Source of the DNA: an uncultured Paracoccaceae bacterium
GTDB taxonomy: Bacteria > Pseudomonadota > Alphaproteobacteria > Rhodobacterales > Rhodobacteraceae
Assembly: GCA_913061275.1 (NCBI GenBank)
Contig: CAJXSR010000022.1
Location: 1-62,575, forward strand
DNA: 62,575 bases
Direction: 5' to 3'
The notes beneath the pieces were generated by a model, which did no database searches, was not told the DNA's origin, and saw only the letters and a list, made by a program, of their open reading frames with translations. A program made the position numbers and the translations under genes. This document shows positions 1 through 62,575 of the stretch, piece by piece (the first letter of the stretch is position 1; each line of letters opens with the position of its first letter).

Positions 1-54
1 GGCATACGAGGTTTCTGCCTGTCTCGTGGGCTCGGAGATGTGTATAAGAGACAG
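1..54 (+). other. Illumina Nextera adapter/index contamination
   Basis: Bases 21-54 are the Nextera read-2 transposase adapter ending in the 19-bp mosaic end (AGATGTGTATAAGAGACAG). The preceding bases match the end of the P7 primer (GGCATACGAG, then GT where AT is expected) and an 8-base index, TTCTGCCT, which matches Nextera N703. Library-preparation sequence left on the contig, not genomic DNA; the genome begins at about base 55. Confidence 0.97.
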
Positions 55-59
55 CCCTA

Positions 60-96
60 GTACCAGTCCTTGTCCTGTTCCGATCAGGGCTGGTAC
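60..96 (+). terminator. Stem-loop, possible 3' end of an upstream operon
   Basis: Bases 60-70 (GTACCAGTCCT) pair with 86-96 (AGGGCTGGTAC) in an 11-bp stem with one G-T pair and a 15-base loop. No T-run follows, so it may be a transcript-end or stability hairpin rather than a classic intrinsic terminator. In relatives ccoNOPQ usually lies upstream of ccoG, but that part is cut off here. Confidence 0.45.
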
Positions 97-110
97 CATA
101 TATCTTAAAT

Positions 111-124
111 TTGATCGAAATCAA
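111..124 (+). promoter_or_regulatory. FNR/FixK-type box upstream of ccoG
   Basis: TTGAT-CGAA-ATCAA is a perfect match to the TTGAY-N4-RTCAA consensus for FNR/FnrL/FixK regulators. Its centre is about 63 bp before the ccoG start, which suits activation with a transcription start near 159. Induction of ccoGHIS at low oxygen is inferred; cbb3 assembly genes are commonly controlled this way. Confidence 0.85.
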
Positions 125-180
125 AGACGCAAACACCGCATTCATGCGAATGTAGACGTGAACAGGACATTGGGTAAAAC

Positions 181-1599
181 ATGACACCCCATACGACACA
201 AGAACCGCCGAAACTATTTCAGGCGCGAGAGCCAGTATTCCCACAAAGGGTATCGGGCTGGTACCGCCGTTTGAAATGGTGGTTGATGATATTCACGCTT
301 AGTATTTATTATATAACGCCGTGGTTGCGTTGGGATAGGGGGGCAAATCTTCCAGATCAGGCGGTTTTGATCGACCTGTCTAGGGCACGGTTCTTTTTCT
401 TTTGGATCGAAATATGGCCGCACGAATTTTATTTTGTTGCAGGTTTGCTAATAATGGCGGGTTTGGGCTTGTTCTTGTTTACTTCTGCACTGGGCAGGGT
501 CTGGTGTGGGTATGCATGCCCCCAAACGGTTTGGACAGACCTATTTATCTTAGTTGAGCGCTGGGTTGAGGGTGAACGCAATGAACGCATTCGTTTATTG
601 CGTTCAAAATGGGGATTTCGCAAAGCTAGATTGCGTATCACCAAATGGTTTATATGGTTGTTAATTGCAGTTGCAACAGGTGGGGCATGGGTGTTTTACT
701 TTGCTGATGCGCCAACATTGCTACGTAATCTTGTAAATGGGCAGGCAATTTTTGCAGCCTATGCCACGATTGCGATTTTGACGGCTACTACCTTTATTTT
801 TGGCGGCTTTTTGCGCGAACAGGTTTGCACCTATATGTGCCCGTGGCCGCGCATTCAGGCTGCGATGATGGACGAGCATTCTTTAACTGTTGCTTACCGC
901 GATTGGCGTGGTGAGCCGCGCGGTAAGCTGGGTAAAGCAGAAGGTGATTGTATAGATTGTATGGCTTGTGTGAATGTATGCCCGCAAGGCATCGACATTC
1001 GCGATGGCCAGCAAGTTGAATGTACTACGTGTGCTTTGTGTATTGATGCTTGTGATACAATGATGGAAAAAATTGGCCGCCCACGCGGTTTGATTGATTA
1101 TTGCGCGCTTAGCGATGAGCCACTTGAACGGGCGGGAAATAAACCAAAAACCGTGTGGAGCCATATTCTGCGTTTGCGCAATTTCATCTACTTTGGTCTA
1201 TGGGCCTGCATTGGTGTGGGTCTGGTTGTAGCACTGTTTATTCGGTCAGATTTTTCTGCTGCGGTAAAACCCGATCGTAATCCGCGCTATGTGACTTTGT
1301 CGGATGGAACAATCCGAAATGCTTATGACCTTAAAATCAGCAACCAAACAGGTGAAGATCGTTCATTTCACATCTCGATCAAAACGGATGAGCCACTGCG
1401 GTTGGATTTAGAAGGAACCGATGAGTTAAATGTGGTTGTACCTGCTGACGGTCGGTTTCATCAACGGGTTTATATATTTGCAAAACCAGAATATGCTGCA
1501 AGTAAGACCGATCGCACGGCGGTTAGATTTTGGATTGATGAACGCGCCGGTGGCGAGCGCACATATGTGGATAGTGTGTTTGCAGGAGATGCAAAATGA
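181..1599 (+). CDS. ccoG: Cytochrome c oxidase accessory protein CcoG (FixG/RdxA)
   Basis: Membrane iron-sulfur protein for assembly of cbb3-type cytochrome oxidase; in other bacteria CcoG acts as a Cu(II) reductase that delivers Cu(I) for the CuB centre. The 472-residue length is normal. About five hydrophobic segments are visible (near residues 33-51, 80-100, 154-172, 190-210 and 335-352). Two ferredoxin-type cysteine clusters follow: CxxCxxCxxxCP at C257/C260/C263/C267 and CxxCxxCxxxC at C281/C284/C287/C291. An Ig-like C-terminal domain ends the protein. The TGA stop overlaps the ccoH start (ATGA), so the four cco genes look translationally coupled. An FNR box lies upstream. Confidence 0.95.
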   Translation: MTPHTTQEPPKLFQAREPVFPQRVSGWYRRLKWWLMIFTLSIYYITPWLRWDRGANLPDQAVLIDLSRARFFFFWIEIWPHEFYFVAGLLIMAGLGLFLFTSALGRVWCGYACPQTVWTDLFILVERWVEGERNERIRLLRSKWGFRKARLRITKWFIWLLIAVATGGAWVFYFADAPTLLRNLVNGQAIFAAYATIAILTATTFIFGGFLREQVCTYMCPWPRIQAAMMDEHSLTVAYRDWRGEPRGKLGKAEGDCIDCMACVNVCPQGIDIRDGQQVECTTCALCIDACDTMMEKIGRPRGLIDYCALSDEPLERAGNKPKTVWSHILRLRNFIYFGLWACIGVGLVVALFIRSDFSAAVKPDRNPRYVTLSDGTIRNAYDLKISNQTGEDRSFHISIKTDEPLRLDLEGTDELNVVVPADGRFHQRVYIFAKPEYAASKTDRTAVRFWIDERAGGERTYVDSVFAGDAK

Positions 1600-2072
1600 C
1601 AGAATTACTAAAGAAAAAAGAATTAACTGGTCGTAAATTCGCCCTGATATTATGTGCCGGCTTTGCGACGGTAACTGGTGCCAATTTCGCTTTAATCTAT
1701 TCTGCAATAGGCTCGTTTCCTGGGTTGGAAACACGCGAGCCATATGTTGAAAGCCTAAACTTTGAAAGCCGCCGTATTGCACAGGAAAAGTTGAACTGGA
1801 CATCATCTGTTGCCTATGAACAGGGTCAGTTGAAACTGACTTTACTTGATGAACAAGGGAAATTCGTTGTGACACCAAAGATCGCCCTGACCGTAGGGCG
1901 TGCAACGTCGGCCAGTTATGACATGGATGTAGAACTTTATTTCGATGGTCATGATTATGTGGCTGATATGGATATTCCCGCAGGAAACTGGCAGGCAAAA
2001 ATCAAAGCAACCGCTTTGGATGGAACCCCATTTTCACGTAGCTTATCATTGTATATCCGAGCCGCAAAATGA
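1596..2072 (+). CDS. ccoH: cbb3 oxidase assembly protein CcoH (FixH family)
   Basis: A 158-residue FixH-family protein with one N-terminal membrane helix (about residues 15-38) and a periplasmic beta-rich domain. CcoH binds cbb3 oxidase during assembly. The family is recognised from size, topology, position between ccoG and ccoI, and a C-terminal part rich in short beta-strand patterns ending in a G-N-W motif. It overlaps ccoG and ccoI by 4 nt each, which supports one transcript. Confidence 0.88.
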   Translation: MTELLKKKELTGRKFALILCAGFATVTGANFALIYSAIGSFPGLETREPYVESLNFESRRIAQEKLNWTSSVAYEQGQLKLTLLDEQGKFVVTPKIALTVGRATSASYDMDVELYFDGHDYVADMDIPAGNWQAKIKATALDGTPFSRSLSLYIRAAK

Positions 2073-4222
2073 CAGTTGCTACCTGTTCTGCTTGCGGGGC
2101 CGTGCCGCATGATAAAATTGAACAAATGATTGAAGCTGAACACAGGTTGGATATTTCGGTACCTTCAGTTCACTGTGCAGGGTGTATTGGGTCTATTGAG
2201 CGGGGTTTGATGAAAGTCTCAGGTGTGCGGGCCGTTCGCGTTAATCTTTCGTTAAAGCGGGTGCGTATTGACCATGATGGCAGTAGCAAGGTTGAAGAAA
2301 ACGTTCTAGATCAGCTTACTAATCTGGGGTTTGAAGCGCATCTGCTTGACGGTAAACTGCTGAATAATAAACCAGATGAACAATCGCGAAATTTGTTGAT
2401 GCGTTTGGGTATCGCAGGGTTTGCCGCGATGAATGTAATGCTGCTTTCGGTCTCTGTTTGGGCAGGTGCCGAAGGAATTACCCGTGATCTACTGCATTGG
2501 GTCTCCGCCGCGATTGCACTGCCAACGGTGGCTTATACGGCCCAACCATTCTTCAAAAACGGCTGGTCTGCCCTGCGTGTTGGGCGGCTGAACATGGATG
2601 TGCCAATTTCATTGGCCATTTTGATGGCAGCAGGTCTGTCGTTATATGAAACTGCCCACGGTGGTGAACATGCATATTTTGACGCAGCTTTATCCCTAAC
2701 ATTTTTCTTATTGGCAGGCCGCTATCTTGATTACCAAACACGTGCGAAAGCCCGATCTGCGGCAGTTGAATTAACTGCATTAGAAGTACCGCGTGCGCAA
2801 AGAATGCGCAATGGTATGGTTGAAACTGTTGCGATTGAAACCTTACAGATAGGTGACCGAGTTTTAGTTCGGCGCGGCGCCCGCGTGCCCGTGGATGGCA
2901 AAGTTGTAAACGGCACCAGTGAAATCGACATGTCTTTGCTTACGGGTGAGACTATGCCACAGTTAGTGGCTGAAAATGACGTGGTTTACAGTGGTACGCT
3001 TAATTTAGGTGCCCCGATAGAGGTTGATGTAACCCATATTGGGCAAGGTACAAAACTGTCAGAAATCGCAGCTCTTGTGGCAACGGCTGAAGCGACAAAA
3101 ACCAAATATACCAGCCTAGCGGATCAGGCGGCACAGATATATGCACCCCTTGTGCATTTGCTGGCCTTTGGCGCATTTATCTTTTGGCAATTCTATTCTG
3201 GCGATACACGTCTGGCGATCGGGATTGCCACTGCGGTTCTGATTATCACATGCCCATGTGCTTTGGGCTTGGCAGTGCCAGCGGTAATGACAGCGGCAAG
3301 CGGACGGTTGTATCGTTTGGGTGTTTTAATCAGAAACGGTGCCGCATTAGAACGTTTGGTTGATGTGGATACGGTGGTTTTTGATAAAACGGGCACATTG
3401 ACTACAGGGATAATGACTGTTGTTCAGGCCCCAAAAGGCGAAGATTTACGACTGGCTGCAAGCCTTGCTAAATACTCGGATCACCCTTTATCTGTGGCCG
3501 TTGCCAGTCTGATTGACCAAGGCGCATTTCAGCAAGCAAAAGATATGATTGAACATCCGGGCCAAGGGATTGAGGCAACGGTAAAAGGCATACATGTGCG
3601 CCTTGGTCGTGCTGAATGGTTTGGGGTAAAACCTGTTGCGGGCTATGTTCAAACATGGGCACAAATTGGCGATCAACCTGCATCCGTTTACCTGTTTGAA
3701 GACACACTGAAAAACAGCGCTAAACAGGCAGTATTGCAGTTAAAAAAACGCGGCCTGAAAGTGGTACTGCTTTCAGGGGATACTCAATTAGCAACTGAGC
3801 GGTTAGGTGCACAGTTGGGTATAGATCATGCAATAGGTGCCGTATTGCCTGATGAAAAACTTGCCCTTGTTCAATCTTATGGCGGGCGTGTTTTAATGGT
3901 AGGGGATGGGCTGAATGATACGGCAGCACTTGCGGGCGCACATGTATCTATGTCGCCAGCATCTGCGATTGATGCAGCGCGTGCTGCCTCTGATTTTGTG
4001 TTGGTAAAAGATGATCTAACATTGATTAACAGTTGCATTGCATTGTCAAAATCCGCGAAAGGTAGAATGTTGGAAAACTTCGGTATTGCCGCAGGATATA
4101 ATGTGATTGCTGTTCCAATAGCACTTGCAGGTTTTGCAACACCATTGCTTGCAGCCCTTGCAATGTCTGCATCGTCGATTTGTGTTTCACTGAATGCTTT
4201 GTGGCTTACTAGGGGAAAATAA
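2069..4222 (+). CDS. ccoI: Copper-translocating P1B-type ATPase CcoI (FixI)
   Basis: Copper-exporting P-type ATPase that supplies copper for the cbb3 oxidase. Visible elements in order: N-terminal CxxC pair (C6/C9), heavy-metal-associated domain with CAGC at residues 36-39, membrane helices, the TGE phosphatase loop, the CPC ion-binding motif at 395-397, the phosphorylation motif DKTGT with D439, and the hinge motif GDGLND at 612-617. The 717-residue length is typical of the FixI/CopA2 group. It overlaps ccoH by 4 nt, and its TAA stop shares its last base with the ccoS start. Confidence 0.95.
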   Translation: MTVATCSACGAVPHDKIEQMIEAEHRLDISVPSVHCAGCIGSIERGLMKVSGVRAVRVNLSLKRVRIDHDGSSKVEENVLDQLTNLGFEAHLLDGKLLNNKPDEQSRNLLMRLGIAGFAAMNVMLLSVSVWAGAEGITRDLLHWVSAAIALPTVAYTAQPFFKNGWSALRVGRLNMDVPISLAILMAAGLSLYETAHGGEHAYFDAALSLTFFLLAGRYLDYQTRAKARSAAVELTALEVPRAQRMRNGMVETVAIETLQIGDRVLVRRGARVPVDGKVVNGTSEIDMSLLTGETMPQLVAENDVVYSGTLNLGAPIEVDVTHIGQGTKLSEIAALVATAEATKTKYTSLADQAAQIYAPLVHLLAFGAFIFWQFYSGDTRLAIGIATAVLIITCPCALGLAVPAVMTAASGRLYRLGVLIRNGAALERLVDVDTVVFDKTGTLTTGIMTVVQAPKGEDLRLAASLAKYSDHPLSVAVASLIDQGAFQQAKDMIEHPGQGIEATVKGIHVRLGRAEWFGVKPVAGYVQTWAQIGDQPASVYLFEDTLKNSAKQAVLQLKKRGLKVVLLSGDTQLATERLGAQLGIDHAIGAVLPDEKLALVQSYGGRVLMVGDGLNDTAALAGAHVSMSPASAIDAARAASDFVLVKDDLTLINSCIALSKSAKGRMLENFGIAAGYNVIAVPIALAGFATPLLAALAMSASSICVSLNALWLTRGK

Positions 4223-4377
4223 TGTCAGTTTTACTGTATTTAATACCGATTTCACTTACCTTGGGGGGCATAGGATTGGTCGCATTTTTCTGGGCAATAA
4301 GATCCAAGCAATTTGAAGACCCAGAGGGCAATGCGGCGCGTATTTTATTAGACGATGACGTCTTGGAAGACCGTTAA
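4222..4377 (+). CDS. ccoS: cbb3 oxidase maturation protein CcoS
   Basis: A 51-residue protein with one N-terminal membrane helix (roughly residues 3-23) and a short acidic cytoplasmic tail containing the family's QFEDPEG-type segment and an LLDDD patch. CcoS is needed for cofactor insertion into cbb3 oxidase. The ATG overlaps the ccoI stop codon (TAATG), and the upstream AGGGGA serves as ribosome binding site. It closes the ccoGHIS operon. Confidence 0.92.
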   Translation: MSVLLYLIPISLTLGGIGLVAFFWAIRSKQFEDPEGNAARILLDDDVLEDR

Positions 4378-4498
4378 AACATAAGAATTAAATAAAAATT
4401 TAATATTAACAATCTGTTTACCAGTTGGCGTCTAGGGTGGCCTTTAGATTTTCTTAACCTTTTGGGTTGGAAAACTTTACCAACCGAGGGTCGTTATC

Positions 4499-6205
4499 AT
4501 GAAATATCTGTCAATTTTATTATTTGGTGGCAGTTCACTGCTACTTGCTACCCCTGCGTTTGCAATACCGTCGCCCGAACTGGTAATAGGATCAGTTTCA
4601 TCTTTGTCACAGATATTTGCAGTTGGGTTTGCGATGGTGTCTGGTACGATGGCGGCACTGGGCGCAAAATTTGGCATTCGTAGAAAACCTGGTAATTCGC
4701 AATCTGTGTTTTCTACCGTTGCGGTGATAATTTTACTGGTATTGTGCATGGGGTCTATCACGTTTAATTTTTACCAAGCTGCACAAAATAACACTGAACA
4801 ACTGGTGCGAATGCAAAAGACTTTGGTAAGGCCCGCACAATTTTCGGGCACCAAAATATTAGATGATAGCCTAAAAGAAACCAGTTTTTTGAAACAATCC
4901 AAAAGTAGTTTGGGAATATCCACAAGCGAAGTTGCTGCTATTTTGGAAGAGGATAATAACGCGCAAGAAACACTATTTTTTGATGTGCGTGAGCGGGCTG
5001 AAAATATGATGGGTACGTTGCCAAGTGCGCAACATATTCGGTTTCCTGATATTGCAAATGCGGGTTTGTATTTAGAGGGAAAAAAGGTTGTTTTTCTGTG
5101 CCACAATGGCAATCGCAGCTCAGAAACCTGTGCGCGTTTGGCCGCGATGGGGATTGATTGCAGGTTTATAACGGGTGGGCTTGAAAAATGGATTGTAGAG
5201 GGGCGCACGTTTACAGACAGTTCTGTACGCAACCTGTCTGATTTACGTGCTATTCCAGATTATAAAAATAAAGAGACGCTAATTTCGACACCGCAATTTG
5301 AAAGCCATATTATAGATAGCGACATACAAATCGTTGATACGCGGTATCCCAAAGATTTCGCCGCTGGGCATTTGCCAAATGCAATTAATATCCCCTTGCG
5401 GGCTATGCCGACAGATAAGTTGAAAATAGCTTTGGACGCAGTTCAAAATAAGCCTACAATAGCAGCGTGTTATGACAGAAGAAGCTGCTTTATGGGGCAG
5501 GTATTAGGCTATGAGATGGCCGCGCGTGGTATTGATTATTTAGGCAGGTACACAACCCCGTGGGATTATTTTATTGCACCACCACCAAAATCACATGTGC
5601 AAGAATGGTTGCTAGAGCAAGATAAAACACTGTGGGATCGTGCAATAGAAATGCTTGCAGCCGGTTTGTTAAGTGTCGCAGAGAAATCTCATTTTTTAAT
5701 AGGTATTCTGGCCTTATCGTTCCTATCTAGGATATTAATATTACCGATCGCACGTAAATCGGAAAAAGATCAAATTGCGATGGCACAAAATAAACAGGCA
5801 CTTGCCGACCTGAAGGCAAAGTTAAAGCATGATCCAATTCGCCGTGCGCGAGCGGTGCAAAATTTTCACAAGAAATTAGGCCTGACACCCCTTAGAAACC
5901 TGACAGCACTGTTGTTTTTACCCGTGATGATGTTGGGCCTGAACGCGATTGAAAAAGCCGCCCCTAAAGTGACAGATGGGTTTTTGTGGATCGATATAAT
6001 AGGCAACCCCGATCCGTATTTTGTTCTGCCACTAAGCTTTGGATTATTTGCAGGCGTATATTTGCATGTCACATTAGCCAGTACAAACACGCGCCGCCTA
6101 TTGTCTTGGGGCATAGCAGTGCCATTGCTGATTGCCTTAGTGTTTCAACTTAGTGCGGCTGGCACACTCTATTTGAATGTCAGCTTAATCTTGCTTTTGG
6201 TGTAA
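4499..6205 (+). CDS. Exported double-rhodanese / Oxa1-YidC-like fusion protein
   Basis: 568 residues. N-terminal signal peptide (cut after about residue 22, AFA) and two more hydrophobic segments up to about residue 95. First rhodanese domain at about 140-245 with active-site loop CHNGNRS (C201); second at about 265-365 with CYDRRS (C324). Residues about 395-560 look like the conserved Oxa1/YidC/Alb3 core: a first helix ending in SRILILPI, a charged K/Q-rich cytoplasmic hairpin, a GLTP turn, then W-x-D and DP-x-x-x-LP segments before the last helices. The conserved groove arginine seems present in the SR pair. The rhodanese loops would carry persulfide; the membrane part suggests insertion or anchoring. 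Function unknown. The next gene begins 22 bp downstream and probably shares the transcript. No FNR box was seen in its 121-bp leader. Confidence 0.8.
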   Translation: MKYLSILLFGGSSLLLATPAFAIPSPELVIGSVSSLSQIFAVGFAMVSGTMAALGAKFGIRRKPGNSQSVFSTVAVIILLVLCMGSITFNFYQAAQNNTEQLVRMQKTLVRPAQFSGTKILDDSLKETSFLKQSKSSLGISTSEVAAILEEDNNAQETLFFDVRERAENMMGTLPSAQHIRFPDIANAGLYLEGKKVVFLCHNGNRSSETCARLAAMGIDCRFITGGLEKWIVEGRTFTDSSVRNLSDLRAIPDYKNKETLISTPQFESHIIDSDIQIVDTRYPKDFAAGHLPNAINIPLRAMPTDKLKIALDAVQNKPTIAACYDRRSCFMGQVLGYEMAARGIDYLGRYTTPWDYFIAPPPKSHVQEWLLEQDKTLWDRAIEMLAAGLLSVAEKSHFLIGILALSFLSRILILPIARKSEKDQIAMAQNKQALADLKAKLKHDPIRRARAVQNFHKKLGLTPLRNLTALLFLPVMMLGLNAIEKAAPKVTDGFLWIDIIGNPDPYFVLPLSFGLFAGVYLHVTLASTNTRRLLSWGIAVPLLIALVFQLSAAGTLYLNVSLILLLV

Positions 6206-6226
6206 CGGTTTTACGTTACAAAAGAT

Positions 6227-8518
6227 ATGGCACACACATATATGCGGTTGCGCGGGCTTTGGCATAACTGGAAGATCAAAAATGTTCATAAAGGCATTAT
6301 TCCGTTGGGCTATTCAGGTGCATTAACAGAATGCGGTAACAAATCGCATCGACTGTCTGTTCTTTTAAATTCGGGTTTTTTAGTACCAAACGGGGTGGTG
6401 ATTGAGCATACTGCTCTTAAACGCTATGCAACATGGTCACCCCAAGAACGCGTTAAATTTTTCGATCAATTATGGCGCATGGTTGATAAAAAGCAGTGCG
6501 TTGTTCGCTGTTCTGGCTCTGATGAAGATGGGGCAGGGCAAAGCTTTGCCGGCGTGTTCGATTCTGTTTTGGATATTGACCGTATAACGATACAGGCTGG
6601 CTTTGAAACGGTTCTAAAATCGTTTCAATCTAAACGCGCGGGGTCTTATCAAAATCAGAGCGACTTTATGCACCGTGGCAATATTTTGGTTCAACAGATG
6701 ATTGACGCTGAATATTCGGGTGTTTTATTTACCCAAAGTCCAATGGCACCAGGCCAAATGTTGTTGGAAATGGCGAAAGGTACAGCCGATGATCTGGTAT
6801 CGGGGCGGGTAACACCGCTTAGCTTACGGTTTGGCCGGTTCACACATAAAAAATGTGATGATACGGCAAGCCCGATTGATTTAGCTGAATTAATCCAGAT
6901 AGGTCAGAAAGTTGAAAGCCTTTTCGGTAAACCACAAGATATTGAATGGGCCTATTTTAAAGGGCGTTTTTACCTTGTCCAAAGCCGTGATATTACAACA
7001 CTTAACTTGGGATCAGAGTTAGAACTGGCACGCCAAACCCAGTGGGGTGGTTTCTTTGATCGATTTGGCGATGGGACAAAAGACGAATTGATACTAAAGC
7101 AAGACGAAATGTCAGAGGTATTACCGCGCCCAACACCCTTATCATTTTCAATAATGTCATCACTTTGGGCACCTGGCGGAAGTGTAGAAATAGCTTGTCG
7201 TGAACTTGGCCTAAAATACCCCATGCCAGAAAATATTAACGGCCATATGTATCAATTATTTGGTAAGGTATATTCCGATGTTGCGTTGAAATCTGAAGCT
7301 ACATTAACTTTTCCTAAATCTATGGAAAAATCTTTAAACGCCCAGTGCCATGATGTGGAGCAAAAATTCAGAAACGATCTTTTACCGCCATTGGTAAAAA
7401 AACTGGCATATTGGAGTGCCACTGATTTGGAAAAACTAACTTTCACACAAAAAATAGAGTTCATTGGCACTGTATCAAATTACTTCAGGCAAGAGGTTTA
7501 TGTCGTAGCCGAAAAAATCAATATTCTAGCCAGCATACTGGGCCATAAGGCGGCAGTTGAATGCGAAAAAATAGGATTGGATGTTTTGCAAATAATGTCT
7601 GCACCTGCTGCATATTCACCAAATAACATTATAAGTCTAGCTTCTAGCTTGCCTGAAAATCAACAAAAAGAATATTTGCTAAAGGCAATGGGGCATCGTG
7701 CGATCTTTGATTATGAATTGTCCATTCCTCGGTATAATGAAGCGCCTGAAATGCTTTGGAAGCTTGCTCTTATAAATATTAAGTCGCTGAATTTTATTAA
7801 GAAAAATAACACTCAGGCGTCGCCAAAATTACCAGAAATTATGCAACTGTCTATGCAATTCCAGGGATTAAAAGAACAAGCAAAACACGAAGCATTAAGG
7901 GTATATGCGATATTACGAACTGCACTTTTGGAAATTGATAAGGCATTTGGAAATGAAGGGCTTATATTTTATCTGGGCCTGGATGAAGTATTAAATTGTA
8001 TTGAAAACCAGGTTCCACGTCTGAAAGATGTCGCCATTAACAGGCTAGAGCAATCGCAATTAACCAAACAATACGCCCCTGAAAAAGCGACGTTATCACT
8101 GCATGATTGCGAGCTTTTATCTAATCTTTCGCAGAGTATTAAGAACAATAATGATGAGATGCAGGGCAGTTTTGTATCAGGCGGGCAAGATGTTTGCGGT
8201 TCAATCTTTGTAGCAACAGAACAACAAGAACAAGGGTTGGAAGATCTTACAAACTTCAATCCTGGCGATATTTTGATCTGTAAAATGGTTAACCCTGCAT
8301 GGTTGCCTTATGTGTTGCAATCAACGGCTGTAGTCAGTGAAGTTGGTGGATGGTTAAGCCATATGGCGATTGTGGCAAGAGAACATAATATACCAATGAT
8401 CGTCGGTTGCACAGGGTTGGGACAGTTCCGCAATGGCATGGAAATAAAAATTACAAAATCTGGGTTGATTGAAATGCAAACTCCAAATGTTTTGGGCATC
8501 GCAATCGGGGCGCAGTGA
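6227..8518 (+). CDS. PEP synthase / rifampin phosphotransferase-like enzyme
   Basis: 763 residues with the ends of a dikinase: an N-terminal PPDK-type ATP-grasp domain (VVRCSGSDEDGAG-x-SFAGVFDS from about residue 92, then a Q-M-I-D-A-E-Y-SGVLFT segment and VQSRDIT near 260), a long middle region (about 270-640) with no recognised motif, and a C-terminal swivelling phosphohistidine domain, GGWLSHMAIVAREHNIPMIVG, with catalytic H712. It lacks the C-terminal PEP-binding TIM barrel of true PEP synthase, so the layout is that of rifampin phosphotransferase, which uses ATP to phosphorylate a substrate held by the middle domain. The substrate cannot be read from the sequence. It directly follows the rhodanese-Oxa1 fusion. 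Confidence 0.8.
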   Translation: MAHTYMRLRGLWHNWKIKNVHKGIIPLGYSGALTECGNKSHRLSVLLNSGFLVPNGVVIEHTALKRYATWSPQERVKFFDQLWRMVDKKQCVVRCSGSDEDGAGQSFAGVFDSVLDIDRITIQAGFETVLKSFQSKRAGSYQNQSDFMHRGNILVQQMIDAEYSGVLFTQSPMAPGQMLLEMAKGTADDLVSGRVTPLSLRFGRFTHKKCDDTASPIDLAELIQIGQKVESLFGKPQDIEWAYFKGRFYLVQSRDITTLNLGSELELARQTQWGGFFDRFGDGTKDELILKQDEMSEVLPRPTPLSFSIMSSLWAPGGSVEIACRELGLKYPMPENINGHMYQLFGKVYSDVALKSEATLTFPKSMEKSLNAQCHDVEQKFRNDLLPPLVKKLAYWSATDLEKLTFTQKIEFIGTVSNYFRQEVYVVAEKINILASILGHKAAVECEKIGLDVLQIMSAPAAYSPNNIISLASSLPENQQKEYLLKAMGHRAIFDYELSIPRYNEAPEMLWKLALINIKSLNFIKKNNTQASPKLPEIMQLSMQFQGLKEQAKHEALRVYAILRTALLEIDKAFGNEGLIFYLGLDEVLNCIENQVPRLKDVAINRLEQSQLTKQYAPEKATLSLHDCELLSNLSQSIKNNNDEMQGSFVSGGQDVCGSIFVATEQQEQGLEDLTNFNPGDILICKMVNPAWLPYVLQSTAVVSEVGGWLSHMAIVAREHNIPMIVGCTGLGQFRNGMEIKITKSGLIEMQTPNVLGIAIGAQ

Positions 8519-8530
8519 ATTGAATATTAG

Positions 8531-8544
8531 TTGACGTAAATCAA
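8531..8544. promoter_or_regulatory. FNR-consensus match between convergent genes
   Basis: TTGAC-GTAA-ATCAA fits TTGAY-N4-RTCAA exactly, but it lies between two converging genes, 13 bp past one stop and 21 bp from the other. There is no obvious promoter to serve, so it is probably a chance match. Confidence 0.2.
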
Positions 8545-8564
8545 TGGATGCCCACTGCAACTAT

Positions 8565-10865
8565 CTAGGAAACTTCAAGGAATTCTTTATTATCGGTAAC
8601 GATGTGTTCGCCTGCCCACTTATGAATTGTTTGTAATAGCATGTCTTTTCTTATGGGTTTGCATAAATAATCATCCATACCAGCTTCTAAACATAGTTCA
8701 CGATCACCTTTCATGGCATTTGCTGTTAATGCGATGATTGGTGTTCTTTGTAACCTTTTTTGGCTCTCTATGGCCCTAATTTTCTGGGTTGCTTCTAGGC
8801 CATCCATTTCAGGCATAGACATATCCATAAGTATTAAATCAGGTTTTTTACTAATAAAACTGTCAACTGCTTCTGACCCGTTTTGGGTTATTTCTAAAAA
8901 TGCTGATTCTTTTTTTAACATTATCCTTAAAACCAACTGGTTGGTTCTATTATCTTCAGCAATTAAGATTTCCAGCGGCGCACAAGACGCATCTAATTTT
9001 GTGATATTTTCATGCGTTGGAAATGTGTTGGGGCGATTAAATTCCATTTTAAGAGCAGAAGCTATGGCGCTTCGTAATATAACGGCTCGCGCGGGTTTCA
9101 TCAGAGTTTCGTCAATTCGCAATCGTTTTTTCGTAACAAGGTCGATACTTTGATCGACAGAAGATAAAAGTATCAAAGGAAGTGTGTCATATTGCTTTAT
9201 ATCTCTTATGTTTTCAGCAAGCATTTTGCCGTCCATTTCAGGCATCTGGAAATCGAGGATTGCAAAATCGAATATTTCGCCCTGCTTTTGTGTGTCATTT
9301 AATATTTGCATTGCCAATTTTCCAGATGATGCAGTTGTACATATAACGCCCCAACTACGAAGCCGTTCGGACAAAATATTCAAGTTCACGGCTAGATCAT
9401 CTACAATCAGTGCCGATTTTCCGGATAGTTTAATATTTTGATATTCTTCGATTTGAATGTCATTGGATATAGGGAGTTCAAAGGAAATTGTAAAAATTGA
9501 ACCCTTACCTACTGTTGATTTAACAGAAATCAGCCCGCCCATAATTTTGATTAATCGGGTAGATATTGCCAATCCTAATCCAGTGTCTTCAAATTTTCGA
9601 TTTGCAGCACCATCAACTTGTTCAAATTCGTTAAAAATCCCTTCTATTTTACTGGCAGGAATGCCAATACCCGTATCTTCAATATCAAACTGTAAGTGTA
9701 TTCGGTCAGATATTTTTTTCCCGGAAACGTTTATATGTACATAACCACTTAAGGTAAATTTTGCTGCATTTCCGATTATATTAGTTAGTATCTGACGAAT
9801 GCGGCCAACATCCCCATAATAACCACAGGGAAGGTTCGGATCGAACCGTAAAGTTATTTCAACATCCTTTTGGCTCGTTTTTGCAGCAATCAAAGTAACA
9901 ATGTCTTCCATGGTTTTGCTTAGGTCAAAAGGTGTTGGATCTAATTCAAATTTCCCAGCTTCAATTTTTGAAAAATCCAGAATGTCATTAATGATCGTTA
10001 AAAGTGCCGATCCAGATTTGGAAATTGTCTCTGCGTAGACTTTCTGGTCGCGATCAAGATTGGTTTCTAATATTAACTCTGCCATCCCAATGACACCGTT
10101 CATGGGAGTTCTTTTTTCATGGCTCATATTTGCAAGAAATTCAGATTTAGCTTCACTTGCGCGTGTCGCTTTCTCACTCGCAACTCGTAATTCTTTTTCC
10201 CTCATATCGCGTTCTGATAGGGCGTTTTCCAAAGTTGTTACACTTCTGTCTAGAGCGTGAAATTCAATAGAAGCAAGCTTTGGAATGTTATGTACTGCTA
10301 CAGCATCACGGTTTATGGTGCGCATCATACGCTCATGGACATTTTGTAAAGGTTGCATTGCTAATTTTGACATTAAGGCAAGGAAAAGTATCGCAAGAGT
10401 GCTTAGCACTGCAAATATTTTAAAGCGCGCTGTGTTCACATTTTTTGCGACAAGTTTCTGCCCTTGCACAGTAGACCAGATAATATCCATAGAGCCAAAT
10501 TTACTGCCATCAAATATAATGTCTTTTGTAAATTTTCGAACGCTTGCCTCTGTTTTTAATGCGGTGTTCGAGAAATGCGATAACTTTTGACCATTTTCAT
10601 CAAATACTGTTATGGAAAGCAATTTGGTATTACGTTGTACAGCTTCTTGCAAAGCCGTGTCCAATACCGGCGTATCCCTTATTAGGATGGCTTCTATTAA
10701 CAACCCGCCAATAAGGGATACAGTTAAACCTGCTTGTTCTTGTAAGTTTGTGTTTAGGCGTTTGGTTTCCAAGCGACGTTCAATTTCACCGAATGTTAAC
10801 CCAACAATAATTGCTGTAACCAAAAGGGATATCGCAATTTGAGTGGATAGCCGAATATTATTCAT
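8565..10865 (-). CDS. Hybrid sensor histidine kinase with two receiver domains
   Basis: 766 residues: TM1 (about 9-25), periplasmic sensor region, TM2 (about 149-166), linker/coiled coil, dimerisation and phosphoacceptor domain with H249, ATPase domain, then two receiver domains (about 505-620 with DFQMPEMDG; about 640-755 with DMSMPEMDG). Two departures from family consensus are clear. The H-box reads SHEKRTP where SHE(I/L)RTP is expected, and the G2 box reads FEDTGLGLA where FEGTGLGLA is usual. Kinase output may be altered or weak. The binding-protein gene ends 5 bp upstream on the same strand, so the pair probably forms one sensory unit. No separate response regulator is adjacent. Confidence 0.9.
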   Translation of the reverse strand: MNNIRLSTQIAISLLVTAIIVGLTFGEIERRLETKRLNTNLQEQAGLTVSLIGGLLIEAILIRDTPVLDTALQEAVQRNTKLLSITVFDENGQKLSHFSNTALKTEASVRKFTKDIIFDGSKFGSMDIIWSTVQGQKLVAKNVNTARFKIFAVLSTLAILFLALMSKLAMQPLQNVHERMMRTINRDAVAVHNIPKLASIEFHALDRSVTTLENALSERDMREKELRVASEKATRASEAKSEFLANMSHEKRTPMNGVIGMAELILETNLDRDQKVYAETISKSGSALLTIINDILDFSKIEAGKFELDPTPFDLSKTMEDIVTLIAAKTSQKDVEITLRFDPNLPCGYYGDVGRIRQILTNIIGNAAKFTLSGYVHINVSGKKISDRIHLQFDIEDTGIGIPASKIEGIFNEFEQVDGAANRKFEDTGLGLAISTRLIKIMGGLISVKSTVGKGSIFTISFELPISNDIQIEEYQNIKLSGKSALIVDDLAVNLNILSERLRSWGVICTTASSGKLAMQILNDTQKQGEIFDFAILDFQMPEMDGKMLAENIRDIKQYDTLPLILLSSVDQSIDLVTKKRLRIDETLMKPARAVILRSAIASALKMEFNRPNTFPTHENITKLDASCAPLEILIAEDNRTNQLVLRIMLKKESAFLEITQNGSEAVDSFISKKPDLILMDMSMPEMDGLEATQKIRAIESQKRLQRTPIIALTANAMKGDRELCLEAGMDDYLCKPIRKDMLLQTIHKWAGEHIVTDNKEFLEVS

Positions 10866-10870
10866 TTTCT

Positions 10871-11764
10871 CTACAATCCCTTGAAGCTTTCACTGTGTTT
10901 TATTGCGGCGCGTATAATATCATAGTCCGCATCATTCCCTGGTAAAAAACCAGATTTAGCTATGCTTTTTAAGGTTTTTGTATCCGTGACATCCATCATC
11001 GCACGATTGATTGCATCATATATACGTATCGGAACATTTGGGCTGGCGATCCAAGGCTTGGTTACATTATCAAAAGTTACTAAGCGTTTTATTTTTGTAT
11101 TTTTTGCCACAAGTTTTTTGAATGTGCTTTCTTTTAAAGCGCCTGCATCATAATCACGGTTACCTACCGCAGCCCCAACACGATCATGGCGACCTAGATA
11201 ACTATACATTTTTAAATCCGCACCTGATATGCCTGCGTTCAAAAGCTGTTCTTGCGCTAAGTACCGTCCAATGGTTGAAAGCGGGTCACCAAATGCAAAA
11301 CTATGCCCTTTTAGGTCCTTTAAAGCGGTTAAAGTACTGTCTGAATGAATTGCGATTATACCCTTGAAAGTTTTCTTTCCTTTTTTAGATTCCATCGCGA
11401 TAATTTTGATGTTCGGGTTTTTGGCTTTAGCAGTGACATACGATGCGGGGCCAAACCTAGAAAAATCCACACGCCCGTCGGTTAAATCTTCTATAGCTTC
11501 CTCATAATCAGAAGCAATTTTAAGTTTTATTTTCACGGGTTCATTTAAAATTATGGCCATTTCTTTACTTAAATAGTTCAAGAATGGCATGAATTTTCGA
11601 ACCGTATCGGTAGGTTTATCCGCCGTATAAGCCCCAAAAATTAGATTGATTTCGCCGTAGGCTGGGGCAGAGAACGCACAAGCCATAGTGAGTACCAAAG
11701 CCCAAAAAGGTTTATGAAAGTAAGTAATGTAGTGGTCTTTTATTAACTTGCTGACATGATACAT
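10871..11764 (-). CDS. PhnD-family periplasmic binding protein
   Basis: 297 residues with an N-terminal signal peptide (cleavage near APAYG, about residue 37) and the phosphate/phosphonate-binding-like fold: L-x-FG at the start of the mature chain, a VDFSRFGPASYV segment, an LKGHSFAFGDPLSTIGRYL segment and a C-terminal helical tail. No ABC permease or ATPase is nearby; instead it sits 5 bp before a hybrid histidine kinase. It therefore more likely presents a ligand to the kinase than feeds a transporter (inference). Ligand unknown. Confidence 0.85.
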   Translation of the reverse strand: MYHVSKLIKDHYITYFHKPFWALVLTMACAFSAPAYGEINLIFGAYTADKPTDTVRKFMPFLNYLSKEMAIILNEPVKIKLKIASDYEEAIEDLTDGRVDFSRFGPASYVTAKAKNPNIKIIAMESKKGKKTFKGIIAIHSDSTLTALKDLKGHSFAFGDPLSTIGRYLAQEQLLNAGISGADLKMYSYLGRHDRVGAAVGNRDYDAGALKESTFKKLVAKNTKIKRLVTFDNVTKPWIASPNVPIRIYDAINRAMMDVTDTKTLKSIAKSGFLPGNDADYDIIRAAIKHSESFKGL

Positions 11765-11906
11765 ATAGAACCCCGATGCGAATGAATTTATCCGCTAGCT
11801 ATATAATCAAAGGTGTTAAGAAACTCTCTATGCAGATGTGCTTTACTCAAACACAGGTGGGATTGAAGGATAAATTTGAATAAAATAGTTTGAAATTTAT
11901 ATGGCT

Positions 11907-12806
11907 TTAATTGTTTTCTAACCAATCGCGAATAACCCCAACCTGTTCTTCGCTTCGCAACGTTGGTGTATGACCGATATCATCAAACTCAACCAGAGTA
12001 GCCTCTGGCCCGCAAGTAAGCATTTTATACGCGGTTTCTTCGCTAAAAAAGGATGAGTTTTTACCGCGTAGGATTAAAACCGGGCAGGTAATCTTTTCCC
12101 AAGTATCCCACATATCCACATCAAATAGGGACACTTGATCGCGAAACGCATCGCCCACACCCGCATCCATTTTAAGACGGTATTTGCCAGTTTTCGTGCG
12201 GCGTGTGGAATATTGCACCATATGTTTCCAGTCATCGTCTGACATCGGTCCAAATTCGCTGTAAATCTCACGAAAATACAATTCGGCATCTTCTGGTGTA
12301 TCAAAGTCACCAGATCTGCCAATGTAATCGCCAATTCTGGTTAACGCGTCACGGGTAATATTTGGGCCAATATCGTTAATGATTAACCGCCGAATAGGGG
12401 ACTGTGAAACGGAGGCCAGTACCATACCGATAATTCCCCCCATAGAAGACCCCAACCAATCCACTTCGGTTTCATTCAGGCGTGCTAGCAAGGCGTTCAT
12501 ATCCGCATTATATTGTAAATAATCATACCCTTGGAATTCAGCCAGATGGTCGCTTTCACCACGCCCAACAATATCGGGGCAAATAATACGATATTCGTCA
12601 CACATTTCTTCTGCAAAATAATCAAAATCATGGGCATTTCTGGTAACACCGTGAACGCAAACCATTGTATTTTTACGCTCTTTCTTAATCTGGGTACCCC
12701 ATTCCATATAGTGAATTCTGTGGAATCCATGAAACCCCAAGCCTAAAAAATGATGTGTGGAATAGGCTTTTGTATTTTGCTTAGTGGTTATTTTCATTGC
12801 AGACAT
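11907..12806 (-). CDS. Alpha/beta hydrolase of the PHA locus
   Basis: 299 residues with the alpha/beta-hydrolase fold: HGVTRN oxyanion region, nucleophile elbow GSSMGG, acidic residue region around LRGKNSSFF and a C-terminal GHTPTL histidine. Its start is 8 bp after the phaR stop, so it is probably co-transcribed with phaR. It could hydrolyse PHA oligomers, 3-hydroxyacyl esters or thioesters, but this is guilt by association. It has no signal peptide, so it acts in the cytoplasm. Confidence 0.82.
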   Translation of the reverse strand: MSAMKITTKQNTKAYSTHHFLGLGFHGFHRIHYMEWGTQIKKERKNTMVCVHGVTRNAHDFDYFAEEMCDEYRIICPDIVGRGESDHLAEFQGYDYLQYNADMNALLARLNETEVDWLGSSMGGIIGMVLASVSQSPIRRLIINDIGPNITRDALTRIGDYIGRSGDFDTPEDAELYFREIYSEFGPMSDDDWKHMVQYSTRRTKTGKYRLKMDAGVGDAFRDQVSLFDVDMWDTWEKITCPVLILRGKNSSFFSEETAYKMLTCGPEATLVEFDDIGHTPTLRSEEQVGVIRDWLENN

Positions 12807-12814
12807 TCTTATAC

Positions 12815-13411
12815 TTATTTTAAAGATTTAAGGCGGGATTGAAGCGCGTCTATTTGTTTTTGCATATCTTCCATCGCGTCAGATTTAGACGTGTCTTGTG
12901 TATCTACTTCTTCGGTTTCTGAATTATTACCAGAGTTCATTACTCCAAAAACATCCCAGCTTTTTTGAAACATTTCCATGTTTTTACGCGCCATTTCTTG
13001 TGCTTGGGTAAAGAAGGCGCCAGTATTTTGCCCCATCATGCCCTTTAGCATATCTTGCATCTGGTTGCGTTCTGAATTGAAGAAACTGATCGATTGAGTA
13101 AGAAAATCAGGAAACATCTTGCCGTAATTTTCGCCATACATACGGATAAGTTGTTTCTGAAACTCTAACGGAAACAGAAATTCAGCAGGGCGGGTTTCTT
13201 GTTCAAAAATAATCTGGTTCAAAATTTCACGGGTGATGTCAGTACCAGATTTTGCGTCTTCAATGGTAAATTCGGTGCCTTGATTTACCAGCTCAACCAC
13301 ATCTGCCAGCACAATATATTTACTGGTCGCTGTGTTATACAGGCGGCGGTTGGCGTACTTCTTGATAACCACTTTTCCTGCATTTAGTGCAGCTTCCGGT
13401 TTCTGTGTCAT
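12815..13411 (-). CDS. phaR: PHA synthesis repressor PhaR
   Basis: 198 residues. The N-terminal PHB/PHA accumulation regulator domain is unmistakable (VVIKKYANRRLYNTATSKY from about residue 18), followed by the second conserved region with EQETRPAEFLFPLEFQKQLIRMYG split between residues 70 and 105, and a Q/K-rich C-terminal helix. PhaR binds both DNA and nascent PHA granules and is released from promoters when polymer appears. A TGC-N3-GCA palindrome at 13467-13481, 56 bp before its start, suggests autoregulation. The AGGGAT sequence before ATG is the ribosome site. Confidence 0.95.
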   Translation of the reverse strand: MTQKPEAALNAGKVVIKKYANRRLYNTATSKYIVLADVVELVNQGTEFTIEDAKSGTDITREILNQIIFEQETRPAEFLFPLEFQKQLIRMYGENYGKMFPDFLTQSISFFNSERNQMQDMLKGMMGQNTGAFFTQAQEMARKNMEMFQKSWDVFGVMNSGNNSETEEVDTQDTSKSDAMEDMQKQIDALQSRLKSLK

Positions 13412-13466
13412 TTTGATCCCTCAATCAGAACAAATGCCTAGGTTTCAACAGTGTTAGGCAGTTTAT

Positions 13467-13481
13467 TTGTGCGGCGCAACT
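13467..13481. promoter_or_regulatory. Probable PhaR operator 1 (phaR promoter)
   Basis: TTGTGC-GGC-GCAACT, matching the TTGTGC-N3-GCACAA family repeated upstream of phaP and the phaC operon. It lies between the phaP terminator and the phaR start. Confidence 0.7.
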
Positions 13482-13500
13482 AATACCTAAGCATATGCAC

Positions 13501-13533
13501 AAAAAAACGCCGTAAGCAAAGCTTGCGACGTTT
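13501..13533 (-). terminator. Intrinsic terminator after phaP
   Basis: Imperfect 13-bp stem (13505-13517 with 13521-13533, one mismatch and one wobble) with a 3-base loop. On the minus strand it is followed by seven T residues, so it ends phaP transcription. Confidence 0.8.
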
Positions 13534-13558
13534 CTTCAGGGAGGTAATTATAGTTTAA

Positions 13559-13948
13559 TTAAGCAGCAAATGCTTTTGTGTATAGTTTTTTTGCTGTTTC
13601 AGCATTGTCTTTTAATGCTTTAGCAGAAAGTTCAGCCAATTCTTTACCTTGCGCTGAGAATTTTTCAGCAGCAGATGTGAAGTTAGAAGAAGAAACTTTG
13701 TAAAACTCAGCTACATCAGTTGTTTTTGTTAGTGCTTTTGCACCGTCAAAAGTTGCAGCAACATTTGATAGGTAGTTATCATATGCTTTTTTAATCATAA
13801 CTTCGCCACTTTTAATGATTGCAGTGTTGTAATCAATAAGGTTCTGCGCAACTTTTTCTGAGCTCTCAGTTGTTTTTGCAAAAACTTCTTGTGATTTTAC
13901 AAGTGCTTCAGTTGTTGCAGTTGTGATTGCTTCTTTTGTCTTAGCCAT
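13559..13948 (-). CDS. phaP: Phasin (PHA granule surface protein)
   Basis: 129 residues, Ala/Lys-rich and almost wholly helical, with no Cys, Trp or Pro in the core and the family's FNFTS/SNVAAT-like and KALTKTTDVAEF segments. Phasins coat PHA granules and limit their size. AAAGGAAAAG before ATG is the ribosome site. A strong terminator follows. The control region shared with the divergent phaC operon carries several PhaR-type palindromes, which fits PhaR repression of phasin in other bacteria. Confidence 0.92.
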   Translation of the reverse strand: MAKTKEAITTATTEALVKSQEVFAKTTESSEKVAQNLIDYNTAIIKSGEVMIKKAYDNYLSNVAATFDGAKALTKTTDVAEFYKVSSSNFTSAAEKFSAQGKELAELSAKALKDNAETAKKLYTKAFAA

Positions 13949-14054
13949 TGTCTTTTCCTTTAATGTTTTACTGAGGCGGGAGGTGCTTCAGCGTTTGCTT
14001 GGGTGAGAATATTGTAATCTCGTGTGTTTCTAAAATTGTGTATAGCGATTCTTT

Positions 14055-14069
14055 TTGTGCGGCGCAACA
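14055..14069. promoter_or_regulatory. Probable PhaR operator 2
   Basis: TTGTGC-GGC-GCAACA, the first of three sites spaced 21-22 bp (two helical turns) about 107-164 bp upstream of the phaP start. Confidence 0.75.
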
Positions 14070-14075
14070 TAAAAA

Positions 14076-14090
14076 TAGTGCAGTGCGCAA
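14076..14090. promoter_or_regulatory. Probable PhaR operator 3
   Basis: TAGTGC-AGT-GCGCAA, begins 21 bp after operator 2; same TGC-N3-GC(G/A) layout with weaker arms. Confidence 0.65.
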
Positions 14091-14097
14091 TTATTTT

Positions 14098-14112
14098 TCT
14101 TGCGGCGCACAA
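14098..14112. promoter_or_regulatory. Probable PhaR operator 4
   Basis: TCTTGC-GGC-GCACAA, begins 22 bp after operator 3 on the same face of the helix. Confidence 0.7.
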
Positions 14113-14254
14113 AGTTACGCGCGCATGCAGGCGTGCTGGGGTATTTATTGCCGAAATGCATGCTATTATTTTGCCCGAGTGTACCTTTATATAAGGGTAG
14201 TATATAGGGTGTGTAGATTTACAAATATATCAAATGATAGGTTTAGTAATTTTA

Positions 14255-14269
14255 TTGTGCGATGCAATA
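14255..14269. promoter_or_regulatory. Probable PhaR operator 5
   Basis: TTGTGC-GAT-GCAATA, about 180 bp before the plus-strand PHA operon start, in an AT-rich stretch that probably holds its promoter. Confidence 0.7.
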
Positions 14270-14278
14270 TAATATATA

Positions 14279-14293
14279 TTGTGCAATGCACAA
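14279..14293. promoter_or_regulatory. Probable PhaR operator 6 (perfect palindrome)
   Basis: TTGTGC-AAT-GCACAA: both 6-bp arms match perfectly, the best example of the motif in this region. It begins 24 bp after operator 5. Confidence 0.78.
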
Positions 14294-14410
14294 TAACCTG
14301 TTATTGGCCTTTAAACTCAGTGAATCATCATAGGGTTGTCAGATTTAACGAAGTGTACCTTTAAACCTGTGTGTTTACTGGTAGATTAAGAACAGAATAA
14401 AATCGGGGGG

Positions 14411-14421
14411 CTGCAAGGCAG
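14411..14421. promoter_or_regulatory. Probable PhaR operator 7, next to the ribosome site
   Basis: CTGC-AAG-GCAG fits the CTGC-N3-GCAG motif known for Paracoccus PhaR. It lies 25 bp before the ATG at 14446, so bound protein could block elongation as well as initiation. It could also form a short RNA hairpin. Confidence 0.6.
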
Positions 14422-14445
14422 CTCGTAATGTCATTGGAGGAACAG

Positions 14446-16104
14446 ATGACACAGAAGAAAAAAATAAACGCAGCGACCTTGTTGGTTAAGTGTCTTGAAA
14501 ATGAAGGTGTTGAATATATCTTCGGCATCCCAGGCGAAGAAAATATCGCTGTGATGGATGCGCTTCTAGACAGTAAAATCGAATTTGTCACCACGCGCCA
14601 CGAACAAGGTGCAGCCTTTATGGCTGATGTGTATGGCCGCCTTACAGGTCGCGCTGGTGTTTGTATGTCAACGCTTGGCCCAGGGGCTACTAATCTGGTT
14701 ACTGGTTTTGCCGACGCCAATATGGATCGCGCACCGATTGTTGCGATTGCAGGGCAGGGGTCTACTACTCGGCTACACAAAGAAAGCCACCAAATTCTTG
14801 ATCTGGTAAACCTTTTTGCGCCGATCTCTAAGTATTCGGTTCAAGTGCTTATGCCAGAAATTGTTCCAGAAGTTGTGCGCAAGGCCTTTAAATTCGCAGA
14901 AGCGGAAAAGCCGGGCGGCGCATTTATCGATTTCCCTGAAAATGTCGGAGACATGGAAATTGACGAATTACCACCTTTGAAAGTGCAAGCACCACAACCA
15001 CCCGTTGCACCACTTGGGATCGGCAAAAAAGTTATTAAATTGCTGAATGAAGCAAAAAACCCTGTGGTGATCGCAGGTAATGGCGTTATTCGTTTTAACG
15101 CATGTGAAGAGTTGGTTGCGTTTGCAGAAGCAGCCAACGCCCCCGTTGCAACAACATTTATGGCAAAAGGTGCGATGCCTTCGTCCCATCCTTTGTCTAT
15201 TGGTACAGTGGGTTTGAAAGCCCATGATCTGGTTGCATTTGGTATTGAACAGTCTGATCTGGTGATTTGTGTCGGCCTTGATATGGTCGAATACACCCCA
15301 AGTCACTGGAACCCGAATGCCGACATTAAAATCATTAATGTAGATGCCAGCCCAGCAGAGGTTGATGCGCATTTCATCCCTGAAATAGGTATGATCGGTG
15401 ACATCAAAGACAGCTTGAAACGTCTGGCTAAACGCTGCACAGGTCACGCTGACAATAAAGTGGCGAAGCTGCACGATAAAATCACGGCAGAGCTGAATGC
15501 ACATGCCAATGACAACAGCTATCCGCCAAAACCACAAAAGATCATTAGCGATTTGCGCGCGGCTATGAATGACGAAGACATCGTTATATCAGATGTGGGT
15601 GCACATAAAATGTGGATGGCGCGGATGTTCCAGGCAGAACAACCCAACACCTGTATTATCTCAAACGGTTTTGCATCAATGGGCATCGCTTTGCCCGGCA
15701 CAATAGCTGCCAAACTGATCTATCCTGAAAAGAACATTCTGGCTGTTGCGGGTGACAGTGGCTTCATGATGAACAGTCAAGAAATCGAAACCGCAATGCG
15801 CTTGGGTCTGAACATCACCGTTATTATCTTTAACGATAATAAATACGGCCTGATCGAATGGCACCAGTTGCGTGAATATGGCCGTTCCAGCAATATTGAT
15901 GTGGGTAATGCCGATTTCGTAAAATTCGCCGAAAGTTTTGGTGCCAAAGGCTATCGTGTAGAAGATACCGAAAGTTTACAATCTGTTATCGAAACAGCCA
16001 TGAACGACGGCACAGTTTCAATCATTGATTGCCCAGTTGATTATTCTGAAAATATGAAACTGACGGCACGCCTGAAATCACTTTCATCCCCATTTGAAGA
16101 CTAG
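14446..16104 (+). CDS. TPP-dependent acetolactate synthase-like enzyme; candidate 2-oxoglutarate decarboxylase
   Basis: 552 residues from the ATG at 14446, chosen because GGAGGA lies 6 bp upstream; an ATG at 14428 is in frame but has no ribosome site. Three-domain TPP fold: catalytic glutamate E53 in RHEQGA, and the cofactor motif GDS (436-438) to FNDNKYG (from 462). The family is that annotated acetolactate synthase, but there is no regulatory subunit and no acetolactate decarboxylase nearby. The cyanobacterial 2-oxoglutarate decarboxylase belongs to this same family and was first misannotated as acetolactate synthase. With an Fe-ADH, CoA-transferase and PHA synthase in the same operon, making succinate semialdehyde is a plausible role (inference); catabolic acetolactate synthase is the alternative. 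The next gene starts 11 bp on. Confidence 0.85.
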   Translation: MTQKKKINAATLLVKCLENEGVEYIFGIPGEENIAVMDALLDSKIEFVTTRHEQGAAFMADVYGRLTGRAGVCMSTLGPGATNLVTGFADANMDRAPIVAIAGQGSTTRLHKESHQILDLVNLFAPISKYSVQVLMPEIVPEVVRKAFKFAEAEKPGGAFIDFPENVGDMEIDELPPLKVQAPQPPVAPLGIGKKVIKLLNEAKNPVVIAGNGVIRFNACEELVAFAEAANAPVATTFMAKGAMPSSHPLSIGTVGLKAHDLVAFGIEQSDLVICVGLDMVEYTPSHWNPNADIKIINVDASPAEVDAHFIPEIGMIGDIKDSLKRLAKRCTGHADNKVAKLHDKITAELNAHANDNSYPPKPQKIISDLRAAMNDEDIVISDVGAHKMWMARMFQAEQPNTCIISNGFASMGIALPGTIAAKLIYPEKNILAVAGDSGFMMNSQEIETAMRLGLNITVIIFNDNKYGLIEWHQLREYGRSSNIDVGNADFVKFAESFGAKGYRVEDTESLQSVIETAMNDGTVSIIDCPVDYSENMKLTARLKSLSSPFED

Positions 16105-16115
16105 GAAGCATTCAT

Positions 16116-17282
16116 ATGAAACCGTTTAAGTTCCAAACCACCAGCTCTATCCTGTCAGAGGTTGGTGCGACCGCTAAAATCGGCCAGATCATGGCTGATA
16201 TGGGTTGTAAAAAAGTAGCCTTTGTAACCGATGCTATGATCCTAAAACTTGGCCTTGCGCAAGCTTGCCTTGACGGGTTGGAAAAAGCTGGCATTGGGGT
16301 TCATATCATTGACGATGTGGTTGCCGACCCGCCAGAGGCGATGATCCGTGCCGCAGTTGACGAAGCCAAAGCACAAGGCATTGACGGCGTTGTATCCGTT
16401 GGTGGTGGATCGTCTTTGGACACTGCCAAATTGATCTCTATCCTGTCGCAACCCAACGCGCCGCAAGATTTGGACGATATGTACGGTGTTGGTATGGTTA
16501 AAGGCGGTCGTTTACCGCTTGTTTTGGCACCAACCACGGCTGGCACAGGTTCTGAAGTGACCCCAATATCCATCGTTACCACCCGTACATCAGAAAAAAA
16601 GGGCGTGGTTTCCCCTGTTCTTATACCTGATTGGGCCATTTTGGATGCGGAATTAACTGTTGGTCTGCCTGCTCATATCACGGCGGCCACAGGCATTGAT
16701 GCGATGGTTCACGCGATTGAAGCCTACACAACCAAACATGCTAAAAACATCCTGTCGGATACTTTGGCGCGTCAAGCATTGGAATTGTTAGGTGGTGCTA
16801 TCCGCACTGCTTGTAGTAACGGCGAAGACCGTGCTGCACGTTCTGATATGCTTTTGGGTTCAATGCTTGCGGGCATGGCATTTGCCAACGCCCCTGTTGC
16901 TGCGGTTCACGCATTGGCTTATCCGCTGGGTGGGCATTTCCACGTACCACACGGCCTGTCAAACGCGATTGTTTTGCCACATGTTTTAGAGTTCAACATG
17001 GCTGACGAATTGGGTGCATCGCAATACGCCGAAATAGCCCCGATTATCTTTCCCGAACTGGCTGGTAAATCCACGCAAGAGATTTGCGCGGGCATGGTGC
17101 AAGGCTTCAAAAACTTGGGGCCAGAACTGGGTATGAAATCAACATTGCGCGAAGTGGGCGTAAATCACAACGACCTGCCGATGCTGGCAGAAGACGGCAT
17201 GAAACAAACCCGTCTGTTGGTGAACAACCCACGTGAAATGACCTATGACGCCGCTTTGGCGATCTATACCGCTGCATTATAA
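16116..17282 (+). CDS. Iron-containing alcohol dehydrogenase; candidate 4-hydroxybutyrate dehydrogenase
   Basis: 388 residues of the group III metal-dependent ADH family. The NAD(P)-binding loop GGGSSLDTAK lies near residue 97, the family signature APTTAGTGSEVT near 140, and the metal ligands are D195 and H199 (GIDAMVHAIEAY) and the two histidines of the HALAYPLGGHFHVPHG region (about 265-280). Known 4-hydroxybutyrate dehydrogenases are of this family and size; the operon context suggests reduction of succinate semialdehyde. Other short aldehydes are possible. AGGAAG precedes ATG. The phaE start is 12 bp downstream. Confidence 0.88.
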   Translation: MKPFKFQTTSSILSEVGATAKIGQIMADMGCKKVAFVTDAMILKLGLAQACLDGLEKAGIGVHIIDDVVADPPEAMIRAAVDEAKAQGIDGVVSVGGGSSLDTAKLISILSQPNAPQDLDDMYGVGMVKGGRLPLVLAPTTAGTGSEVTPISIVTTRTSEKKGVVSPVLIPDWAILDAELTVGLPAHITAATGIDAMVHAIEAYTTKHAKNILSDTLARQALELLGGAIRTACSNGEDRAARSDMLLGSMLAGMAFANAPVAAVHALAYPLGGHFHVPHGLSNAIVLPHVLEFNMADELGASQYAEIAPIIFPELAGKSTQEICAGMVQGFKNLGPELGMKSTLREVGVNHNDLPMLAEDGMKQTRLLVNNPREMTYDAALAIYTAAL

Positions 17283-17294
17283 GGAATACGCAAA

Positions 17295-18068
17295 ATGGCC
17301 GATGCAAAAGATACAATGAATGATATGTTCAAATTCTGGCAAGATGGTCAGGATGCGTTCTTTACAGCACAACAAGGTTTGGCGGATGGTTTCGCCAAAT
17401 CCATGACACAAGGTTTTACGCCAAAGCCTACGAATATGATGCCGCAAGGTTTTGATGCGTGGCAAGGTTTTGTCAAAGCATGGGCCCCTGCATGGGATCC
17501 TGCCACCGCGATGGCGACAGGCACGGCTGATATGATGGGCAAAAGTCGTGACGCGATGTTTAGCCTATTCGACCCAAGCACTTGGATGGTCCAAAGCCCA
17601 GATCAGTTGAAAACCATATTGCAAGGTATCGCCAACGCACCGCAATTCGCGGACTTAGTGATGCCACAAGGTGATATGGCAACGGCGTGGTCTGAAACCA
17701 CTGACTTTCAAGAAGCAACAGGCACTTTCGCCAAAATCATGCATGAAGCATGGCTGCGCAGTTACGCTGAATATTCCAAAGCGTTTACTTTGGAAGACTT
17801 AAAATCAGGTAAAGTTAAACAAGCTTTGGACGCATGGTTGAAGATCGCCAACAAAGAACTGTTAGACACGCAATCATCACAAGACTTTATGGATGCACAG
17901 AAAAAACTGATGTCTACGGCGACAAGGCTGAAAAAACGGCAAGCTGAAGCCGCGCAAAAATGGGCCGAAGCCTATCAAATGCCAACACGTACTGAAGTGG
18001 ACGATCTAACAAAAACCGTCACTGAACTGCGCCGTGAAATTCGTGATTTAAAACGCAAATTAGGGTGA
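17295..18068 (+). CDS. phaE: Class III PHA synthase subunit PhaE
   Basis: 257 residues, mostly helical, with an F-W-x-D/W-x-P-A-W-D pattern in the N-terminal part, a T-G-T-F-A-K-I-M/Y-A-E-Y-S-K central segment, and a C-terminal coiled coil ending in LRREIRDLKRKLG, all typical of PhaE. PhaE forms the active heteromer with the 40-kDa PhaC. It precedes phaC by 8 bp. Class III synthases are less common in Rhodobacterales than class I, so this may be a second or a transferred PHA system. Confidence 0.88.
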   Translation: MADAKDTMNDMFKFWQDGQDAFFTAQQGLADGFAKSMTQGFTPKPTNMMPQGFDAWQGFVKAWAPAWDPATAMATGTADMMGKSRDAMFSLFDPSTWMVQSPDQLKTILQGIANAPQFADLVMPQGDMATAWSETTDFQEATGTFAKIMHEAWLRSYAEYSKAFTLEDLKSGKVKQALDAWLKIANKELLDTQSSQDFMDAQKKLMSTATRLKKRQAEAAQKWAEAYQMPTRTEVDDLTKTVTELRREIRDLKRKLG

Positions 18069-18076
18069 TTTGAAAG

Positions 18077-19216
18077 ATGGCCAATTCAGACATTATTAAC
18101 GCCGAATTTACCGAAGCTTACGGCGTCGCATGGCAACAAATGATGGATGAAGGGGTTAAGGCTGTCAAATCCAATGATACGCTTTCCAAGATCGATCAAC
18201 GGGATGTGCAAATTGCCGAAACCCCGGCAGATGTGGTGTTTCGCGTCGATAAAGTCACCCTGTCGCGCTATCGCCCACTGACCAAGAAAAAGGCTGATGT
18301 GCCACCGGTTATCATCTGTTACGGGCTGTTTGGCCGCCAAACCATGATTGACCTGCAAGAAGATCGCTCGCTTGTGCGCAACCTTCTTAACGATGGCATT
18401 GATGTTTATGTGGTGGATTGGGGCAACCCAACACGCGCAGACCAGTTTTTGACGCTCGACGATTATATCAACGGGTATTTGCGTGATTGTGTTGATTACC
18501 TTGTTGGTCAAAACGGCGGCAAGCCGATCTCAATGTTCGGTATTTGCGAAGGCGGCACATTCGCGTCCTGCCTTGTGGCCTTAGAACCAGAATTGTTCAG
18601 CGGCCTGTCCCTTGCCATCACCCCGATAGATTTTGTCGGTGACCCTGATAATTTCTGGCCCGGTGAAGGTTTCTTGAATAAATGGGCGCAAAACATGACT
18701 GAGGCCGAGGTTAATGAAATTATCGACACGCACGGCAATATGCCAGGTGCGCTGACAGGTGCGATATTTTCATCCCTGACGCCTATGGCCAGCATGACCA
18801 AGTATAATCTGGGTTTGGCGCGCCTTGAAGGCGATGAAGCCGCCACACTGAATTTTCTGCGCATGGAAAAATGGATTGCCGATCGCCCCGATCATCCGGG
18901 GGCTGCGGCCAAAGAATGGTTTAACCTGCTTTACCGCGAAAACCGCCTGACTGCGGGCACGCTGGAATTGGGCGGGCGCACGGTTAACCTAGGCCACATT
19001 TCATGCCCTGTGTTGAATATTTATGCCGAACAAGATCATATCGTGCCTGTCAGTTGCACCAAGGCACTGGGCAAACATGTGCGCCCTAAGCTTTACCGTG
19101 AAATCGGTTTTTCAGGCGGGCATGTCGGCGTTTTTGTTAGCCGCAAAGCCCAAGGGGTTGTGGCCAAAGGTCTGTCTGACTGGCTGAAAGAGACACAAAA
19201 CACCAAGGTTAAATAA
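18077..19216 (+). CDS. phaC: Class III polyhydroxyalkanoate synthase PhaC
   Basis: 379 residues, matching the short class III PhaC. It polymerises hydroxyacyl-CoA into PHA. The catalytic triad can be placed: C157 in the lipase-like box GICEGG, D320 in AEQDHIVP, and H349 in SGGHVGVF; the spacing agrees with the Allochromatium enzyme. The conserved YVVDWGNP segment near residue 113 is also present. It partners PhaE just upstream. Class III enzymes accept short monomers, including 4-hydroxybutyryl-CoA in some cases. Confidence 0.94.
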   Translation: MANSDIINAEFTEAYGVAWQQMMDEGVKAVKSNDTLSKIDQRDVQIAETPADVVFRVDKVTLSRYRPLTKKKADVPPVIICYGLFGRQTMIDLQEDRSLVRNLLNDGIDVYVVDWGNPTRADQFLTLDDYINGYLRDCVDYLVGQNGGKPISMFGICEGGTFASCLVALEPELFSGLSLAITPIDFVGDPDNFWPGEGFLNKWAQNMTEAEVNEIIDTHGNMPGALTGAIFSSLTPMASMTKYNLGLARLEGDEAATLNFLRMEKWIADRPDHPGAAAKEWFNLLYRENRLTAGTLELGGRTVNLGHISCPVLNIYAEQDHIVPVSCTKALGKHVRPKLYREIGFSGGHVGVFVSRKAQGVVAKGLSDWLKETQNTKVK

Positions 19217-19235
19217 ATATTAGGGGACGTGCACG

Positions 19236-21173
19236 ATGGTTGATAAAATCGTAAATCTGGAAGACGCAATCGCATTAGTTGGCGACAATGATACGGTCTG
19301 TGTCTCTGGTTTTGTTGGCATCGGCACTCCCGAAAGCCTGTTGCGCGGTATTGAAGAACGCTTTGACGCCACCCAATCACCACGCGATCTGTCACTTCTG
19401 TTCGCAGCCGCACCAGGTGACGGCAAAAACGCGGGCCTGAACCGCATTGCAAAAGAAGGTTTGGTCAAACGCGCCATCGGTGGGCATTGGTCATTGGTGC
19501 CAAAACTGGGTGCGATGGCGATGCAGAACAAAATTGCGGCTTATAACCTGCCGCTTGGGTGTATCTCACAGCTATATCGCGATATTGCTGCGGGCAAACC
19601 CGGCATGTTTTCCAAAGTTGGCCTGAATACTTTTGTCGATCCGCGTCAAGATGGCGGTGCAATCAACGAAATATCCACTGAAAAACTGGTAGAGTTGAAA
19701 GATATTGACGGCAAAGAATGGCTGTTTTACCGATCTACCCCGATTGATGTGGCCCTGATCCGCGGTACCACCGCTGACAAATTTGGCAATATCACTATGG
19801 AGCGCGAAGCACTGACACTGGATATGCTTTCTATTGCTATGGCTGCTAAAAACAGTGGCGGCGTGGTGATAGCGCAAGTTGAACGTATTGCAGCCCACGG
19901 CTCATTAGCCCCTAAGGACGTAATTATTCCGGGTAACCTTGTGGATTGCGTTGTAATTGCAGATGCCGATGAGCATCGCCAAACCTATACCACGCAATAC
20001 GATCACGCCTTTAGTGGCCGCCTGCGCGGTGTGGTTGATGAGTTGCCACCGATGCCGTTTGATATGCGCAAAATGATTGCGCGTCGCGCCACGATGGAAT
20101 TGCCGATCAACGGTGTGGTAAACCTTGGTATCGGTATGCCCGAAGGGGTGGGCACTGTGGCCAATGAAGAAGGGTTGCTTGCCCATATCATGCTAACGAC
20201 CGAGGCAGGCGTTTTGGGTGGCGTGCCGCAATCCGGGCTTGATTTCGGGGCTGCAATAAATGCTGAAAGCATCATTCAAACTAACCAGCAATTTGATTTC
20301 TACGACGGGGGCGGTCTTGATTTGGCCTGTTTGGGGATGGCCGAGGTGGATCGACATGGTAATGTTAATGTCAGCCGCTTTAAGGATCGCTTTGCGGGTG
20401 CGGGTGGGTTTATCAATATCTCACAAAACGCCCGTAAGCTGGTTTTTGTAGGTACATTTACCGCTAAAGGATTGCGCGTTAGCGCGGATGATAACAAGCT
20501 GGTTATCGATAATGAGGGCGCGGTTTCTAAGTTTATTGAACAAGTTGAACAGATTACCTTTAACGGTGCTTATGCTGCATCCCAAGGGCAAGAGGTGCTA
20601 TATGTCACCGAACGGTGCGTTTTCCGCCTGACATCTGAAGGATTGGAATTGGCAGAAGTCGCCCCTGGCATTGATATAGAAAAAGATATTCTTGCGAATA
20701 TGGCGTTTAAGCCGATCATCAATGAGCCAAAAATCATGAACCCTGCAATATTTGCAGAGGCAGATATGCGGTTAAAGAAAACGATGCTGGCGATGAATTG
20801 GGATGACCGTTTGCGTTATGTGGAAGAAGAAAATATAGTATTTGCCAACATAAGCGGGCTAAGCATTGAAACTGTGGATGATCTGAATTTCATGCGCGAT
20901 CGGTTGAATGCGTTCTTTAGTGGCCTTGGGCGCAAAGTGGATGTGATCTCTAATTATGACGGGGTAACAATCGCGCCAAGGTTATGTGCAAGATTTGCTG
21001 ATATGTTAACAGAGCTGGAAACCAAATATTACCACACCGCCACGCGGTACTCTACATCTGCATTTTTACGTCAAAAGATGGGCCAAGATTTAAAAACACG
21101 CGCAATTTCACCGCATATATTTGAAACACAAAAAGAAGCCGCCGCTTATGTTCGGGCACATAAAGACGATTAG
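19236..21173 (+). CDS. Fused alpha/beta CoA-transferase with C-terminal extension
   Basis: 645 residues. Residues about 1-520 form a family I CoA-transferase with both halves fused, as in propionate/acetate CoA-transferase (Pct/YdiF). The likely catalytic glutamate is E323 in TTEAGVLGG, at almost the position of E324 in the Clostridium propionicum enzyme; GSGIG-like and GGFINIS motifs follow. Residues about 530-645 are an additional domain (NISGLSIETVDDL, then RKVDVISNYDGV). Fused enzymes of this type activate hydroxy acids using acetyl-CoA, so it may form 4-hydroxybutyryl- or 3-hydroxyacyl-CoA for PhaEC (inference). It is the last gene of the PHA operon; an AT-rich hairpin follows. Confidence 0.88.
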   Translation: MVDKIVNLEDAIALVGDNDTVCVSGFVGIGTPESLLRGIEERFDATQSPRDLSLLFAAAPGDGKNAGLNRIAKEGLVKRAIGGHWSLVPKLGAMAMQNKIAAYNLPLGCISQLYRDIAAGKPGMFSKVGLNTFVDPRQDGGAINEISTEKLVELKDIDGKEWLFYRSTPIDVALIRGTTADKFGNITMEREALTLDMLSIAMAAKNSGGVVIAQVERIAAHGSLAPKDVIIPGNLVDCVVIADADEHRQTYTTQYDHAFSGRLRGVVDELPPMPFDMRKMIARRATMELPINGVVNLGIGMPEGVGTVANEEGLLAHIMLTTEAGVLGGVPQSGLDFGAAINAESIIQTNQQFDFYDGGGLDLACLGMAEVDRHGNVNVSRFKDRFAGAGGFINISQNARKLVFVGTFTAKGLRVSADDNKLVIDNEGAVSKFIEQVEQITFNGAYAASQGQEVLYVTERCVFRLTSEGLELAEVAPGIDIEKDILANMAFKPIINEPKIMNPAIFAEADMRLKKTMLAMNWDDRLRYVEEENIVFANISGLSIETVDDLNFMRDRLNAFFSGLGRKVDVISNYDGVTIAPRLCARFADMLTELETKYYHTATRYSTSAFLRQKMGQDLKTRAISPHIFETQKEAAAYVRAHKDD

Positions 21174-21223
21174 AATAATCGTTATTGCTTGCGTTCTATA
21201 GGTTAAGTGTCTGGTGGTTTTGG

Positions 21224-21240
21224 TGTGCGGTTTTCGCACA
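21224..21240. other. Short inverted repeat in the PHA-TRAP intergenic region
   Basis: TGTGCG-GTTTT-CGCACA, 6-bp arms. The arms resemble the PhaR-type TGTGC/GCACA half-sites but the spacer is 5 bp plus a G/C pair, so it is either an off-register operator or a small hairpin. Confidence 0.35.
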
Positions 21241-21278
21241 AAGGGCTTTCAGAAATCCCTACTGACACGTGTAGAGTG

Positions 21279-21330
21279 TTTGTTTTTTATTTTACCCGTT
21301 GGTAAATAAATAAAAAAACAAATGTTTTTT
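21279..21330 (+). terminator. AT-rich hairpin ending the PHA operon
   Basis: TTTGTTTTTTATTTTACC and GGTAAATAAATAAAAAAACAAA pair with small bulges around a CGTT loop, followed by TGTTTTTT. It is nearly symmetrical and probably terminates the CoA-transferase transcript. The remaining 80 bp before the TAXI gene hold its promoter. Confidence 0.55.
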
Positions 21331-21406
21331 AGTGACATCAATAAAACATAATGTATTTATGGTGCGAGTCGGTGTTATGCCGATTTACTACACATGGGAG
21401 AAATAC

Positions 21407-22378
21407 ATGAAAAACTTTAGCTTTTTAGCTGGTGCACTGACAGCAGCTACAATGATGACTGGTACTGCTTTTGCAGCAGATCAGCAATTCATCACAATCG
21501 GTACAGGCGGCGTAACAGGCGTTTATTACCCAACAGGTGGCGCGATTTGCCGTCTGGTAAACAAAGGTCGCAAAGAACACGGCGTTCGTTGTTCTGTAGA
21601 GTCTACAGGCGGTTCTGTTTACAACATCAACACAATCAAAGCCGGCGAACTGGAATTTGGTGTGGCCCAATCTGATTGGCAACATCACGCATACCACGGT
21701 ACATCTAAATTTAAAGATGCTGGTGCTTTCACAGACTTACGCGCAGTATTCTCTGTACACCCAGAGCCGTTCACAGTTGTTGCACGTGCTGACTCAGGCG
21801 TAAAAACATTTGCTGATCTAAAAGGCAAACGCGTTAACATTGGTAACCCTGGTTCAGGTGCGCGCGGCACAACCGAAGTATTGGTTGAAGCTCTTGGCTG
21901 GACTATGGACGATTTCGCTTTGGCGTCAGAACTAAAAGCATCTGAGCAATCAGCTGCACTTTGCGACAACCAAATCGACGTAATGGTTTACACAGTTGGT
22001 CACCCTTCTGGTTCAATCCAAGAAGCCACAACCGCATGTGATTCCGTTCTTGTGAACGTAACTGGCCCAGTTGTTGATAAACTGATCGAAGACAATGCGT
22101 TCTATCGTACAGCAACAATTCCTGGTGGCATGTACCGTGGTTCAGATGCAGATGTGCAAACATTTGGTGTTGGTGCAACGTTTGTATCTTCAACAGCTGT
22201 ATCTGCTGATGTTGTTTATGTTTTGGTGAAGTCAATCTTTGAAAACTTCGCAGCTTTCAAAAAACTACACCCAGCATTCAAAAACTTGAAGCCTGAAGAA
22301 ATGGCTACAGCTGGTCTGTCTGCACCTCTACATGACGGTGCTGCTAAGTATTACAAAGAACAAGGTTGGATTGAATAA
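21407..22378 (+). CDS. TAXI-family TRAP transporter solute-binding protein
   Basis: 323 residues from the ATG at 21407, preceded by GGGAG; the upstream in-frame start adds an unlikely leader before the signal peptide. Signal peptide residues 1-22 (cut at AFA-AD). The mature protein begins with the TAXI pattern [20 protein letters not shown], then [14 protein letters not shown] and [13 protein letters not shown]. It captures a substrate for the fused permease encoded downstream; some family members bind glutamate or other organic acids, but the ligand here is unknown. Codon use is biased to common codons, which suits an abundant periplasmic protein. Confidence 0.93.
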
Positions 22379-22393
22379 TCTAAACCAACTGAA

Positions 22394-22419
22394 CAAGAAG
22401 GGGCTTTGGCCCCTTCTTG
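22394..22419 (+). terminator. Intercistronic stem-loop between TRAP genes
   Basis: CAAGAAGGGGC pairs with GCCCCTTCTTG in an 11-bp stem with a 4-base loop and no T-run. Such hairpins protect the binding-protein mRNA or partly end transcription, giving more binding protein than permease. Confidence 0.75.
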
Positions 22420-22506
22420 GCACTTTAAGATATTAAGATGCAGAAAAAAGCATCGGATAAATAATTTTATCCAACTTATAAATAGATTGTTTTGGGAGAG
22501 AACAAC

Positions 22507-25116
22507 ATGGCTACAGAAGATAAAAATGCACCACTTTCGGACGAGCAACTACAAGATATGGTTGCTTCTGCGGATGCAGGTGCGCGTAATCCAGTCGGAC
22601 CGGTAGGAACTTTCCTAGCCGTTCTGGCAATTGTCTGGGCATTGTTCCAAATCCTTTTAGCTTCGCCTATCTCTAATCAGGTATTGCCGGGCTCTATCAT
22701 TAACAGTTCACGTCAAGTCCATTTGGGATTTTCAGTGTTCTTGGCCTATATGGCCTATCCTGCCTTTAAAAACAGTCCGCGTGACCATGTTCCAATCGTT
22801 GATTGGGCATTGGCACTTCTGGGTACGTATTGTGCGCTTTATGGGTATATTTACTATACGCAACTTGTAGACAGGCCTGGATTGCCCACGCAGCTGGATG
22901 TTTTTGCTGCTGCGGCTGGTTTGGCACTATTGTTTGAGGCTGCACGTCGTGCATTAGGCCCAGCAATGGCGATTGTCGCGGTTGTTTTCCTTGGTTATGT
23001 TTTCTTTGGTTCCTCAGATGTGGTGCCTGATGTTATCCGCTGGAAAGGTGCATCGCTTAACAAAGCCATGAGCCATATGTGGCTAACTTCTGAAGGTGTG
23101 TTCGGTATTGCGCTGGGTGTATCTACCAAGTTCGTATTCCTATTCGTTCTGTTTGGCGCATTGCTGGATAAAGCGGGTGCAGGTAACTACTTTATCAAAA
23201 TGGCCTTTGCAGCCCTTGGTCACTTACGTGGTGGCCCTGCAAAAGCGGCTGTTGTGGGTTCTGCTGCTACTGGTTTGATTTCAGGTTCTTCCATTGCCAA
23301 CGTGGTAACAACGGGTACATTTACTATTCCGTTGATGAAACGTGTGGGCTTTAGTTCTGAAAAAGCGGGTGCTGTTGAAGTAGCATCCTCTGTGAACGGT
23401 CAAATCATGCCACCTGTTATGGGTGCTGCTGCGTTCTTGATGGTGGAATATGTGGGCATTTCATATGTGGAAGTGATTACGCACGCATTCTTGCCTGCCA
23501 CGATTTCTTATATCGCTTTGGTCTACATTGTTCATTTGGAAGCGGTGAAATTGAATATGCCGTTGCTACAAAAAGCCAGCGGCAAATCAGCCTCTGTTTT
23601 AGCAACAGCTCTTTCAATGTTCTTGTTCTTCTTTGGCTTTGCAGCGCTTTGCTACGGTACAAAATATCCAGTTGGCTGGATCGTTTCCGCGTTTCCTGCG
23701 GGATCAGGTTTAATACTGACTGTTTTGTTGGGTGCGGTTTATGTGGGTCTTTTGTATCTTGCATCACAAGTGCCAGATCTTGAACCTGACGATCCCAATG
23801 CGGAAGAAATTGTATTGCCGGAAGTATCCGAGATTTACAAATCTGGTCTGTACTATCTATTGCCGATTATCGTGTTGGTTTATTTCTTGATGATTGAGCA
23901 AAAATCACCTGGCCTGTCCGCATTTTGGGCAACCATGCTGTTGATCGTTATCCTACTGACACAACGTCCGCTGAAAGCAATTTTCCGTGGTCAAAGTGAA
24001 ATGGCTGAACGCGCCAAGGATGGCCTAGTCGATTTGATGCAAGGCTTAATCGACGGTTCGCGTAACATGATCGGTATTGGCCTTGCGACAGCAACCGCTG
24101 GTGTGATCGTGGGTACTGTGACACTGACGGGTATCGGGCAAGTTATGGCTGATCTGGTAGAGTTCTTATCGGGTGGTAACTTGATCTTGATGCTAATCTT
24201 TGTAGGCATCTTGTCTTTGATCTTAGGCATGGGTCTACCAACAACTGCGAACTATATTGTGGTATCATCCCTGATGGCTGGTGTTGTGGTTGAGCTGGGT
24301 GCAAACTCTGGCTTGATCGTGCCATTGATCGCGGTACACCTATTTGTGTTCTACTTCGGGATCATGGCGGATGTGACGCCACCTGTGGGGCTGGCCAGTT
24401 TTGCCGCTGCCGCTGTATCAGGTGGTGATGCGATTAAAACAGGCTTTACCGCATTCTTCTATAGCTTGCGAACTGTTGCCCTACCGTTCGTGTTTATCTT
24501 CAACACAGATATGCTGTTGATCGGGGTTAATTGGTGGCAAGGTATCATTGTGTTCATTATCGCGTCTATTGCAATCCTTGTGTTCACTGCAAGTACTATG
24601 GGCTTTTTCATTACCAAGTCTAAAATATGGGAAAGTGTTGCACTTGGTGCTGTTGCATTCGCCTTGTTCTTGCCAAACATCTTGTTGAACCAGATCACAC
24701 CAGAATTTGTTGTGAAACCTGGAACAGAAGTATACCAAGTAGCCGAAGCTGCCCCTGCCGACAGCACATTACGTGTGCGCCTAACAGGTGAAGATCTGGA
24801 TGGAAACATGGTCGACAGTAACTTCGTTCTGCCATTGGGTGAAAAATCTGGTGATGGTGCCGCGCGCTTAAAAGCGGGTTCTGGTATCGAATTCAGAGAA
24901 GAAGATGGCAAAATCTTAGTTGATAACATCGACTTTGGCGGCTCTGCTGAACAGTTGGGCATTGACTTTGATTGGGAACTGGCTGGGCTTGATATTGAAG
25001 CCGACCGTATGCCCAAAGAAGTACTTTATGTGCCTGCATTCGCACTGTTGATACTGGTCTACATGCTACAAGCGCGACGTAGACGTAATGAAGAAGGAAA
25101 TGAGGTGACAGCATGA
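22507..25116 (+). CDS. TAXI-type TRAP transporter fused permease (4TM-12TM)
   Basis: 869 residues from ATG 22507, which has GGGAGAG 6 bp upstream; a TTG at 22492 lies inside that site. About 16 hydrophobic segments: the small (DctQ-like) and large (DctM-like) units are fused, as is normal for TAXI systems. Diagnostic patterns include SGSSIANVVTTGTFTIPLMKR split around residue 270, NGQIMPPVMGAAAFLM and GMGLPTTANYIV. A hydrophilic domain of about 100 residues (rough positions 740-845) precedes a last membrane helix and an Arg-rich tail. Overlaps the following gene by 4 nt. Confidence 0.93.
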   Translation: MATEDKNAPLSDEQLQDMVASADAGARNPVGPVGTFLAVLAIVWALFQILLASPISNQVLPGSIINSSRQVHLGFSVFLAYMAYPAFKNSPRDHVPIVDWALALLGTYCALYGYIYYTQLVDRPGLPTQLDVFAAAAGLALLFEAARRALGPAMAIVAVVFLGYVFFGSSDVVPDVIRWKGASLNKAMSHMWLTSEGVFGIALGVSTKFVFLFVLFGALLDKAGAGNYFIKMAFAALGHLRGGPAKAAVVGSAATGLISGSSIANVVTTGTFTIPLMKRVGFSSEKAGAVEVASSVNGQIMPPVMGAAAFLMVEYVGISYVEVITHAFLPATISYIALVYIVHLEAVKLNMPLLQKASGKSASVLATALSMFLFFFGFAALCYGTKYPVGWIVSAFPAGSGLILTVLLGAVYVGLLYLASQVPDLEPDDPNAEEIVLPEVSEIYKSGLYYLLPIIVLVYFLMIEQKSPGLSAFWATMLLIVILLTQRPLKAIFRGQSEMAERAKDGLVDLMQGLIDGSRNMIGIGLATATAGVIVGTVTLTGIGQVMADLVEFLSGGNLILMLIFVGILSLILGMGLPTTANYIVVSSLMAGVVVELGANSGLIVPLIAVHLFVFYFGIMADVTPPVGLASFAAAAVSGGDAIKTGFTAFFYSLRTVALPFVFIFNTDMLLIGVNWWQGIIVFIIASIAILVFTASTMGFFITKSKIWESVALGAVAFALFLPNILLNQITPEFVVKPGTEVYQVAEAAPADSTLRVRLTGEDLDGNMVDSNFVLPLGEKSGDGAARLKAGSGIEFREEDGKILVDNIDFGGSAEQLGIDFDWELAGLDIEADRMPKEVLYVPAFALLILVYMLQARRRRNEEGNEVTA

Positions 25117-25538
25117 CACAGAAAGTTTTATGCGCGGTTGATTTAGGTCAATCTGACAAAAGCGAAAATGTTTTAACGGAGGCCAGTAAATTGACTGACC
25201 TGCATGACGCACACCTAAGCGTTATAACCGTTGTGCCTGATTTTGGCATGAGTATTGTTGGGTCATTTTTTGACAAAGGTACTTTGGAAAGTGCCTTGCA
25301 AAAAGCCAATGATGATCTGCATACATTCGTTAAACAAACTTTACCAAAGGCAACTGATATACAACATATTATTGCTCTTGGAACTGTCTATGAAGAAGTA
25401 TTGAAATCCGCACAAACAATCGGTGCCGATCTTATTGTAATTGGGGCTAGTAAACCTGATTTGGCAGATAAGATGATGGGGCCGAATGCAGCACGGGTTG
25501 CACGCCACTCTGATGCATCGGTTTATATCGTGCGTTAA
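25113..25538 (+). CDS. Universal stress protein (UspA family)
   Basis: 141 residues with the UspA fold: an N-terminal beta strand VLCAVDLGQSDKSE, and the C-terminal ATP-binding pattern G-x2-G-x9-G-(S/N) only partly kept (IGASKPDLADKMMGPNAARVARHSDASVYIVR). It overlaps the TRAP permease gene (ATGA), a common arrangement for TAXI/TRAP operons, where the Usp may adjust the transporter in response to ATP. It closes the operon before a strong terminator. Confidence 0.9.
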   Translation: MTQKVLCAVDLGQSDKSENVLTEASKLTDLHDAHLSVITVVPDFGMSIVGSFFDKGTLESALQKANDDLHTFVKQTLPKATDIQHIIALGTVYEEVLKSAQTIGADLIVIGASKPDLADKMMGPNAARVARHSDASVYIVR

Positions 25539-25574
25539 AACGAACGTTTAGTGCTACTCTCTGTGGCTAAACAT

Positions 25575-25620
25575 AAACGGCCAGCTTTACCATCACCCGG
25601 TAAAGCTGGCCGTTTTTATT
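25575..25620 (+). terminator. Strong intrinsic terminator of the TRAP-usp operon
   Basis: 17-bp perfect stem (25575-25591 with 25599-25615; core ACGGCCAGCTTTACC) with a 7-base loop, running into TTTTTATTTAT. Confidence 0.93.
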
Positions 25621-25654
25621 TATGAACGCTTGTTAGTGCTGGTACGCCTTATCG

Positions 25655-25690
25655 CCCCGTCGCCATTCATTTGGCGGCGGGGTTTTCGTA
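25655..25690 (+). terminator. Second hairpin downstream of the TRAP-usp terminator
   Basis: CCCCGTCGCC pairs with GGCGGCGGGG (one G-T pair) around an 8-base loop, followed by TTTTCGTATT. It is oriented like the first terminator, giving a tandem pair. The rest of 25539-25922 holds no gene that I can support. Confidence 0.7.
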
Positions 25691-25922
25691 TTCTCAGGGT
25701 ATGTGGTTGATAAGGAAGGCAGGCCTGCCGTTGTAGCTATATGGCCGAACAGAGTTGTTAGCTCTGCACCTGTTCTTAACTGTTAAGTTTCGGTGGTTTT
25801 CGCATTTGGCGTTGTTATGCGCCCTTTGAGAACCCGTTAACTACTGTTTGTCGACGCATAAAGATATACACCTGCAAAGGTTGCCGTTTTGTAAATTGTG
25901 CGTGCGGTAGGTTTTGCCCGCT

Positions 25923-27251
25923 TTACGGCTGTTTTGGTAAAATCTCGGCGAATGTTTTGTCTAGCTTATCTACAAGTTCCGCCATTTCAGTATCATTGAT
26001 GATAAAAGGCGGGGCCAGTAAAATGTGATCGCCATTTGCCCCGTCTCTGGTGCCAGACATAGGGTAACAGATTAATCCGTTTTCAAAAGCTTGCAGTTTG
26101 AACTTTGCGGCCAGTTTCAAAGCAGGGTCAAACGGTGTTTTGGTTTCGCGGTCCTCAACAATTTCCAGGGCCAGAAACAACCCGCGCCCCCGAATATCCC
26201 CGATATATGGGTGCTGCCCGAACCTTTGCGCCAGCATATCTTGCAATTGCACGCCTTTATCGCGGGATTGCGCGATCAGGCCGCGCCCCGTTAACGCTTT
26301 GACCACTGCCAAAGCGGCGGCTGCGGCAACTGGGTGACCGATATAGGTGTGGCCATGTTGAAAAAAACCACTGCCGTTTTCTATCGTTGAATATATCTCG
26401 GCAGAACACAGCATTGCACCTATTGGCTGATAGCCAGCACCCAACCCTTTTGCGATACACAAAATGTCAGGGTTGATGCCCTCGGCTTCACAAGCAAACA
26501 GATGACCTGTTCGGCCCATTCCGCACATAACTTCGTCTAGAATTAGTAAGACACCATATTGATCGCATATCTCGCGAATGCGTTTGTAATAGCCAGAAAC
26601 TGCGGGAACGGCCCCCATCGTTGCCCCTACAACGGGTTCTGCAATAAAAGCCATAACGGTTTCAGGGCCTAGGCGGATAATTTCATCTTCCAGTTCTTGG
26701 GCGGCGCGAAGCCCGTATCTTTCGGCTGTTTCGTCTGTGTTACGATCCACATATTCGTAACAAGGTGATATGTGGCTGACATTCATTAGTAGCGGGTCAA
26801 ATTGCTTGCGCCGCCATTGATTGCCACCTGCGGCCAGTGCGCCCAAAGTGTTACCGTGATAACTTTGACGACGTGCGATTAAGTGTTGTCTTTGTGGTTC
26901 ATCTTTTTCAAGAAAATACTGGCGTGACAGTTTTATCGCAGCCTCTACCGCTTCAGACCCGCCTGAAACCAGATAGACTTTATCAATGTTGCTTGGCGCG
27001 TGTTCAATAAGCAGTGCTGCCAGTTCTTCGGCGGGTTCCGACGTTAAAAAGCCCGTGTGACTAAAAGCTATCTTATCTAACTGATCTTTAACTGCTTGGG
27101 TAACTTCTGGATCGCCATGTCCAAGGCAAGATACGGCGGCATCGCCGACGTTCAGGTAGCGTTTTCCAGACGCATCAATCAGATAACACCCTTCACCGCC
27201 GACGGCCATAGGTGCGTTCCATTTACTGTGACGTGGGAAAATATTACTCAT
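25923..27251 (-). CDS. Class III aminotransferase (PLP-dependent)
   Basis: 442 residues, omega-amino-acid:pyruvate/4-aminobutyrate aminotransferase family. Visible features: SGGSEAVEAAIKLSRQ near residue 97, SYHGNTLGA, the cofactor aspartate in LLILDEVMCGMGRTG and the PLP lysine in CIAKGLGAGYQPIGA. Its start overlaps the end of the BKACE-family gene by 8 nt, so the two are translationally coupled. The amino donor is unknown; the neighbour suggests a beta- or 3-keto/amino acid catabolic route. There is no clear minus-strand terminator after it. Confidence 0.9.
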   Translation of the reverse strand: MSNIFPRHSKWNAPMAVGGEGCYLIDASGKRYLNVGDAAVSCLGHGDPEVTQAVKDQLDKIAFSHTGFLTSEPAEELAALLIEHAPSNIDKVYLVSGGSEAVEAAIKLSRQYFLEKDEPQRQHLIARRQSYHGNTLGALAAGGNQWRRKQFDPLLMNVSHISPCYEYVDRNTDETAERYGLRAAQELEDEIIRLGPETVMAFIAEPVVGATMGAVPAVSGYYKRIREICDQYGVLLILDEVMCGMGRTGHLFACEAEGINPDILCIAKGLGAGYQPIGAMLCSAEIYSTIENGSGFFQHGHTYIGHPVAAAAALAVVKALTGRGLIAQSRDKGVQLQDMLAQRFGQHPYIGDIRGRGLFLALEIVEDRETKTPFDPALKLAAKFKLQAFENGLICYPMSGTRDGANGDHILLAPPFIINDTEMAELVDKLDKTFAEILPKQP

Positions 27252-28008
27252 GTTGCAAGTCCTTTATCAAAGCGGCGGCAAGGGCCACGGTCTGCGCATT
27301 ATCTTTAGCGGGGCTGCCATCTGGCAGTAAAGTGTTGTTTTCAAAGCCGATGCGAAGATTACCGCCTAGCTGTAAGGCCGCACTTGCACAGGCCAGTTCA
27401 TGCTGCCCAAAGGCGCAAATTGCCCAATCAAGTGATAGGTGTTTAGAGGCTTCAAGAAAAGCTGGTAAATGTTCTGGCCGGGCTAAAACCTGGGGTTGAT
27501 ATCGGCCCAAAACATAAATTACCGAGTTCATATGACGCGGCACCCAACCCTTACCAAACCAATCTGCAAGTAAGGCAACATCGTTTGGAGTATATATAAT
27601 ATGTTGCACAGTTGTGTTTGTTTCGGCGCAAAAGCTGTAAACCTGTTTTGCCAAAGACGTATTGGTCGCCATTTCACGAATGGAAATACTGGCAGCAGCA
27701 GGGGTAACATTTTTCAGGCAGTGAAATTGCGTTTCCACATCAAATATACCCGCACTTTCAGTTGTGATTTGTATTGGCATTTCGGGAATTGTTTCAGTAA
27801 CGGCACAAATAGCATCTTTATAATGGTCAGGATCAAGACTGTGATCGCCGTCTTTAGTGCGGATATGCAGGTGCAACATGTCAGCGCCTGCCAGAAAACA
27901 ATCCCGTGCGGATAGGGCAATTTCCTGAATTGTTATCGGCAAATCAGGGTGATCCAACTTTTGTTTGCGCGCGCCATTGGGGGCGACCATCAGGGTTGGT
28001 GTTAACAT
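27244..28008 (-). CDS. Beta-keto acid cleavage enzyme (BKACE, DUF849 family)
   Basis: 254 residues from the ATG at 28008; the longer reading upstream encodes an Ile/Tyr-rich stretch that overlaps the divergent promoter and is unlikely. The family condenses a beta-keto acid with acetyl-CoA and cleaves it to acetoacetate and a new acyl-CoA, using Zn. The metal motif H-x-H is in MLHLHIR (about residues 45-51); NGAR near the start and a C-terminal GFENN segment are typical. Slightly shorter than the usual 270-310 residues. It is the first gene of a pair with the aminotransferase. Confidence 0.87.
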   Translation of the reverse strand: MLTPTLMVAPNGARKQKLDHPDLPITIQEIALSARDCFLAGADMLHLHIRTKDGDHSLDPDHYKDAICAVTETIPEMPIQITTESAGIFDVETQFHCLKNVTPAAASISIREMATNTSLAKQVYSFCAETNTTVQHIIYTPNDVALLADWFGKGWVPRHMNSVIYVLGRYQPQVLARPEHLPAFLEASKHLSLDWAICAFGQHELACASAALQLGGNLRIGFENNTLLPDGSPAKDNAQTVALAAALIKDLQHE

Positions 28009-28168
28009 TGTATTAACCGTCGTTTTGATTGGGTAAATAATAGAACGAGTCGTATATTTTATTGTGATATAACAAACGTTATTATTAGACAAATAAAAAA
28101 CACATGATATGCTTGCTAATAAGTAAAATACTAGGCCACTATGAAAATAAACAATTAGGGAAAACAAT
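28009..28168. promoter_or_regulatory. Divergent AT-rich promoter region
   Basis: About 160 bp between the BKACE operon and the glutamate dehydrogenase gene; very AT-rich, with no coding pattern. AGGGAAAAC just before 28169 is the ribosome site of the dehydrogenase. Confidence 0.5.
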
Positions 28169-29584
28169 ATGCCACGCTTAATAGAACCTTCGTTTCGTCA
28201 ATCGGTAGACATGATGTTTGAAAAAGCGGTTAGTCTTATGGATTTATCGCCGGGATTGCAAAATAAAATCAGAGTTTGTAACTCTACCTACACCGTGCGG
28301 TTCGGGGTGAAACTGCGTGGGGATATTCACACATTCACAGGGTATCGCGCGGTACATTCAGAACATAAAGAACCAGTTAAAGGCGGCATTCGCTATGCAC
28401 TGTCTGTTAACCAAGATGAAGTGGAAGCGCTTGCTGCTTTGATGAGCTATAAATGTGCCTTGGTTGAAACGCCGTTTGGCGGATCAAAAGGTGGTTTGAA
28501 CATCGACCCTAATGCATGGGAAGTGGATGAATTAGAGCGTATTACCCGCCGCTTTGCATATGAGCTGATTAAACGCGATCTGATCCATCCGTCACAAAAC
28601 GTACCTGCGCCTGATATGGGTACAGGCGAACGTGAAATGGCCTGGATTGCCGATCAATTTCGCCGCATGAACACAACCGAGTTGAACTCTGAGGCTTGTG
28701 TGACAGGTAAACCTTTGAATAAGGGCGGTATTGCTGGGCGTGTTGAAGCTACAGGGCGTGGGGTGCAATATGCGCTACAGGAATTCTTCCGCCACACTGA
28801 CGACATAAAAGCCGCTAAGATGACAGGTACGTTGGACGGTAAACGTGTGGTTGTGCAGGGTTTGGGTAATGTGGGCTATCACGCTGCCAAGTTTTTAGCA
28901 GAAGAAGACGGTTGTTTGATTACAGGTGTTGGTGAACGTGATGGTGCGATGATTAATGATAAGGGTCTGAATATTGACGAACTTTCTGCCCATATTCGTG
29001 CGACTGGCGGTGTTAAAGGATTTTCTGGTGGCACGTATGAAGAAAACAGTGCTGCCGTTCTAGAAAAAGATTGCGATATTTTGATCCCTGCTGCGATGGA
29101 AGGGGTTATCAACCTGTCTAACGCGGAACGTATTTCTGCCAAGTTAATTATCGAGGCTGCGAACGGCCCTGTAACTGCGGGTGCTGATGAGATTTTGCGC
29201 AAATCTGGTGTGGTGATTATTCCAGATATGTACGCCAATGCGGGCGGTGTAACAGTATCGTACTTTGAGTGGGTCAAAAACCTAAGTCACATCCGTTTTG
29301 GTCGGATGCAGCGCCGTAAAGAAGAGTCTAATAACATTCTGTTAATTAAAGAATTGGAACGCTTGGTTGGTAAGCCAGTCTCGGAAGACTTCAAAATGAA
29401 GTTCTTCCAAGGGGCAGGTGAGTTGGAACTGGTGCGCTCTGGTCTGGAAGACACCATGCGTGGTGCTTATCAGTCGATGCAACAGGTCTGGCATTCACGC
29501 GATGATGTGGATAGCCTGCGTACTGCGGCTTATCTGGTATCGCTTGGTCGTATCGCTGACAGTTACAAAGCGTTGGGCCTATAA
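28169..29584 (+). CDS. Glu/Leu/Phe/Val dehydrogenase, probably glutamate dehydrogenase
   Basis: 471 residues. Interconverts glutamate with 2-oxoglutarate and ammonia. The substrate-binding glycine-rich loop ETPFGGSKGGL has the catalytic lysine region (K107); the PAPDMGTGEREM segment follows; the NAD-binding loop is GLGNVG near residue 231. The C-terminal helical part with QGAGELELVRSGLEDTM fits the longer glutamate dehydrogenases seen in marine alphaproteobacteria. It is monocistronic; its stop is 1 bp from the end of the converging phosphatase gene. Confidence 0.9.
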   Translation: MPRLIEPSFRQSVDMMFEKAVSLMDLSPGLQNKIRVCNSTYTVRFGVKLRGDIHTFTGYRAVHSEHKEPVKGGIRYALSVNQDEVEALAALMSYKCALVETPFGGSKGGLNIDPNAWEVDELERITRRFAYELIKRDLIHPSQNVPAPDMGTGEREMAWIADQFRRMNTTELNSEACVTGKPLNKGGIAGRVEATGRGVQYALQEFFRHTDDIKAAKMTGTLDGKRVVVQGLGNVGYHAAKFLAEEDGCLITGVGERDGAMINDKGLNIDELSAHIRATGGVKGFSGGTYEENSAAVLEKDCDILIPAAMEGVINLSNAERISAKLIIEAANGPVTAGADEILRKSGVVIIPDMYANAGGVTVSYFEWVKNLSHIRFGRMQRRKEESNNILLIKELERLVGKPVSEDFKMKFFQGAGELELVRSGLEDTMRGAYQSMQQVWHSRDDVDSLRTAAYLVSLGRIADSYKALGL

Positions 29585-29585
29585 T

Positions 29586-30359
29586 TTATGTAATCTGTGC
29601 CACGCATAGGGCCAGATTATCTTGATTGGGATTTTTTAGCGCGTCGATCTTAGCTATGATCGACGCGCTTATTTCTTTAGCACTTTGGTTCGACGATAAA
29701 ATACATTCTATCAGATCATCTTGTGACAGGCTGCTAATACCATCTGTTGTGGCAATCAATGTATCGCCCTTGCGCATTTCAAAGGGCGATACACTACAAT
29801 CCATATCCCCAATAACATCGCCCATTATAACCGAGGTCAGGGCGTTTCTGTTTGGATGATCTTGGGCCGCTTCTTTTGTTAATTGTCCCGCATGAACCAT
29901 CTGATCGATTTGGCGTGCCATTGAATGATCGTCATTTAGCTGTATCAATCGTTTATTCCGCAATAAATACAATGGGCTGTCGCCAACAGACGCCCAGTAT
30001 AACTGACCTTCAATAATAATGGCGGTTAGTAATGTTGTGCCCATACCAGCGGTGTTTGGGCTGGATTTTATATAGTGTGCCAAACGCGTGTTAGCCGTGT
30101 TTATGAGTTCTGGTAGGTATGTGCGCATGTTATCGCGTAAGGTATCTTTTTGCGCCCAATGCGCAGTTAAACTACCGTCGATTGCTTCTACCGCTAAGCT
30201 GCTGGCAACATCACCTGATGTGTGCCCGCCCATTCCATCAGCTATGATGATATACCCAGAACGATCGCTAGGTTCGAACCACAAGTGTAATACATCTTCT
30301 TGAGCATTACGTTCGCCTTTGGATAAGGCCCATGCGGTTTCTATTTTAAGCTGTGTCAT
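29586..30359 (-). CDS. PP2C-family Ser/Thr protein phosphatase
   Basis: 257 residues with the PPM metal motifs: the R-N-x-Q-E-D start (ERNAQEDVLH), ADGMGGH near residue 40, a SVGDS segment near 125, ATDGIS and the final DN-L motif (QDNLALCV). It reverses phosphorylation by the kinase encoded upstream; the genes overlap by 4 nt (CCATGA). No membrane segment, so cytoplasmic. Confidence 0.93.
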   Translation of the reverse strand: MTQLKIETAWALSKGERNAQEDVLHLWFEPSDRSGYIIIADGMGGHTSGDVASSLAVEAIDGSLTAHWAQKDTLRDNMRTYLPELINTANTRLAHYIKSSPNTAGMGTTLLTAIIIEGQLYWASVGDSPLYLLRNKRLIQLNDDHSMARQIDQMVHAGQLTKEAAQDHPNRNALTSVIMGDVIGDMDCSVSPFEMRKGDTLIATTDGISSLSQDDLIECILSSNQSAKEISASIIAKIDALKNPNQDNLALCVAQIT

Positions 30360-31996
30360 GGTGATACCTGTTTTAACGGCAAATTTGCCAGTTCAACACT
30401 GTCACCACGGCGTACTGAAAAAACACCTTTTGGTAAATTGCGCTGTTCTAATTTTTGTAAGACTTCATCGAGTTGACCCAAACTGATCGCCGAAAGGGCT
30501 AATACCCTTTCGGCTAGAAAAATGTCACCTATTTTTACGTCAGTTTTTGTCGTATTGGGGGCAGATGATACACCCAACTGCCAACGTGGGGTGCGAAATT
30601 GTTCTGCCAGTTTCATGCCATTTGAATATGTCTGTGAACGTGTTGGGTATAGTTGTAATTGCCCCTGCTTAGAGGGGGTATCGGGGTTGGTTTGATAACG
30701 AACGTTTACGATCACCGGATTTGGAAATGGCTGAACTTGCGAAAGCAAAATAGCCGCAGATAAATCAGCTTTTTGATCTAGTGTTTTCCCGTTTATTGAT
30801 AAAATACCAACGCCAATGCCCAACCATTGCCCTGCAATATCAGGATTAACCCAAGTAGGAACGGCTGTTATTTCTAAGCCGTTTGCCTCAGTAGCTTTTA
30901 CTGTGAAAGGTAGTTCAATGACCCACGGATCTATCTGGGTTATTTTAGGCGCCAGATATGTGAAATTAGTGGTTTGCATGGGCGGGGCGATTGGTAATAC
31001 GGTTTCTTGGGTCGTTGAAACTTGCCAAATACCCAGACCAATTACCATTGCTGCAGCACATGATAGGCTTGCACCATATAAAATAAATTTAGGTTTATCT
31101 AATAAATTTAGTGGTTTATCTATTAATTTCAGCCAATCTTGTGCCGAGTTTAACCGATCTTTTGGCGCGATGCTCATCGCGCAGTCAATGGCTTTCAAAA
31201 GGCCTGCGGGGTAGGCGTTATGATGACCTGACAAAGCTTGATATGGGTCAGGTCTTTCTTGTGCCAATGCCAATAAACGGGCCTGACTTTCGGGGGGAAC
31301 TGTACCTGTGATGGCGTGATATAAAGTGGCTGCAAGTGCGTATAGGTCACTGGATGGGAATTGTTGCGCACCTGAAACATAAAATTCCTGTGGTGAATAA
31401 CCTTCCTTAGTGACACGGATAGAGGTCATTTTTGGCCCGTGCTGGCTGGCTTCTTGTTTGGCGGCACCAAAATCAATTAATATGGGGTTATTTTCTTGAT
31501 CCAGCAGGATATTATCGGGTGAAATATCACGGTGCAACATGCCGTTTGCATGAATTTCCCCCAACGCATCCAGTAATTTTAATGCGATGGATATGATTGT
31601 ATCTGGGGTAAGTTTTTTTTGGTCAATCGCTGCGATCAATTCTTGCCCCTCGACATAATCCATTGCCATATAAGCGGTTTGGTTTTCATCGAAAACCTGA
31701 TGCACTTTAATGATATTGGGGTGTTCAAATTTAGACAGATTGCGGGCTTCTTCCTCAAACGCTTTAACAATAGAGCGGAATTCTTCGCGGTGGCTTAGGG
31801 CACGCGTTCCTACTTCTTGTCCGCTGCGCCTGCAAATGGCGCGTGGGAAGCATTCTTTTATAACCATAGTGCGGTCAAGGCTGTCGGTTGCCAGGTAGGT
31901 GATGCCGAACCCGCCGTCATTTAGGAATGTTTTGATACGGTATTGCCCTTGTAAAAGAGTGGTGCCGCTAAGAAGGGGGTCTGAAAACTTATCCAT
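30356..31996 (-). CDS. Membrane Ser/Thr protein kinase
   Basis: 546 residues: N-terminal Hanks-type kinase domain (glycine loop LNDGGFGITY, ATP lysine in VIKE, catalytic HRDISPDN, DFGAAK and the SSDLYALAATLY segment), one membrane helix (about 310-330), then about 210 extracytoplasmic residues with a PDZ-like feel (GIGVGILSINGKTLD) that could sense a ligand or protein. It sits 4 bp after the TAXI-family gene and overlaps the phosphatase. No type VI secretion gene is present, so this is not the usual PpkA/PppA context. Confidence 0.92.
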   Translation of the reverse strand: MDKFSDPLLSGTTLLQGQYRIKTFLNDGGFGITYLATDSLDRTMVIKECFPRAICRRSGQEVGTRALSHREEFRSIVKAFEEEARNLSKFEHPNIIKVHQVFDENQTAYMAMDYVEGQELIAAIDQKKLTPDTIISIALKLLDALGEIHANGMLHRDISPDNILLDQENNPILIDFGAAKQEASQHGPKMTSIRVTKEGYSPQEFYVSGAQQFPSSDLYALAATLYHAITGTVPPESQARLLALAQERPDPYQALSGHHNAYPAGLLKAIDCAMSIAPKDRLNSAQDWLKLIDKPLNLLDKPKFILYGASLSCAAAMVIGLGIWQVSTTQETVLPIAPPMQTTNFTYLAPKITQIDPWVIELPFTVKATEANGLEITAVPTWVNPDIAGQWLGIGVGILSINGKTLDQKADLSAAILLSQVQPFPNPVIVNVRYQTNPDTPSKQGQLQLYPTRSQTYSNGMKLAEQFRTPRWQLGVSSAPNTTKTDVKIGDIFLAERVLALSAISLGQLDEVLQKLEQRNLPKGVFSVRRGDSVELANLPLKQVSP

Positions 31997-32000
31997 TGGG

Positions 32001-33005
32001 CTATTGGTTCTTCATGATGTCTTCTATTGTGTCGCCCTTCACAATATCTTCGCCTGCCAATAATTTTTGCATAGGCTCAAACCTGCGCCAGCCTGGAACT
32101 TCGTTTCTGGGGTCGAATTCTGACCATTTTTCATGCCGAGCTGATTTATTAAACATAGCCTGATTATCCAAAAGTGCTTTGCTAAAAGCGATAAAGGCTG
32201 CGTAACGGTTAGATTTTTTTGCATGATCGTCATAAACGGCCAAAACCGCCCCTACAGAAATTGTTTCAATGAATTTACCATCAATTAAAGCGGGGTAATC
32301 ATGTGACGTAATTTGCGAAGGTTGGTAAATACCTGACAATAAATCAGAATATGGAACGGGGATAAGTCGTAGGTTATCTGCGTGTGAAATGCTGCTGGCG
32401 AACGCTGTAGGTTTGCCTGCGACAAACATCATCGCGTCCAAGGTTCCTGATTTCAGGGCTTCTAAAGCATCTATGTTGCGCAACTTATGCTCTTTAACCT
32501 CGACATCCATAAATTTCAGCACTAATTTAGCGGTTAATTCCGTACCACTTCCGCTGCCCCCAGTGCTGACACGTTTGTTTTGTAAGTCTGCAAGGGATTG
32601 AATGGACGAGCTGCGTTTGGTTAATATGTGCAGTTCTTCGTTATAAATTTTTGAGATATAGGATATTTTTTGCAAAGCTTCATTGTATGGATCGGTTAAC
32701 CTGATTTGGGTTAGGACATCTGACTGAACCAGCCCCATATCAACAGCCCGTAGATATAGCATATCTTTGATATTGCTTTGTGACCCTCGCCCTAGCATGG
32801 GAATAATCCGTAGCCCATATTGGCCATCTAATACGGATGCCAGATCCGCCCCGATTTTAACATATGTGCCAGTTGCACTACCCGTCATCAACCCGATGCG
32901 GCCCTTGTTTGCTTCATATATCTGGGATTGTTGCGCGTGTAGTGGGCCCGCGCCAAAGATGGCGCAGATCATAATAACCAGTGTTGGAAAACGCCAAATC
33001 CGCAT
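32001..33005 (-). CDS. Orphan TAXI-family solute-binding protein
   Basis: 334 residues with signal peptide (about 1-24, cut near LHAQQ). The TAXI fold is recognisable: GLMTGSATGTYVKIGADLA at the start of the mature chain, a MGLVQSD segment, and STGGSGSGTELTAKL. No TRAP permease lies nearby. Instead it heads a unit with the membrane kinase and phosphatase, so it may be a periplasmic ligand sensor for the kinase (inference). Confidence 0.88.
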   Translation of the reverse strand: MRIWRFPTLVIMICAIFGAGPLHAQQSQIYEANKGRIGLMTGSATGTYVKIGADLASVLDGQYGLRIIPMLGRGSQSNIKDMLYLRAVDMGLVQSDVLTQIRLTDPYNEALQKISYISKIYNEELHILTKRSSSIQSLADLQNKRVSTGGSGSGTELTAKLVLKFMDVEVKEHKLRNIDALEALKSGTLDAMMFVAGKPTAFASSISHADNLRLIPVPYSDLLSGIYQPSQITSHDYPALIDGKFIETISVGAVLAVYDDHAKKSNRYAAFIAFSKALLDNQAMFNKSARHEKWSEFDPRNEVPGWRRFEPMQKLLAGEDIVKGDTIEDIMKNQ

Positions 33006-33082
33006 TAATGATCTTTCCCTAGATACATAAGGATAGTTTGGTCAAAATACGGTGAAATAACAACAGGCCTTAGTGTTTTTTA

Positions 33083-33958
33083 TTAAAACGGTGAGGTTCC
33101 ATCTACTTTGGCCTTTAGATGTCTATAAGATTTGATGTTTGCGGCAGCTTGATCGCCACCTGCAATAACCAATAGATGCAATAGGCTTTCTAAAATAGCC
33201 ATAACGCCCAGATAGCAGGCAAAAACATAGGGGCTTTCCATTTCCGCTGTCAAAACTGCATCAGGCTCCAATTCGGATAAAGGTAGCTGGCTGTCGGTGA
33301 TGATAAGTAATTTCATGCCTCTTTGACGGGCAAATTTACAGGCATTTACAGTGATCTGGCTATACGGGTGAACTGTGAGTGCCAGTAGCACATCATCTTC
33401 ATTGGCAAAGTTCATATCCACGATAGGGTTGGCCATGTCGCGCGGAATAAACTGTACATTTGGCAAGATCAATCGGGCGATATGCTGAAAATAATATGCC
33501 ATAGCATAACTGGTACTTGTTGCGGTGACATAGACTGTACGCGCATTGGTTAATGTGGTTACGAATTGTTCGGAAATTTCAGGGGTCATCTGGCGTAAGG
33601 ATTGTTTAATAATAGACATCGAATTTTCGGCGGAATTGGCCAAAGTGCTGCCTGCTGCGCCTTGCGCGGATAATTCATCAAGCCAGTTTGAACTGATAAT
33701 CGGTTTTGACGTTGCCCTTAATGCGCGTCTAAACGGATCGCGAAATTCTTCAAACCCTGGAAAGCCCAACTCTTTTGACAGGCGCACTAGTGAATAGGTG
33801 CTGACACCAATTTTTTCAGCAGTGGTTCTGATCGGGTCAATGCCGAAATCCGCCGGGTGGTCGATCACATATTTTGCGGCAAGTTGCAAAGTTGGGGCAA
33901 GGTGCGAATACTGTTCGCGCATTTTTGTTAGCACCCGGTTTTGATGTGTCATGCCCAT
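33083..33958 (-). CDS. MurR/RpiR-family transcriptional regulator
   Basis: 291 residues: N-terminal HTH_6 domain (about 1-80; ADFGIDPIRTTAEKIGVSTYSLVRL is the winged-helix segment read in two pieces) and a C-terminal SIS sugar-phosphate isomerase-like domain (about 125-260; YVTATSTSYAMAYYF). Family members sense phosphorylated sugars or related metabolites. The gene stands alone between the TAXI gene and the sulfotransferase operon; its target is unknown. Confidence 0.9.
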   Translation of the reverse strand: MGMTHQNRVLTKMREQYSHLAPTLQLAAKYVIDHPADFGIDPIRTTAEKIGVSTYSLVRLSKELGFPGFEEFRDPFRRALRATSKPIISSNWLDELSAQGAAGSTLANSAENSMSIIKQSLRQMTPEISEQFVTTLTNARTVYVTATSTSYAMAYYFQHIARLILPNVQFIPRDMANPIVDMNFANEDDVLLALTVHPYSQITVNACKFARQRGMKLLIITDSQLPLSELEPDAVLTAEMESPYVFACYLGVMAILESLLHLLVIAGGDQAAANIKSYRHLKAKVDGTSPF

Positions 33959-34004
33959 GTGAATTCTTTCGATTTGTACTTGTTAGCAGTATAGGCGTAT
34001 GTTG

Positions 34005-34739
34005 CTATGCTTTGCTAGGCGTTTGTATTTTTACCGCTGCAAGGCGGTCATAAAAAGGCAGGGCTTGTGCCAATACGGGTTGCAAATTATCCACTACTTT
34101 GGGCAAGGGCCCTTCAACACCTGCAAAACCCGTGCTGTTCCAAACGGCGGGGTACCAATGCGGGGCCCAAGGGCCGTCTTGTGGGTGGCCGCCTTTGGGC
34201 CAGCTTAACATGGCGGGATCATAGGGCAGGTTGATGGCACCACATAAGGTTTGCAGCATGGCTTCAGGATTGGCGCGAATATCGGCACTGTCGATAACAA
34301 TCGGGGCTTGGCCCAAGTTTTGTGCAACTTGATCGAACAGTTCGGCCTGTTCTAGAAATCCGATGTCACTTAGGCGCGGGTTTTCGTGTTTTGCGTGATA
34401 GCTGGCTATAACCCTAGCGGGGTGGCGTATTAGAAAGATGTTTGTGACATCTTTCATCCATGTGCGGTCGATTGAGGGCAACATATGTTGGGTCATATGC
34501 TTTTGATAAAAAACAGTTTTTCCTTCAGTAAGCTTACCCGTAAGACGTTTGGCGATTTCTTTTGGGTCATGCTGCCATTGTGCTAAAATTTCATCGCGCA
34601 TCGGGTGGTTTAAGCCAGTTTTCAACAAGTATGCGGCATAATAAGGTTCATCCCAAACCGCACAATCGGCACGCGCACCAAATGAATACATCATCGCAGT
34701 TGATAGGTTTCGTGGCCCTGACCACATGGCGATACGCAT
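34005..34739 (-). CDS. Sulfotransferase-family protein
   Basis: 244 residues. The N-terminal PAPS 5'-phosphosulfate loop is WSGPRNLSTAMMYSF (residues 6-20) and the 3'-phosphate site FLIRHPARVIASY is near 100. The final part is W/P-rich. No signal peptide. Its ATG overlaps the aminotransferase stop by 1 nt, so the two act together. The acceptor is unknown; similar sulfotransferase-aminotransferase pairs occur in alphaproteobacteria. Confidence 0.8.
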   Translation of the reverse strand: MRIAMWSGPRNLSTAMMYSFGARADCAVWDEPYYAAYLLKTGLNHPMRDEILAQWQHDPKEIAKRLTGKLTEGKTVFYQKHMTQHMLPSIDRTWMKDVTNIFLIRHPARVIASYHAKHENPRLSDIGFLEQAELFDQVAQNLGQAPIVIDSADIRANPEAMLQTLCGAINLPYDPAMLSWPKGGHPQDGPWAPHWYPAVWNSTGFAGVEGPLPKVVDNLQPVLAQALPFYDRLAAVKIQTPSKA

Positions 34740-35647
34740 TATGCGGTCTCGGATGCGATTAGATCGGCATAAAGTGCACGAATGCGTTTGGTGACAGGGC
34801 CAAGTTCGGCGCTACCGATTTGGCGGCCATCTATTTCAGACACAGGGGTTTGTGCACCGAACGTACCCGTTAGAAACACTTCATCAGCACTGTAGGTATC
34901 GACCAGCGAATAATTGCGTTCTTGGCATTCAATATCGTTTGCGCGGCACAGATCAATTACCTTTTGTCGGGTAATCCCGTTCATGCAATAATCACCAGTA
35001 CTTGTCCAAACCACACCTTTTTTGACTATGAAAAAGTTGCATGCGTTGGTGGTGTTCACAAAGCCATTAATGTCTAACATCAGCGCTTCATCTGCACCTG
35101 CTTTTTCGGCGGCGATACAAGCTAGAATGCAATTCAGTTTGGAATGAGAGTTCAATTTGGGGTCTTGGGTCATAGGTAACCCGCGCACGTGCGGTACTGT
35201 AGCCAGACGAATGGGGCGGGGCAGGGATGGTTTGGAATGTTCGCAGATAATCACCACAGTGGGGCCTGATTGCGACAGGGACGGGTGCTGGAATGGTTTA
35301 ACTTTAACGCCGCGCGTTACCATCAAACGAACATGCACATCCGTTGTCATATCGTTGGCTAACCGTGTAGCCGCTAGGGCTGCAATCACACCCGCACGAT
35401 CCAGCCCAATATCCAGATCAATCGCTTTTGCCGCTTCAAATAAACGGTCCATATGATCGTCCAAAAACGCCCATGTGCCGTTATAAAGTCGCAAACCTTC
35501 CCACACGCCATCGCCCAGCATAAAGCCGCTGTCATAAACTGAGACTACTGCTTGCGCGCGTGGCACGATCTGGCCATTTACGTAAATCATGATGTTTTCA
35601 TTACGCTTGTCATTGGCGGCTTGGTGGGTGGTGACGTGATCGGTCAT
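34739..35647 (-). CDS. Class IV aminotransferase (branched-chain/D-amino acid type)
   Basis: 302 residues. Fold-type IV PLP enzyme with YVNGQIVPRAQAVVSVYDSGFMLGDGVWEGLR in two conserved pieces near residues 21-55 and the PLP lysine in NSHSKLN. At the place where most members have V-(T/S)-E-G-x4-N-(V/L)-F, this protein has VNTTNACNFF, so the glutamate that contacts the PLP pyridine nitrogen appears replaced by threonine. This marks a divergent subfamily, so the substrate should not be assumed to be branched-chain amino acids. A start at residue 20 (MIYVNG) is possible. Confidence 0.85.
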   Translation of the reverse strand: MTDHVTTHQAANDKRNENIMIYVNGQIVPRAQAVVSVYDSGFMLGDGVWEGLRLYNGTWAFLDDHMDRLFEAAKAIDLDIGLDRAGVIAALAATRLANDMTTDVHVRLMVTRGVKVKPFQHPSLSQSGPTVVIICEHSKPSLPRPIRLATVPHVRGLPMTQDPKLNSHSKLNCILACIAAEKAGADEALMLDINGFVNTTNACNFFIVKKGVVWTSTGDYCMNGITRQKVIDLCRANDIECQERNYSLVDTYSADEVFLTGTFGAQTPVSEIDGRQIGSAELGPVTKRIRALYADLIASETA

Positions 35648-35769
35648 TTTTTACCTAAAATGTTTATGTTTTAATATTACTCACGATTAAAAAGGTGCAT
35701 TGTCAATTATATTTTTCGCTATACGTATGTTTCTGAAAAGCGGTTAAATTTAACTGATAGGATATTATT

Positions 35770-36444
35770 ATGGAAATTAACGCAGATTTTACGGCGCGCG
35801 CGTTGGTGCATTCAGAGGCAATAGACTGGCAGACCTCACCTATGCCGGGCGTTGAACGTCGTATGTTAGACCGATTGGGTGGCGAAGTGGCGCGGGCCAC
35901 GACGATTGTGCGTTTTGCCAAGGGCAGCAAATTTTCTGCCCATACCCACACGGGCGGTGAAGAGTTCATTGTACTGGAAGGTGTGTTTCAGGATGAACAT
36001 GGCGATTTCCCTGCGGGCAGTTATATCCGCAACCCGCCTACCACCAGTCATACGCCCGGTTCGGATGCGGGCTGTGTGATTTTTGTGAAGTTGTGGCAGT
36101 TTGACATGGATGACCGTACCCAAGTGATGATGGATATGAATAAGAATGCATCTGTTGATGCGGCGGGCCGTGACGGTGTGGCGGTGATGCCTTTGTTTAA
36201 GGATACCGATGAAGCCGTGACGATGGAAACATGGGGATCGGGTGCCAAGGTAGAGATGGACTTACCAAAGGGTGGAGAGTTTCTGGTGCTGGATGGCGGG
36301 TTTTCCGAAGGCGGCGATGATTTGCACAAACATTCGTGGTTAAGGCTACCAGTTGGGGCTTCTTTTAAAGCGGTTGCAGGCGATCAAGGTGCGAAGGTTT
36401 GGATTAAAACCGGGCATCTGCCCCATGCAAAAGCCCCTAAATAA
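35770..36444 (+). CDS. ChrR-like double-cupin protein
   Basis: 224 residues forming two cupin domains. The first has the metal-binding pattern H-T-H-T-GGEEFIVLEG (about residues 58-72) and GSYIRNPPTTSHTPG; the second keeps GGEFLVLDGGF and HKHSWLRLP but has fewer obvious metal ligands. Similar to the cupin domain of the anti-sigma factor ChrR, but without its N-terminal sigma-binding zinc domain, so it is not a full anti-sigma factor. It probably acts as an enzyme or sensor. The amine oxidase gene starts 3 bp after its stop. Confidence 0.85.
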   Translation: MEINADFTARALVHSEAIDWQTSPMPGVERRMLDRLGGEVARATTIVRFAKGSKFSAHTHTGGEEFIVLEGVFQDEHGDFPAGSYIRNPPTTSHTPGSDAGCVIFVKLWQFDMDDRTQVMMDMNKNASVDAAGRDGVAVMPLFKDTDEAVTMETWGSGAKVEMDLPKGGEFLVLDGGFSEGGDDLHKHSWLRLPVGASFKAVAGDQGAKVWIKTGHLPHAKAPK

Positions 36445-36447
36445 ACG

Positions 36448-37500
36448 ATGGACACCGATGTAATTATTATAGGCGGCGGGCTGTCAGGCCTGGCCCTTGC
36501 CGATCATTTGCAACGTTTAGGTGTGGATTACCGGTTGTTGGAAGCGCGATCGCGTTTTGGCGGACGGGTTAAGGTTGCAAAAGTTGAGGACGGCTTCTTT
36601 GATCTTGGCCCGTCTTGGTTTTGGCCAGGTCAGCCGCGTATTGCAGACATGGTATCGCGATTTGGGCTTACGGTTACCGAGCAATATTCAAAAGGCACGT
36701 TAAGCTTTGAGGATGAACAAGGTGACGTACAGCGCGGGCTTGGATTTTCCTCGATGGAAGGGTCATACCGTCTAAAGGGTGGGATGAATTCACTGGTGAC
36801 AGCTATAGTAGCAGGGCTTGACCCAAATAAAATACAGGCGAATGCGGTTGTAACGGCGATACATGATAACGGGCATATCACTGTAGATTTGGCTGATGGG
36901 CAATCTGTTACAAGTAGGAAAGTTGTTTTGGCGGTGCCGCCACGCGTTGCAGCTACAGTTAACTTTCAACCTGCTTTACCTGCGGCGGCACAAGGTGCGA
37001 TGGCCGCTATACCCACATGGATGGCAGGGCATGCTAAGTTTGTGGCGGTTTACGATCATGCCTTTTGGCGGGACGACGGGCTATCTGGTGACGCGATGAG
37101 CAGGCATGGCCCATTGGCTGAAATTCATGATGCTACAGATGCCAACACCCAAAACGGTGCGCTGTTTGGGTTTGTGGGCGTGCCTGCAAGTGCACGCGCG
37201 GGACAAGGTGACGCGGTGAAGGCGGCGGCAATCGCACAATTAGGGCGGTTGTTTGGCAAGCAAGCACTGTCACCAAAACATGTGTTTTATCAAGATTGGG
37301 CGGCGGCCATTGAGACTGCAACCGCACAGGATTTCACACCGCCTAACAGTCACCCTAACTATGGCTTGCCTAATGCGCTGGCCAATTTATGGGATGGCCG
37401 TTTGCAAATGGGGTCTAGTGAGATGGCAGGGCAATTTGGCGGCTTTCTTGAAGGTGCGCTGGAAGTTGCGGAAAACCTTGCGGTTGATTTAAGTGAGTAA
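36448..37500 (+). CDS. Short FAD-dependent amine oxidase-like protein
   Basis: 350 residues with an N-terminal dinucleotide-binding motif (VIIIGGGLSGLALA, then E in LLEARSRFGGRV) and a C-terminal FAD-contacting segment (SSEMAGQFGGFLEGALEVAE). It is about 80-100 residues shorter than typical flavin monoamine oxidases, with the loss apparently in the substrate domain. Probably oxidises an amine or serves as a flavoprotein dehydrogenase. Coupled to the cupin gene. Confidence 0.82.
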   Translation: MDTDVIIIGGGLSGLALADHLQRLGVDYRLLEARSRFGGRVKVAKVEDGFFDLGPSWFWPGQPRIADMVSRFGLTVTEQYSKGTLSFEDEQGDVQRGLGFSSMEGSYRLKGGMNSLVTAIVAGLDPNKIQANAVVTAIHDNGHITVDLADGQSVTSRKVVLAVPPRVAATVNFQPALPAAAQGAMAAIPTWMAGHAKFVAVYDHAFWRDDGLSGDAMSRHGPLAEIHDATDANTQNGALFGFVGVPASARAGQGDAVKAAAIAQLGRLFGKQALSPKHVFYQDWAAAIETATAQDFTPPNSHPNYGLPNALANLWDGRLQMGSSEMAGQFGGFLEGALEVAENLAVDLSE

Positions 37501-37507
37501 CCAGCGT

Positions 37508-37912
37508 TTATTCAGATGTTAGGCTTGCTTCGAAACCTTTGCGGTCTGCGTTGATTTTTTCCAACACGTTGCGCAAGGCAAAATCGCGTTTATCATAAGC
37601 ACCGCTCCAGATAATGATTTCCAGTAGAATGGGGGCAAGGTCGCGGCCTTTTTGAGAGAGGGTATAGATAAAACTGCGACGATTCTCTGGATCGCGGTTT
37701 TTTTCAATAATGTTTTCTGCCTCTAGATGTTTCAAACGATCTATCAGGATGTTGGTCGCAATTTTTTCTTCAGCTGCAAGGAACTCACTATAGGTGTTGT
37801 GACCGCGTAGCATAATTTCCCGAATAATCAATAAACTCCACCTGTCCCCGAAAGTGTCGAGGCCAAATGCAATAGGGCAGCCAGATTGGCGTTTTTGTAT
37901 GTTTTTTCTCAT
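37508..37912 (-). CDS. HxlR-family transcriptional regulator
   Basis: 134 residues from the ATG at 37912. A longer reading would start with TTG at 37948 inside a palindromic operator, which argues for the shorter form. The family is clear: CPIAFGLDTFGDRWSLLIIREI, the winged-helix with NILIDRLKHLEAENII and SFIYTLSQKGRDL. HxlR proteins often respond to electrophiles or oxidants. Two matching operators lie between it and the divergent exported cupin gene. Confidence 0.92.
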   Translation of the reverse strand: MRKNIQKRQSGCPIAFGLDTFGDRWSLLIIREIMLRGHNTYSEFLAAEEKIATNILIDRLKHLEAENIIEKNRDPENRRSFIYTLSQKGRDLAPILLEIIIWSGAYDKRDFALRNVLEKINADRKGFEASLTSE

Positions 37913-37934
37913 AAATAATTTTTTACACAAAAGA

Positions 37935-37949
37935 CTTGCAAAGTGCAAG
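37935..37949. promoter_or_regulatory. Palindromic operator A (HxlR type)
   Basis: CTTGCA-AAG-TGCAAG, perfect 6-bp arms with 3-bp spacer, 23 bp upstream of the regulator's ATG. Confidence 0.8.
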
Positions 37950-37972
37950 TCAATTAAGTATGAAGATTACAC

Positions 37973-37987
37973 CTTGCAAAATGCAAG
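37973..37987. promoter_or_regulatory. Palindromic operator B (HxlR type)
   Basis: CTTGCA-AAA-TGCAAG, identical arms to operator A, 38 bp further on. With 37935-37949 it probably controls both divergent genes. Confidence 0.8.
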
Positions 37988-38077
37988 TTAATATTTATTA
38001 GAGAGAAACCAAAATTTCTTTCGCAAAATCAACAGGTCAGAACCTCCACCTGACTGTACATAGAAAAGGAATACGTT

Positions 38078-38791
38078 ATGAAAACGTTTAATAAAGCACT
38101 ACAATCCGTGGCCGTTACAGCTATTTTGGCAACGACTGCTTTTGGCGGCTCTGCTAATGCAAGCTCTGAAAATGCGGTAAAACTATTGACTGCAAACTTT
38201 GAACCCCGTGAAGTCGTACAAGTAGAAGTAGGTGATTTCCATTTTTTACCGGGCCAAGTTGCACCTATCCATACACATGCAGCACCTGCTGTTGGTTACG
38301 TTGCAAAAGGTTCTATCATCTATCAAGTTGAAGGTGAAAAACCACAGGTTTTGCGCACAGGTGATGCGTTCTTTGAGCCAGTTGATAAACGTATTTTGCG
38401 GTTTGATAACGCGTCTGCAACGGAAGAAGCTATTTTTTTAGACTTTAACCTACAACAGGTAGGTGAGCCGTTTATCGTATTTGAGAAACCACCAACTGAA
38501 GCGATAGACCGCCGTACATTACCAACGATTGATCTAGAAGATAAGATTGTAGACCAAGTATCTGTTTATACCGCTGACCTGATTGCGGGCGGTGAAATTT
38601 TATTGGAAACCTCTGAACCAACAATGGGTGTTGTCGCTGAAGGTATTGTGGAAATTCGGGTTGAAGGACAAAAAACACTTCGCGTTATTGCAGGCAGTAG
38701 TTTTTCAATTCCCAGCTCACCGGACAAAGCGACAATCGTTAATGCCTCATCAGAGGTTCCTGCGAAAGTCATCACATTTCTTGTGAATTAA
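38078..38791 (+). CDS. Exported two-cupin-domain protein
   Basis: 237 residues with a signal peptide (about 1-28, cut near ANA-SS). Two cupin-like halves: the first has P-x-H-T-H-A-A-P with a second segment FFEPVDKRIL; the second (about 155-237) has a degenerate metal site. No catalytic motif allows a reaction to be named; it may detoxify or bind a small reactive molecule in the periplasm. Expression is probably under the HxlR regulator, given the two operators upstream. AAAGGA precedes ATG. Confidence 0.82.
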   Translation: MKTFNKALQSVAVTAILATTAFGGSANASSENAVKLLTANFEPREVVQVEVGDFHFLPGQVAPIHTHAAPAVGYVAKGSIIYQVEGEKPQVLRTGDAFFEPVDKRILRFDNASATEEAIFLDFNLQQVGEPFIVFEKPPTEAIDRRTLPTIDLEDKIVDQVSVYTADLIAGGEILLETSEPTMGVVAEGIVEIRVEGQKTLRVIAGSSFSIPSSPDKATIVNASSEVPAKVITFLVN

Positions 38792-38798
38792 CCCCCTG

Positions 38799-38887
38799 AT
38801 GGCTGTTGATGAAAGAGCAAAGCGCGAAATGATTGCGTTTATCGACAACCCAGATGGCATCGAGTTGAACTGATTAAAGCCGTCTAA
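38799..38887 (+). pseudogene. C-terminal remnant of a VOC (glyoxalase-fold) protein
   Basis: Reading from 38799 gives MAVDERAKREM then FIDNPDG; a missing base at the next codon (GGCATCGA where GGC-CATCGA would continue) shifts the frame into HRVELIKAV and a stop at 38887. Together they resemble the F-x-x-DPDGHRVELI end of VOC-family proteins. No start region or first half is present. It lies between the cupin and esterase genes. Confidence 0.4.
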
Positions 38888-38943
38888 GTCTTTGGTTGGA
38901 TTTATGCGATGCCATCAAAAGTCTGAAAATAAAGGAAAATAAA

Positions 38944-39657
38944 ATGAAACATTACATCTTAGTACACGGCGCATGGGAAGGTTCATGGAGCTGGGACAAA
39001 ACTTCACCTGTTTTGGAAGGCAATGGCCATAAAGTAACGGCGGTTGATTTGCCGGGCAGCCCTGAAAACAAGAAAGACATCAGTGATGTGACGCTTGAAA
39101 AATATGTGCAAGCAGTTGTCGATGTTATTGATCCATTAGATGAGAAAGTTATTCTTGTGGGCCATTCTATGGCAGGGGCGGTTATTTCCCAAGTTGCAGA
39201 ACGCATTCCAGAAAAGCTGGAAAAGTTGATTTATGTAACGGCCTTTATGATGAAAAACGATGATAGTGTAATTGAGGTTATGCAACGAGATCCAGGTGGT
39301 GAATTTTTACCTGAATTGATATTTGCGCAAGATCAAAGTTATGCCACCGCAGCAGAGGCCACTTGGCGCAGCAAAGCTTTTCATGATGTTGATGCACAAA
39401 GTGTTTCGGAAGTGTTGCCCCTAGTTGATGGCTTAGCACAGGCAACCGAGCCGTTTATGGCGAAAGCATCTTATACTGCGCAGAATTTTGGTTCTGTGCC
39501 AAAGGTTTATATCCGCACAACATTTGACAAAATGTTATCAGTGGAAATGCAAGATGAACTGATTGCGCAATGGGACGTTGATGAGGTTCATAGCCTACCT
39601 TCTGGCCATTTTCCAACACTTTCAATGCCTGAACGATTGGCTACATTAATGTTGTAA
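38944..39657 (+). CDS. Alpha/beta-hydrolase esterase (EstC/salicylate-esterase type)
   Basis: 237 residues from the ATG at 38944 (AAAGGAAAAT upstream). HGAWEGSWSWDKT is the typical start, the nucleophile elbow is GHSMAG (about residue 80), and a C-terminal SGHFPTLSMPE gives the histidine. This group includes plant hydroxynitrile lyase-like and methyl-salicylate esterases. It has no signal peptide. A strong terminator follows. Co-expression with the exported cupin gene upstream is likely. Confidence 0.87.
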   Translation: MKHYILVHGAWEGSWSWDKTSPVLEGNGHKVTAVDLPGSPENKKDISDVTLEKYVQAVVDVIDPLDEKVILVGHSMAGAVISQVAERIPEKLEKLIYVTAFMMKNDDSVIEVMQRDPGGEFLPELIFAQDQSYATAAEATWRSKAFHDVDAQSVSEVLPLVDGLAQATEPFMAKASYTAQNFGSVPKVYIRTTFDKMLSVEMQDELIAQWDVDEVHSLPSGHFPTLSMPERLATLML

Positions 39658-39672
39658 GCGCAACATTTGAAT

Positions 39673-39710
39673 AGGGCTGGCTTATTAAAACAAAGCCAGC
39701 CCTTTTTTTT
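39673..39710 (+). terminator. Intrinsic terminator after the esterase gene
   Basis: AGGGCTGGCTT pairs with AAGCCAGCCCT (11 bp, 9-base loop) and runs into eight T residues. Confidence 0.93.
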
Positions 39711-39805
39711 AAACTCATAATGATGAAAACAAATGGTTGAGCCATCTTCAAGAGTGCTTTAAAGAGCGGTTCTTTGGATTTCACTGGCAGATAGGAATTG
39801 TCATT

Positions 39806-41104
39806 ATGGAACGTTCTCAGCAACCAGCGACTTTGGGTATAGATTTTGGTACGTCAAATTCGGCGGCAGGAATTTTGGTGAATGACAAACCATATTTGAT
39901 TGAAGTTGAAGCTGGTAAAAATACGTTACCAACGTCAGTGTTTTTTGATTTTGAAACCCGAAAAACCAGTTTTGGCAGTTTTGCAAACACGGCATTGATG
40001 CGGGGCGATGAAGGCCGGTTTATGCGGTCGTTGAAAAGCGTTTTGGGCACCTCTTTGATGCATGAGAAACGCCGTATGATGGGGGAAACCCTGACCTTTA
40101 CAGATATTATCAGCCGTTTCCTTAGTGAGGTGAAAACCCGTGCCGAAGCAGCTTGTCATCAGAGTTTCGACTATGCTTTATCGGGGCGGCCTGTGCACTT
40201 TCATTCAAATGATGCGGTAAAAGATCAACGTGCATTAGAGGATCTAAAGGCATGTTACCTGCGGGCAGGTTTTAAAGATGTACAGTTTTTATACGAGCCA
40301 GAAGCGGCTGCGATTGCAAATGGCAATTTGGCACGTGATAACAGCATAGGGCTTATTGTTGATATTGGTGGTGGGACATCGGATTTTACAGTGTTTCAGA
40401 TGCGCCAAAGTGGGGCAAGGAATGCGGCAAACAGGCTTGATGTTATTGCCAGCCACGGGGTGCGTATGGGTGGTACGAATTTTGATAAAGCCATAAGTGT
40501 TGACCACGTAATGCCGTTGTTTGGTAAAGGCTCATTTATTCGCACTGAAATGGGAAAAGGCGCTTTGGAAGCGCCAAATGCGATGTTTAATGAACTTGCG
40601 ACATGGGAAAAAATACCGTTTTTATATACCAAAGAAATGCTGCGAACCGTTGAGCATTTTCGCCGTTTGGCACTAAATAAGCCCTTGTTTTCAAGGTTGT
40701 ATTCTGTGCTTGAGCATCAATTAGCACATGAGGTGGCCTTTGCTGTGGAGCGGGGCAAAATACAGGCAAATAAAGCGGGTTCGGCCCCGTCAAAAATTGA
40801 CCTTGGTTTTGTAGAACCTGAATTGGCGGCGGCTTTGACACAAGAAAACCTTGTGGCTTCTTTGGAAGAGCTTGCCGTAAATATTCAGACTTGTGCAATA
40901 GAGACTTTGAAGATGGCCGAATGCAATGCAGCACGTGTTGATACTGTGATATTCGTTGGCGGTTCCAGTTTGATGACGGTGATTATTGAGGCGATGAAAA
41001 CGCTTTGCCCCAAGGCGCAACTGCAGCACAAAGATGCGTTTACGGCGATTGTGAACGGGCTTGCTATTGCCTCTTCCAATGAATTTGGAAAAAATTTATC
41101 TTAA
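39806..41104 (+). CDS. Hsp70-family (YegD-like) chaperone-type ATPase
   Basis: 432 residues from the ATG at 39806. Actin-like ATPase fold: phosphate loop 1 GIDFGTSNSAAG at 11-22, a YEPEAAAIANG hinge, phosphate loop 2 IVDIGGGTSDF and the adenosine motif VIFVGGSSLMTVI. There is no separate substrate-binding domain, as in E. coli YegD. Its 3' end overlaps the converging IalB-like gene by 9 nt. Function unknown; a stress or chaperone role is likely from the family. Confidence 0.88.
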   Translation: MERSQQPATLGIDFGTSNSAAGILVNDKPYLIEVEAGKNTLPTSVFFDFETRKTSFGSFANTALMRGDEGRFMRSLKSVLGTSLMHEKRRMMGETLTFTDIISRFLSEVKTRAEAACHQSFDYALSGRPVHFHSNDAVKDQRALEDLKACYLRAGFKDVQFLYEPEAAAIANGNLARDNSIGLIVDIGGGTSDFTVFQMRQSGARNAANRLDVIASHGVRMGGTNFDKAISVDHVMPLFGKGSFIRTEMGKGALEAPNAMFNELATWEKIPFLYTKEMLRTVEHFRRLALNKPLFSRLYSVLEHQLAHEVAFAVERGKIQANKAGSAPSKIDLGFVEPELAAALTQENLVASLEELAVNIQTCAIETLKMAECNAARVDTVIFVGGSSLMTVIIEAMKTLCPKAQLQHKDAFTAIVNGLAIASSNEFGKNLS

Positions 41105-41665
41105 AGCTCTTATTTTTGTTTGGGTTTCAAAATCACTTAGGGCACTTAGGAAGGTGTTGATATCCCAGTTTAAGGTATGGGATTGTTTATATCTGTCGGT
41201 AAAGCGTTGAACCAAAAAGGTATTTTCATTTTCCTGCGCTTTTGCAATGAATTCTGCGGCGTTATCACCTGTTAACACACAAGATTTTGTTCGCAGGCAT
41301 TTTTCTGGCATCGCCCATATCTGGGTGCCATTTATTTCTAGCTGAAAACCTTGATCCTTGTACCGCGTACCGCGTTCAAAGCCGACTTCAATTTTATGGC
41401 CTGACTTTTCTGGTGTTACAAAAAGGAAAACAGCACCGAATTTAGGGCTGTCGCTGTAAACATCAACGTAGCGGATATAACATCTTTGCTCGATTGTGTT
41501 TTCAGACCCACGTTGGTCACAAACACTATCCCATTGGTCAAAAATTTCGTAATGGGTTGGCCGCCATTCACCTGCTGTATTATTACCAGCACGGTCTTGG
41601 GCGTGAATGGGCAATGTGATTGACGCCAGCATAAGTGTTAAAAAGCGTAGGGGCCGCTTTATCAT
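41096..41665 (-). CDS. Exported IalB-like protein
   Basis: 189 residues with a signal peptide (about 1-22, cut near IHA-QD). The mature part has W-x-S-V-C, a C-Y-I-R-Y-V-DVYSD segment and two later cysteines, in the style of invasion-associated locus B family proteins; the match is partial. It lies 2 bp after the M56 gene and may be a periplasmic partner of that regulatory system. Confidence 0.55.
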   Translation of the reverse strand: MIKRPLRFLTLMLASITLPIHAQDRAGNNTAGEWRPTHYEIFDQWDSVCDQRGSENTIEQRCYIRYVDVYSDSPKFGAVFLFVTPEKSGHKIEVGFERGTRYKDQGFQLEINGTQIWAMPEKCLRTKSCVLTGDNAAEFIAKAQENENTFLVQRFTDRYKQSHTLNWDINTFLSALSDFETQTKIRALR

Positions 41666-41667
41666 TG

Positions 41668-42801
41668 TTACGGCGTCACACTGTTTCTGGCTTCTAAGCG
41701 TTCTAGGTTTACGATTGTAGAAAGCATTAAGCGATCTTGGCTCCAGTCAGCGGCTTCTTGTAAGACGAGGGATGTTAATATGACAAGTGCCATGCTGGGA
41801 AGTAAGAGCATTCGAAAGGCTTTACGTGACAAACGTTTGCGTCTTACAGGCTCAACGATAGCAATAACCCGTTGCTTAAGAAATTCCTGTGTACTTACCC
41901 CAAAAGGGCGCTGGTCAATATGAACAAAAGGTACGGCAGGCAAAGCAATGGAATAGCGATCGTCTTTACGAATACTGTTGCTGCATACATTCAGCAAACA
42001 TTCACAATAAGTTAAAGCATCCAATTTTTTATTTGAGATCAATACTTGGTCGCAGGCTAATTCGCGTAGTTTTTGCACCTGACGTTTCCAAAGAAGAAAT
42101 ACCGGGTTCCAAAAAAACAGCGGCCTTAATGCTTCTTGGATGAATTCCCATTCAACATCGCCTTGGCGCATATGTTGAAATTCATGGTGTAACACAATCT
42201 TAAGATCGGTGCTGTTTGCCAGCATTCCAGAAGGGATGACAACATAGCGCGTTTTAAACCCGCGCGTTGAAAAAGGCACAAATGTTGTATCGCTTAACAG
42301 CAGTTTGAGGTCGCCAAACTGGCGCCATTGGTAACAGGAACGCAAAATGGCCCGAAGTTTGAAGATGTGTAATAGGGAACTGGCAAGACAAATGCTGAAA
42401 CCCGCAACAAACAGGCCAACAATAAAGGTGCTGGCGGGTGTGTTAAGCGATAGAATATTTTGTGTGATCGTTTCGCGTAAGCCTAGGATTTTCTCAAATT
42501 CGGTAGCTTTAATTTCTATGTTACCATGTAGAAATTGGGCTACTGCAAAGTCGGATATGCTAATTGAGAAACTTGGTGAAATTAGACCTACTTGCATGAA
42601 TACCGCTAATGCGAAGACCGCAAGCGGACTAAGGGCTATTGCTAGAAACATACCGTTCAGCAAACGTAATTGCATGACGTAAGCTAAAGGTGCCTTAAAC
42701 TTTTTTAAAATATACCGCGTAAAACTCCATAGAAAATATGCGAAGATCAGCATAATATTTGCATTGATAAACGCGTTAAAGACGGTTTCAGCCGTTATCA
42801 T
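41668..42801 (-). CDS. M56 (BlaR1/MecR1-type) membrane metallopeptidase
   Basis: 377 residues with three N-terminal membrane helices, a fourth near residue 325, and the zinc site HHEFQH (about residue 209) with a later E (LRELACDQ). It lacks the C-terminal penicillin-sensor domain of true BlaR1, so beta-lactam sensing is not supported. It overlaps the end of the BlaI-type gene by 14 nt. The likely role is signal-triggered cleavage that inactivates the repressor. Confidence 0.9.
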   Translation of the reverse strand: MITAETVFNAFINANIMLIFAYFLWSFTRYILKKFKAPLAYVMQLRLLNGMFLAIALSPLAVFALAVFMQVGLISPSFSISISDFAVAQFLHGNIEIKATEFEKILGLRETITQNILSLNTPASTFIVGLFVAGFSICLASSLLHIFKLRAILRSCYQWRQFGDLKLLLSDTTFVPFSTRGFKTRYVVIPSGMLANSTDLKIVLHHEFQHMRQGDVEWEFIQEALRPLFFWNPVFLLWKRQVQKLRELACDQVLISNKKLDALTYCECLLNVCSNSIRKDDRYSIALPAVPFVHIDQRPFGVSTQEFLKQRVIAIVEPVRRKRLSRKAFRMLLLPSMALVILTSLVLQEAADWSQDRLMLSTIVNLERLEARNSVTP

Positions 42802-43183
42802 TTTTCAACCTCCTATCTAGCAGAGCTCGAATTTCCTCTAGGGCTTCTTCGGACATTCCTGCATCATCTACAAGGCGTGCAACCAAGGATACGGGCGTGT
42901 CGTCAAACAGCTTTTCAGACAGGTTCTTAAGCGACCTTGACTGATAGACATCTTTTTCAATAGCGGGCTTATAGATAAAAGTTTTGCCCTTTTTTATACT
43001 TACCACAAAATTCTTTTGTTCCAAAATGCGTAAGATCGTGGCGGCAGAAGTGTAGGCAAGATTGCGGCCTTCAGCCAGATTGGCCAGAACATCGCGCACG
43101 GTTCCTTGCCCCAGTTTCCATAAATGAGACATGAATTCCAGTTCAACTTCTGTTAGCAATTCGGTATTCTTTTTACGTCTCAT
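42788..43183 (-). CDS. BlaI/MecI-type transcriptional repressor
   Basis: 131 residues from the ATG at 43183; a TTG five codons upstream is in frame but overlaps a palindrome. Winged-helix BlaI family: LTEVELEFMSHLWKLGQGTV, then the A-Y-T-S-A-A-T-I-LRILEQK recognition helix and a dimerising C-terminal part. It is the first gene of an operon with the M56 protease and the IalB-like gene. Confidence 0.92.
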   Translation of the reverse strand: MRRKKNTELLTEVELEFMSHLWKLGQGTVRDVLANLAEGRNLAYTSAATILRILEQKNFVVSIKKGKTFIYKPAIEKDVYQSRSLKNLSEKLFDDTPVSLVARLVDDAGMSEEALEEIRALLDRRLKNDNG

Positions 43184-43197
43184 AGATACTCTATCCA

Positions 43198-43210
43198 AGT
43201 TAATTTAACT
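43198..43210. promoter_or_regulatory. Palindrome upstream of the BlaI-type gene
   Basis: AGTTAA-T-TTAACT, perfect 13-bp palindrome 15 bp before the start codon; candidate autoregulatory operator. It does not match the classic TACA-N2-TGTA core. Confidence 0.45.
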
Positions 43211-43258
43211 GAATTTACTAAATACTAAAAATACCGTTTTTCCAAGTAACATCTGTGT

Positions 43259-43540
43259 TTATACTTTCCAAAAACAAAACACGCCCCATGTGACGGCCAA
43301 CCCAAGAGGTGCCCAAAGCGGCATTCCCATCAGGCCAAGCCATGCAAGGAAGATGTAAACAGAGCCAAGCAGTGAGATGAACAAACGGTCACCGCGTGTG
43401 GTTGTCAGGCCTAGAATACCTTTGCGTATCGCGCCGCCCGGATATTTAATTTCCAATATTGTCAGAATGCCCATTGCACTGAAAATGCCGATAAAGACCA
43501 GTGCCGTGGGCCATGTCCATGCCATCCATCCCAGCATCAC
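43259..43540 (-). CDS. glpU: Small membrane protein of the glycerol ABC transporter (DUF2160, GlpU)
   Basis: 93 residues, about three hydrophobic helices, with the DUF2160 pattern (LEIKYPGG, TTTRGDR). In rhizobia a gene of this type forms part of the glpSTPQUV glycerol transporter operon, where its exact role is unclear. Overlaps glpQ by 4 nt. Confidence 0.82.
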   Translation of the reverse strand: MMLGWMAWTWPTALVFIGIFSAMGILTILEIKYPGGAIRKGILGLTTTRGDRLFISLLGSVYIFLAWLGLMGMPLWAPLGLAVTWGVFCFWKV

Positions 43541-44334
43541 ACCCTCCCTAGGGCAAAGCCCTTGGCGATGTGGTTGCGCACGAAGTAAATCACGATGGCA
43601 CCAGGGATAATGGTTAGTGTGCCAGCGGCAGCTAATAAGCCCAACTCATACCCTGCGGAAGATGCGGTTTTGGTCATCGTGGCGGCAATGGGTTTAGCGT
43701 AAACTGCGGTTAGGGTTTTGGCCAACAGCAGTTCGACCCATGAGAACATGAAGCAGAAAAAGGCGGCAACACCGACGCCAGCTTTGATCGAAGGCAGGAA
43801 TATTGTGGTAAAGAAACGTGGGAAAGAATAACCGTCGACATAAGCGGTTTCATCCAGTTCTTTGGGCACACCGCCCATGAAACCCTCTAATATCCACACT
43901 GCCAACGGGATGTTGAACAGGCAATGCGCTAATGCCACCGCAAGGTGGGTGTCAAACAGGCCTACGGCGGAATAAAGTTGGAAGAAGGGTAGGGCGAAGA
44001 CGGCGGCGGGGGCCATACGGTTGGTTAACAGCCAAAAGAACAGCTGCTTGTCACCTAGGAAACGGTATCGCGAAAACGCGTAGGCGGCGGGTAGGGCAAC
44101 GGTTAGCGATATGACGGTGTTCAAGGACACATATATGATCGAGTTGATATAGCCCCAATACCATGTGGGATCGGTGAAAATCACGCGGTAATTGTCAAAC
44201 GTCCATGTTTGCGGGAACAGCGAAAATCCTGACAGGATTTCACCAGTGGTTTTGAAACTCATTGCAACCAACCAATAGATCGGCAGCATCAGGAACAAGA
44301 TGTAAATCAGTGGGATTAAGGAACGTTTGCGCAT
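43537..44334 (-). CDS. glpQ: Glycerol ABC transporter permease GlpQ
   Basis: 265 residues, MalG-type permease with six predicted helices and the EAA loop (ELDETAYVDGYSFPRFFTTIFLP in two pieces) that contacts the ATPases. Starts 10 bp after glpP. A partner of GlpP in inner-membrane glycerol uptake. Confidence 0.88.
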   Translation of the reverse strand: MRKRSLIPLIYILFLMLPIYWLVAMSFKTTGEILSGFSLFPQTWTFDNYRVIFTDPTWYWGYINSIIYVSLNTVISLTVALPAAYAFSRYRFLGDKQLFFWLLTNRMAPAAVFALPFFQLYSAVGLFDTHLAVALAHCLFNIPLAVWILEGFMGGVPKELDETAYVDGYSFPRFFTTIFLPSIKAGVGVAAFFCFMFSWVELLLAKTLTAVYAKPIAATMTKTASSAGYELGLLAAAGTLTIIPGAIVIYFVRNHIAKGFALGRV

Positions 44335-44344
44335 GGGTTCAATC

Positions 44345-45208
44345 CTATTCCGTGTCGTCTTTGGTCATCAGCGTGTAGAACAGCCATGACACAAAAAGGG
44401 TGATTGCAAAGTAGATCAGTGACATCGCGGCCGCTGGCCCCAAATCAAACTGGCCAAGGGCGATTTTGACAAGGTCGATGGAAAGTAAGGTGGTGGAGTT
44501 GCCAGGGCCACCGCCTGTTAGGACAAACACTTCGGTGTAGATGTTGAAGCTGTCCATAAAACGCAACAGAATGGCGATGGTCAGCACTTGTTTCATCTTA
44601 GGCAGCTGGATGTAACGAAACACCGCCCAGCTGGATGCACCATCAATTTTCGCGGCTTGATAGTAGGCGTCTGGAATGGAAACCAGCCCTGCGTAGCTGA
44701 GCAATACGACAAGTGATGTCCAGTGCCAGACATCCATCGTGATGATGGTGGCCCAAGCGGCAAACGGGTTTTGGGTCATGTCGTAATTGATGCCCAGTGT
44801 GGTGTTCATCAGATACCCCAACAGGCCGATGTCGGGCAGGGTAAAGATATTCCACATTGCCCCCACAACATTCCACGGGATCAGCATGGGCAGGGCCATG
44901 GTAACAAGACAGACGGGCACCCAAAAACCACTGCGCGGCATGGAAAGGGCGATGATGATGCCCAAGGGAATTTCGATGGCCAGAATGATTGCAGTGAATA
45001 GAAACTGGCGGCTCAAAGCGGCATGGAACCGTTCGGAATGCAGCAGCTTTTCAAACCATCCCAGCCCTTCCCAGAAAAACAGGTTGTTGCCGAAAGTTTC
45101 CTGAACCGAGTAATTAACCACAGTCATCATCGGTATCAGTGCATTGAAGGCGACCAATAGTAAAACGGGTAGCACAAAGAACCATGCTTTTTGGTATGGT
45201 TTTTTCAT
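44345..45208 (-). CDS. glpP: Glycerol ABC transporter permease GlpP
   Basis: 287 residues, MalF-type permease, six helices and the EAA loop with DAYYQAAKIDGASSW. Overlaps the upstream ATPase gene glpT by 4 nt, so coupled translation is likely. Confidence 0.88.
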   Translation of the reverse strand: MKKPYQKAWFFVLPVLLLVAFNALIPMMTVVNYSVQETFGNNLFFWEGLGWFEKLLHSERFHAALSRQFLFTAIILAIEIPLGIIIALSMPRSGFWVPVCLVTMALPMLIPWNVVGAMWNIFTLPDIGLLGYLMNTTLGINYDMTQNPFAAWATIITMDVWHWTSLVVLLSYAGLVSIPDAYYQAAKIDGASSWAVFRYIQLPKMKQVLTIAILLRFMDSFNIYTEVFVLTGGGPGNSTTLLSIDLVKIALGQFDLGPAAAMSLIYFAITLFVSWLFYTLMTKDDTE

Positions 45209-46290
45209 GGTGTAACCCCTTCAGTTTTTGAGGCAATCCAACCGTCACGGTAAAGTCGCGTTTTTGCAGGGTCAAAAGACAAGTGAACATTTTCGCCTTG
45301 TGCTGGTACTGGGCCGTTGACGACGGCCTTGATGGCAGTGTTGCCGATCATTGCGTCGATCACATTGTGACGCCCAACATCGGATACTTTTCGAATTGTT
45401 GCTTCAAGGCCCTGATCGCTGATTGAAACATATTCGGGACGTATCCCGATTTCAGATTTGCCTGTAAGGGTAGTATCAACCGCCCCTTCAAGATTGATTG
45501 AATTGCCCTGAAAAAATGCAGCACCTTGCTGCACATCACATGGTAATACGTTCATGCCAGGTGAGCCGATAAAATGGCCGACGAAAGTATGGGCCGGCCG
45601 TTCAAACAGTTCAACAGGTGTGCCGATTTGCACGATCTCGCCGTCATTCATAACGACCACTTGATCGGCAAAGGTCAGTGCCTCGGTCTGGTCATGTGTG
45701 ACGTAGATCATTGTGGCACGCACTTTGTGATGTAGTTCTTTTAGTTTGGAACGCAGCTTCCATTTCAGATGTGGGTCTATCACTGTGAGGGGTTCGTCAA
45801 ACATTACTACGTTTACATCTTTGCGCACCAACCCACGCCCCATAGAGATTTTTTGTTTATTATCAGGTGATAATCCTGCTGCCCGCTTGTGCAACATGTC
45901 GCTTAGTTCAAGCATTTCGGCTATTTCTGTCACGCGTTGTGTGACCGTAACCTCATCCATACCGCGATTGCGTAATGGAAATGCAAGATTGTTGTACACG
46001 GTCATGGTGTCGTAGATCACGGGGAATTGGAACACTTGTGCTATATTGCGTTGATCGGGGGGGAGCTGGGTGACATCCTTACCGTCAAACAGAACTTGGC
46101 CTTCGGAAGGGTCAAGCAGGCCTGAAATGATGTTTAACAGGGTGGATTTACCGCACCCAGACGGGCCTAACAGGGCGTATGCACCGCCATCTTTCCAATC
46201 CAGATCAATTTTTTTTAATGCGTAATCTTCGGGGGTTTTGGGGTTGGGGTAATAGCTGTGTCGTAGCTTTGAAAGGGTGATTTTTGCCAT
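45205..46290 (-). CDS. glpT: Glycerol ABC transporter ATPase GlpT (degenerate signature)
   Basis: 361 residues, UgpC/MalK type with a C-terminal TOBE region. Walker A is GPSGCGKST and Walker B is VVMFDEP, but the ABC signature reads LSPDNKQKIS instead of LSGGQ-x-Q-R, and the D-loop reads LTVIDPH rather than the usual SNLDA. With GlpS normal, the pair would have one weak ATP site. The ATG is 9 bp after glpS. Confidence 0.9.
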   Translation of the reverse strand: MAKITLSKLRHSYYPNPKTPEDYALKKIDLDWKDGGAYALLGPSGCGKSTLLNIISGLLDPSEGQVLFDGKDVTQLPPDQRNIAQVFQFPVIYDTMTVYNNLAFPLRNRGMDEVTVTQRVTEIAEMLELSDMLHKRAAGLSPDNKQKISMGRGLVRKDVNVVMFDEPLTVIDPHLKWKLRSKLKELHHKVRATMIYVTHDQTEALTFADQVVVMNDGEIVQIGTPVELFERPAHTFVGHFIGSPGMNVLPCDVQQGAAFFQGNSINLEGAVDTTLTGKSEIGIRPEYVSISDQGLEATIRKVSDVGRHNVIDAMIGNTAIKAVVNGPVPAQGENVHLSFDPAKTRLYRDGWIASKTEGVTP

Positions 46291-46299
46291 ATTTCTACC

Positions 46300-47364
46300 C
46301 TACGCTACTATTGTGCCGTCGGGCGCAAAGTAAAAACAGTTGCTGGTATCCATGTAAAAATCACGCGTCGCACTGATTTCATAAGGGTGGGTGCCGTGGG
46401 CCAATGACACCCAAGTGTTATGCCCCATATCAAAGTGCGCACTGCTTTCAGAACCGCTAAGTTCTGTCACCAGAACGGTACCTGTCAGTGTCACGGATGT
46501 GTCCCCAGTTTGATGGGGCACAATATGATTTGGGCGAATTGCCACGGTATATTGGCCATCTTGCAGATTAGTGGCATCCCCTGTGAGCCCCCAAGAGGTG
46601 CTTTTATCCAGCGTTATGTTAGCGCCTTGTTTGGTGACGGTTGCGATATTAATTGGCGGGCTGGAAAACACTTGTGCCGAGGCCAGATTGTGTGGGTTGC
46701 GGTAAATTTGGGCAGTGGGGCCGAATTGGGTAACTGTGCCATCATCCATCAGCGCGGTTTTGCCGCCCAAAAGAAGGGCCTCTTCAGGTTCTGACGTGGC
46801 ATAAATCACTACGGCCCCGCGACCTGCAAAAAGTTCAGGTAGCTGTTCGCGCAATTCTTCGCGCAGTTTATAATCAAGATTGGCCAGTGGTTCATCCAGA
46901 AAAACCGCACGGCTTTCTTTGGCAATGGCGCGTGCAAGGGCGGTGCGTTGTTGCTGCCCACCTGACAATTCTTGTGGGCGGCGGTTTAACATTGGGCGCA
47001 GTTGCAAGATGTCTGCGGCTTCTTCTACGCGGCCTTGAATTTCGGATTTTGCCATGCCTGCAACCTTTAGGGGCGAGGCGATGTTGTCGTAAACTGTCAT
47101 GTGTGGGTAATTGACGAAAAACTGGTGAACAAGGCTGATATTACGTTTTTGGGTTGAAAGCTTGGTTACATCTTGCCCATCCATAAACATCTGCCCGCTG
47201 ACTATTGGATCAAGCCCTGCCATCATTTTGATAAGGGATGTTTTGCCGGCACCGGTTTGGCCTAAAAGTACATTGAAATGACCTGGTTCAAGTATCAAGC
47301 TTGTAGCTTTGATATGAGTGACCCCATCAATGGCCTTTGTAATTTTTTCAAGCTTGAGCGTCAT
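46300..47364 (-). CDS. glpS: Glycerol ABC transporter ATPase GlpS
   Basis: 354 residues, MalK type. Walker A GQTGAGKTS, Q-loop VHQFFVNY, complete signature LSGGQQQR, Walker B AVFLDEP, and a C-terminal TOBE-like domain. First ATPase after the binding-protein gene; the 107-bp gap between them contains a hairpin. Confidence 0.9.
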   Translation of the reverse strand: MTLKLEKITKAIDGVTHIKATSLILEPGHFNVLLGQTGAGKTSLIKMMAGLDPIVSGQMFMDGQDVTKLSTQKRNISLVHQFFVNYPHMTVYDNIASPLKVAGMAKSEIQGRVEEAADILQLRPMLNRRPQELSGGQQQRTALARAIAKESRAVFLDEPLANLDYKLREELREQLPELFAGRGAVVIYATSEPEEALLLGGKTALMDDGTVTQFGPTAQIYRNPHNLASAQVFSSPPINIATVTKQGANITLDKSTSWGLTGDATNLQDGQYTVAIRPNHIVPHQTGDTSVTLTGTVLVTELSGSESSAHFDMGHNTWVSLAHGTHPYEISATRDFYMDTSNCFYFAPDGTIVA

Positions 47365-47413
47365 TTCGTTACTTTTCTGGGGATGTGTATAATGGCCACT
47401 AAATCTGCAAAAT

Positions 47414-47435
47414 GCTGGGGCCCGAAGGCCCTAGC
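47414..47435 (-). terminator. Intercistronic hairpin between glpV and glpS
   Basis: On the minus strand GCTAGGGCC-TTCG-GGCCCCAGC, a 9-bp stem (one G-T pair) with a UUCG tetraloop, followed by ATTTTG. It probably stabilises glpV mRNA or partly terminates, giving binding protein in excess. Confidence 0.75.
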
Positions 47436-47472
47436 GAGGTAAGTTTGATTGTACAAACTCATCAGGGAGTTA

Positions 47473-49209
47473 CTATTGTGCAGCCCAGCGGGCAACAAGA
47501 TCGTCGTAGTTGACCGTCACACCTTGTGGTTTCTCGTTGTCCAAAGGTGGTTTTGCACCGCCATTGGCATACCAGAATGCCGCATCTTTTTCTTCGTTCA
47601 GACGTGGGCCACAACCACCATATACATTGGCGGCTTCATCAACTGCCTGCATACGTGCCATTGTGATGTCCATTTCACCAGCCAAACGATTCATCGCTTC
47701 TTGTGGGGTGAAAGCACCTGAATTCACGTCACCGATTTGCTGCCACCAGATTTGGGCCAGTTTTGGATAATCAGGTACGTTAATACCAGTTGGAGACCAT
47801 GCCACACGATCAGGTGAACGGTAAAACTCGACCAGACCACCTAAATTAGGTGCGCGTTCAGAGAACGATGCGTGGTTGACAGTACTGTTACGGATGAAAG
47901 TCAGGCCAACATGGGATTTCTTTACGTCCACGGTTTTGGATACAGCAAATTGCGCGTATAACCATGCAGCTTTTGCGCGATCTTCAGGTGTGGACTTAAG
48001 AATTGTCCATGAACCCACGTCCTGATAACCAACTTTCTGGCCTTCTTGCCAGTAAGGGCCGTGTGGGGACGGGGCCATGCGCCAAAGCGGCTTACCGTTA
48101 TCATCGACAGTGTTATTGCCTTCAGATTTGGGTTTCACCATGTCGGCAGTAAAGGCCGTATACCAGAATATTTGCTGGGCAACGTTCCCTTGGCTAAGTG
48201 CAGGTAATGATTGATAGAAATCAAAAGATGCAGCCCCCGGAGGCGCATAAGCCCGCAACCATTCATCCCATTTGCGAATGGCATATACCGCCGCAGGCCC
48301 GTTTGCTGCACCACCCCGGCTGACAGACGCACCTGATGGGTTACAAGAACCCGCTTCCATACGGATACCCCATTCATCAATGGGAATACCGTTTGGTTCA
48401 CCTTTAGAACCGGTACCGGCCATAGACAGCCAGGCATCGGTCATGCGCCAGCCTAGATCGGGTGCGCGTTTGCCGTAATCCATGTGGCCGTAAATTTCCG
48501 TACCGTCGATTTCTTTGACATCCTTGGAAAAGAATTCTGCGATGTCTTCATAGGCTGACCAATTGACGGGCACACCTAATTCATAGCCGTACTTGGCTTT
48601 GAACTCGGCTTTTAGATCTGCACGGTCAAACCAATCTTTGCGAAACCAGTAAAGGTTGGCAAATTGCTGGTCGGGTAACTGATACAGATCGCCGTCTGGG
48701 CCTGTGGTAAATTGGGTGCCGATAAAGTCGCCCAAATCAAGGCCAGGATTGGTGACATCTGCAGCCGCACCTGCCATCCAATCGGTTAGATTGTATGCAA
48801 GTTGCAAGCGTGAGTGGGTGCCTATCAAGTCGCTGTCGTTGACATAGGCGTCATATAGGTTGCGGCCTGTTTGCATTTGGGTTTGCACCGCTTGCACTAC
48901 TTCGCCTTCACCTAGAATTTGATGGTTAACCTTGATACCAGTGATTTCTTCAAAGGCTTTGGTCAACACTTCCGACTCGTATGAGTGCGTTGGAATACCT
49001 TCAGATAAAACGTTGATTTCCATACCAGCAAAGGGCTGTGCAGCTTGGATGAACCAATTCATTTCAGCCATTTGCGCATCTTTGCTAAGTGAAGATGGCT
49101 GGAATTCCTGATCGATCCATTTCTTTGCAGATGCCTCATCGGCTATTGCTGTAGTAGATCCCGCGACAACGGCTATAACCGCAACTGCGGAGAGCAGATA
49201 CTTTCGCAT
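47473..49209 (-). CDS. glpV: Glycerol ABC transporter solute-binding protein GlpV
   Basis: 578 residues from the ATG at 49209, with GGGAGGAAAC upstream; this start gives a proper signal peptide (about 1-28, cut near AIA-DE). The mature protein is a large family 1 binding protein with V-L-S-E-G-I-P and H-S-Y-E-S-E near residue 75, as in GlpV and related long MalE-like proteins. It delivers glycerol to GlpPQ. It is the first gene of the glpV-S-T-P-Q-U operon. No glpD, glpK or glpR is in the window. Confidence 0.88.
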   Translation of the reverse strand: MRKYLLSAVAVIAVVAGSTTAIADEASAKKWIDQEFQPSSLSKDAQMAEMNWFIQAAQPFAGMEINVLSEGIPTHSYESEVLTKAFEEITGIKVNHQILGEGEVVQAVQTQMQTGRNLYDAYVNDSDLIGTHSRLQLAYNLTDWMAGAAADVTNPGLDLGDFIGTQFTTGPDGDLYQLPDQQFANLYWFRKDWFDRADLKAEFKAKYGYELGVPVNWSAYEDIAEFFSKDVKEIDGTEIYGHMDYGKRAPDLGWRMTDAWLSMAGTGSKGEPNGIPIDEWGIRMEAGSCNPSGASVSRGGAANGPAAVYAIRKWDEWLRAYAPPGAASFDFYQSLPALSQGNVAQQIFWYTAFTADMVKPKSEGNNTVDDNGKPLWRMAPSPHGPYWQEGQKVGYQDVGSWTILKSTPEDRAKAAWLYAQFAVSKTVDVKKSHVGLTFIRNSTVNHASFSERAPNLGGLVEFYRSPDRVAWSPTGINVPDYPKLAQIWWQQIGDVNSGAFTPQEAMNRLAGEMDITMARMQAVDEAANVYGGCGPRLNEEKDAAFWYANGGAKPPLDNEKPQGVTVNYDDLVARWAAQ

Positions 49210-49337
49210 CTTGTTTCCTCCCATTTGATTTGTTTAACACCTTTATAGTCAGTTTAATTTTGTGATTTTGTCAAACTAAATATTTAGTAGAAGTATATGA
49301 TACTGATATTATTTAATATTTTCGACTACCAACAGAA

Positions 49338-49375
49338 AACCACCCCCTAAAGCTGGCGGGCTTTAGGGGGTGGTT
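49338..49375 (-). terminator. Intrinsic terminator of the RTX/Hint gene
   Basis: 16-bp perfect stem (core ACCACCCCCTAAAGC) with a 6-base loop; on the minus strand it runs into TTTTCTGTT, so it ends the gene at 49413-51818. Confidence 0.92.
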
Positions 49376-49412
49376 CGTTGGTTTAAACAGCTCTTCGTTA
49401 AAGAAGGAGCGG

Positions 49413-51818
49413 TTATTTTCTAAGCATTTCTGCTTCGAATTTCTTAAGCGTCATACGTGCAGCTGTATAGGCTTCACGGCCATCTGCGAATGCCAGTTCC
49501 GGGAACAGTTCCAAGATCTCATTACGGCTTTCGGTATCTACACTGCCAAGTGCTTGATCGCCCGGTTGGAAGCTTTCTGTCCATGCCCCATTGGACAAAA
49601 CAACTTCGTGGTTATCAAACATGATGTGGATGTAGCTTGTCGCACCAAGATTTACCGTTTGGATGCCATCACTTGGTTTCACAAGATGTTTAGCAGGCAC
49701 CAGAACTTCTGGTTCATTGAACAACAATCCAACTTCTGGTTTGCTGATAAGTACCTTATGGTTAGGACTGACCAACAAATCACGCTCTGGCAATCCGTTA
49801 CCCAAAGACCCTTTCTGGATCCGGATAGGTTGCAAGTGTTTACTGGCTTGAAGTTCAAGCGCAGACATTGGTTTGCACCCAACCCAGCGGATTTCTTGTG
49901 CGCCATTATCCCGTGTAATCACCTTATCGCCGACTTTTAGGTCTTCGACAGGCATCTCACCGCGTAGTGTGGCAATGGATGTTCCAGGTGTGAAGCAAGG
50001 AATGATGCGTTCAATTTCGGCAAAATCCAATGTTCCAGTAACAGTACCACCGGGTGCATCGAGGAATTCGATTGTACCACTTGTAGAGTCGCCATCTGCA
50101 TCAACAGTTTCACCAGTAATTTGGAACGATCCTGCACCTGTCAGATCAAGCGTATCAAAATCAACGCCATCTGTACCACCGTCGATAACATCACCGTCGC
50201 CATCATCGGGACTGTCAACAATGAATGTGTCACTATCATCGCCACCATAAAGATCATCAGATCCTTCGCCGCCTGTTAGCACATCATCGTCTGCACCACC
50301 GTAGATTTCGTCGTCGTCGATACCGCCGTCCAAGACATCGTCACCGGCATCGCCGTAGATCACGTCATTATCGTCTTGACCGAAGATTGTATCGTCACCG
50401 TCACCACCGTGGATGGTATCCGTTCCGTTATCTGGCCTTAGATCAAGCGCATCAGGAATGTTCAGTGTGTCTGGGAAAATCGGGTCAAGACCACCATAAA
50501 TCGTGTCATCACCGTCACCGCCGTCGATGTTATCAGCACCTTCACCACCAACGATGAAGTCATCACCGTCACCGCCGTCGATTTCATCGTCGTCGAAACC
50601 AGCATTGATAGTATCGTCACCGTCACCACCTAAAATGCTGTCCGCATCATCACCGGTTATGATGGTATCGTTACCATCGCCACCATCGACAAAATCGTTG
50701 TCATCCGATGGGTCGCTATCCGCAGGGAATATCCCAGGGTAGCCACGATCAGGTAAGGGGCTTAGACCAGAGGTATCAATAAAGTCATCTCCGTCACCGC
50801 CGTAGACTTCATCATCACCGCCACCGCCGTAAAGCGTATCGTTGTCATCACCACCATCAATAAGGTCGTCACCGTCAAGGCCGGTAATAAGGTCATCACC
50901 GCCGCCGCCAAAGAACTCATTTGAATAGATGTCGTTCGGGTTTGTACCTTGTTGGTCAAAGCCAGTTAGAACATCATCGTAATCTGAACCGATCACTCCA
51001 TCGATACCGCCGAGGATTGTGTCATTATCGGCATCACCACCTGATAGTGAAGATGTTGAAAGATCAACGTTAACCGCAGAGTCAGAATTGCTGTAATCTA
51101 GGTTGTCATGATCTGCACCACCATTAAAGGCATCTGCACCATCACCACCAATAAACACATCGCGGCCTGTGCCACCATATAGTTCATTTGTACCTGTACC
51201 ACCTGCAAGGGTGTCAGAACCCTGACCGCCAAAGACAAGATCATCACCAGCACCTGCGTCAACAACATCATCACCTTTATAGGCGTAAATAATATCGTCA
51301 TCACCATCGGCGCCATCGATTGTGTCGTTTTGCGCATCAACAAATCCTGGCAACATTACATCGTTCGCATCGGTACCATCAACTGGGCCACCTTTTGTGC
51401 CACCAGTTCCGCCCGTGCCTTTTGTGCCACCAGTTCCGCCCGTGCCTTTAGAGCCACCTGAACCGCCCGTGCCTTTAGAACCACCTGAACCGCCAGTGCC
51501 TTTAGAACCACCTGAACCGCCCGTGCCTTTAGAACCACCTGAACCGCCCGTGCCTTTAGAGCCACCTGAACCGCCAGTGCCTTTAGAGCCGCCTGAACCG
51601 CCAGTGCCTTTAGAGCCGCCTGAACCGCCCGTGCCTTTAGAGCCACCTGAGCCGCCAGATCCGTTATTGTCGTCTGACCAATCAGAATAATATTGAGAAA
51701 GGGATTTGTCGCCGACACCACCCGTTACATAATCTGTATTTGAATGTGATGTGCCCGCAGATGAACCGCTACCGTTGGAACCTTTAGTACCCTTATGCTT
51801 TTTTGAACCGCCACTCAT
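49413..51818 (-). CDS. RTX calcium-binding repeat protein with C-terminal Hint domain
   Basis: 801 residues from the ATG at 51818 (GGAG 6 bp upstream; the in-frame GTG at 51830 is less likely). Order: Ser/Gly/Lys-rich N terminus; ten 9-residue units, eight GGSGGSKGT and two GGTGGTKG(T/G), about residues 53-143; RTX nonapeptides of the GGDGDD type over about 165-575; and a Hint (hedgehog/intein-like) domain from about residue 608, starting CFTPGTSIAT with an N-H pair (SPNHKV). No signal peptide, as expected for RTX proteins exported by type I secretion; no type I genes are nearby. The Hint domain may cleave or cyclise the protein. Surface or extracellular role likely. Confidence 0.92.
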   Translation of the reverse strand: MSGGSKKHKGTKGSNGSGSSAGTSHSNTDYVTGGVGDKSLSQYYSDWSDDNNGSGGSGGSKGTGGSGGSKGTGGSGGSKGTGGSGGSKGTGGSGGSKGTGGSGGSKGTGGSGGSKGTGGSGGSKGTGGTGGTKGTGGTGGTKGGPVDGTDANDVMLPGFVDAQNDTIDGADGDDDIIYAYKGDDVVDAGAGDDLVFGGQGSDTLAGGTGTNELYGGTGRDVFIGGDGADAFNGGADHDNLDYSNSDSAVNVDLSTSSLSGGDADNDTILGGIDGVIGSDYDDVLTGFDQQGTNPNDIYSNEFFGGGGDDLITGLDGDDLIDGGDDNDTLYGGGGDDEVYGGDGDDFIDTSGLSPLPDRGYPGIFPADSDPSDDNDFVDGGDGNDTIITGDDADSILGGDGDDTINAGFDDDEIDGGDGDDFIVGGEGADNIDGGDGDDTIYGGLDPIFPDTLNIPDALDLRPDNGTDTIHGGDGDDTIFGQDDNDVIYGDAGDDVLDGGIDDDEIYGGADDDVLTGGEGSDDLYGGDDSDTFIVDSPDDGDGDVIDGGTDGVDFDTLDLTGAGSFQITGETVDADGDSTSGTIEFLDAPGGTVTGTLDFAEIERIIPCFTPGTSIATLRGEMPVEDLKVGDKVITRDNGAQEIRWVGCKPMSALELQASKHLQPIRIQKGSLGNGLPERDLLVSPNHKVLISKPEVGLLFNEPEVLVPAKHLVKPSDGIQTVNLGATSYIHIMFDNHEVVLSNGAWTESFQPGDQALGSVDTESRNEILELFPELAFADGREAYTAARMTLKKFEAEMLRK
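51388..51660 (-). repeat. Ten 27-bp tandem repeats in the RTX/Hint gene
   Basis: Units encode GGSGGSKGT; adjacent copies differ at only one to three third-position bases (GAG/GAA-type and CCC/CCA-type changes). They are recent duplications and liable to slippage or assembly collapse. Confidence 0.9.
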
Positions 51819-52370
51819 ATTATTCTCCACTCTCTAAACAAACAAGAATGCGCAGTGCATGCTTGCTAATACCAAACTCAATATGGAAGCAAATCGCGAT
51901 TACGATTGGCAGACACCCCACTGCCCAGAATACTTCCTCCAGACTGAAATTAAGACGATATGCCTGTAAAATTGCAAGAAAAAGCGGTACTTTTTCCTAA
52001 ATTAGGCCACAAAGTTGTCATTTTTACAAACACATTTGAAGCATTTGGAAACAACGAATTCTTATCGAGCTCTTTGTATCTCTGACGTAAACAATGGAAA
52101 AATTTAAAGAAAAATTTTACCCATAAGTGATTCGGTTCTCCTAACTGGGCATTTGGGTGTTCAAAGTTCGATACACAAATGGCCCTTATAGCTGCCTTAA
52201 TTTCACCCATAATGGTAGTATATGAATAAAAAAATAATTCAGGTTAAGTAAGCAGTGAAGAATGTACACACTATGGTTCAAATTTTAATAAGCAAACCAC
52301 GACTGGGGCGCGCTTTTGAAAATACTGATAGGTTTGTTTGTCAATTCTTTATATCAGGCAGGATGTTATA
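51819..52370. other. Non-coding region between divergent genes
   Basis: About 550 bp with low coding potential; one 86-codon minus-strand frame (51950-52210) has no recognised motif or ribosome site. It should contain the promoters of both the RTX/Hint gene and the kinase-like gene. AGGCAGGAT just before 52371 is a ribosome site. Confidence 0.5.
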
Positions 52371-53375
52371 ATGGGCGCGAATGCACTAAAGCCAAAAGAA
52401 ATAGCCAAACGGGTAGAAGCGTATTTTGATGAACGTGTAATGACGATAACAGCGCCGGGCGGAAAACGCCGTGGTAGTTATAGGGTCAACTTTAAAGACT
52501 GGTCAATGATCGTGTCGTGCCGCGACAATATTCAGCGCACACATTATGAAGCACATGTTTTGCAACAAATTCAAGATTTATGTGATACGTCGCCTAGGTT
52601 TCTTGGGTTGGATGGAAATCTGATGTTTCAATCTGATGTGGGAACCGTGCGGCTGGGGCAACGCGTGCAAGATTTAACTGCGCCTGCGCAAGAAGATTTA
52701 GCTGATAGGGCCGTGGCTGCCTTATTTGATGTACACAGAGCAGGGCGTGAAACCACTATGGCAGCTGACTTGCCGCGCCTTGGCGCAACTAATGACTGGG
52801 TTCAGTCATTTGTAAATGGATCTGATAAGCTGGTAAAAAAACTAAAACTGGATCCCGTTGATATTGGTAAGGACGCATTATGCGAATTTATTGGCACACC
52901 CGCTGTGCAGTTCGTTAAATGGGATTGTCGGTCTGGGAATGCTGCTGTTGATAAAACAGATAAGGTGCGTTGGTTTGATTTTGAATACGCAGGTGTGCGC
53001 CATGGTGCCGAAGATTTTGCTTGGCTGATAGCAGATGAAAACTGGCCGATTGCCCCTGAGACCATGATGAAGATTATCGAAGAACGGTTTGATGGCAACT
53101 ACGGCCGCAGTTGGCAGGACTATAAAAGCTACTTAGAGGTTTATGGTGCATTGCATTCGATCAAACGAATTGTTTTGATTGTACGCAATGCGCAACGCAA
53201 AGGGTGGGTTACGCCAGAAAAAGCGCTTCATTATGATGATGTTGGTGTTAATCCCAAGCTGGGTCTTAGGTTGTGTGAGGTAGGCCAGTATCTGGCGGAT
53301 CAAAATAAAATAACCGAACCTGTTGGTAAATTGTTAAATTCTGCGGCTGGGATGTTTGCGCGCACGATAGGTTAA
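52371..53375 (+). CDS. APH-like (aminoglycoside phosphotransferase fold) kinase
   Basis: 334 residues from the ATG at 52371. Protein kinase-like fold of small-molecule kinases: the catalytic loop KWDCRSGNAAV corresponds to HGDxxxxN, with D and N kept but H replaced by K; WFDFEYAG gives the metal-binding D-F-E/D. No antibiotic resistance function should be assumed; many such proteins phosphorylate choline, sugars or antibiotics. It stands alone, followed by a 150-bp gap. Confidence 0.75.
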   Translation: MGANALKPKEIAKRVEAYFDERVMTITAPGGKRRGSYRVNFKDWSMIVSCRDNIQRTHYEAHVLQQIQDLCDTSPRFLGLDGNLMFQSDVGTVRLGQRVQDLTAPAQEDLADRAVAALFDVHRAGRETTMAADLPRLGATNDWVQSFVNGSDKLVKKLKLDPVDIGKDALCEFIGTPAVQFVKWDCRSGNAAVDKTDKVRWFDFEYAGVRHGAEDFAWLIADENWPIAPETMMKIIEERFDGNYGRSWQDYKSYLEVYGALHSIKRIVLIVRNAQRKGWVTPEKALHYDDVGVNPKLGLRLCEVGQYLADQNKITEPVGKLLNSAAGMFARTIG

Positions 53376-53528
53376 GATAAAGTTAAGACAAGTGAAAACG
53401 GTACAATATTTTATATGTACGCTTGTTTTTCACTCTTATAATTGTTTGACCAAAAAATATGAAAATTGTCCTTGTCCCCAATTAATTCTGATGTAGGCTG
53501 AATACTTAAGTTTTAGTATGGGGCATTT

Positions 53529-54590
53529 TTGGACACTCACCACACTTCGATGATTTTTGATGGACACAATGATGTCTTGTTACAGCTTTACCGCGCAGGC
53601 GGTGTGAGTGCGGCAAGTAGCTTTGTTACAGGGCGCGAAGGCGCTATTGATATTCCACGTGCAAATGCGGGTGGTTTCGCGGGCGGTTTCTTTGCGGTTT
53701 ACATCCCGTCACCCAGCAATCGTGATGAACGTGTTGATGAGATGTGCCAACCATCTTACGATTTGCCATTGCCTGACCCCATAGATTGGCAAGATGCGGT
53801 GCCTGTGGCTATGTCACAAGCGGCTATTCTGTTTGATTTGGAAAAACGTGGTGCTTTGAAGGTTTGCCGTACAGTGGCGGATATTCGTGGGGCTATGGCC
53901 GTAGGGATGATGGCGGCCATCTTTCATATTGAAGGGGCTGAAGCGATTGACCCTGATCTGCATACGTTGGAAGTTTTATATCAAGCGGGTTTACGATCCT
54001 TAGGCCCTGTATGGAGCAGGGAAACTATTTTTGGGAACGGGGTGCCATTTCGGTATCCTAGTAGTCCTGATATTGGTGATGGATTAACGGATCATGGTTT
54101 GCGTTTACTAAAACGTTGCAATGAGTTGGGGATCATGTTTGATTTATCTCATCTTAATGAAGCTGGGTTTTGGGATACGGCACGTCATTCTAATGCGCCG
54201 TTGGTTGCAACACATTCCAATGTTCATGCGATTTGCCCGCATTCGCGCAACCTGACTGACAAGCAACTGGCCGCCATTCGTGAAAGTGACGGCATGGTCG
54301 GTTTGAATTTTGCCGCTGCGTTTTTACGCGAAGATGGGCAGATGCTGGCGGATGTACCGCTTTCACAGATGTTGCGGCATCTGGATTATTTGATTGAGCA
54401 TTTGGGCGAAGACCATGTTGGTCTGGGCTCGGATTATGACGGGGCGATTGTGCCGCAGGATGTGACATCCGTGGCTGATCTACCCAACTTAAGACAGGCG
54501 ATGGTGGAGCATGGATTTAACGATGCGTTAATGACCAAGCTTTGCTTTGATAACTGGCTGCGTGTTCTGGAGAAAACCTGGGGGGAATAA
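53529..54590 (+). CDS. Membrane dipeptidase (M19 family)
   Basis: 353 residues with TTG at 53529 as start (GGGGC upstream), or 346 from ATG 53550 (MIFDGHND), which lacks a ribosome site. Zinc ligands of the renal dipeptidase family are all visible: H-N-D in FDGHNDVL, E in FHIEGAEAI, the two histidines in THSNVHAICPHSRN, and D in GLGSDYDG. It cleaves dipeptides, including ones with D-residues. Directly upstream of a full peptide ABC transporter, so import and hydrolysis of dipeptides are likely linked. Confidence 0.93.
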   Translation: MDTHHTSMIFDGHNDVLLQLYRAGGVSAASSFVTGREGAIDIPRANAGGFAGGFFAVYIPSPSNRDERVDEMCQPSYDLPLPDPIDWQDAVPVAMSQAAILFDLEKRGALKVCRTVADIRGAMAVGMMAAIFHIEGAEAIDPDLHTLEVLYQAGLRSLGPVWSRETIFGNGVPFRYPSSPDIGDGLTDHGLRLLKRCNELGIMFDLSHLNEAGFWDTARHSNAPLVATHSNVHAICPHSRNLTDKQLAAIRESDGMVGLNFAAAFLREDGQMLADVPLSQMLRHLDYLIEHLGEDHVGLGSDYDGAIVPQDVTSVADLPNLRQAMVEHGFNDALMTKLCFDNWLRVLEKTWGE

Positions 54591-54642
54591 TCCCCGTGTA
54601 AGCGCGTAGTACAACATGAAACCAAAAGGAGAGGTTCTAACT

Positions 54643-56238
54643 ATGAATGCATTTAACAAACTACTGATGGGTACGGCGATCGGCCTTGCTGTCAGCGTAA
54701 CTTCGATTGCGGCATTTGCTGAAACACCGGGCAATATGCTGGTGATCGCAAACCGTATTGACGATATCACAACACTTGATCCGGCTGAAAGCTTTGAATT
54801 TGCCGGTTCTGACGTAAGCCGCAATATTTACGGCAAGCTGGTGAACTTTGATCCCCTGAACCTAGATGCGGGTTATAGCCCCGATCTGGCTGAAAGCTGG
54901 ACAGTTTCCGACGATGGCATGACGATTACGTTTAAAATGCGTGATGGTGTTAAGTTCCATTCAGGTAATCCTGTGCGTGCCGAAGATGCAGCATTTTCAT
55001 TGCGCCGCGCAGTTATCTTGAACAAGACACCTTCGTTCATTTTGACACAGTTCGGTTTTACCGCTGAGAATGCCAATGACACTATCAAGGTGGATGGAAA
55101 CACTGTTTCGATCACAACTGACAACCGCTATGCGACATCATTTGTTTTGAACTGTCTGACATCTACTATTGGCGGTATCGTTGATAAAGAACTGGTTATG
55201 GCCAATGAAGCTGATGGCGATATGGGCAACACATGGCTGAAAACTAATTCAGCTGGATCTGGTGCTTATTCACTGGGTAGCTGGAAGCCGAATGAAAGTG
55301 TGACACTGCTATCAAATGCAGATTTCTATGCGGGTGCCCCTGCAATGGAACGTGTGATTGTGCGTCACGTACAAGAAAGTGCAACACAACGCTTGATGCT
55401 GGAACGTGGTGACATTGATGTGGCCCGCAACCTGAACCCTGAAGATATTGCAGGCGCACGCGGTGGTGCTGGAATTGCGATTGATGATGAGCTGCGTGGT
55501 CGTTTGATGTATATTTCATTGAACCAGAAACACCCTGAGCTATCAAAACCAAAGGTGCGCCAAGCGATCAAGTATCTGATCGACTATAAAGGTATGCAAG
55601 ACAGCTTTTTGAATGGTCAATATGTGATCCATCAGAACTTCCTGCCTGCTACCTATCTGGGTGCCGTGAACGAAAATCCGTTCAGCCTAAACATCGAAAA
55701 AGCCAAAGCGTTATTGGCTGAAGCCGGTGTATCCGGGATGGAACTGGAAGTTGGTGTGCGTGAAGCGCAGGAACGTGTGGAAATCACACAATCCCTACAG
55801 AACATCTGGGCACAAGCGGGTATCAAGCTGAATATCACTGTGGGTACAGCGAAGCAAATTCTGGGTCGTTACCGCGCACGTGAATTGGATGTTTATATGG
55901 GTGCATGGGGGCCTGACTATCCTGACCCACACACTAATGCAGGTACATTTGCCTACAACCCTGTGAACACGGATGAAGCCAAAGCAACTGGTTTGTTGGC
56001 TTGGCGTAATGCTTGGGATACAGGCGGGTTGACTGCAAAAGTTGACGCAGCTGTAATCGAAGGCGACCGTGATGTGCGGGCCAAGATGTATCAAGACATT
56101 CAGTCTGAATTCCGTGACATCTCACCATTCGCGGTGATGTTCCAGAAGATTGAACAAACTGGCCGTAGTGAGAACGTGGAAAACCTTAATCTAGGTGGTG
56201 CGATCACGGCTGTTTCTTACTGGCCTGTGACGAAGTAA
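54643..56238 (+). CDS. Peptide ABC transporter substrate-binding protein
   Basis: 531 residues from the ATG at 54643 (AAGGAGAG upstream), giving a signal peptide of about 23 residues (cut at AFA-ET). Family 5 (DppA/OppA) fold: TTLDPAESFEFAGS at the start, LAESWTVSDDGMTITFKMRDGVKFHSG in two pieces, and AYNPVNTDEA late. Substrate probably di- or oligopeptides. Shares its last base with the permease start. Confidence 0.92.
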   Translation: MNAFNKLLMGTAIGLAVSVTSIAAFAETPGNMLVIANRIDDITTLDPAESFEFAGSDVSRNIYGKLVNFDPLNLDAGYSPDLAESWTVSDDGMTITFKMRDGVKFHSGNPVRAEDAAFSLRRAVILNKTPSFILTQFGFTAENANDTIKVDGNTVSITTDNRYATSFVLNCLTSTIGGIVDKELVMANEADGDMGNTWLKTNSAGSGAYSLGSWKPNESVTLLSNADFYAGAPAMERVIVRHVQESATQRLMLERGDIDVARNLNPEDIAGARGGAGIAIDDELRGRLMYISLNQKHPELSKPKVRQAIKYLIDYKGMQDSFLNGQYVIHQNFLPATYLGAVNENPFSLNIEKAKALLAEAGVSGMELEVGVREAQERVEITQSLQNIWAQAGIKLNITVGTAKQILGRYRARELDVYMGAWGPDYPDPHTNAGTFAYNPVNTDEAKATGLLAWRNAWDTGGLTAKVDAAVIEGDRDVRAKMYQDIQSEFRDISPFAVMFQKIEQTGRSENVENLNLGGAITAVSYWPVTK

Positions 56239-57296
56239 TGGCGATAGCCAATGACAATGGGGAGGCGCACAAACGTGCGCCTTTCCCAACTTGGATTATG
56301 ACTACAGTGCGCACGATAGGGTCTATCGCTGTGACAATGCTGGGTCTGATGTTTATAACCTTCATCATTGGCCGTGTGATGCCGATCGACCCTGTTCTGG
56401 CTATTGTCGGCGAGCAGGCTTCAAAATCGACCTATGATGCAGCTTATCAACAACTGGGGCTTGATCGCCCTGTTTTGGTGCAGTTTTTCTACTATGTTTG
56501 GGATGTGCTGCACGGTGATTTTGGCGACAGTTTACTGAATGCGCGCCCTGTGGTGGATGACATTAAACGGGTATTTCCCGCGACGATGGAACTGGCCACA
56601 CTTGGGGTGACCATGGGCATTGTACTTGGCGTGCCTTTGGGCGTGGTTGCGGCTGTGAAACGCGGGTCATGGATTGACCAGATAGCGCGTGTTGTGGCCC
56701 TTGTGGGCTATTCAATGCCGATTTTTTGGCTGGGCCTGATGGGCTTGCTGGTATTTTACGGCATATTAGGCTGGGTCGGGGGGCCGGGCCGTGTGGGTAT
56801 TTTCTATGTAGATGTTGTACCGTCTGTGACAGGTATGATCCTTGTGGACAGTATTCTGGATGGTAACTGGGAGGTGTTTAAGGATGCCTTTAGTCATATC
56901 GTGCTGCCTGCGTCTATTCTGGGCTATTATTCGCTGGCTTATATCAGTCGCATGACACGGTCATTTATGCTGGAACAGATGAGCGCGGAATATATTGTGA
57001 CCGCGCGGGTTAAAGGTATGTCCGAGTCTGCTGTAATTTGGCGACATGCCTTCAAGAACATCCGAGTGCAGCTGATAACCGTGATAGCACTGAGTTATGC
57101 CAACCTGCTGGAAGGATCTGTGCTGACCGAAATTATATTCTCATGGCCAGGTATTGGGCAATATATTACCACGGCATTGTTGTCGGCTGATATGAATGCA
57201 GTACTTGGTGGTACTGTGGTTGTAGGGCTGGTTTTTGTGCTGCTGAATATTTTCTCTGACCTGCTTTACAAGGTCTTTGATCCGCGTGCAAAATAG
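56238..57296 (+). CDS. Peptide ABC transporter permease (DppB type)
   Basis: 352 residues with an N-terminal cytoplasmic tail, six helices, the DPV-x4-G-x2-A opening segment and an EAA-type loop (SAEYIVTARVKGMSE). Inner-membrane channel with the next permease. Its ATG overlaps the binding-protein stop by 1 nt. Confidence 0.93.
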   Translation: MAIANDNGEAHKRAPFPTWIMTTVRTIGSIAVTMLGLMFITFIIGRVMPIDPVLAIVGEQASKSTYDAAYQQLGLDRPVLVQFFYYVWDVLHGDFGDSLLNARPVVDDIKRVFPATMELATLGVTMGIVLGVPLGVVAAVKRGSWIDQIARVVALVGYSMPIFWLGLMGLLVFYGILGWVGGPGRVGIFYVDVVPSVTGMILVDSILDGNWEVFKDAFSHIVLPASILGYYSLAYISRMTRSFMLEQMSAEYIVTARVKGMSESAVIWRHAFKNIRVQLITVIALSYANLLEGSVLTEIIFSWPGIGQYITTALLSADMNAVLGGTVVVGLVFVLLNIFSDLLYKVFDPRAK

Positions 57297-57305
57297 GGGC
57301 TGGAT

Positions 57306-58217
57306 ATGAGCGAGACACAAAGTTTACGCGCGTGGTTATCGACTGATACTCCAACATCGCGCAGGCATGCACGCTATGCAGCTGCATATCAGGGGTGGCT
57401 GTCGTTCAGGTCAAACACGATGGCAATGGTTGGGTTGTGGATATTGATCTTTTTGGTCTTTGTCGCCTTTGCAGCCCCGCTGTTGGCCCCGCATGATCCG
57501 TTTGAACAGACGTTAAGCAACCGCTTGCAGGGTTTGAATTCTGACGGGCATCTTTTGGGCACCGATAGTTTGGGGCGCGATATTCTAAGCCGTCTGATCT
57601 ATGGTTCGCGGATTACACTATTTATTGTAGGGCTTGTCGCTTTGATAGCCCCTGTTACAGGGTTATTGGTGGGAACTGTTGCGGGCTATGTCGGCGGTTG
57701 GACAGATACTGTTTTGATGCGTATCACGGATATTTTTCTGGCCTTTCCACGTTTGGTTTTGGCATTGGCATTTGTGGCTGCCCTTGGGGCTGGTATTGAA
57801 AATGCGGTACTGGCGATTTCACTGACCGCATGGCCACCTTATGCGCGTATGGCGCGGGCAGAAACGCTGACCATTCGATCATCCGATTATATCAGTGCCA
57901 TTCAGTTGCAAGGTGCAGGGCCGATGCGGATTATCACCAAACACATCTGGCCATTGTGTATTTCTTCACTGATTGTGCGGGTCACACTGGATATGGCCGG
58001 CATTATTCTGGCCGCTGCGGGCCTTGGGTTTTTGGGCCTTGGTGCACAACCGCCCAGCCCAGAATGGGGTGCGATGATTTCCGAAGGTCGCCGCTTTATT
58101 CTGGATAGCTGGTGGGTGGCGACCGTACCTGGACTGGCGATTTTCACCGTGTCGCTGGCGTTTAACCTTCTGGGTGACGGGCTGCGCGATGTACTTGACC
58201 CAAAGGATGCCGAATAA
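57306..58217 (+). CDS. Peptide ABC transporter permease (DppC type)
   Basis: 303 residues, N-terminal OppC domain then five to six helices; conserved LGTDSLGRDILSRLIYGSR and an EAA loop (SSDYISAIQLQGAGP). Starts 9 bp after the first permease and shares its last base with the next ATPase start. Confidence 0.93.
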   Translation: MSETQSLRAWLSTDTPTSRRHARYAAAYQGWLSFRSNTMAMVGLWILIFLVFVAFAAPLLAPHDPFEQTLSNRLQGLNSDGHLLGTDSLGRDILSRLIYGSRITLFIVGLVALIAPVTGLLVGTVAGYVGGWTDTVLMRITDIFLAFPRLVLALAFVAALGAGIENAVLAISLTAWPPYARMARAETLTIRSSDYISAIQLQGAGPMRIITKHIWPLCISSLIVRVTLDMAGIILAAAGLGFLGLGAQPPSPEWGAMISEGRRFILDSWWVATVPGLAIFTVSLAFNLLGDGLRDVLDPKDAE

Positions 58218-59071
58218 TGACGCTGCTGGATGTTGAAAACCTATGGGTAAAGTTTCCGTCGCGCCACGGCGTGTTTGATGCGGTGCGCGGCGTGTCGTTT
58301 ACACTTGGCAAAGAACGCTTGGGCATTGTGGGCGAAAGTGGCTCTGGTAAATCACTGACAGGCCGCTCTATTTTACGCCTGATAAGGCCGCCGGGCATTA
58401 TGACGGCAGATCAAATTTCGCTGGACGGCGAAGATTTGATGAAAAAATCCTTAAAAGATATGCGTGCGGTGCGTGGGCAAAAAATATCTATGGTAATGCA
58501 AGATCCAAAATTTTCTCTGAACCCCGTGATGACCATCGGTGCGCAAATTATGGAAGCGTATCAACTGCATAATTCTGCTGGCAAGAAAGTTGCCTATGAC
58601 AAAGCCATAGAAATGCTGGAAGCCGTTTCTATTCGTGATCCAGAAAGGGTGATGCGGGCCTATCCGCACGAGATGTCAGGCGGTATGGGGCAACGTATTA
58701 TGATTGCGATGATGCTAATCCCTAACCCTGAAATTCTGATAGCGGATGAACCTACTTCGGCATTGGATGTGTCAGTGCAGCGGCAGGTTTTGGATATTAT
58801 GGATAATTTGGTTAAGGAACGCGGCATGGGGCTGATCTTTATCAGTCACGATTTGAACTTAGTCGCGGACTTTTGTGACCGCGTGTTGATTATGTATGCA
58901 GGGAGGATTGTCGAGGTGTGCGATGCGAATAAATTGCGCGAAGCCAAGCACCCTTATACCCAAGGGTTGCTGAATTCATTGCCGAGACTTGGTGAGCCCT
59001 GCGCGCGCCTAAAAGTATTGCAACGCGACCCCGAATGGTCAGAGGCACCTAGTGTGAGTGGCAGAATATGA
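58217..59071 (+). CDS. Peptide ABC transporter ATPase (DppD type)
   Basis: 284 residues. Walker A GESGSGKS, Q-loop VMQDPKFSLNP, signature MSGGMGQR, Walker B LIADEPTSALD. The oligopeptide-transporter C-terminal region is short compared with the usual 320-330 residues and ends without the usual iron-sulfur cysteine set. Overlaps the second ATPase gene by 4 nt. Confidence 0.92.
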   Translation: MTLLDVENLWVKFPSRHGVFDAVRGVSFTLGKERLGIVGESGSGKSLTGRSILRLIRPPGIMTADQISLDGEDLMKKSLKDMRAVRGQKISMVMQDPKFSLNPVMTIGAQIMEAYQLHNSAGKKVAYDKAIEMLEAVSIRDPERVMRAYPHEMSGGMGQRIMIAMMLIPNPEILIADEPTSALDVSVQRQVLDIMDNLVKERGMGLIFISHDLNLVADFCDRVLIMYAGRIVEVCDANKLREAKHPYTQGLLNSLPRLGEPCARLKVLQRDPEWSEAPSVSGRI

Positions 59072-59808
59072 GCATGATAAGCGTTGACAACCTGAACGTT
59101 TGGTTCGGGAATGGCCGCGACCGTGTTGATGCGGTCAAAGGCGCGACGTTTGCGGTAAAACGCGGCGATAGTTTTGGGCTGGTGGGCGAAAGCGGGTCGG
59201 GTAAATCGACGATTTTGCGAGCGATCACTGGGCTTGCCCCTGACTGGAGCGGCAAGATCACTGTTGACGGGCAAGTGATTTCTGGCCGCCGTGAAAAGAC
59301 GTTCTACAAAAAAGTACAAATGGTATTTCAAGATCCGTATGCATCGCTACATCCACGTCATTCTGTGGATCAGGTACTGGGTGAAACCCTGCAATTACAT
59401 GGGTTTACGGATATTGACGTCCGTGTGGTCAAATTACTTGATGATGTCGGGTTGGGCGCAAAATTCCGCTTTCGCTATCCGCACCAACTGTCTGGTGGGC
59501 AACGCCAGCGGGTGGCGATTGCGCGGGCTTTAGCACCTGAACCAGAGATCTTGTTGCTGGATGAACCAACTTCGGCATTGGATGTATCGGTACAGGCGGA
59601 AATCCTGAACCTGCTGGCGGATTTGCGTGTTGAACACGGGCTAACGTACCTGATGGTGTCGCATGATTTGTCGGTTGTGGGCCATATGTGTGACCAGTTG
59701 GCTGTGATGAAAGACGGTGAAATTGTCGAGATCATGGATGTGGCATCTTTGCGTGCAATGAAAGCGACGCATCCATATTCGAAACATTTGCTGGAAGCGT
59801 CTGTGTAG
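59068..59808 (+). CDS. Peptide ABC transporter ATPase (DppF type)
   Basis: 246 residues. Walker A GESGSGKST, Q-loop VFQDPYASLHP, signature LSGGQRQR, Walker B LLLDEPTSALD. It stops just after the HPYSKHLL motif, so the normal C-terminal oligo_HPY tail is missing. The coding frame looks natural, so this is probably a compact variant, not a truncation. Last gene of the transporter operon. Confidence 0.92.
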   Translation: MSMISVDNLNVWFGNGRDRVDAVKGATFAVKRGDSFGLVGESGSGKSTILRAITGLAPDWSGKITVDGQVISGRREKTFYKKVQMVFQDPYASLHPRHSVDQVLGETLQLHGFTDIDVRVVKLLDDVGLGAKFRFRYPHQLSGGQRQRVAIARALAPEPEILLLDEPTSALDVSVQAEILNLLADLRVEHGLTYLMVSHDLSVVGHMCDQLAVMKDGEIVEIMDVASLRAMKATHPYSKHLLEASV

Positions 59809-59812
59809 ATCC

Positions 59813-60586
59813 ATGTCACTTAGTAAGCTTATAAACGCTGTTAGATTAGGCGCATTTAGTTTGATATTTTACCTAATACCGCAACTATCTTTCGCGGACA
59901 TGCACACAACCGAGCTAACTTTCCTTGAAAAAGCTATTGCGGAAGGCCTGCTTTCAGTCAGCAATTTAGAGGTTGCAGGAATTAAAAATGTTTCGATCGG
60001 AAATGAAATAGGGCGCGAATACATAAAGTTACGAATGTTGCCTACCCAAGCCAGAGTTAACAGAGGTAATCGTGCTGAACTAAGCATTAATTTCCCTTAT
60101 GAAATAGGTGATAAGGTGATCTATGAATGGGATATGCGTATCCCCAAATATTCACAAACTGACGCGCCGTTAAACAGGTGGTGGATTTTAGGGCAATGGC
60201 ATGACCAGCCCGATGTGAACCAAGGCGAAAACTGGAATGGGTTCCCTGATAGAAGCCCAACAATAGCACTAGGGTACGGGGTGAAAGATGGGCGTGATGT
60301 GCTTAGCCTGTCTTATGGTGCGCCTGACTTAAAGCCTATCGATATTATGCCGATAAAGCGCAACCAGTGGTACCATATTCGCGCTGTTATCGAATGGGCT
60401 GCAAATGATACAGGCAGCATCCTAGTCTTTGTTGATAACATGGACACACCATTTGCCAATGCTACGGGGCGAAATATGCATAACGCATACCAGCATTATA
60501 TAAAACTGGGCATGTATCGCCATCCAGAAATTCAAATCACAAGTGAGATACATATTGATAACGTGCGTATTCGGAATGGAAACTAA
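59813..60586 (+). CDS. Exported polysaccharide-lyase-like protein (heparin lyase I type)
   Basis: 257 residues with a signal peptide (about 1-28, cut near SFA-DM). Jelly-roll pattern of the Pfam polysaccharide lyase family PF14099: R-A-E-L-x4-F, Y-x-WDMRIP, WILGQWHDQPD, then N-A-Y-x-HY-x-KLGMYRH near the end. Likely cleaves or binds an acidic polysaccharide in the periplasm or outside. It starts 4 bp after the transporter operon but need not be functionally linked. Confidence 0.75.
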   Translation: MSLSKLINAVRLGAFSLIFYLIPQLSFADMHTTELTFLEKAIAEGLLSVSNLEVAGIKNVSIGNEIGREYIKLRMLPTQARVNRGNRAELSINFPYEIGDKVIYEWDMRIPKYSQTDAPLNRWWILGQWHDQPDVNQGENWNGFPDRSPTIALGYGVKDGRDVLSLSYGAPDLKPIDIMPIKRNQWYHIRAVIEWAANDTGSILVFVDNMDTPFANATGRNMHNAYQHYIKLGMYRHPEIQITSEIHIDNVRIRNGN

Positions 60587-60630
60587 GTAAGGATGCAAGC
60601 CGTGTCTGTTCAAAATAAATATCAGTGATG

Positions 60631-61299
60631 TTATTTATCCCAGAACCGCCACCATGGTCGCTTACGGCTGAATTTATAGCCATATGTTTCTATATCATCG
60701 GTGTAAATTTCAGCTACTTTTGCCACTAGTTCATTGGAGTATACGGTTTGATAAGGGCGGTGTTTGGACTTGTTTTTGACAGGGATGGTCTGGCGCGGCA
60801 GTGATAAATCACCCATCACTGCATCCATTTCGTTTTGCAGGTTTTCAAATAGACAGATTCGATTTACAAACTGTTTGCCGCCTATATGAGTGTAAATAAC
60901 TTGGGAAAAAGCGTGGGTTTGGATTTGTGGGTCACAGCAATGAGCATTAAAGTTCTCAATAAAGTCGTTCAAACCCAATTTGAAATATGAAGCGCAAGAT
61001 AGGGCGCGATCCCATGGGTTTCGCACAACGCTAAATATCTAGTATTCAGCTAATGCTTCATCAGTAACGGTATCCAGCCATACTTTAAAAGGTACTGGGT
61101 GGTCTTTATAATGAATGATATTTGGAATGGACTTTTCCATTACATGACGCAAAATACTGGTGCCAGCAACCTTTGGTGCCTTCATGTAAATAAACTTCAG
61201 CTCTGGATTGACAATAATACAACCTGGATGGGGATGGTTACGCAAAGCGTCTGCAAGCCCTATTCGGGTATAATTTTCTGTCCGATCCATACGTTGCAT
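60631..61299 (-). pseudogene. Sulfotransferase gene interrupted by an in-frame amber codon
   Basis: Two parts of one frame, 61299-61039 and 61038-60631, are joined by a TAG: ...DEALAEY-stop-IFSVVRNPWDRAL. The N-terminal part has the PAPS loop region APKVAGTSILRHV; the C-terminal part holds the conserved SVVRNPWDR 3'-phosphate site, so the stop lies in the core of a Sulfotransferase_2-type protein of about 222 residues. One base change (CAG or AAG to TAG) would explain it. Recent pseudogene, sequencing error, or suppressed stop; nothing favours one. The second part has no usable start of its own. Confidence 0.8.
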
Positions 61300-61732
61300 T
61301 CCTTATAATGTTCGATCCAAATATGACCATATCAACATATGCAATATTATAGGATAAATATAAACTATGATTCTTGAATTGCACGTTGATTATACGGTTT
61401 GGATAATACTTTGTTGTCATGATTTAAAGAATTTTAATACTAAACATGTTAAGAAGATTGATGGAGCCTAGGAGGAACGCTGTTTAGGATCAAGTTTCGT
61501 TTATATTCAATGGCTTAAATATAGTCAATTTTGACTGCTGTAACAACCCACTGTAACACTTTTTATAAACCTATGGTAACTTAAACGAAGACAATTTGTG
61601 CGTGTAGCTCGGTCAATTTTTATGTGGCTGCGCAGCAAGGGGTAAAGAGATTGCTTTCGACGAGTTTAATAGGCAACACTTTTGAGAAGATTGAAAGGTA
61701 CTTAAAATACATGATTTATGTATGGATCTGTC
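61300..61732. other. AT-rich stretch with no recognisable gene
   Basis: No coding frame, hairpin terminator or RNA gene was recognised. An ATACAT-GATTT-ATGTAT palindrome at the right edge (around 61709-61725) adjoins the IS remnant. Confidence 0.5.
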
Positions 61733-61816
61733 GCGGAATTGTGCCGCTCCTTTAACCGCGTATTATGCGCAAAAGGAGAACGACTATGCGCTGCACGGCA
61801 GGCGAATGCGTAGTAA

Positions 61817-62113
61817 TCGCCGAGACTGGGAACGAAAAGCACAACAGAATTTAGACAGGAAGCGGTCAGGGTTGCACTGACGAGCGGGCTCACACGAAAG
61901 CAGGTAGCGTCCGATTTTGGTATCGGATTTTCGACATTGAGAAAGTGGATACCGCAAGACCAGAAGAATCCTGAAAAGCCGGCCGCTCAATCCGAGCTAG
62001 AGTATGAAAACGCCAAACTTCGCAAAGAAAACCGCCTTCTGCGTGAGGAGAGGGAGGTGTTGAAAAAGGCAACACAGTTCTTCGCGAGCCAAAAACCCCT
62101 CTCACGTATGTAA
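61817..62113 (+). pseudogene. IS3-family transposase OrfA remnant
   Basis: A 98-codon frame with no start codon; two stops (TAG TAA) lie directly upstream. It encodes FRQEAVRVAL, the helix-turn-helix LTRKQVASDFGIGFSTLRKW and a leucine-zipper KLRKENRLLREEREVLKKA, then FFASQKP, typical of Rhodobacteraceae IS3 OrfA. Confidence 0.85.
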
Positions 62114-62139
62114 ACATGCGCTGCCGGGCAGTATATGAG

Positions 62140-62575
62140 GCTTAGGTGTGTCGAAGAAAATAGGGCTATACTACCGACCGAACGATTGTGCCAAATTATG
62201 AATGTCAGCCCGCGTGGGTATAGAGCCTATCGATCCCGTCCAATCAGTAGGCGGCAACGCCCTTCTCGGCGATGCAAGCATCGCCTGTCAGCTTTAGGTC
62301 GTCGATATTAGCTATGTTTGGGCACAAGAAGGTTGGCTGTATCTGGCCGCGGTTTTGGACCTACATTCGCGACACGTAATCCACTTTCATGGTTTGCATG
62401 CAAACCACTGCCGTGCAGCGGGTTGGGCTGTCAGCAACCGAATGAAACGTGATTCACTGACCGGCAGGTGAATGGATCATTCACTGAGGGGTTGGCTATC
62501 GTGCATTGGATATGGCTGTGGCTTTGCGCCGGCCACCAAAGGGATGCATCCACCACAGTGATCGCGGCAGCCAAT
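62140..62575 (+). pseudogene. IS3-family transposase OrfB fragments
   Basis: Frame pieces show PTERLCQIMNVSPRGYRAYR, then after loss of about 80 residues the rve core DISYVWAQEGWLYLAAVLDLHSRHVI and GWAVSNRMKRD, and finally, after another frameshift near 62498, ALDMAVALRRPPKGCIHHSD up to the contig end. It cannot make an active transposase. Confidence 0.85.

Follow-up and report, generated by a model that had tools for sequence, protein, structure and literature searches.

We propose that a five-gene operon in the genome of an uncultured Paracoccaceae bacterium is very likely dedicated to making poly(4-hydroxybutyrate) (P4HB) from 2-oxoglutarate by a native route. The operon lies in a 62.6-kb stretch of DNA (62,575 nucleotides, hereafter the window), and its genes, in the order ThDP decarboxylase, Fe-ADH, PhaE, class III-like PhaC and fused CoA-transferase, form one contiguous set at 14446–21173 with gaps of 11, 12, 8 and 19 bp in the ORF list (Table 1). 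From the observed content, order, conservation, family placement and pocket residues of these genes, we infer the substrate of every step and the polymer itself. The ThDP enzyme would decarboxylate 2-oxoglutarate to succinate semialdehyde (SSA), which the Fe-ADH would reduce to 4-hydroxybutyrate (4HB) using NAD(P)H; the fused CoA-transferase would convert 4HB to 4HB-CoA, taking CoA from acetyl-CoA and releasing acetate, and PhaEC would polymerize 4HB-CoA to P4HB, while the phasin would coat the granules under PhaR control. From citrate or isocitrate the route would be redox-neutral, as isocitrate dehydrogenase yields one reduced nucleotide and the ADH spends one. This reading, put forward in the initial annotation, is supported by the placement of the decarboxylase, the kin of the ADH, the context in Bosea and a betaproteobacterium and, in the own genome, the absence of a second match to the class I PHA synthase model and of a PhaB over the model cut-off.

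Table 1. Features of the P4HB unit in the window, with the evidence for each assignment.
Feature	Position	Strand	Evidence
ThDP-dependent 2-oxoglutarate decarboxylase, KGD-like (predicted)	14446..16104	+	Pfam TPP_enzyme_N/M/C; PRK08322 766 bits; cyanobacterial identity; MaKGD pocket residues
Fe-ADH, predicted succinate semialdehyde reductase / 4-hydroxybutyrate dehydrogenase, GhbD/BlcB-like	16116..17282	+	Pfam Fe-ADH; identity to GhbD and BlcB
PhaE-like subunit, class III PHA synthase	17295..18068	+	PF09712 (PHA_synth_III_E) 55.5 bits, over cut-off (25.7)
Class III-like PHA synthase PhaC; Cys157, Asp320, His349	18077..19216	+	NCBIfam, below cut-off
Fused family I CoA-transferase, YdiF/GhbT-like, C-terminal extension, Glu323; predicted acetyl-CoA:4HB CoA-transferase	19236..21173	+	Pfam CoA_trans; 57% to HM006 CoA-transferase
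Phasin (granule protein)	13559..13948	-	Phasin_2 40.3 bits, cut-off 24.9
PhaR, PHA synthesis repressor	12815..13411	-	TIGR01848 121.7 bits, cut-off 109.45
Alpha/beta-hydrolase, possible polymer or oligomer hydrolase	11907..12806	-	Pfam; homologues in all six units and Bosea
TTGTGC-N3-GCACAA-like inverted repeat cluster, probable PhaR operators	14055..14293		Between phasin and operon

The contiguity and tight spacing originally described for the five genes are borne out by the ORF coordinates, the Pfam matches and the conserved order. The decarboxylase could start at 14428 or 14446; the ATG at 14446 has a GGAGG site before it, and the start first chosen is therefore the better one. The unit is larger than the operon, since the divergent phasin, PhaR and hydrolase genes (11907–13948), unmentioned in the initial annotation, are part of it. 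All eight genes are present in the same layout, with nothing in between, in six genomes, namely that of the window, two of the same genus, two from another family and one Rhizobiaceae MAG, with identities from 74–85% for the TPP enzyme, ADH and CoA-transferase within the genus down to about 35% (PhaE, locus L038). Because the order and the divergent genes recur in five other genomes, the five-gene set is not a product of chance. The whole unit accompanies three of the six alphaproteobacterial PhaC matches (own genome, G311 and G415); in G318 (on a 9.8-kb contig), G342 and G330, PhaC is adjoined, among the genes queried, by PhaE or PhaR only. We rejected the downstream TAXI-TRAP, aminotransferase, BKACE and glutamate dehydrogenase-like genes as members, as they were unmatched in seven related loci (about 3–8 kb past the operon was covered in five true units).

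The inverted repeats are probably PhaR operators, to judge from the sequence. A perfect copy lies at 14279–14293, and five of the 11 matches in the whole window fall within the 14055–14293 region. TTGTGC-N3-GCA occurs at least twice in every one of the six phasin-operon intergenic regions, and the perfect 15-mer in four of them.

The initial annotation had likened the TPP enzyme to the cyanobacterial 2-oxoglutarate decarboxylase, a kinship upheld by its place in the tree, by sequence identity, by model scores and, for the most part, by the residues of the pocket. The enzyme is 52–55% identical to 24 cyanobacterial copies of this type, which we took as orthologues of A2770, sll1981 and MaKGD and compared in place of those three sequences, and 35–38% identical to two true AlsS. 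In the tree, it falls in a six-row operon clade (support 100) nested in a 59-row clade (97), and all 94 decarboxylase-type rows, cyanobacterial copies included, stand apart from AlsS and seven paralogues from the own genome (86, SH-aLRT only). It therefore groups with the cyanobacterial copies and not with AlsS; within the 94 rows, the cyanobacterial and window clades meet in an open fork and are not shown to be sisters. An SSADH-type aldehyde dehydrogenase lies directly upstream of 19 of the 24 cyanobacterial copies, and the one that was scanned has NADP-SSADH as its best model.

Further, we compared the 17 pocket residues named for MaKGD (PMC10418658). The L124 protein keeps all 17 at the same numbers and the window enzyme 14, whereas the two AlsS keep nine each and the own paralogues four to 10. 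Lys386, which contacts 2-oxoglutarate in MaKGD (PMC10418658), corresponds to K394 of the window enzyme; this position is Lys in all cyanobacterial (24/24), operon-type (8/8), other (50/50), same-family (4/4) and Bosea-type (5/5) rows, and in none of the two AlsS or seven own paralogues. The three differences are Q254 to K264, G436 to S444 and K471 to H479. Two of these residues contact the substrate in the docking model that has been published, so that a shift in specificity is conceivable. Nor is a positive charge at position 471 peculiar to the family, as two own paralogues have His and one has Lys.

The assignment of the Fe-ADH to the 4-hydroxybutyrate dehydrogenase type was likewise strengthened, as the window protein is 54% identical to GhbD of S. 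meliloti HM006 and 55% to BlcB of A. fabrum C58. According to the accessible part of a 2025 preprint, GhbD reduces SSA in vitro (PMC12636752). In the tree, 17 rows, these proteins among them, form one subfamily apart from the single outgroup row, which is the other full Fe-ADH of the own genome (31%); the order of the groups inside the subfamily is weakly supported (89/79). NCBIfam was useless as an arbiter of function, since GhbD, BlcB and the window protein gave much the same list of models, all below cut-off.

PhaE, PhaC and the CoA-transferase are divergent members of the right families, because their best NCBIfam models match below cut-off (TIGR01834, 51.2 of 154.95 bits; TIGR01836, 308.7 of 365.3; FadX, 433.9 of 750). 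Pfam places PhaC among the alpha/beta-hydrolases, with a PhaC_N match slightly below cut-off; it has a GxCxGG box with Cys-Asp-His and a phaE gene adjacent, and it is the only match to the class I PHA synthase model in its genome. The phasin is below both NCBIfam phasin cut-offs. The own genome also encodes a 2-oxoglutarate dehydrogenase E1.

Related clusters occur in other lineages. The run in Bosea reads acnA-idh-TPP-ADH-PhaE-PhaC-CoAT-phasin-hydrolase-acs-ppa-adk-citrate symporter, with a hydrolase 42% identical to that of the window, and the run in the betaproteobacterium GR16-43 reads TPP-ZnADH-PhaE-PhaC-hydrolase-binding protein-CoAT-idh. TPP and ADH partners are exchanged between lineages. 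The aconitase and isocitrate dehydrogenase beside the Bosea decarboxylase point to 2-oxoglutarate as the substrate of the pathway. The two isocitrate dehydrogenases score 443 and 437 bits, below the curated cut-off of 510; the Bosea idh, aconitase and acs had no match in the window. The Bosea-type TPP enzymes are 35–40% identical to that of the window, keep 11–12 of the 17 pocket residues in three rows checked, and are also found alone (R. johnstonii pRL12) or adjoining pdhA (Microvirga). No decarboxylase or PHA gene is annotated near the isocitrate dehydrogenase homologue of Paraburkholderia aromaticivorans.

Alternatively, the downstream pathway might be the same and the polymer mainly 3-hydroxybutyrate (3HB) or mixed P(3HB-co-4HB), with 3HB-CoA coming from elsewhere and the operon adding some 4HB. 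3HB-CoA is a substrate of class III synthases, fused CoA-transferases have a broad substrate range, and 21 SDR proteins of the genome match the PhaB model. However, none of the 21 reaches the cut-off, and the best is FabG-like and lies beside a FabD-like gene (both named by eye). Nor does any of the six units, the stretches covered for phaA, hold a gene beyond the eight. We regard this alternative as unlikely. It is less likely still that a different 2-oxo acid is the substrate of the decarboxylase, e.g., oxaloacetate, leading via malonate semialdehyde and 3-hydroxypropionate to poly(3HP). Two modelled 2-oxoglutarate contacts are altered in the operon-type enzymes (Q254 and K471), and the list of acids tried on MaKGD does not include oxaloacetate (PMC10418658). 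By contrast, MaKGD formed aldehyde from 2-oxoglutarate alone among six acids, and the same strictness is ascribed to ScKGD (PMC10418658); Lys386 is kept, the ADH has an SSA-reducing relative in GhbD, and the Bosea context points to 2-oxoglutarate.

The tree, the identities, the pocket residues and the model scores make it highly improbable that we are dealing with an acetolactate synthase proper, in an acetoin/butanediol or branched-chain unit lying beside PHA genes by chance. The database name of the TPP enzyme is acetolactate synthase large subunit (NF006187), B. subtilis AlsS just reaches that model (509.8 bits, cut-off 509), and the window protein also passes the AlsS model PRK08617 (530 bits, cut-off 510), as do cyanobacterial proteins (514 and 526). 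However, the cyanobacterial kin score 867–875 on NF006187, which is therefore largely a decarboxylase family. The PGAK motif of AlsS reads PGEE in the window enzyme and its Gln487 is replaced by His479 (all eight operon-type rows have His at this position and all 24 cyanobacterial rows have Lys), and none of the eight genes uses acetolactate. The published specificity test of MaKGD detects aldehydes, and carboligation to acetolactate is not excluded by that test alone.

Returning to the 2-oxoglutarate-to-P4HB reading, the closest known system is in Sinorhizobium, for which a native symbiotic poly-gamma-hydroxybutyrate cycle from SSA, thought to derive from GABA, has been proposed (accessible part of PMC12636752). 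The pha-1/pha-2 clusters of S. meliloti HM006 have Fe-ADH (GhbD), PhaE, PhaC and CoA-transferase (GhbT) in the identical order (PhaE 35% identical over 109 aa, PhaC 45%). In HM006, acs follows and attKLM is collocated (PMC12636752, in part), whereas acs, blcA and attM were unmatched in the window; and unlike these clusters, the window unit has PhaR and phasin attached. The HM006 TPP gene, undiscussed in the accessible part of PMC12636752, is split over two frames and thus broken, whereas that of the window is open and first. The cyanobacterial decarboxylases (EC 4.1.1.71; Synechococcus A2770, Synechocystis sll1981, Microcystis MaKGD), which act on 2-oxoglutarate, are of the same family but are paired with SSADH in a TCA bypass rather than with an ADH and a PHA synthase. 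Agrobacterium blcABC (attKLM), a catabolic butyrolactone/4HB pathway, shares the Fe-ADH but has SSADH and lactonase, and no PHA gene is annotated in the 15 kb examined around it. In Synechococcus 7002, an engineered route to P(3HB-co-4HB) combines 2-oxoglutarate decarboxylase, 4HB dehydrogenase, 4HB CoA-transferase and PhaEC, as far as the accessible part of PMC7147479 describes it, but is man-made from three sources, whereas the window holds one natural operon.

The claim that such a native route is new thus holds in part. In the open-licence PMC literature (bioRxiv not included), the sole native P4HB pathway found was that of PMC12636752, in whose accessible text neither a 2-oxoglutarate entry step nor its key words were found; for C. 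metallidurans, the accessible part of PMC2864759 goes no further than suggesting a possible decarboxylase role for components of 2-oxoglutarate dehydrogenase. The new part therefore appears to be the dedicated 2-oxoglutarate decarboxylase feed, the ADH-to-polymer steps having already been proposed in Sinorhizobium. 4HB or SSA could alternatively be fed from GABA, as the accessible part of PMC12636752 proposes. Taken together, we consider it probable that several proteobacterial lineages possess a natural, self-contained module leading from 2-oxoglutarate (or citrate) to P4HB, which was put together on more than one occasion from interchangeable decarboxylase and dehydrogenase parts and which, being redox-neutral from isocitrate, stores TCA carbon without 2-oxoglutarate dehydrogenase; that the rhizobial clusters are its descendants or siblings, with the decarboxylase often decayed; and that PRK08322 comprises largely 2-oxoglutarate decarboxylases.

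Among PHAs, P4HB is the one that the FDA has approved for use in medicine. A 2020 review states, in its accessible part, that high, stable P4HB synthesis from structurally unrelated carbon is "only achievable in recombinant strains" (PMC7147479); a native operon, if true, would question this view and supply co-evolved enzymes. Further, the name acetolactate synthase, which covers many decarboxylases in the databases, would be corrected, and the operon would offer a non-GABA source of SSA for the proposed rhizobial P4HB cycle.

The initial annotation had read the operon as a possible route from 2-oxoglutarate through succinate semialdehyde (SSA), 4-hydroxybutyrate (4HB) and 4HB-CoA to a polyester, and the ORF coordinates agree with it in placing five genes, for a ThDP-dependent (TPP) decarboxylase, an Fe-ADH, PhaE, PhaC and a CoA-transferase, on a single strand with intergenic gaps of 11, 12, 8 and 19 bp. 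Beyond a 0.5-kb intergenic region, the minus strand carries genes for a phasin, PhaR and an alpha/beta-hydrolase.

Coordinates of the operon, its surroundings and two related loci
Feature	Locus	Position	Strand	Remark
Five-gene operon	window	14446-21173	+	
TPP gene start	window	14446	+	preceded by a GGAGG site
Alternative in-frame ATG	window	14428	+	
Cluster of palindrome matches	window	14055-14293		5 matches
Downstream stretch	window	21332-29584		TAXI-type binding protein, TRAP permease, aminotransferase, BKACE-like enzyme; by eye, universal stress protein and glutamate dehydrogenase-like protein
PhnD-like binding-protein gene	window	10871-11764		adjoins hydrolase
Labrenzia alba locus	L051	9001-12839		TPP and ADH, then only PhaE and hydrolase fragments
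Leisingera plasmid locus	L019	9003-17143		decarboxylase (68%) adjoining aldehyde dehydrogenase and large FAD/Fe-S protein

The eight-gene unit keeps its order in six loci: the window, two genomes of the same genus (L023, L024), two that belong to a different family (L037, L038) and one Rhizobiaceae MAG (L050). Its distribution is rare and patchy. PhaC relatives (E ≤ 1e-60) occurred in 6 of 385 alphaproteobacterial genomes, the window's own included, three of which had the whole unit; the TPP gene was detected at E ≤ 1e-150 in 9 of the 196 genomes from the order. The operon is present in three of these nine, its own genome and two others among the six same-genus genomes listed; the remaining six, from the window's family (L025-L030), have a decarboxylase relative at 45-49% identity without the operon, and in two of them the match contains an internal TAG. 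Among the 80 loci from the scan of named genomes, the unit is complete in L050, present as a variant in L064, and represented by parts in L051 and L052, the last of which is truncated by a contig end. The Labrenzia alba locus is apparently a decayed unit. Two Rhizobium plasmids (L042, L046) bear two partial, partly broken sets about 10 kb apart, consisting of TPP-ADH-PhaE-PhaC together with idh-TPP-ADH-CoA-transferase pieces or a second TPP gene.

The top NCBI model for the TPP protein is named acetolactate synthase large subunit (PRK08322, 766 bits), and the protein narrowly passes the threshold set for AlsS in PRK08617 (530 vs. 510). PRK08322 is matched by two cyanobacterial proteins at 867 and 875, by the Bosea protein at 820 and by L064 at 798, whereas Bacillus subtilis AlsS barely passes it (509.8, cut-off 509) and reaches 947 on its own model. 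BLAST gives 52-55% identity between the window protein and 24 cyanobacterial copies, against 35-38% for two AlsS and 24-31% for seven paralogues encoded in the own genome. In a quick-search tree of 103 sequences (106 gathered, 3 dropped; supports are SH-aLRT values alone, and the paralogues sit on long branches), it groups with the copies from the five other units (100) inside a mostly proteobacterial clade of 59 sequences (97). All 94 decarboxylase-type sequences, cyanobacterial and Bosea-type included, stand apart from AlsS and the paralogues with a support of 86, the order of subgroups not being fixed.

The reference for the pocket residues is the Microcystis 2-oxoglutarate decarboxylase (MaKGD), which is described as yielding aldehyde from 2-oxoglutarate but not from any of five further 2-oxo acids, pyruvate included, in an assay that detects aldehydes and not acetolactate (PMC10418658). 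A cyanobacterial sequence (L124) with 17 of the 17 named residues at identical numbering stands in for it here. The window protein and each of seven other operon-type sequences keep 14 of the 17, compared with 11-12 in three Bosea-type sequences, 9 in each AlsS and 4-10 in the paralogues. Lys386, which touches 2-oxoglutarate in the docking model of that study (PMC10418658), corresponds to K394 of the window protein and is present in all cyanobacterial (24/24), operon-type (8/8), other (50/50), same-family (4/4) and Bosea-type (5/5) sequences, and absent from AlsS (0/2) and the paralogues (0/7). Lys471, a modelled salt bridge to the substrate (PMC10418658), is replaced by His in 8 of 8 operon-type and 21 of 50 other sequences, and by Gln in both AlsS (Gln487 in B. 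subtilis); among the paralogues, His occurs in two and Lys in one. The Gln254 position is Lys in all eight operon-type sequences, and a positive charge may have been swapped between pocket sites.

In cyanobacteria the decarboxylase is known to pair with an SSADH, and in 19 of the 24 cyanobacterial loci a gene for an SSADH-type aldehyde dehydrogenase is located no more than about 0.55 kb upstream. A window-like decarboxylase followed by an aldehyde dehydrogenase was also seen in 13 of the 80 genome loci (L053, L055-L060, L062, L066, L070, L072, L075, L100), from Planctomycetota, Gammaproteobacteria, one Gemmatimonadetes MAG and others; these are possible 2-oxoglutarate/SSA bypasses outside cyanobacteria. 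The two aldehyde dehydrogenases of this type that were scanned (L019, L055) matched no SSADH model over its cut-off. By resemblance, we take the large FAD/Fe-S protein of the Leisingera plasmid to be perhaps a D-2-hydroxyglutarate dehydrogenase.

For the following steps, the Fe-ADH is 54% identical to that of Sinorhizobium meliloti HM006 and 55% to BlcB of Agrobacterium fabrum C58, a 4HB dehydrogenase. All three fall in one subfamily of 17 sequences, the window protein in a clade of seven (99/99; single outgroup), and relatives reaching 58% are found in different gene contexts too (Ochrobactrum, Methylobacterium aquaticum). The CoA-transferase is YdiF-like, 57% identical to that of HM006, with Glu323 at the position of what is presumably the catalytic Glu. 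PhaC has a GxCxGG box and Cys157, Asp320 and His349. When the own genome (estimated to be 99.99% complete) was searched with the model for class I PHA synthases, nothing besides the operon's PhaC matched, and none of 21 SDRs passed the PhaB cut-off, the top one being FabG-like and adjoining a FabD-like gene; as far as these two models reach, PHA synthesis in this organism rests on the operon.

The gene order ADH-PhaE-PhaC-CoA-transferase is shared with S. meliloti HM006 (L130), which we equate with the locus of a recent preprint (PMC12636752) by strain, replicon name and gene content. There, purified GhbD, the Sinorhizobium Fe-ADH, is reported to reduce SSA with NADH or NADPH, characterized activities of AttL and AttK are cited, GABA is proposed as the likely SSA source, and two annotated upstream pseudogenes are mentioned without discussion. 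One of these is probably the TPP gene, which in HM006 lies directly upstream of the ADH and is split over two frames, whereas that of the window is open and first in the operon. Word-start searches of the preprint's main text for oxoglutarate, ketoglutarate, decarboxylase and acetolactate gave 0 occurrences, and its Results and Discussion, as consulted, yielded no direct measurement of polymer composition. Of the native route from a TCA intermediate to the 4HB polymer (P4HB) that the initial annotation considered new, the ADH-to-polymer half is thus prior work (PMC12636752, as far as consulted), and the window's addition would be the open, first-in-operon predicted 2-oxoglutarate decarboxylase.

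Related clusters extend the comparison. A Bosea vaviloviae plasmid carries, consecutively on a single strand, acnA, idh, TPP, Fe-ADH, PhaE, PhaC, CoA-transferase, phasin and hydrolase genes, followed by acs, inorganic diphosphatase, adenylate kinase and a citrate:proton symporter. AcnA is over its model cut-off; the best model for idh, isocitrate dehydrogenase PRK08997, is below it (443 of 510). Such a cluster might lead from citrate via 2-oxoglutarate to P4HB, and the acetate freed by the transferase might be recycled by Acs, diphosphatase and adenylate kinase. Betaproteobacterium GR16-43 combines a window-type TPP gene with an unrelated zinc ADH, PhaE, PhaC, hydrolase, a binding protein (TctC-like by eye), CoA-transferase and idh (75% to that of Bosea; 437 of 510 bits), TPP, zinc ADH and CoA-transferase are grouped in Skermanella and Paraburkholderia, and idh-like pieces lie close to three rhizobial clusters (L042, L044, L130). 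The Bosea proteins are 38% identical to those of the window in TPP and 57-58% in ADH and CoA-transferase. The decarboxylase slot is thus filled from two branches and the dehydrogenase slot from two families, which argues for selection on the reactions, although Bosea-type TPP genes also occur alone or beside pdhA, which counts against this argument.

In the phasin-TPP intergenic region, each of the six units has at least two copies of TTGTGC-N3-GCA, and four contain TTGTGC-N3-GCACAA, a perfect palindrome. Allowing for as many as 2 mismatches, the window gives 11 matches, where 5.8 are expected over 62.6 kb (11 was reached by 2 of 100 shuffles), and PhaR probably binds these repeats. The genes of the downstream stretch were found in none of the related loci searched. 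The PhnD-like gene has a 67% match outside the unit in L023 and one of 56% over 55 aa at the L024 edge.

Because the own genome encodes 2-oxoglutarate dehydrogenase E1, the decarboxylase would not be needed to close the TCA cycle. From isocitrate to 4HB, one reduced nucleotide would be gained and one spent, and with this balanced use, TCA carbon could therefore be stored under limiting respiration or nitrogen.
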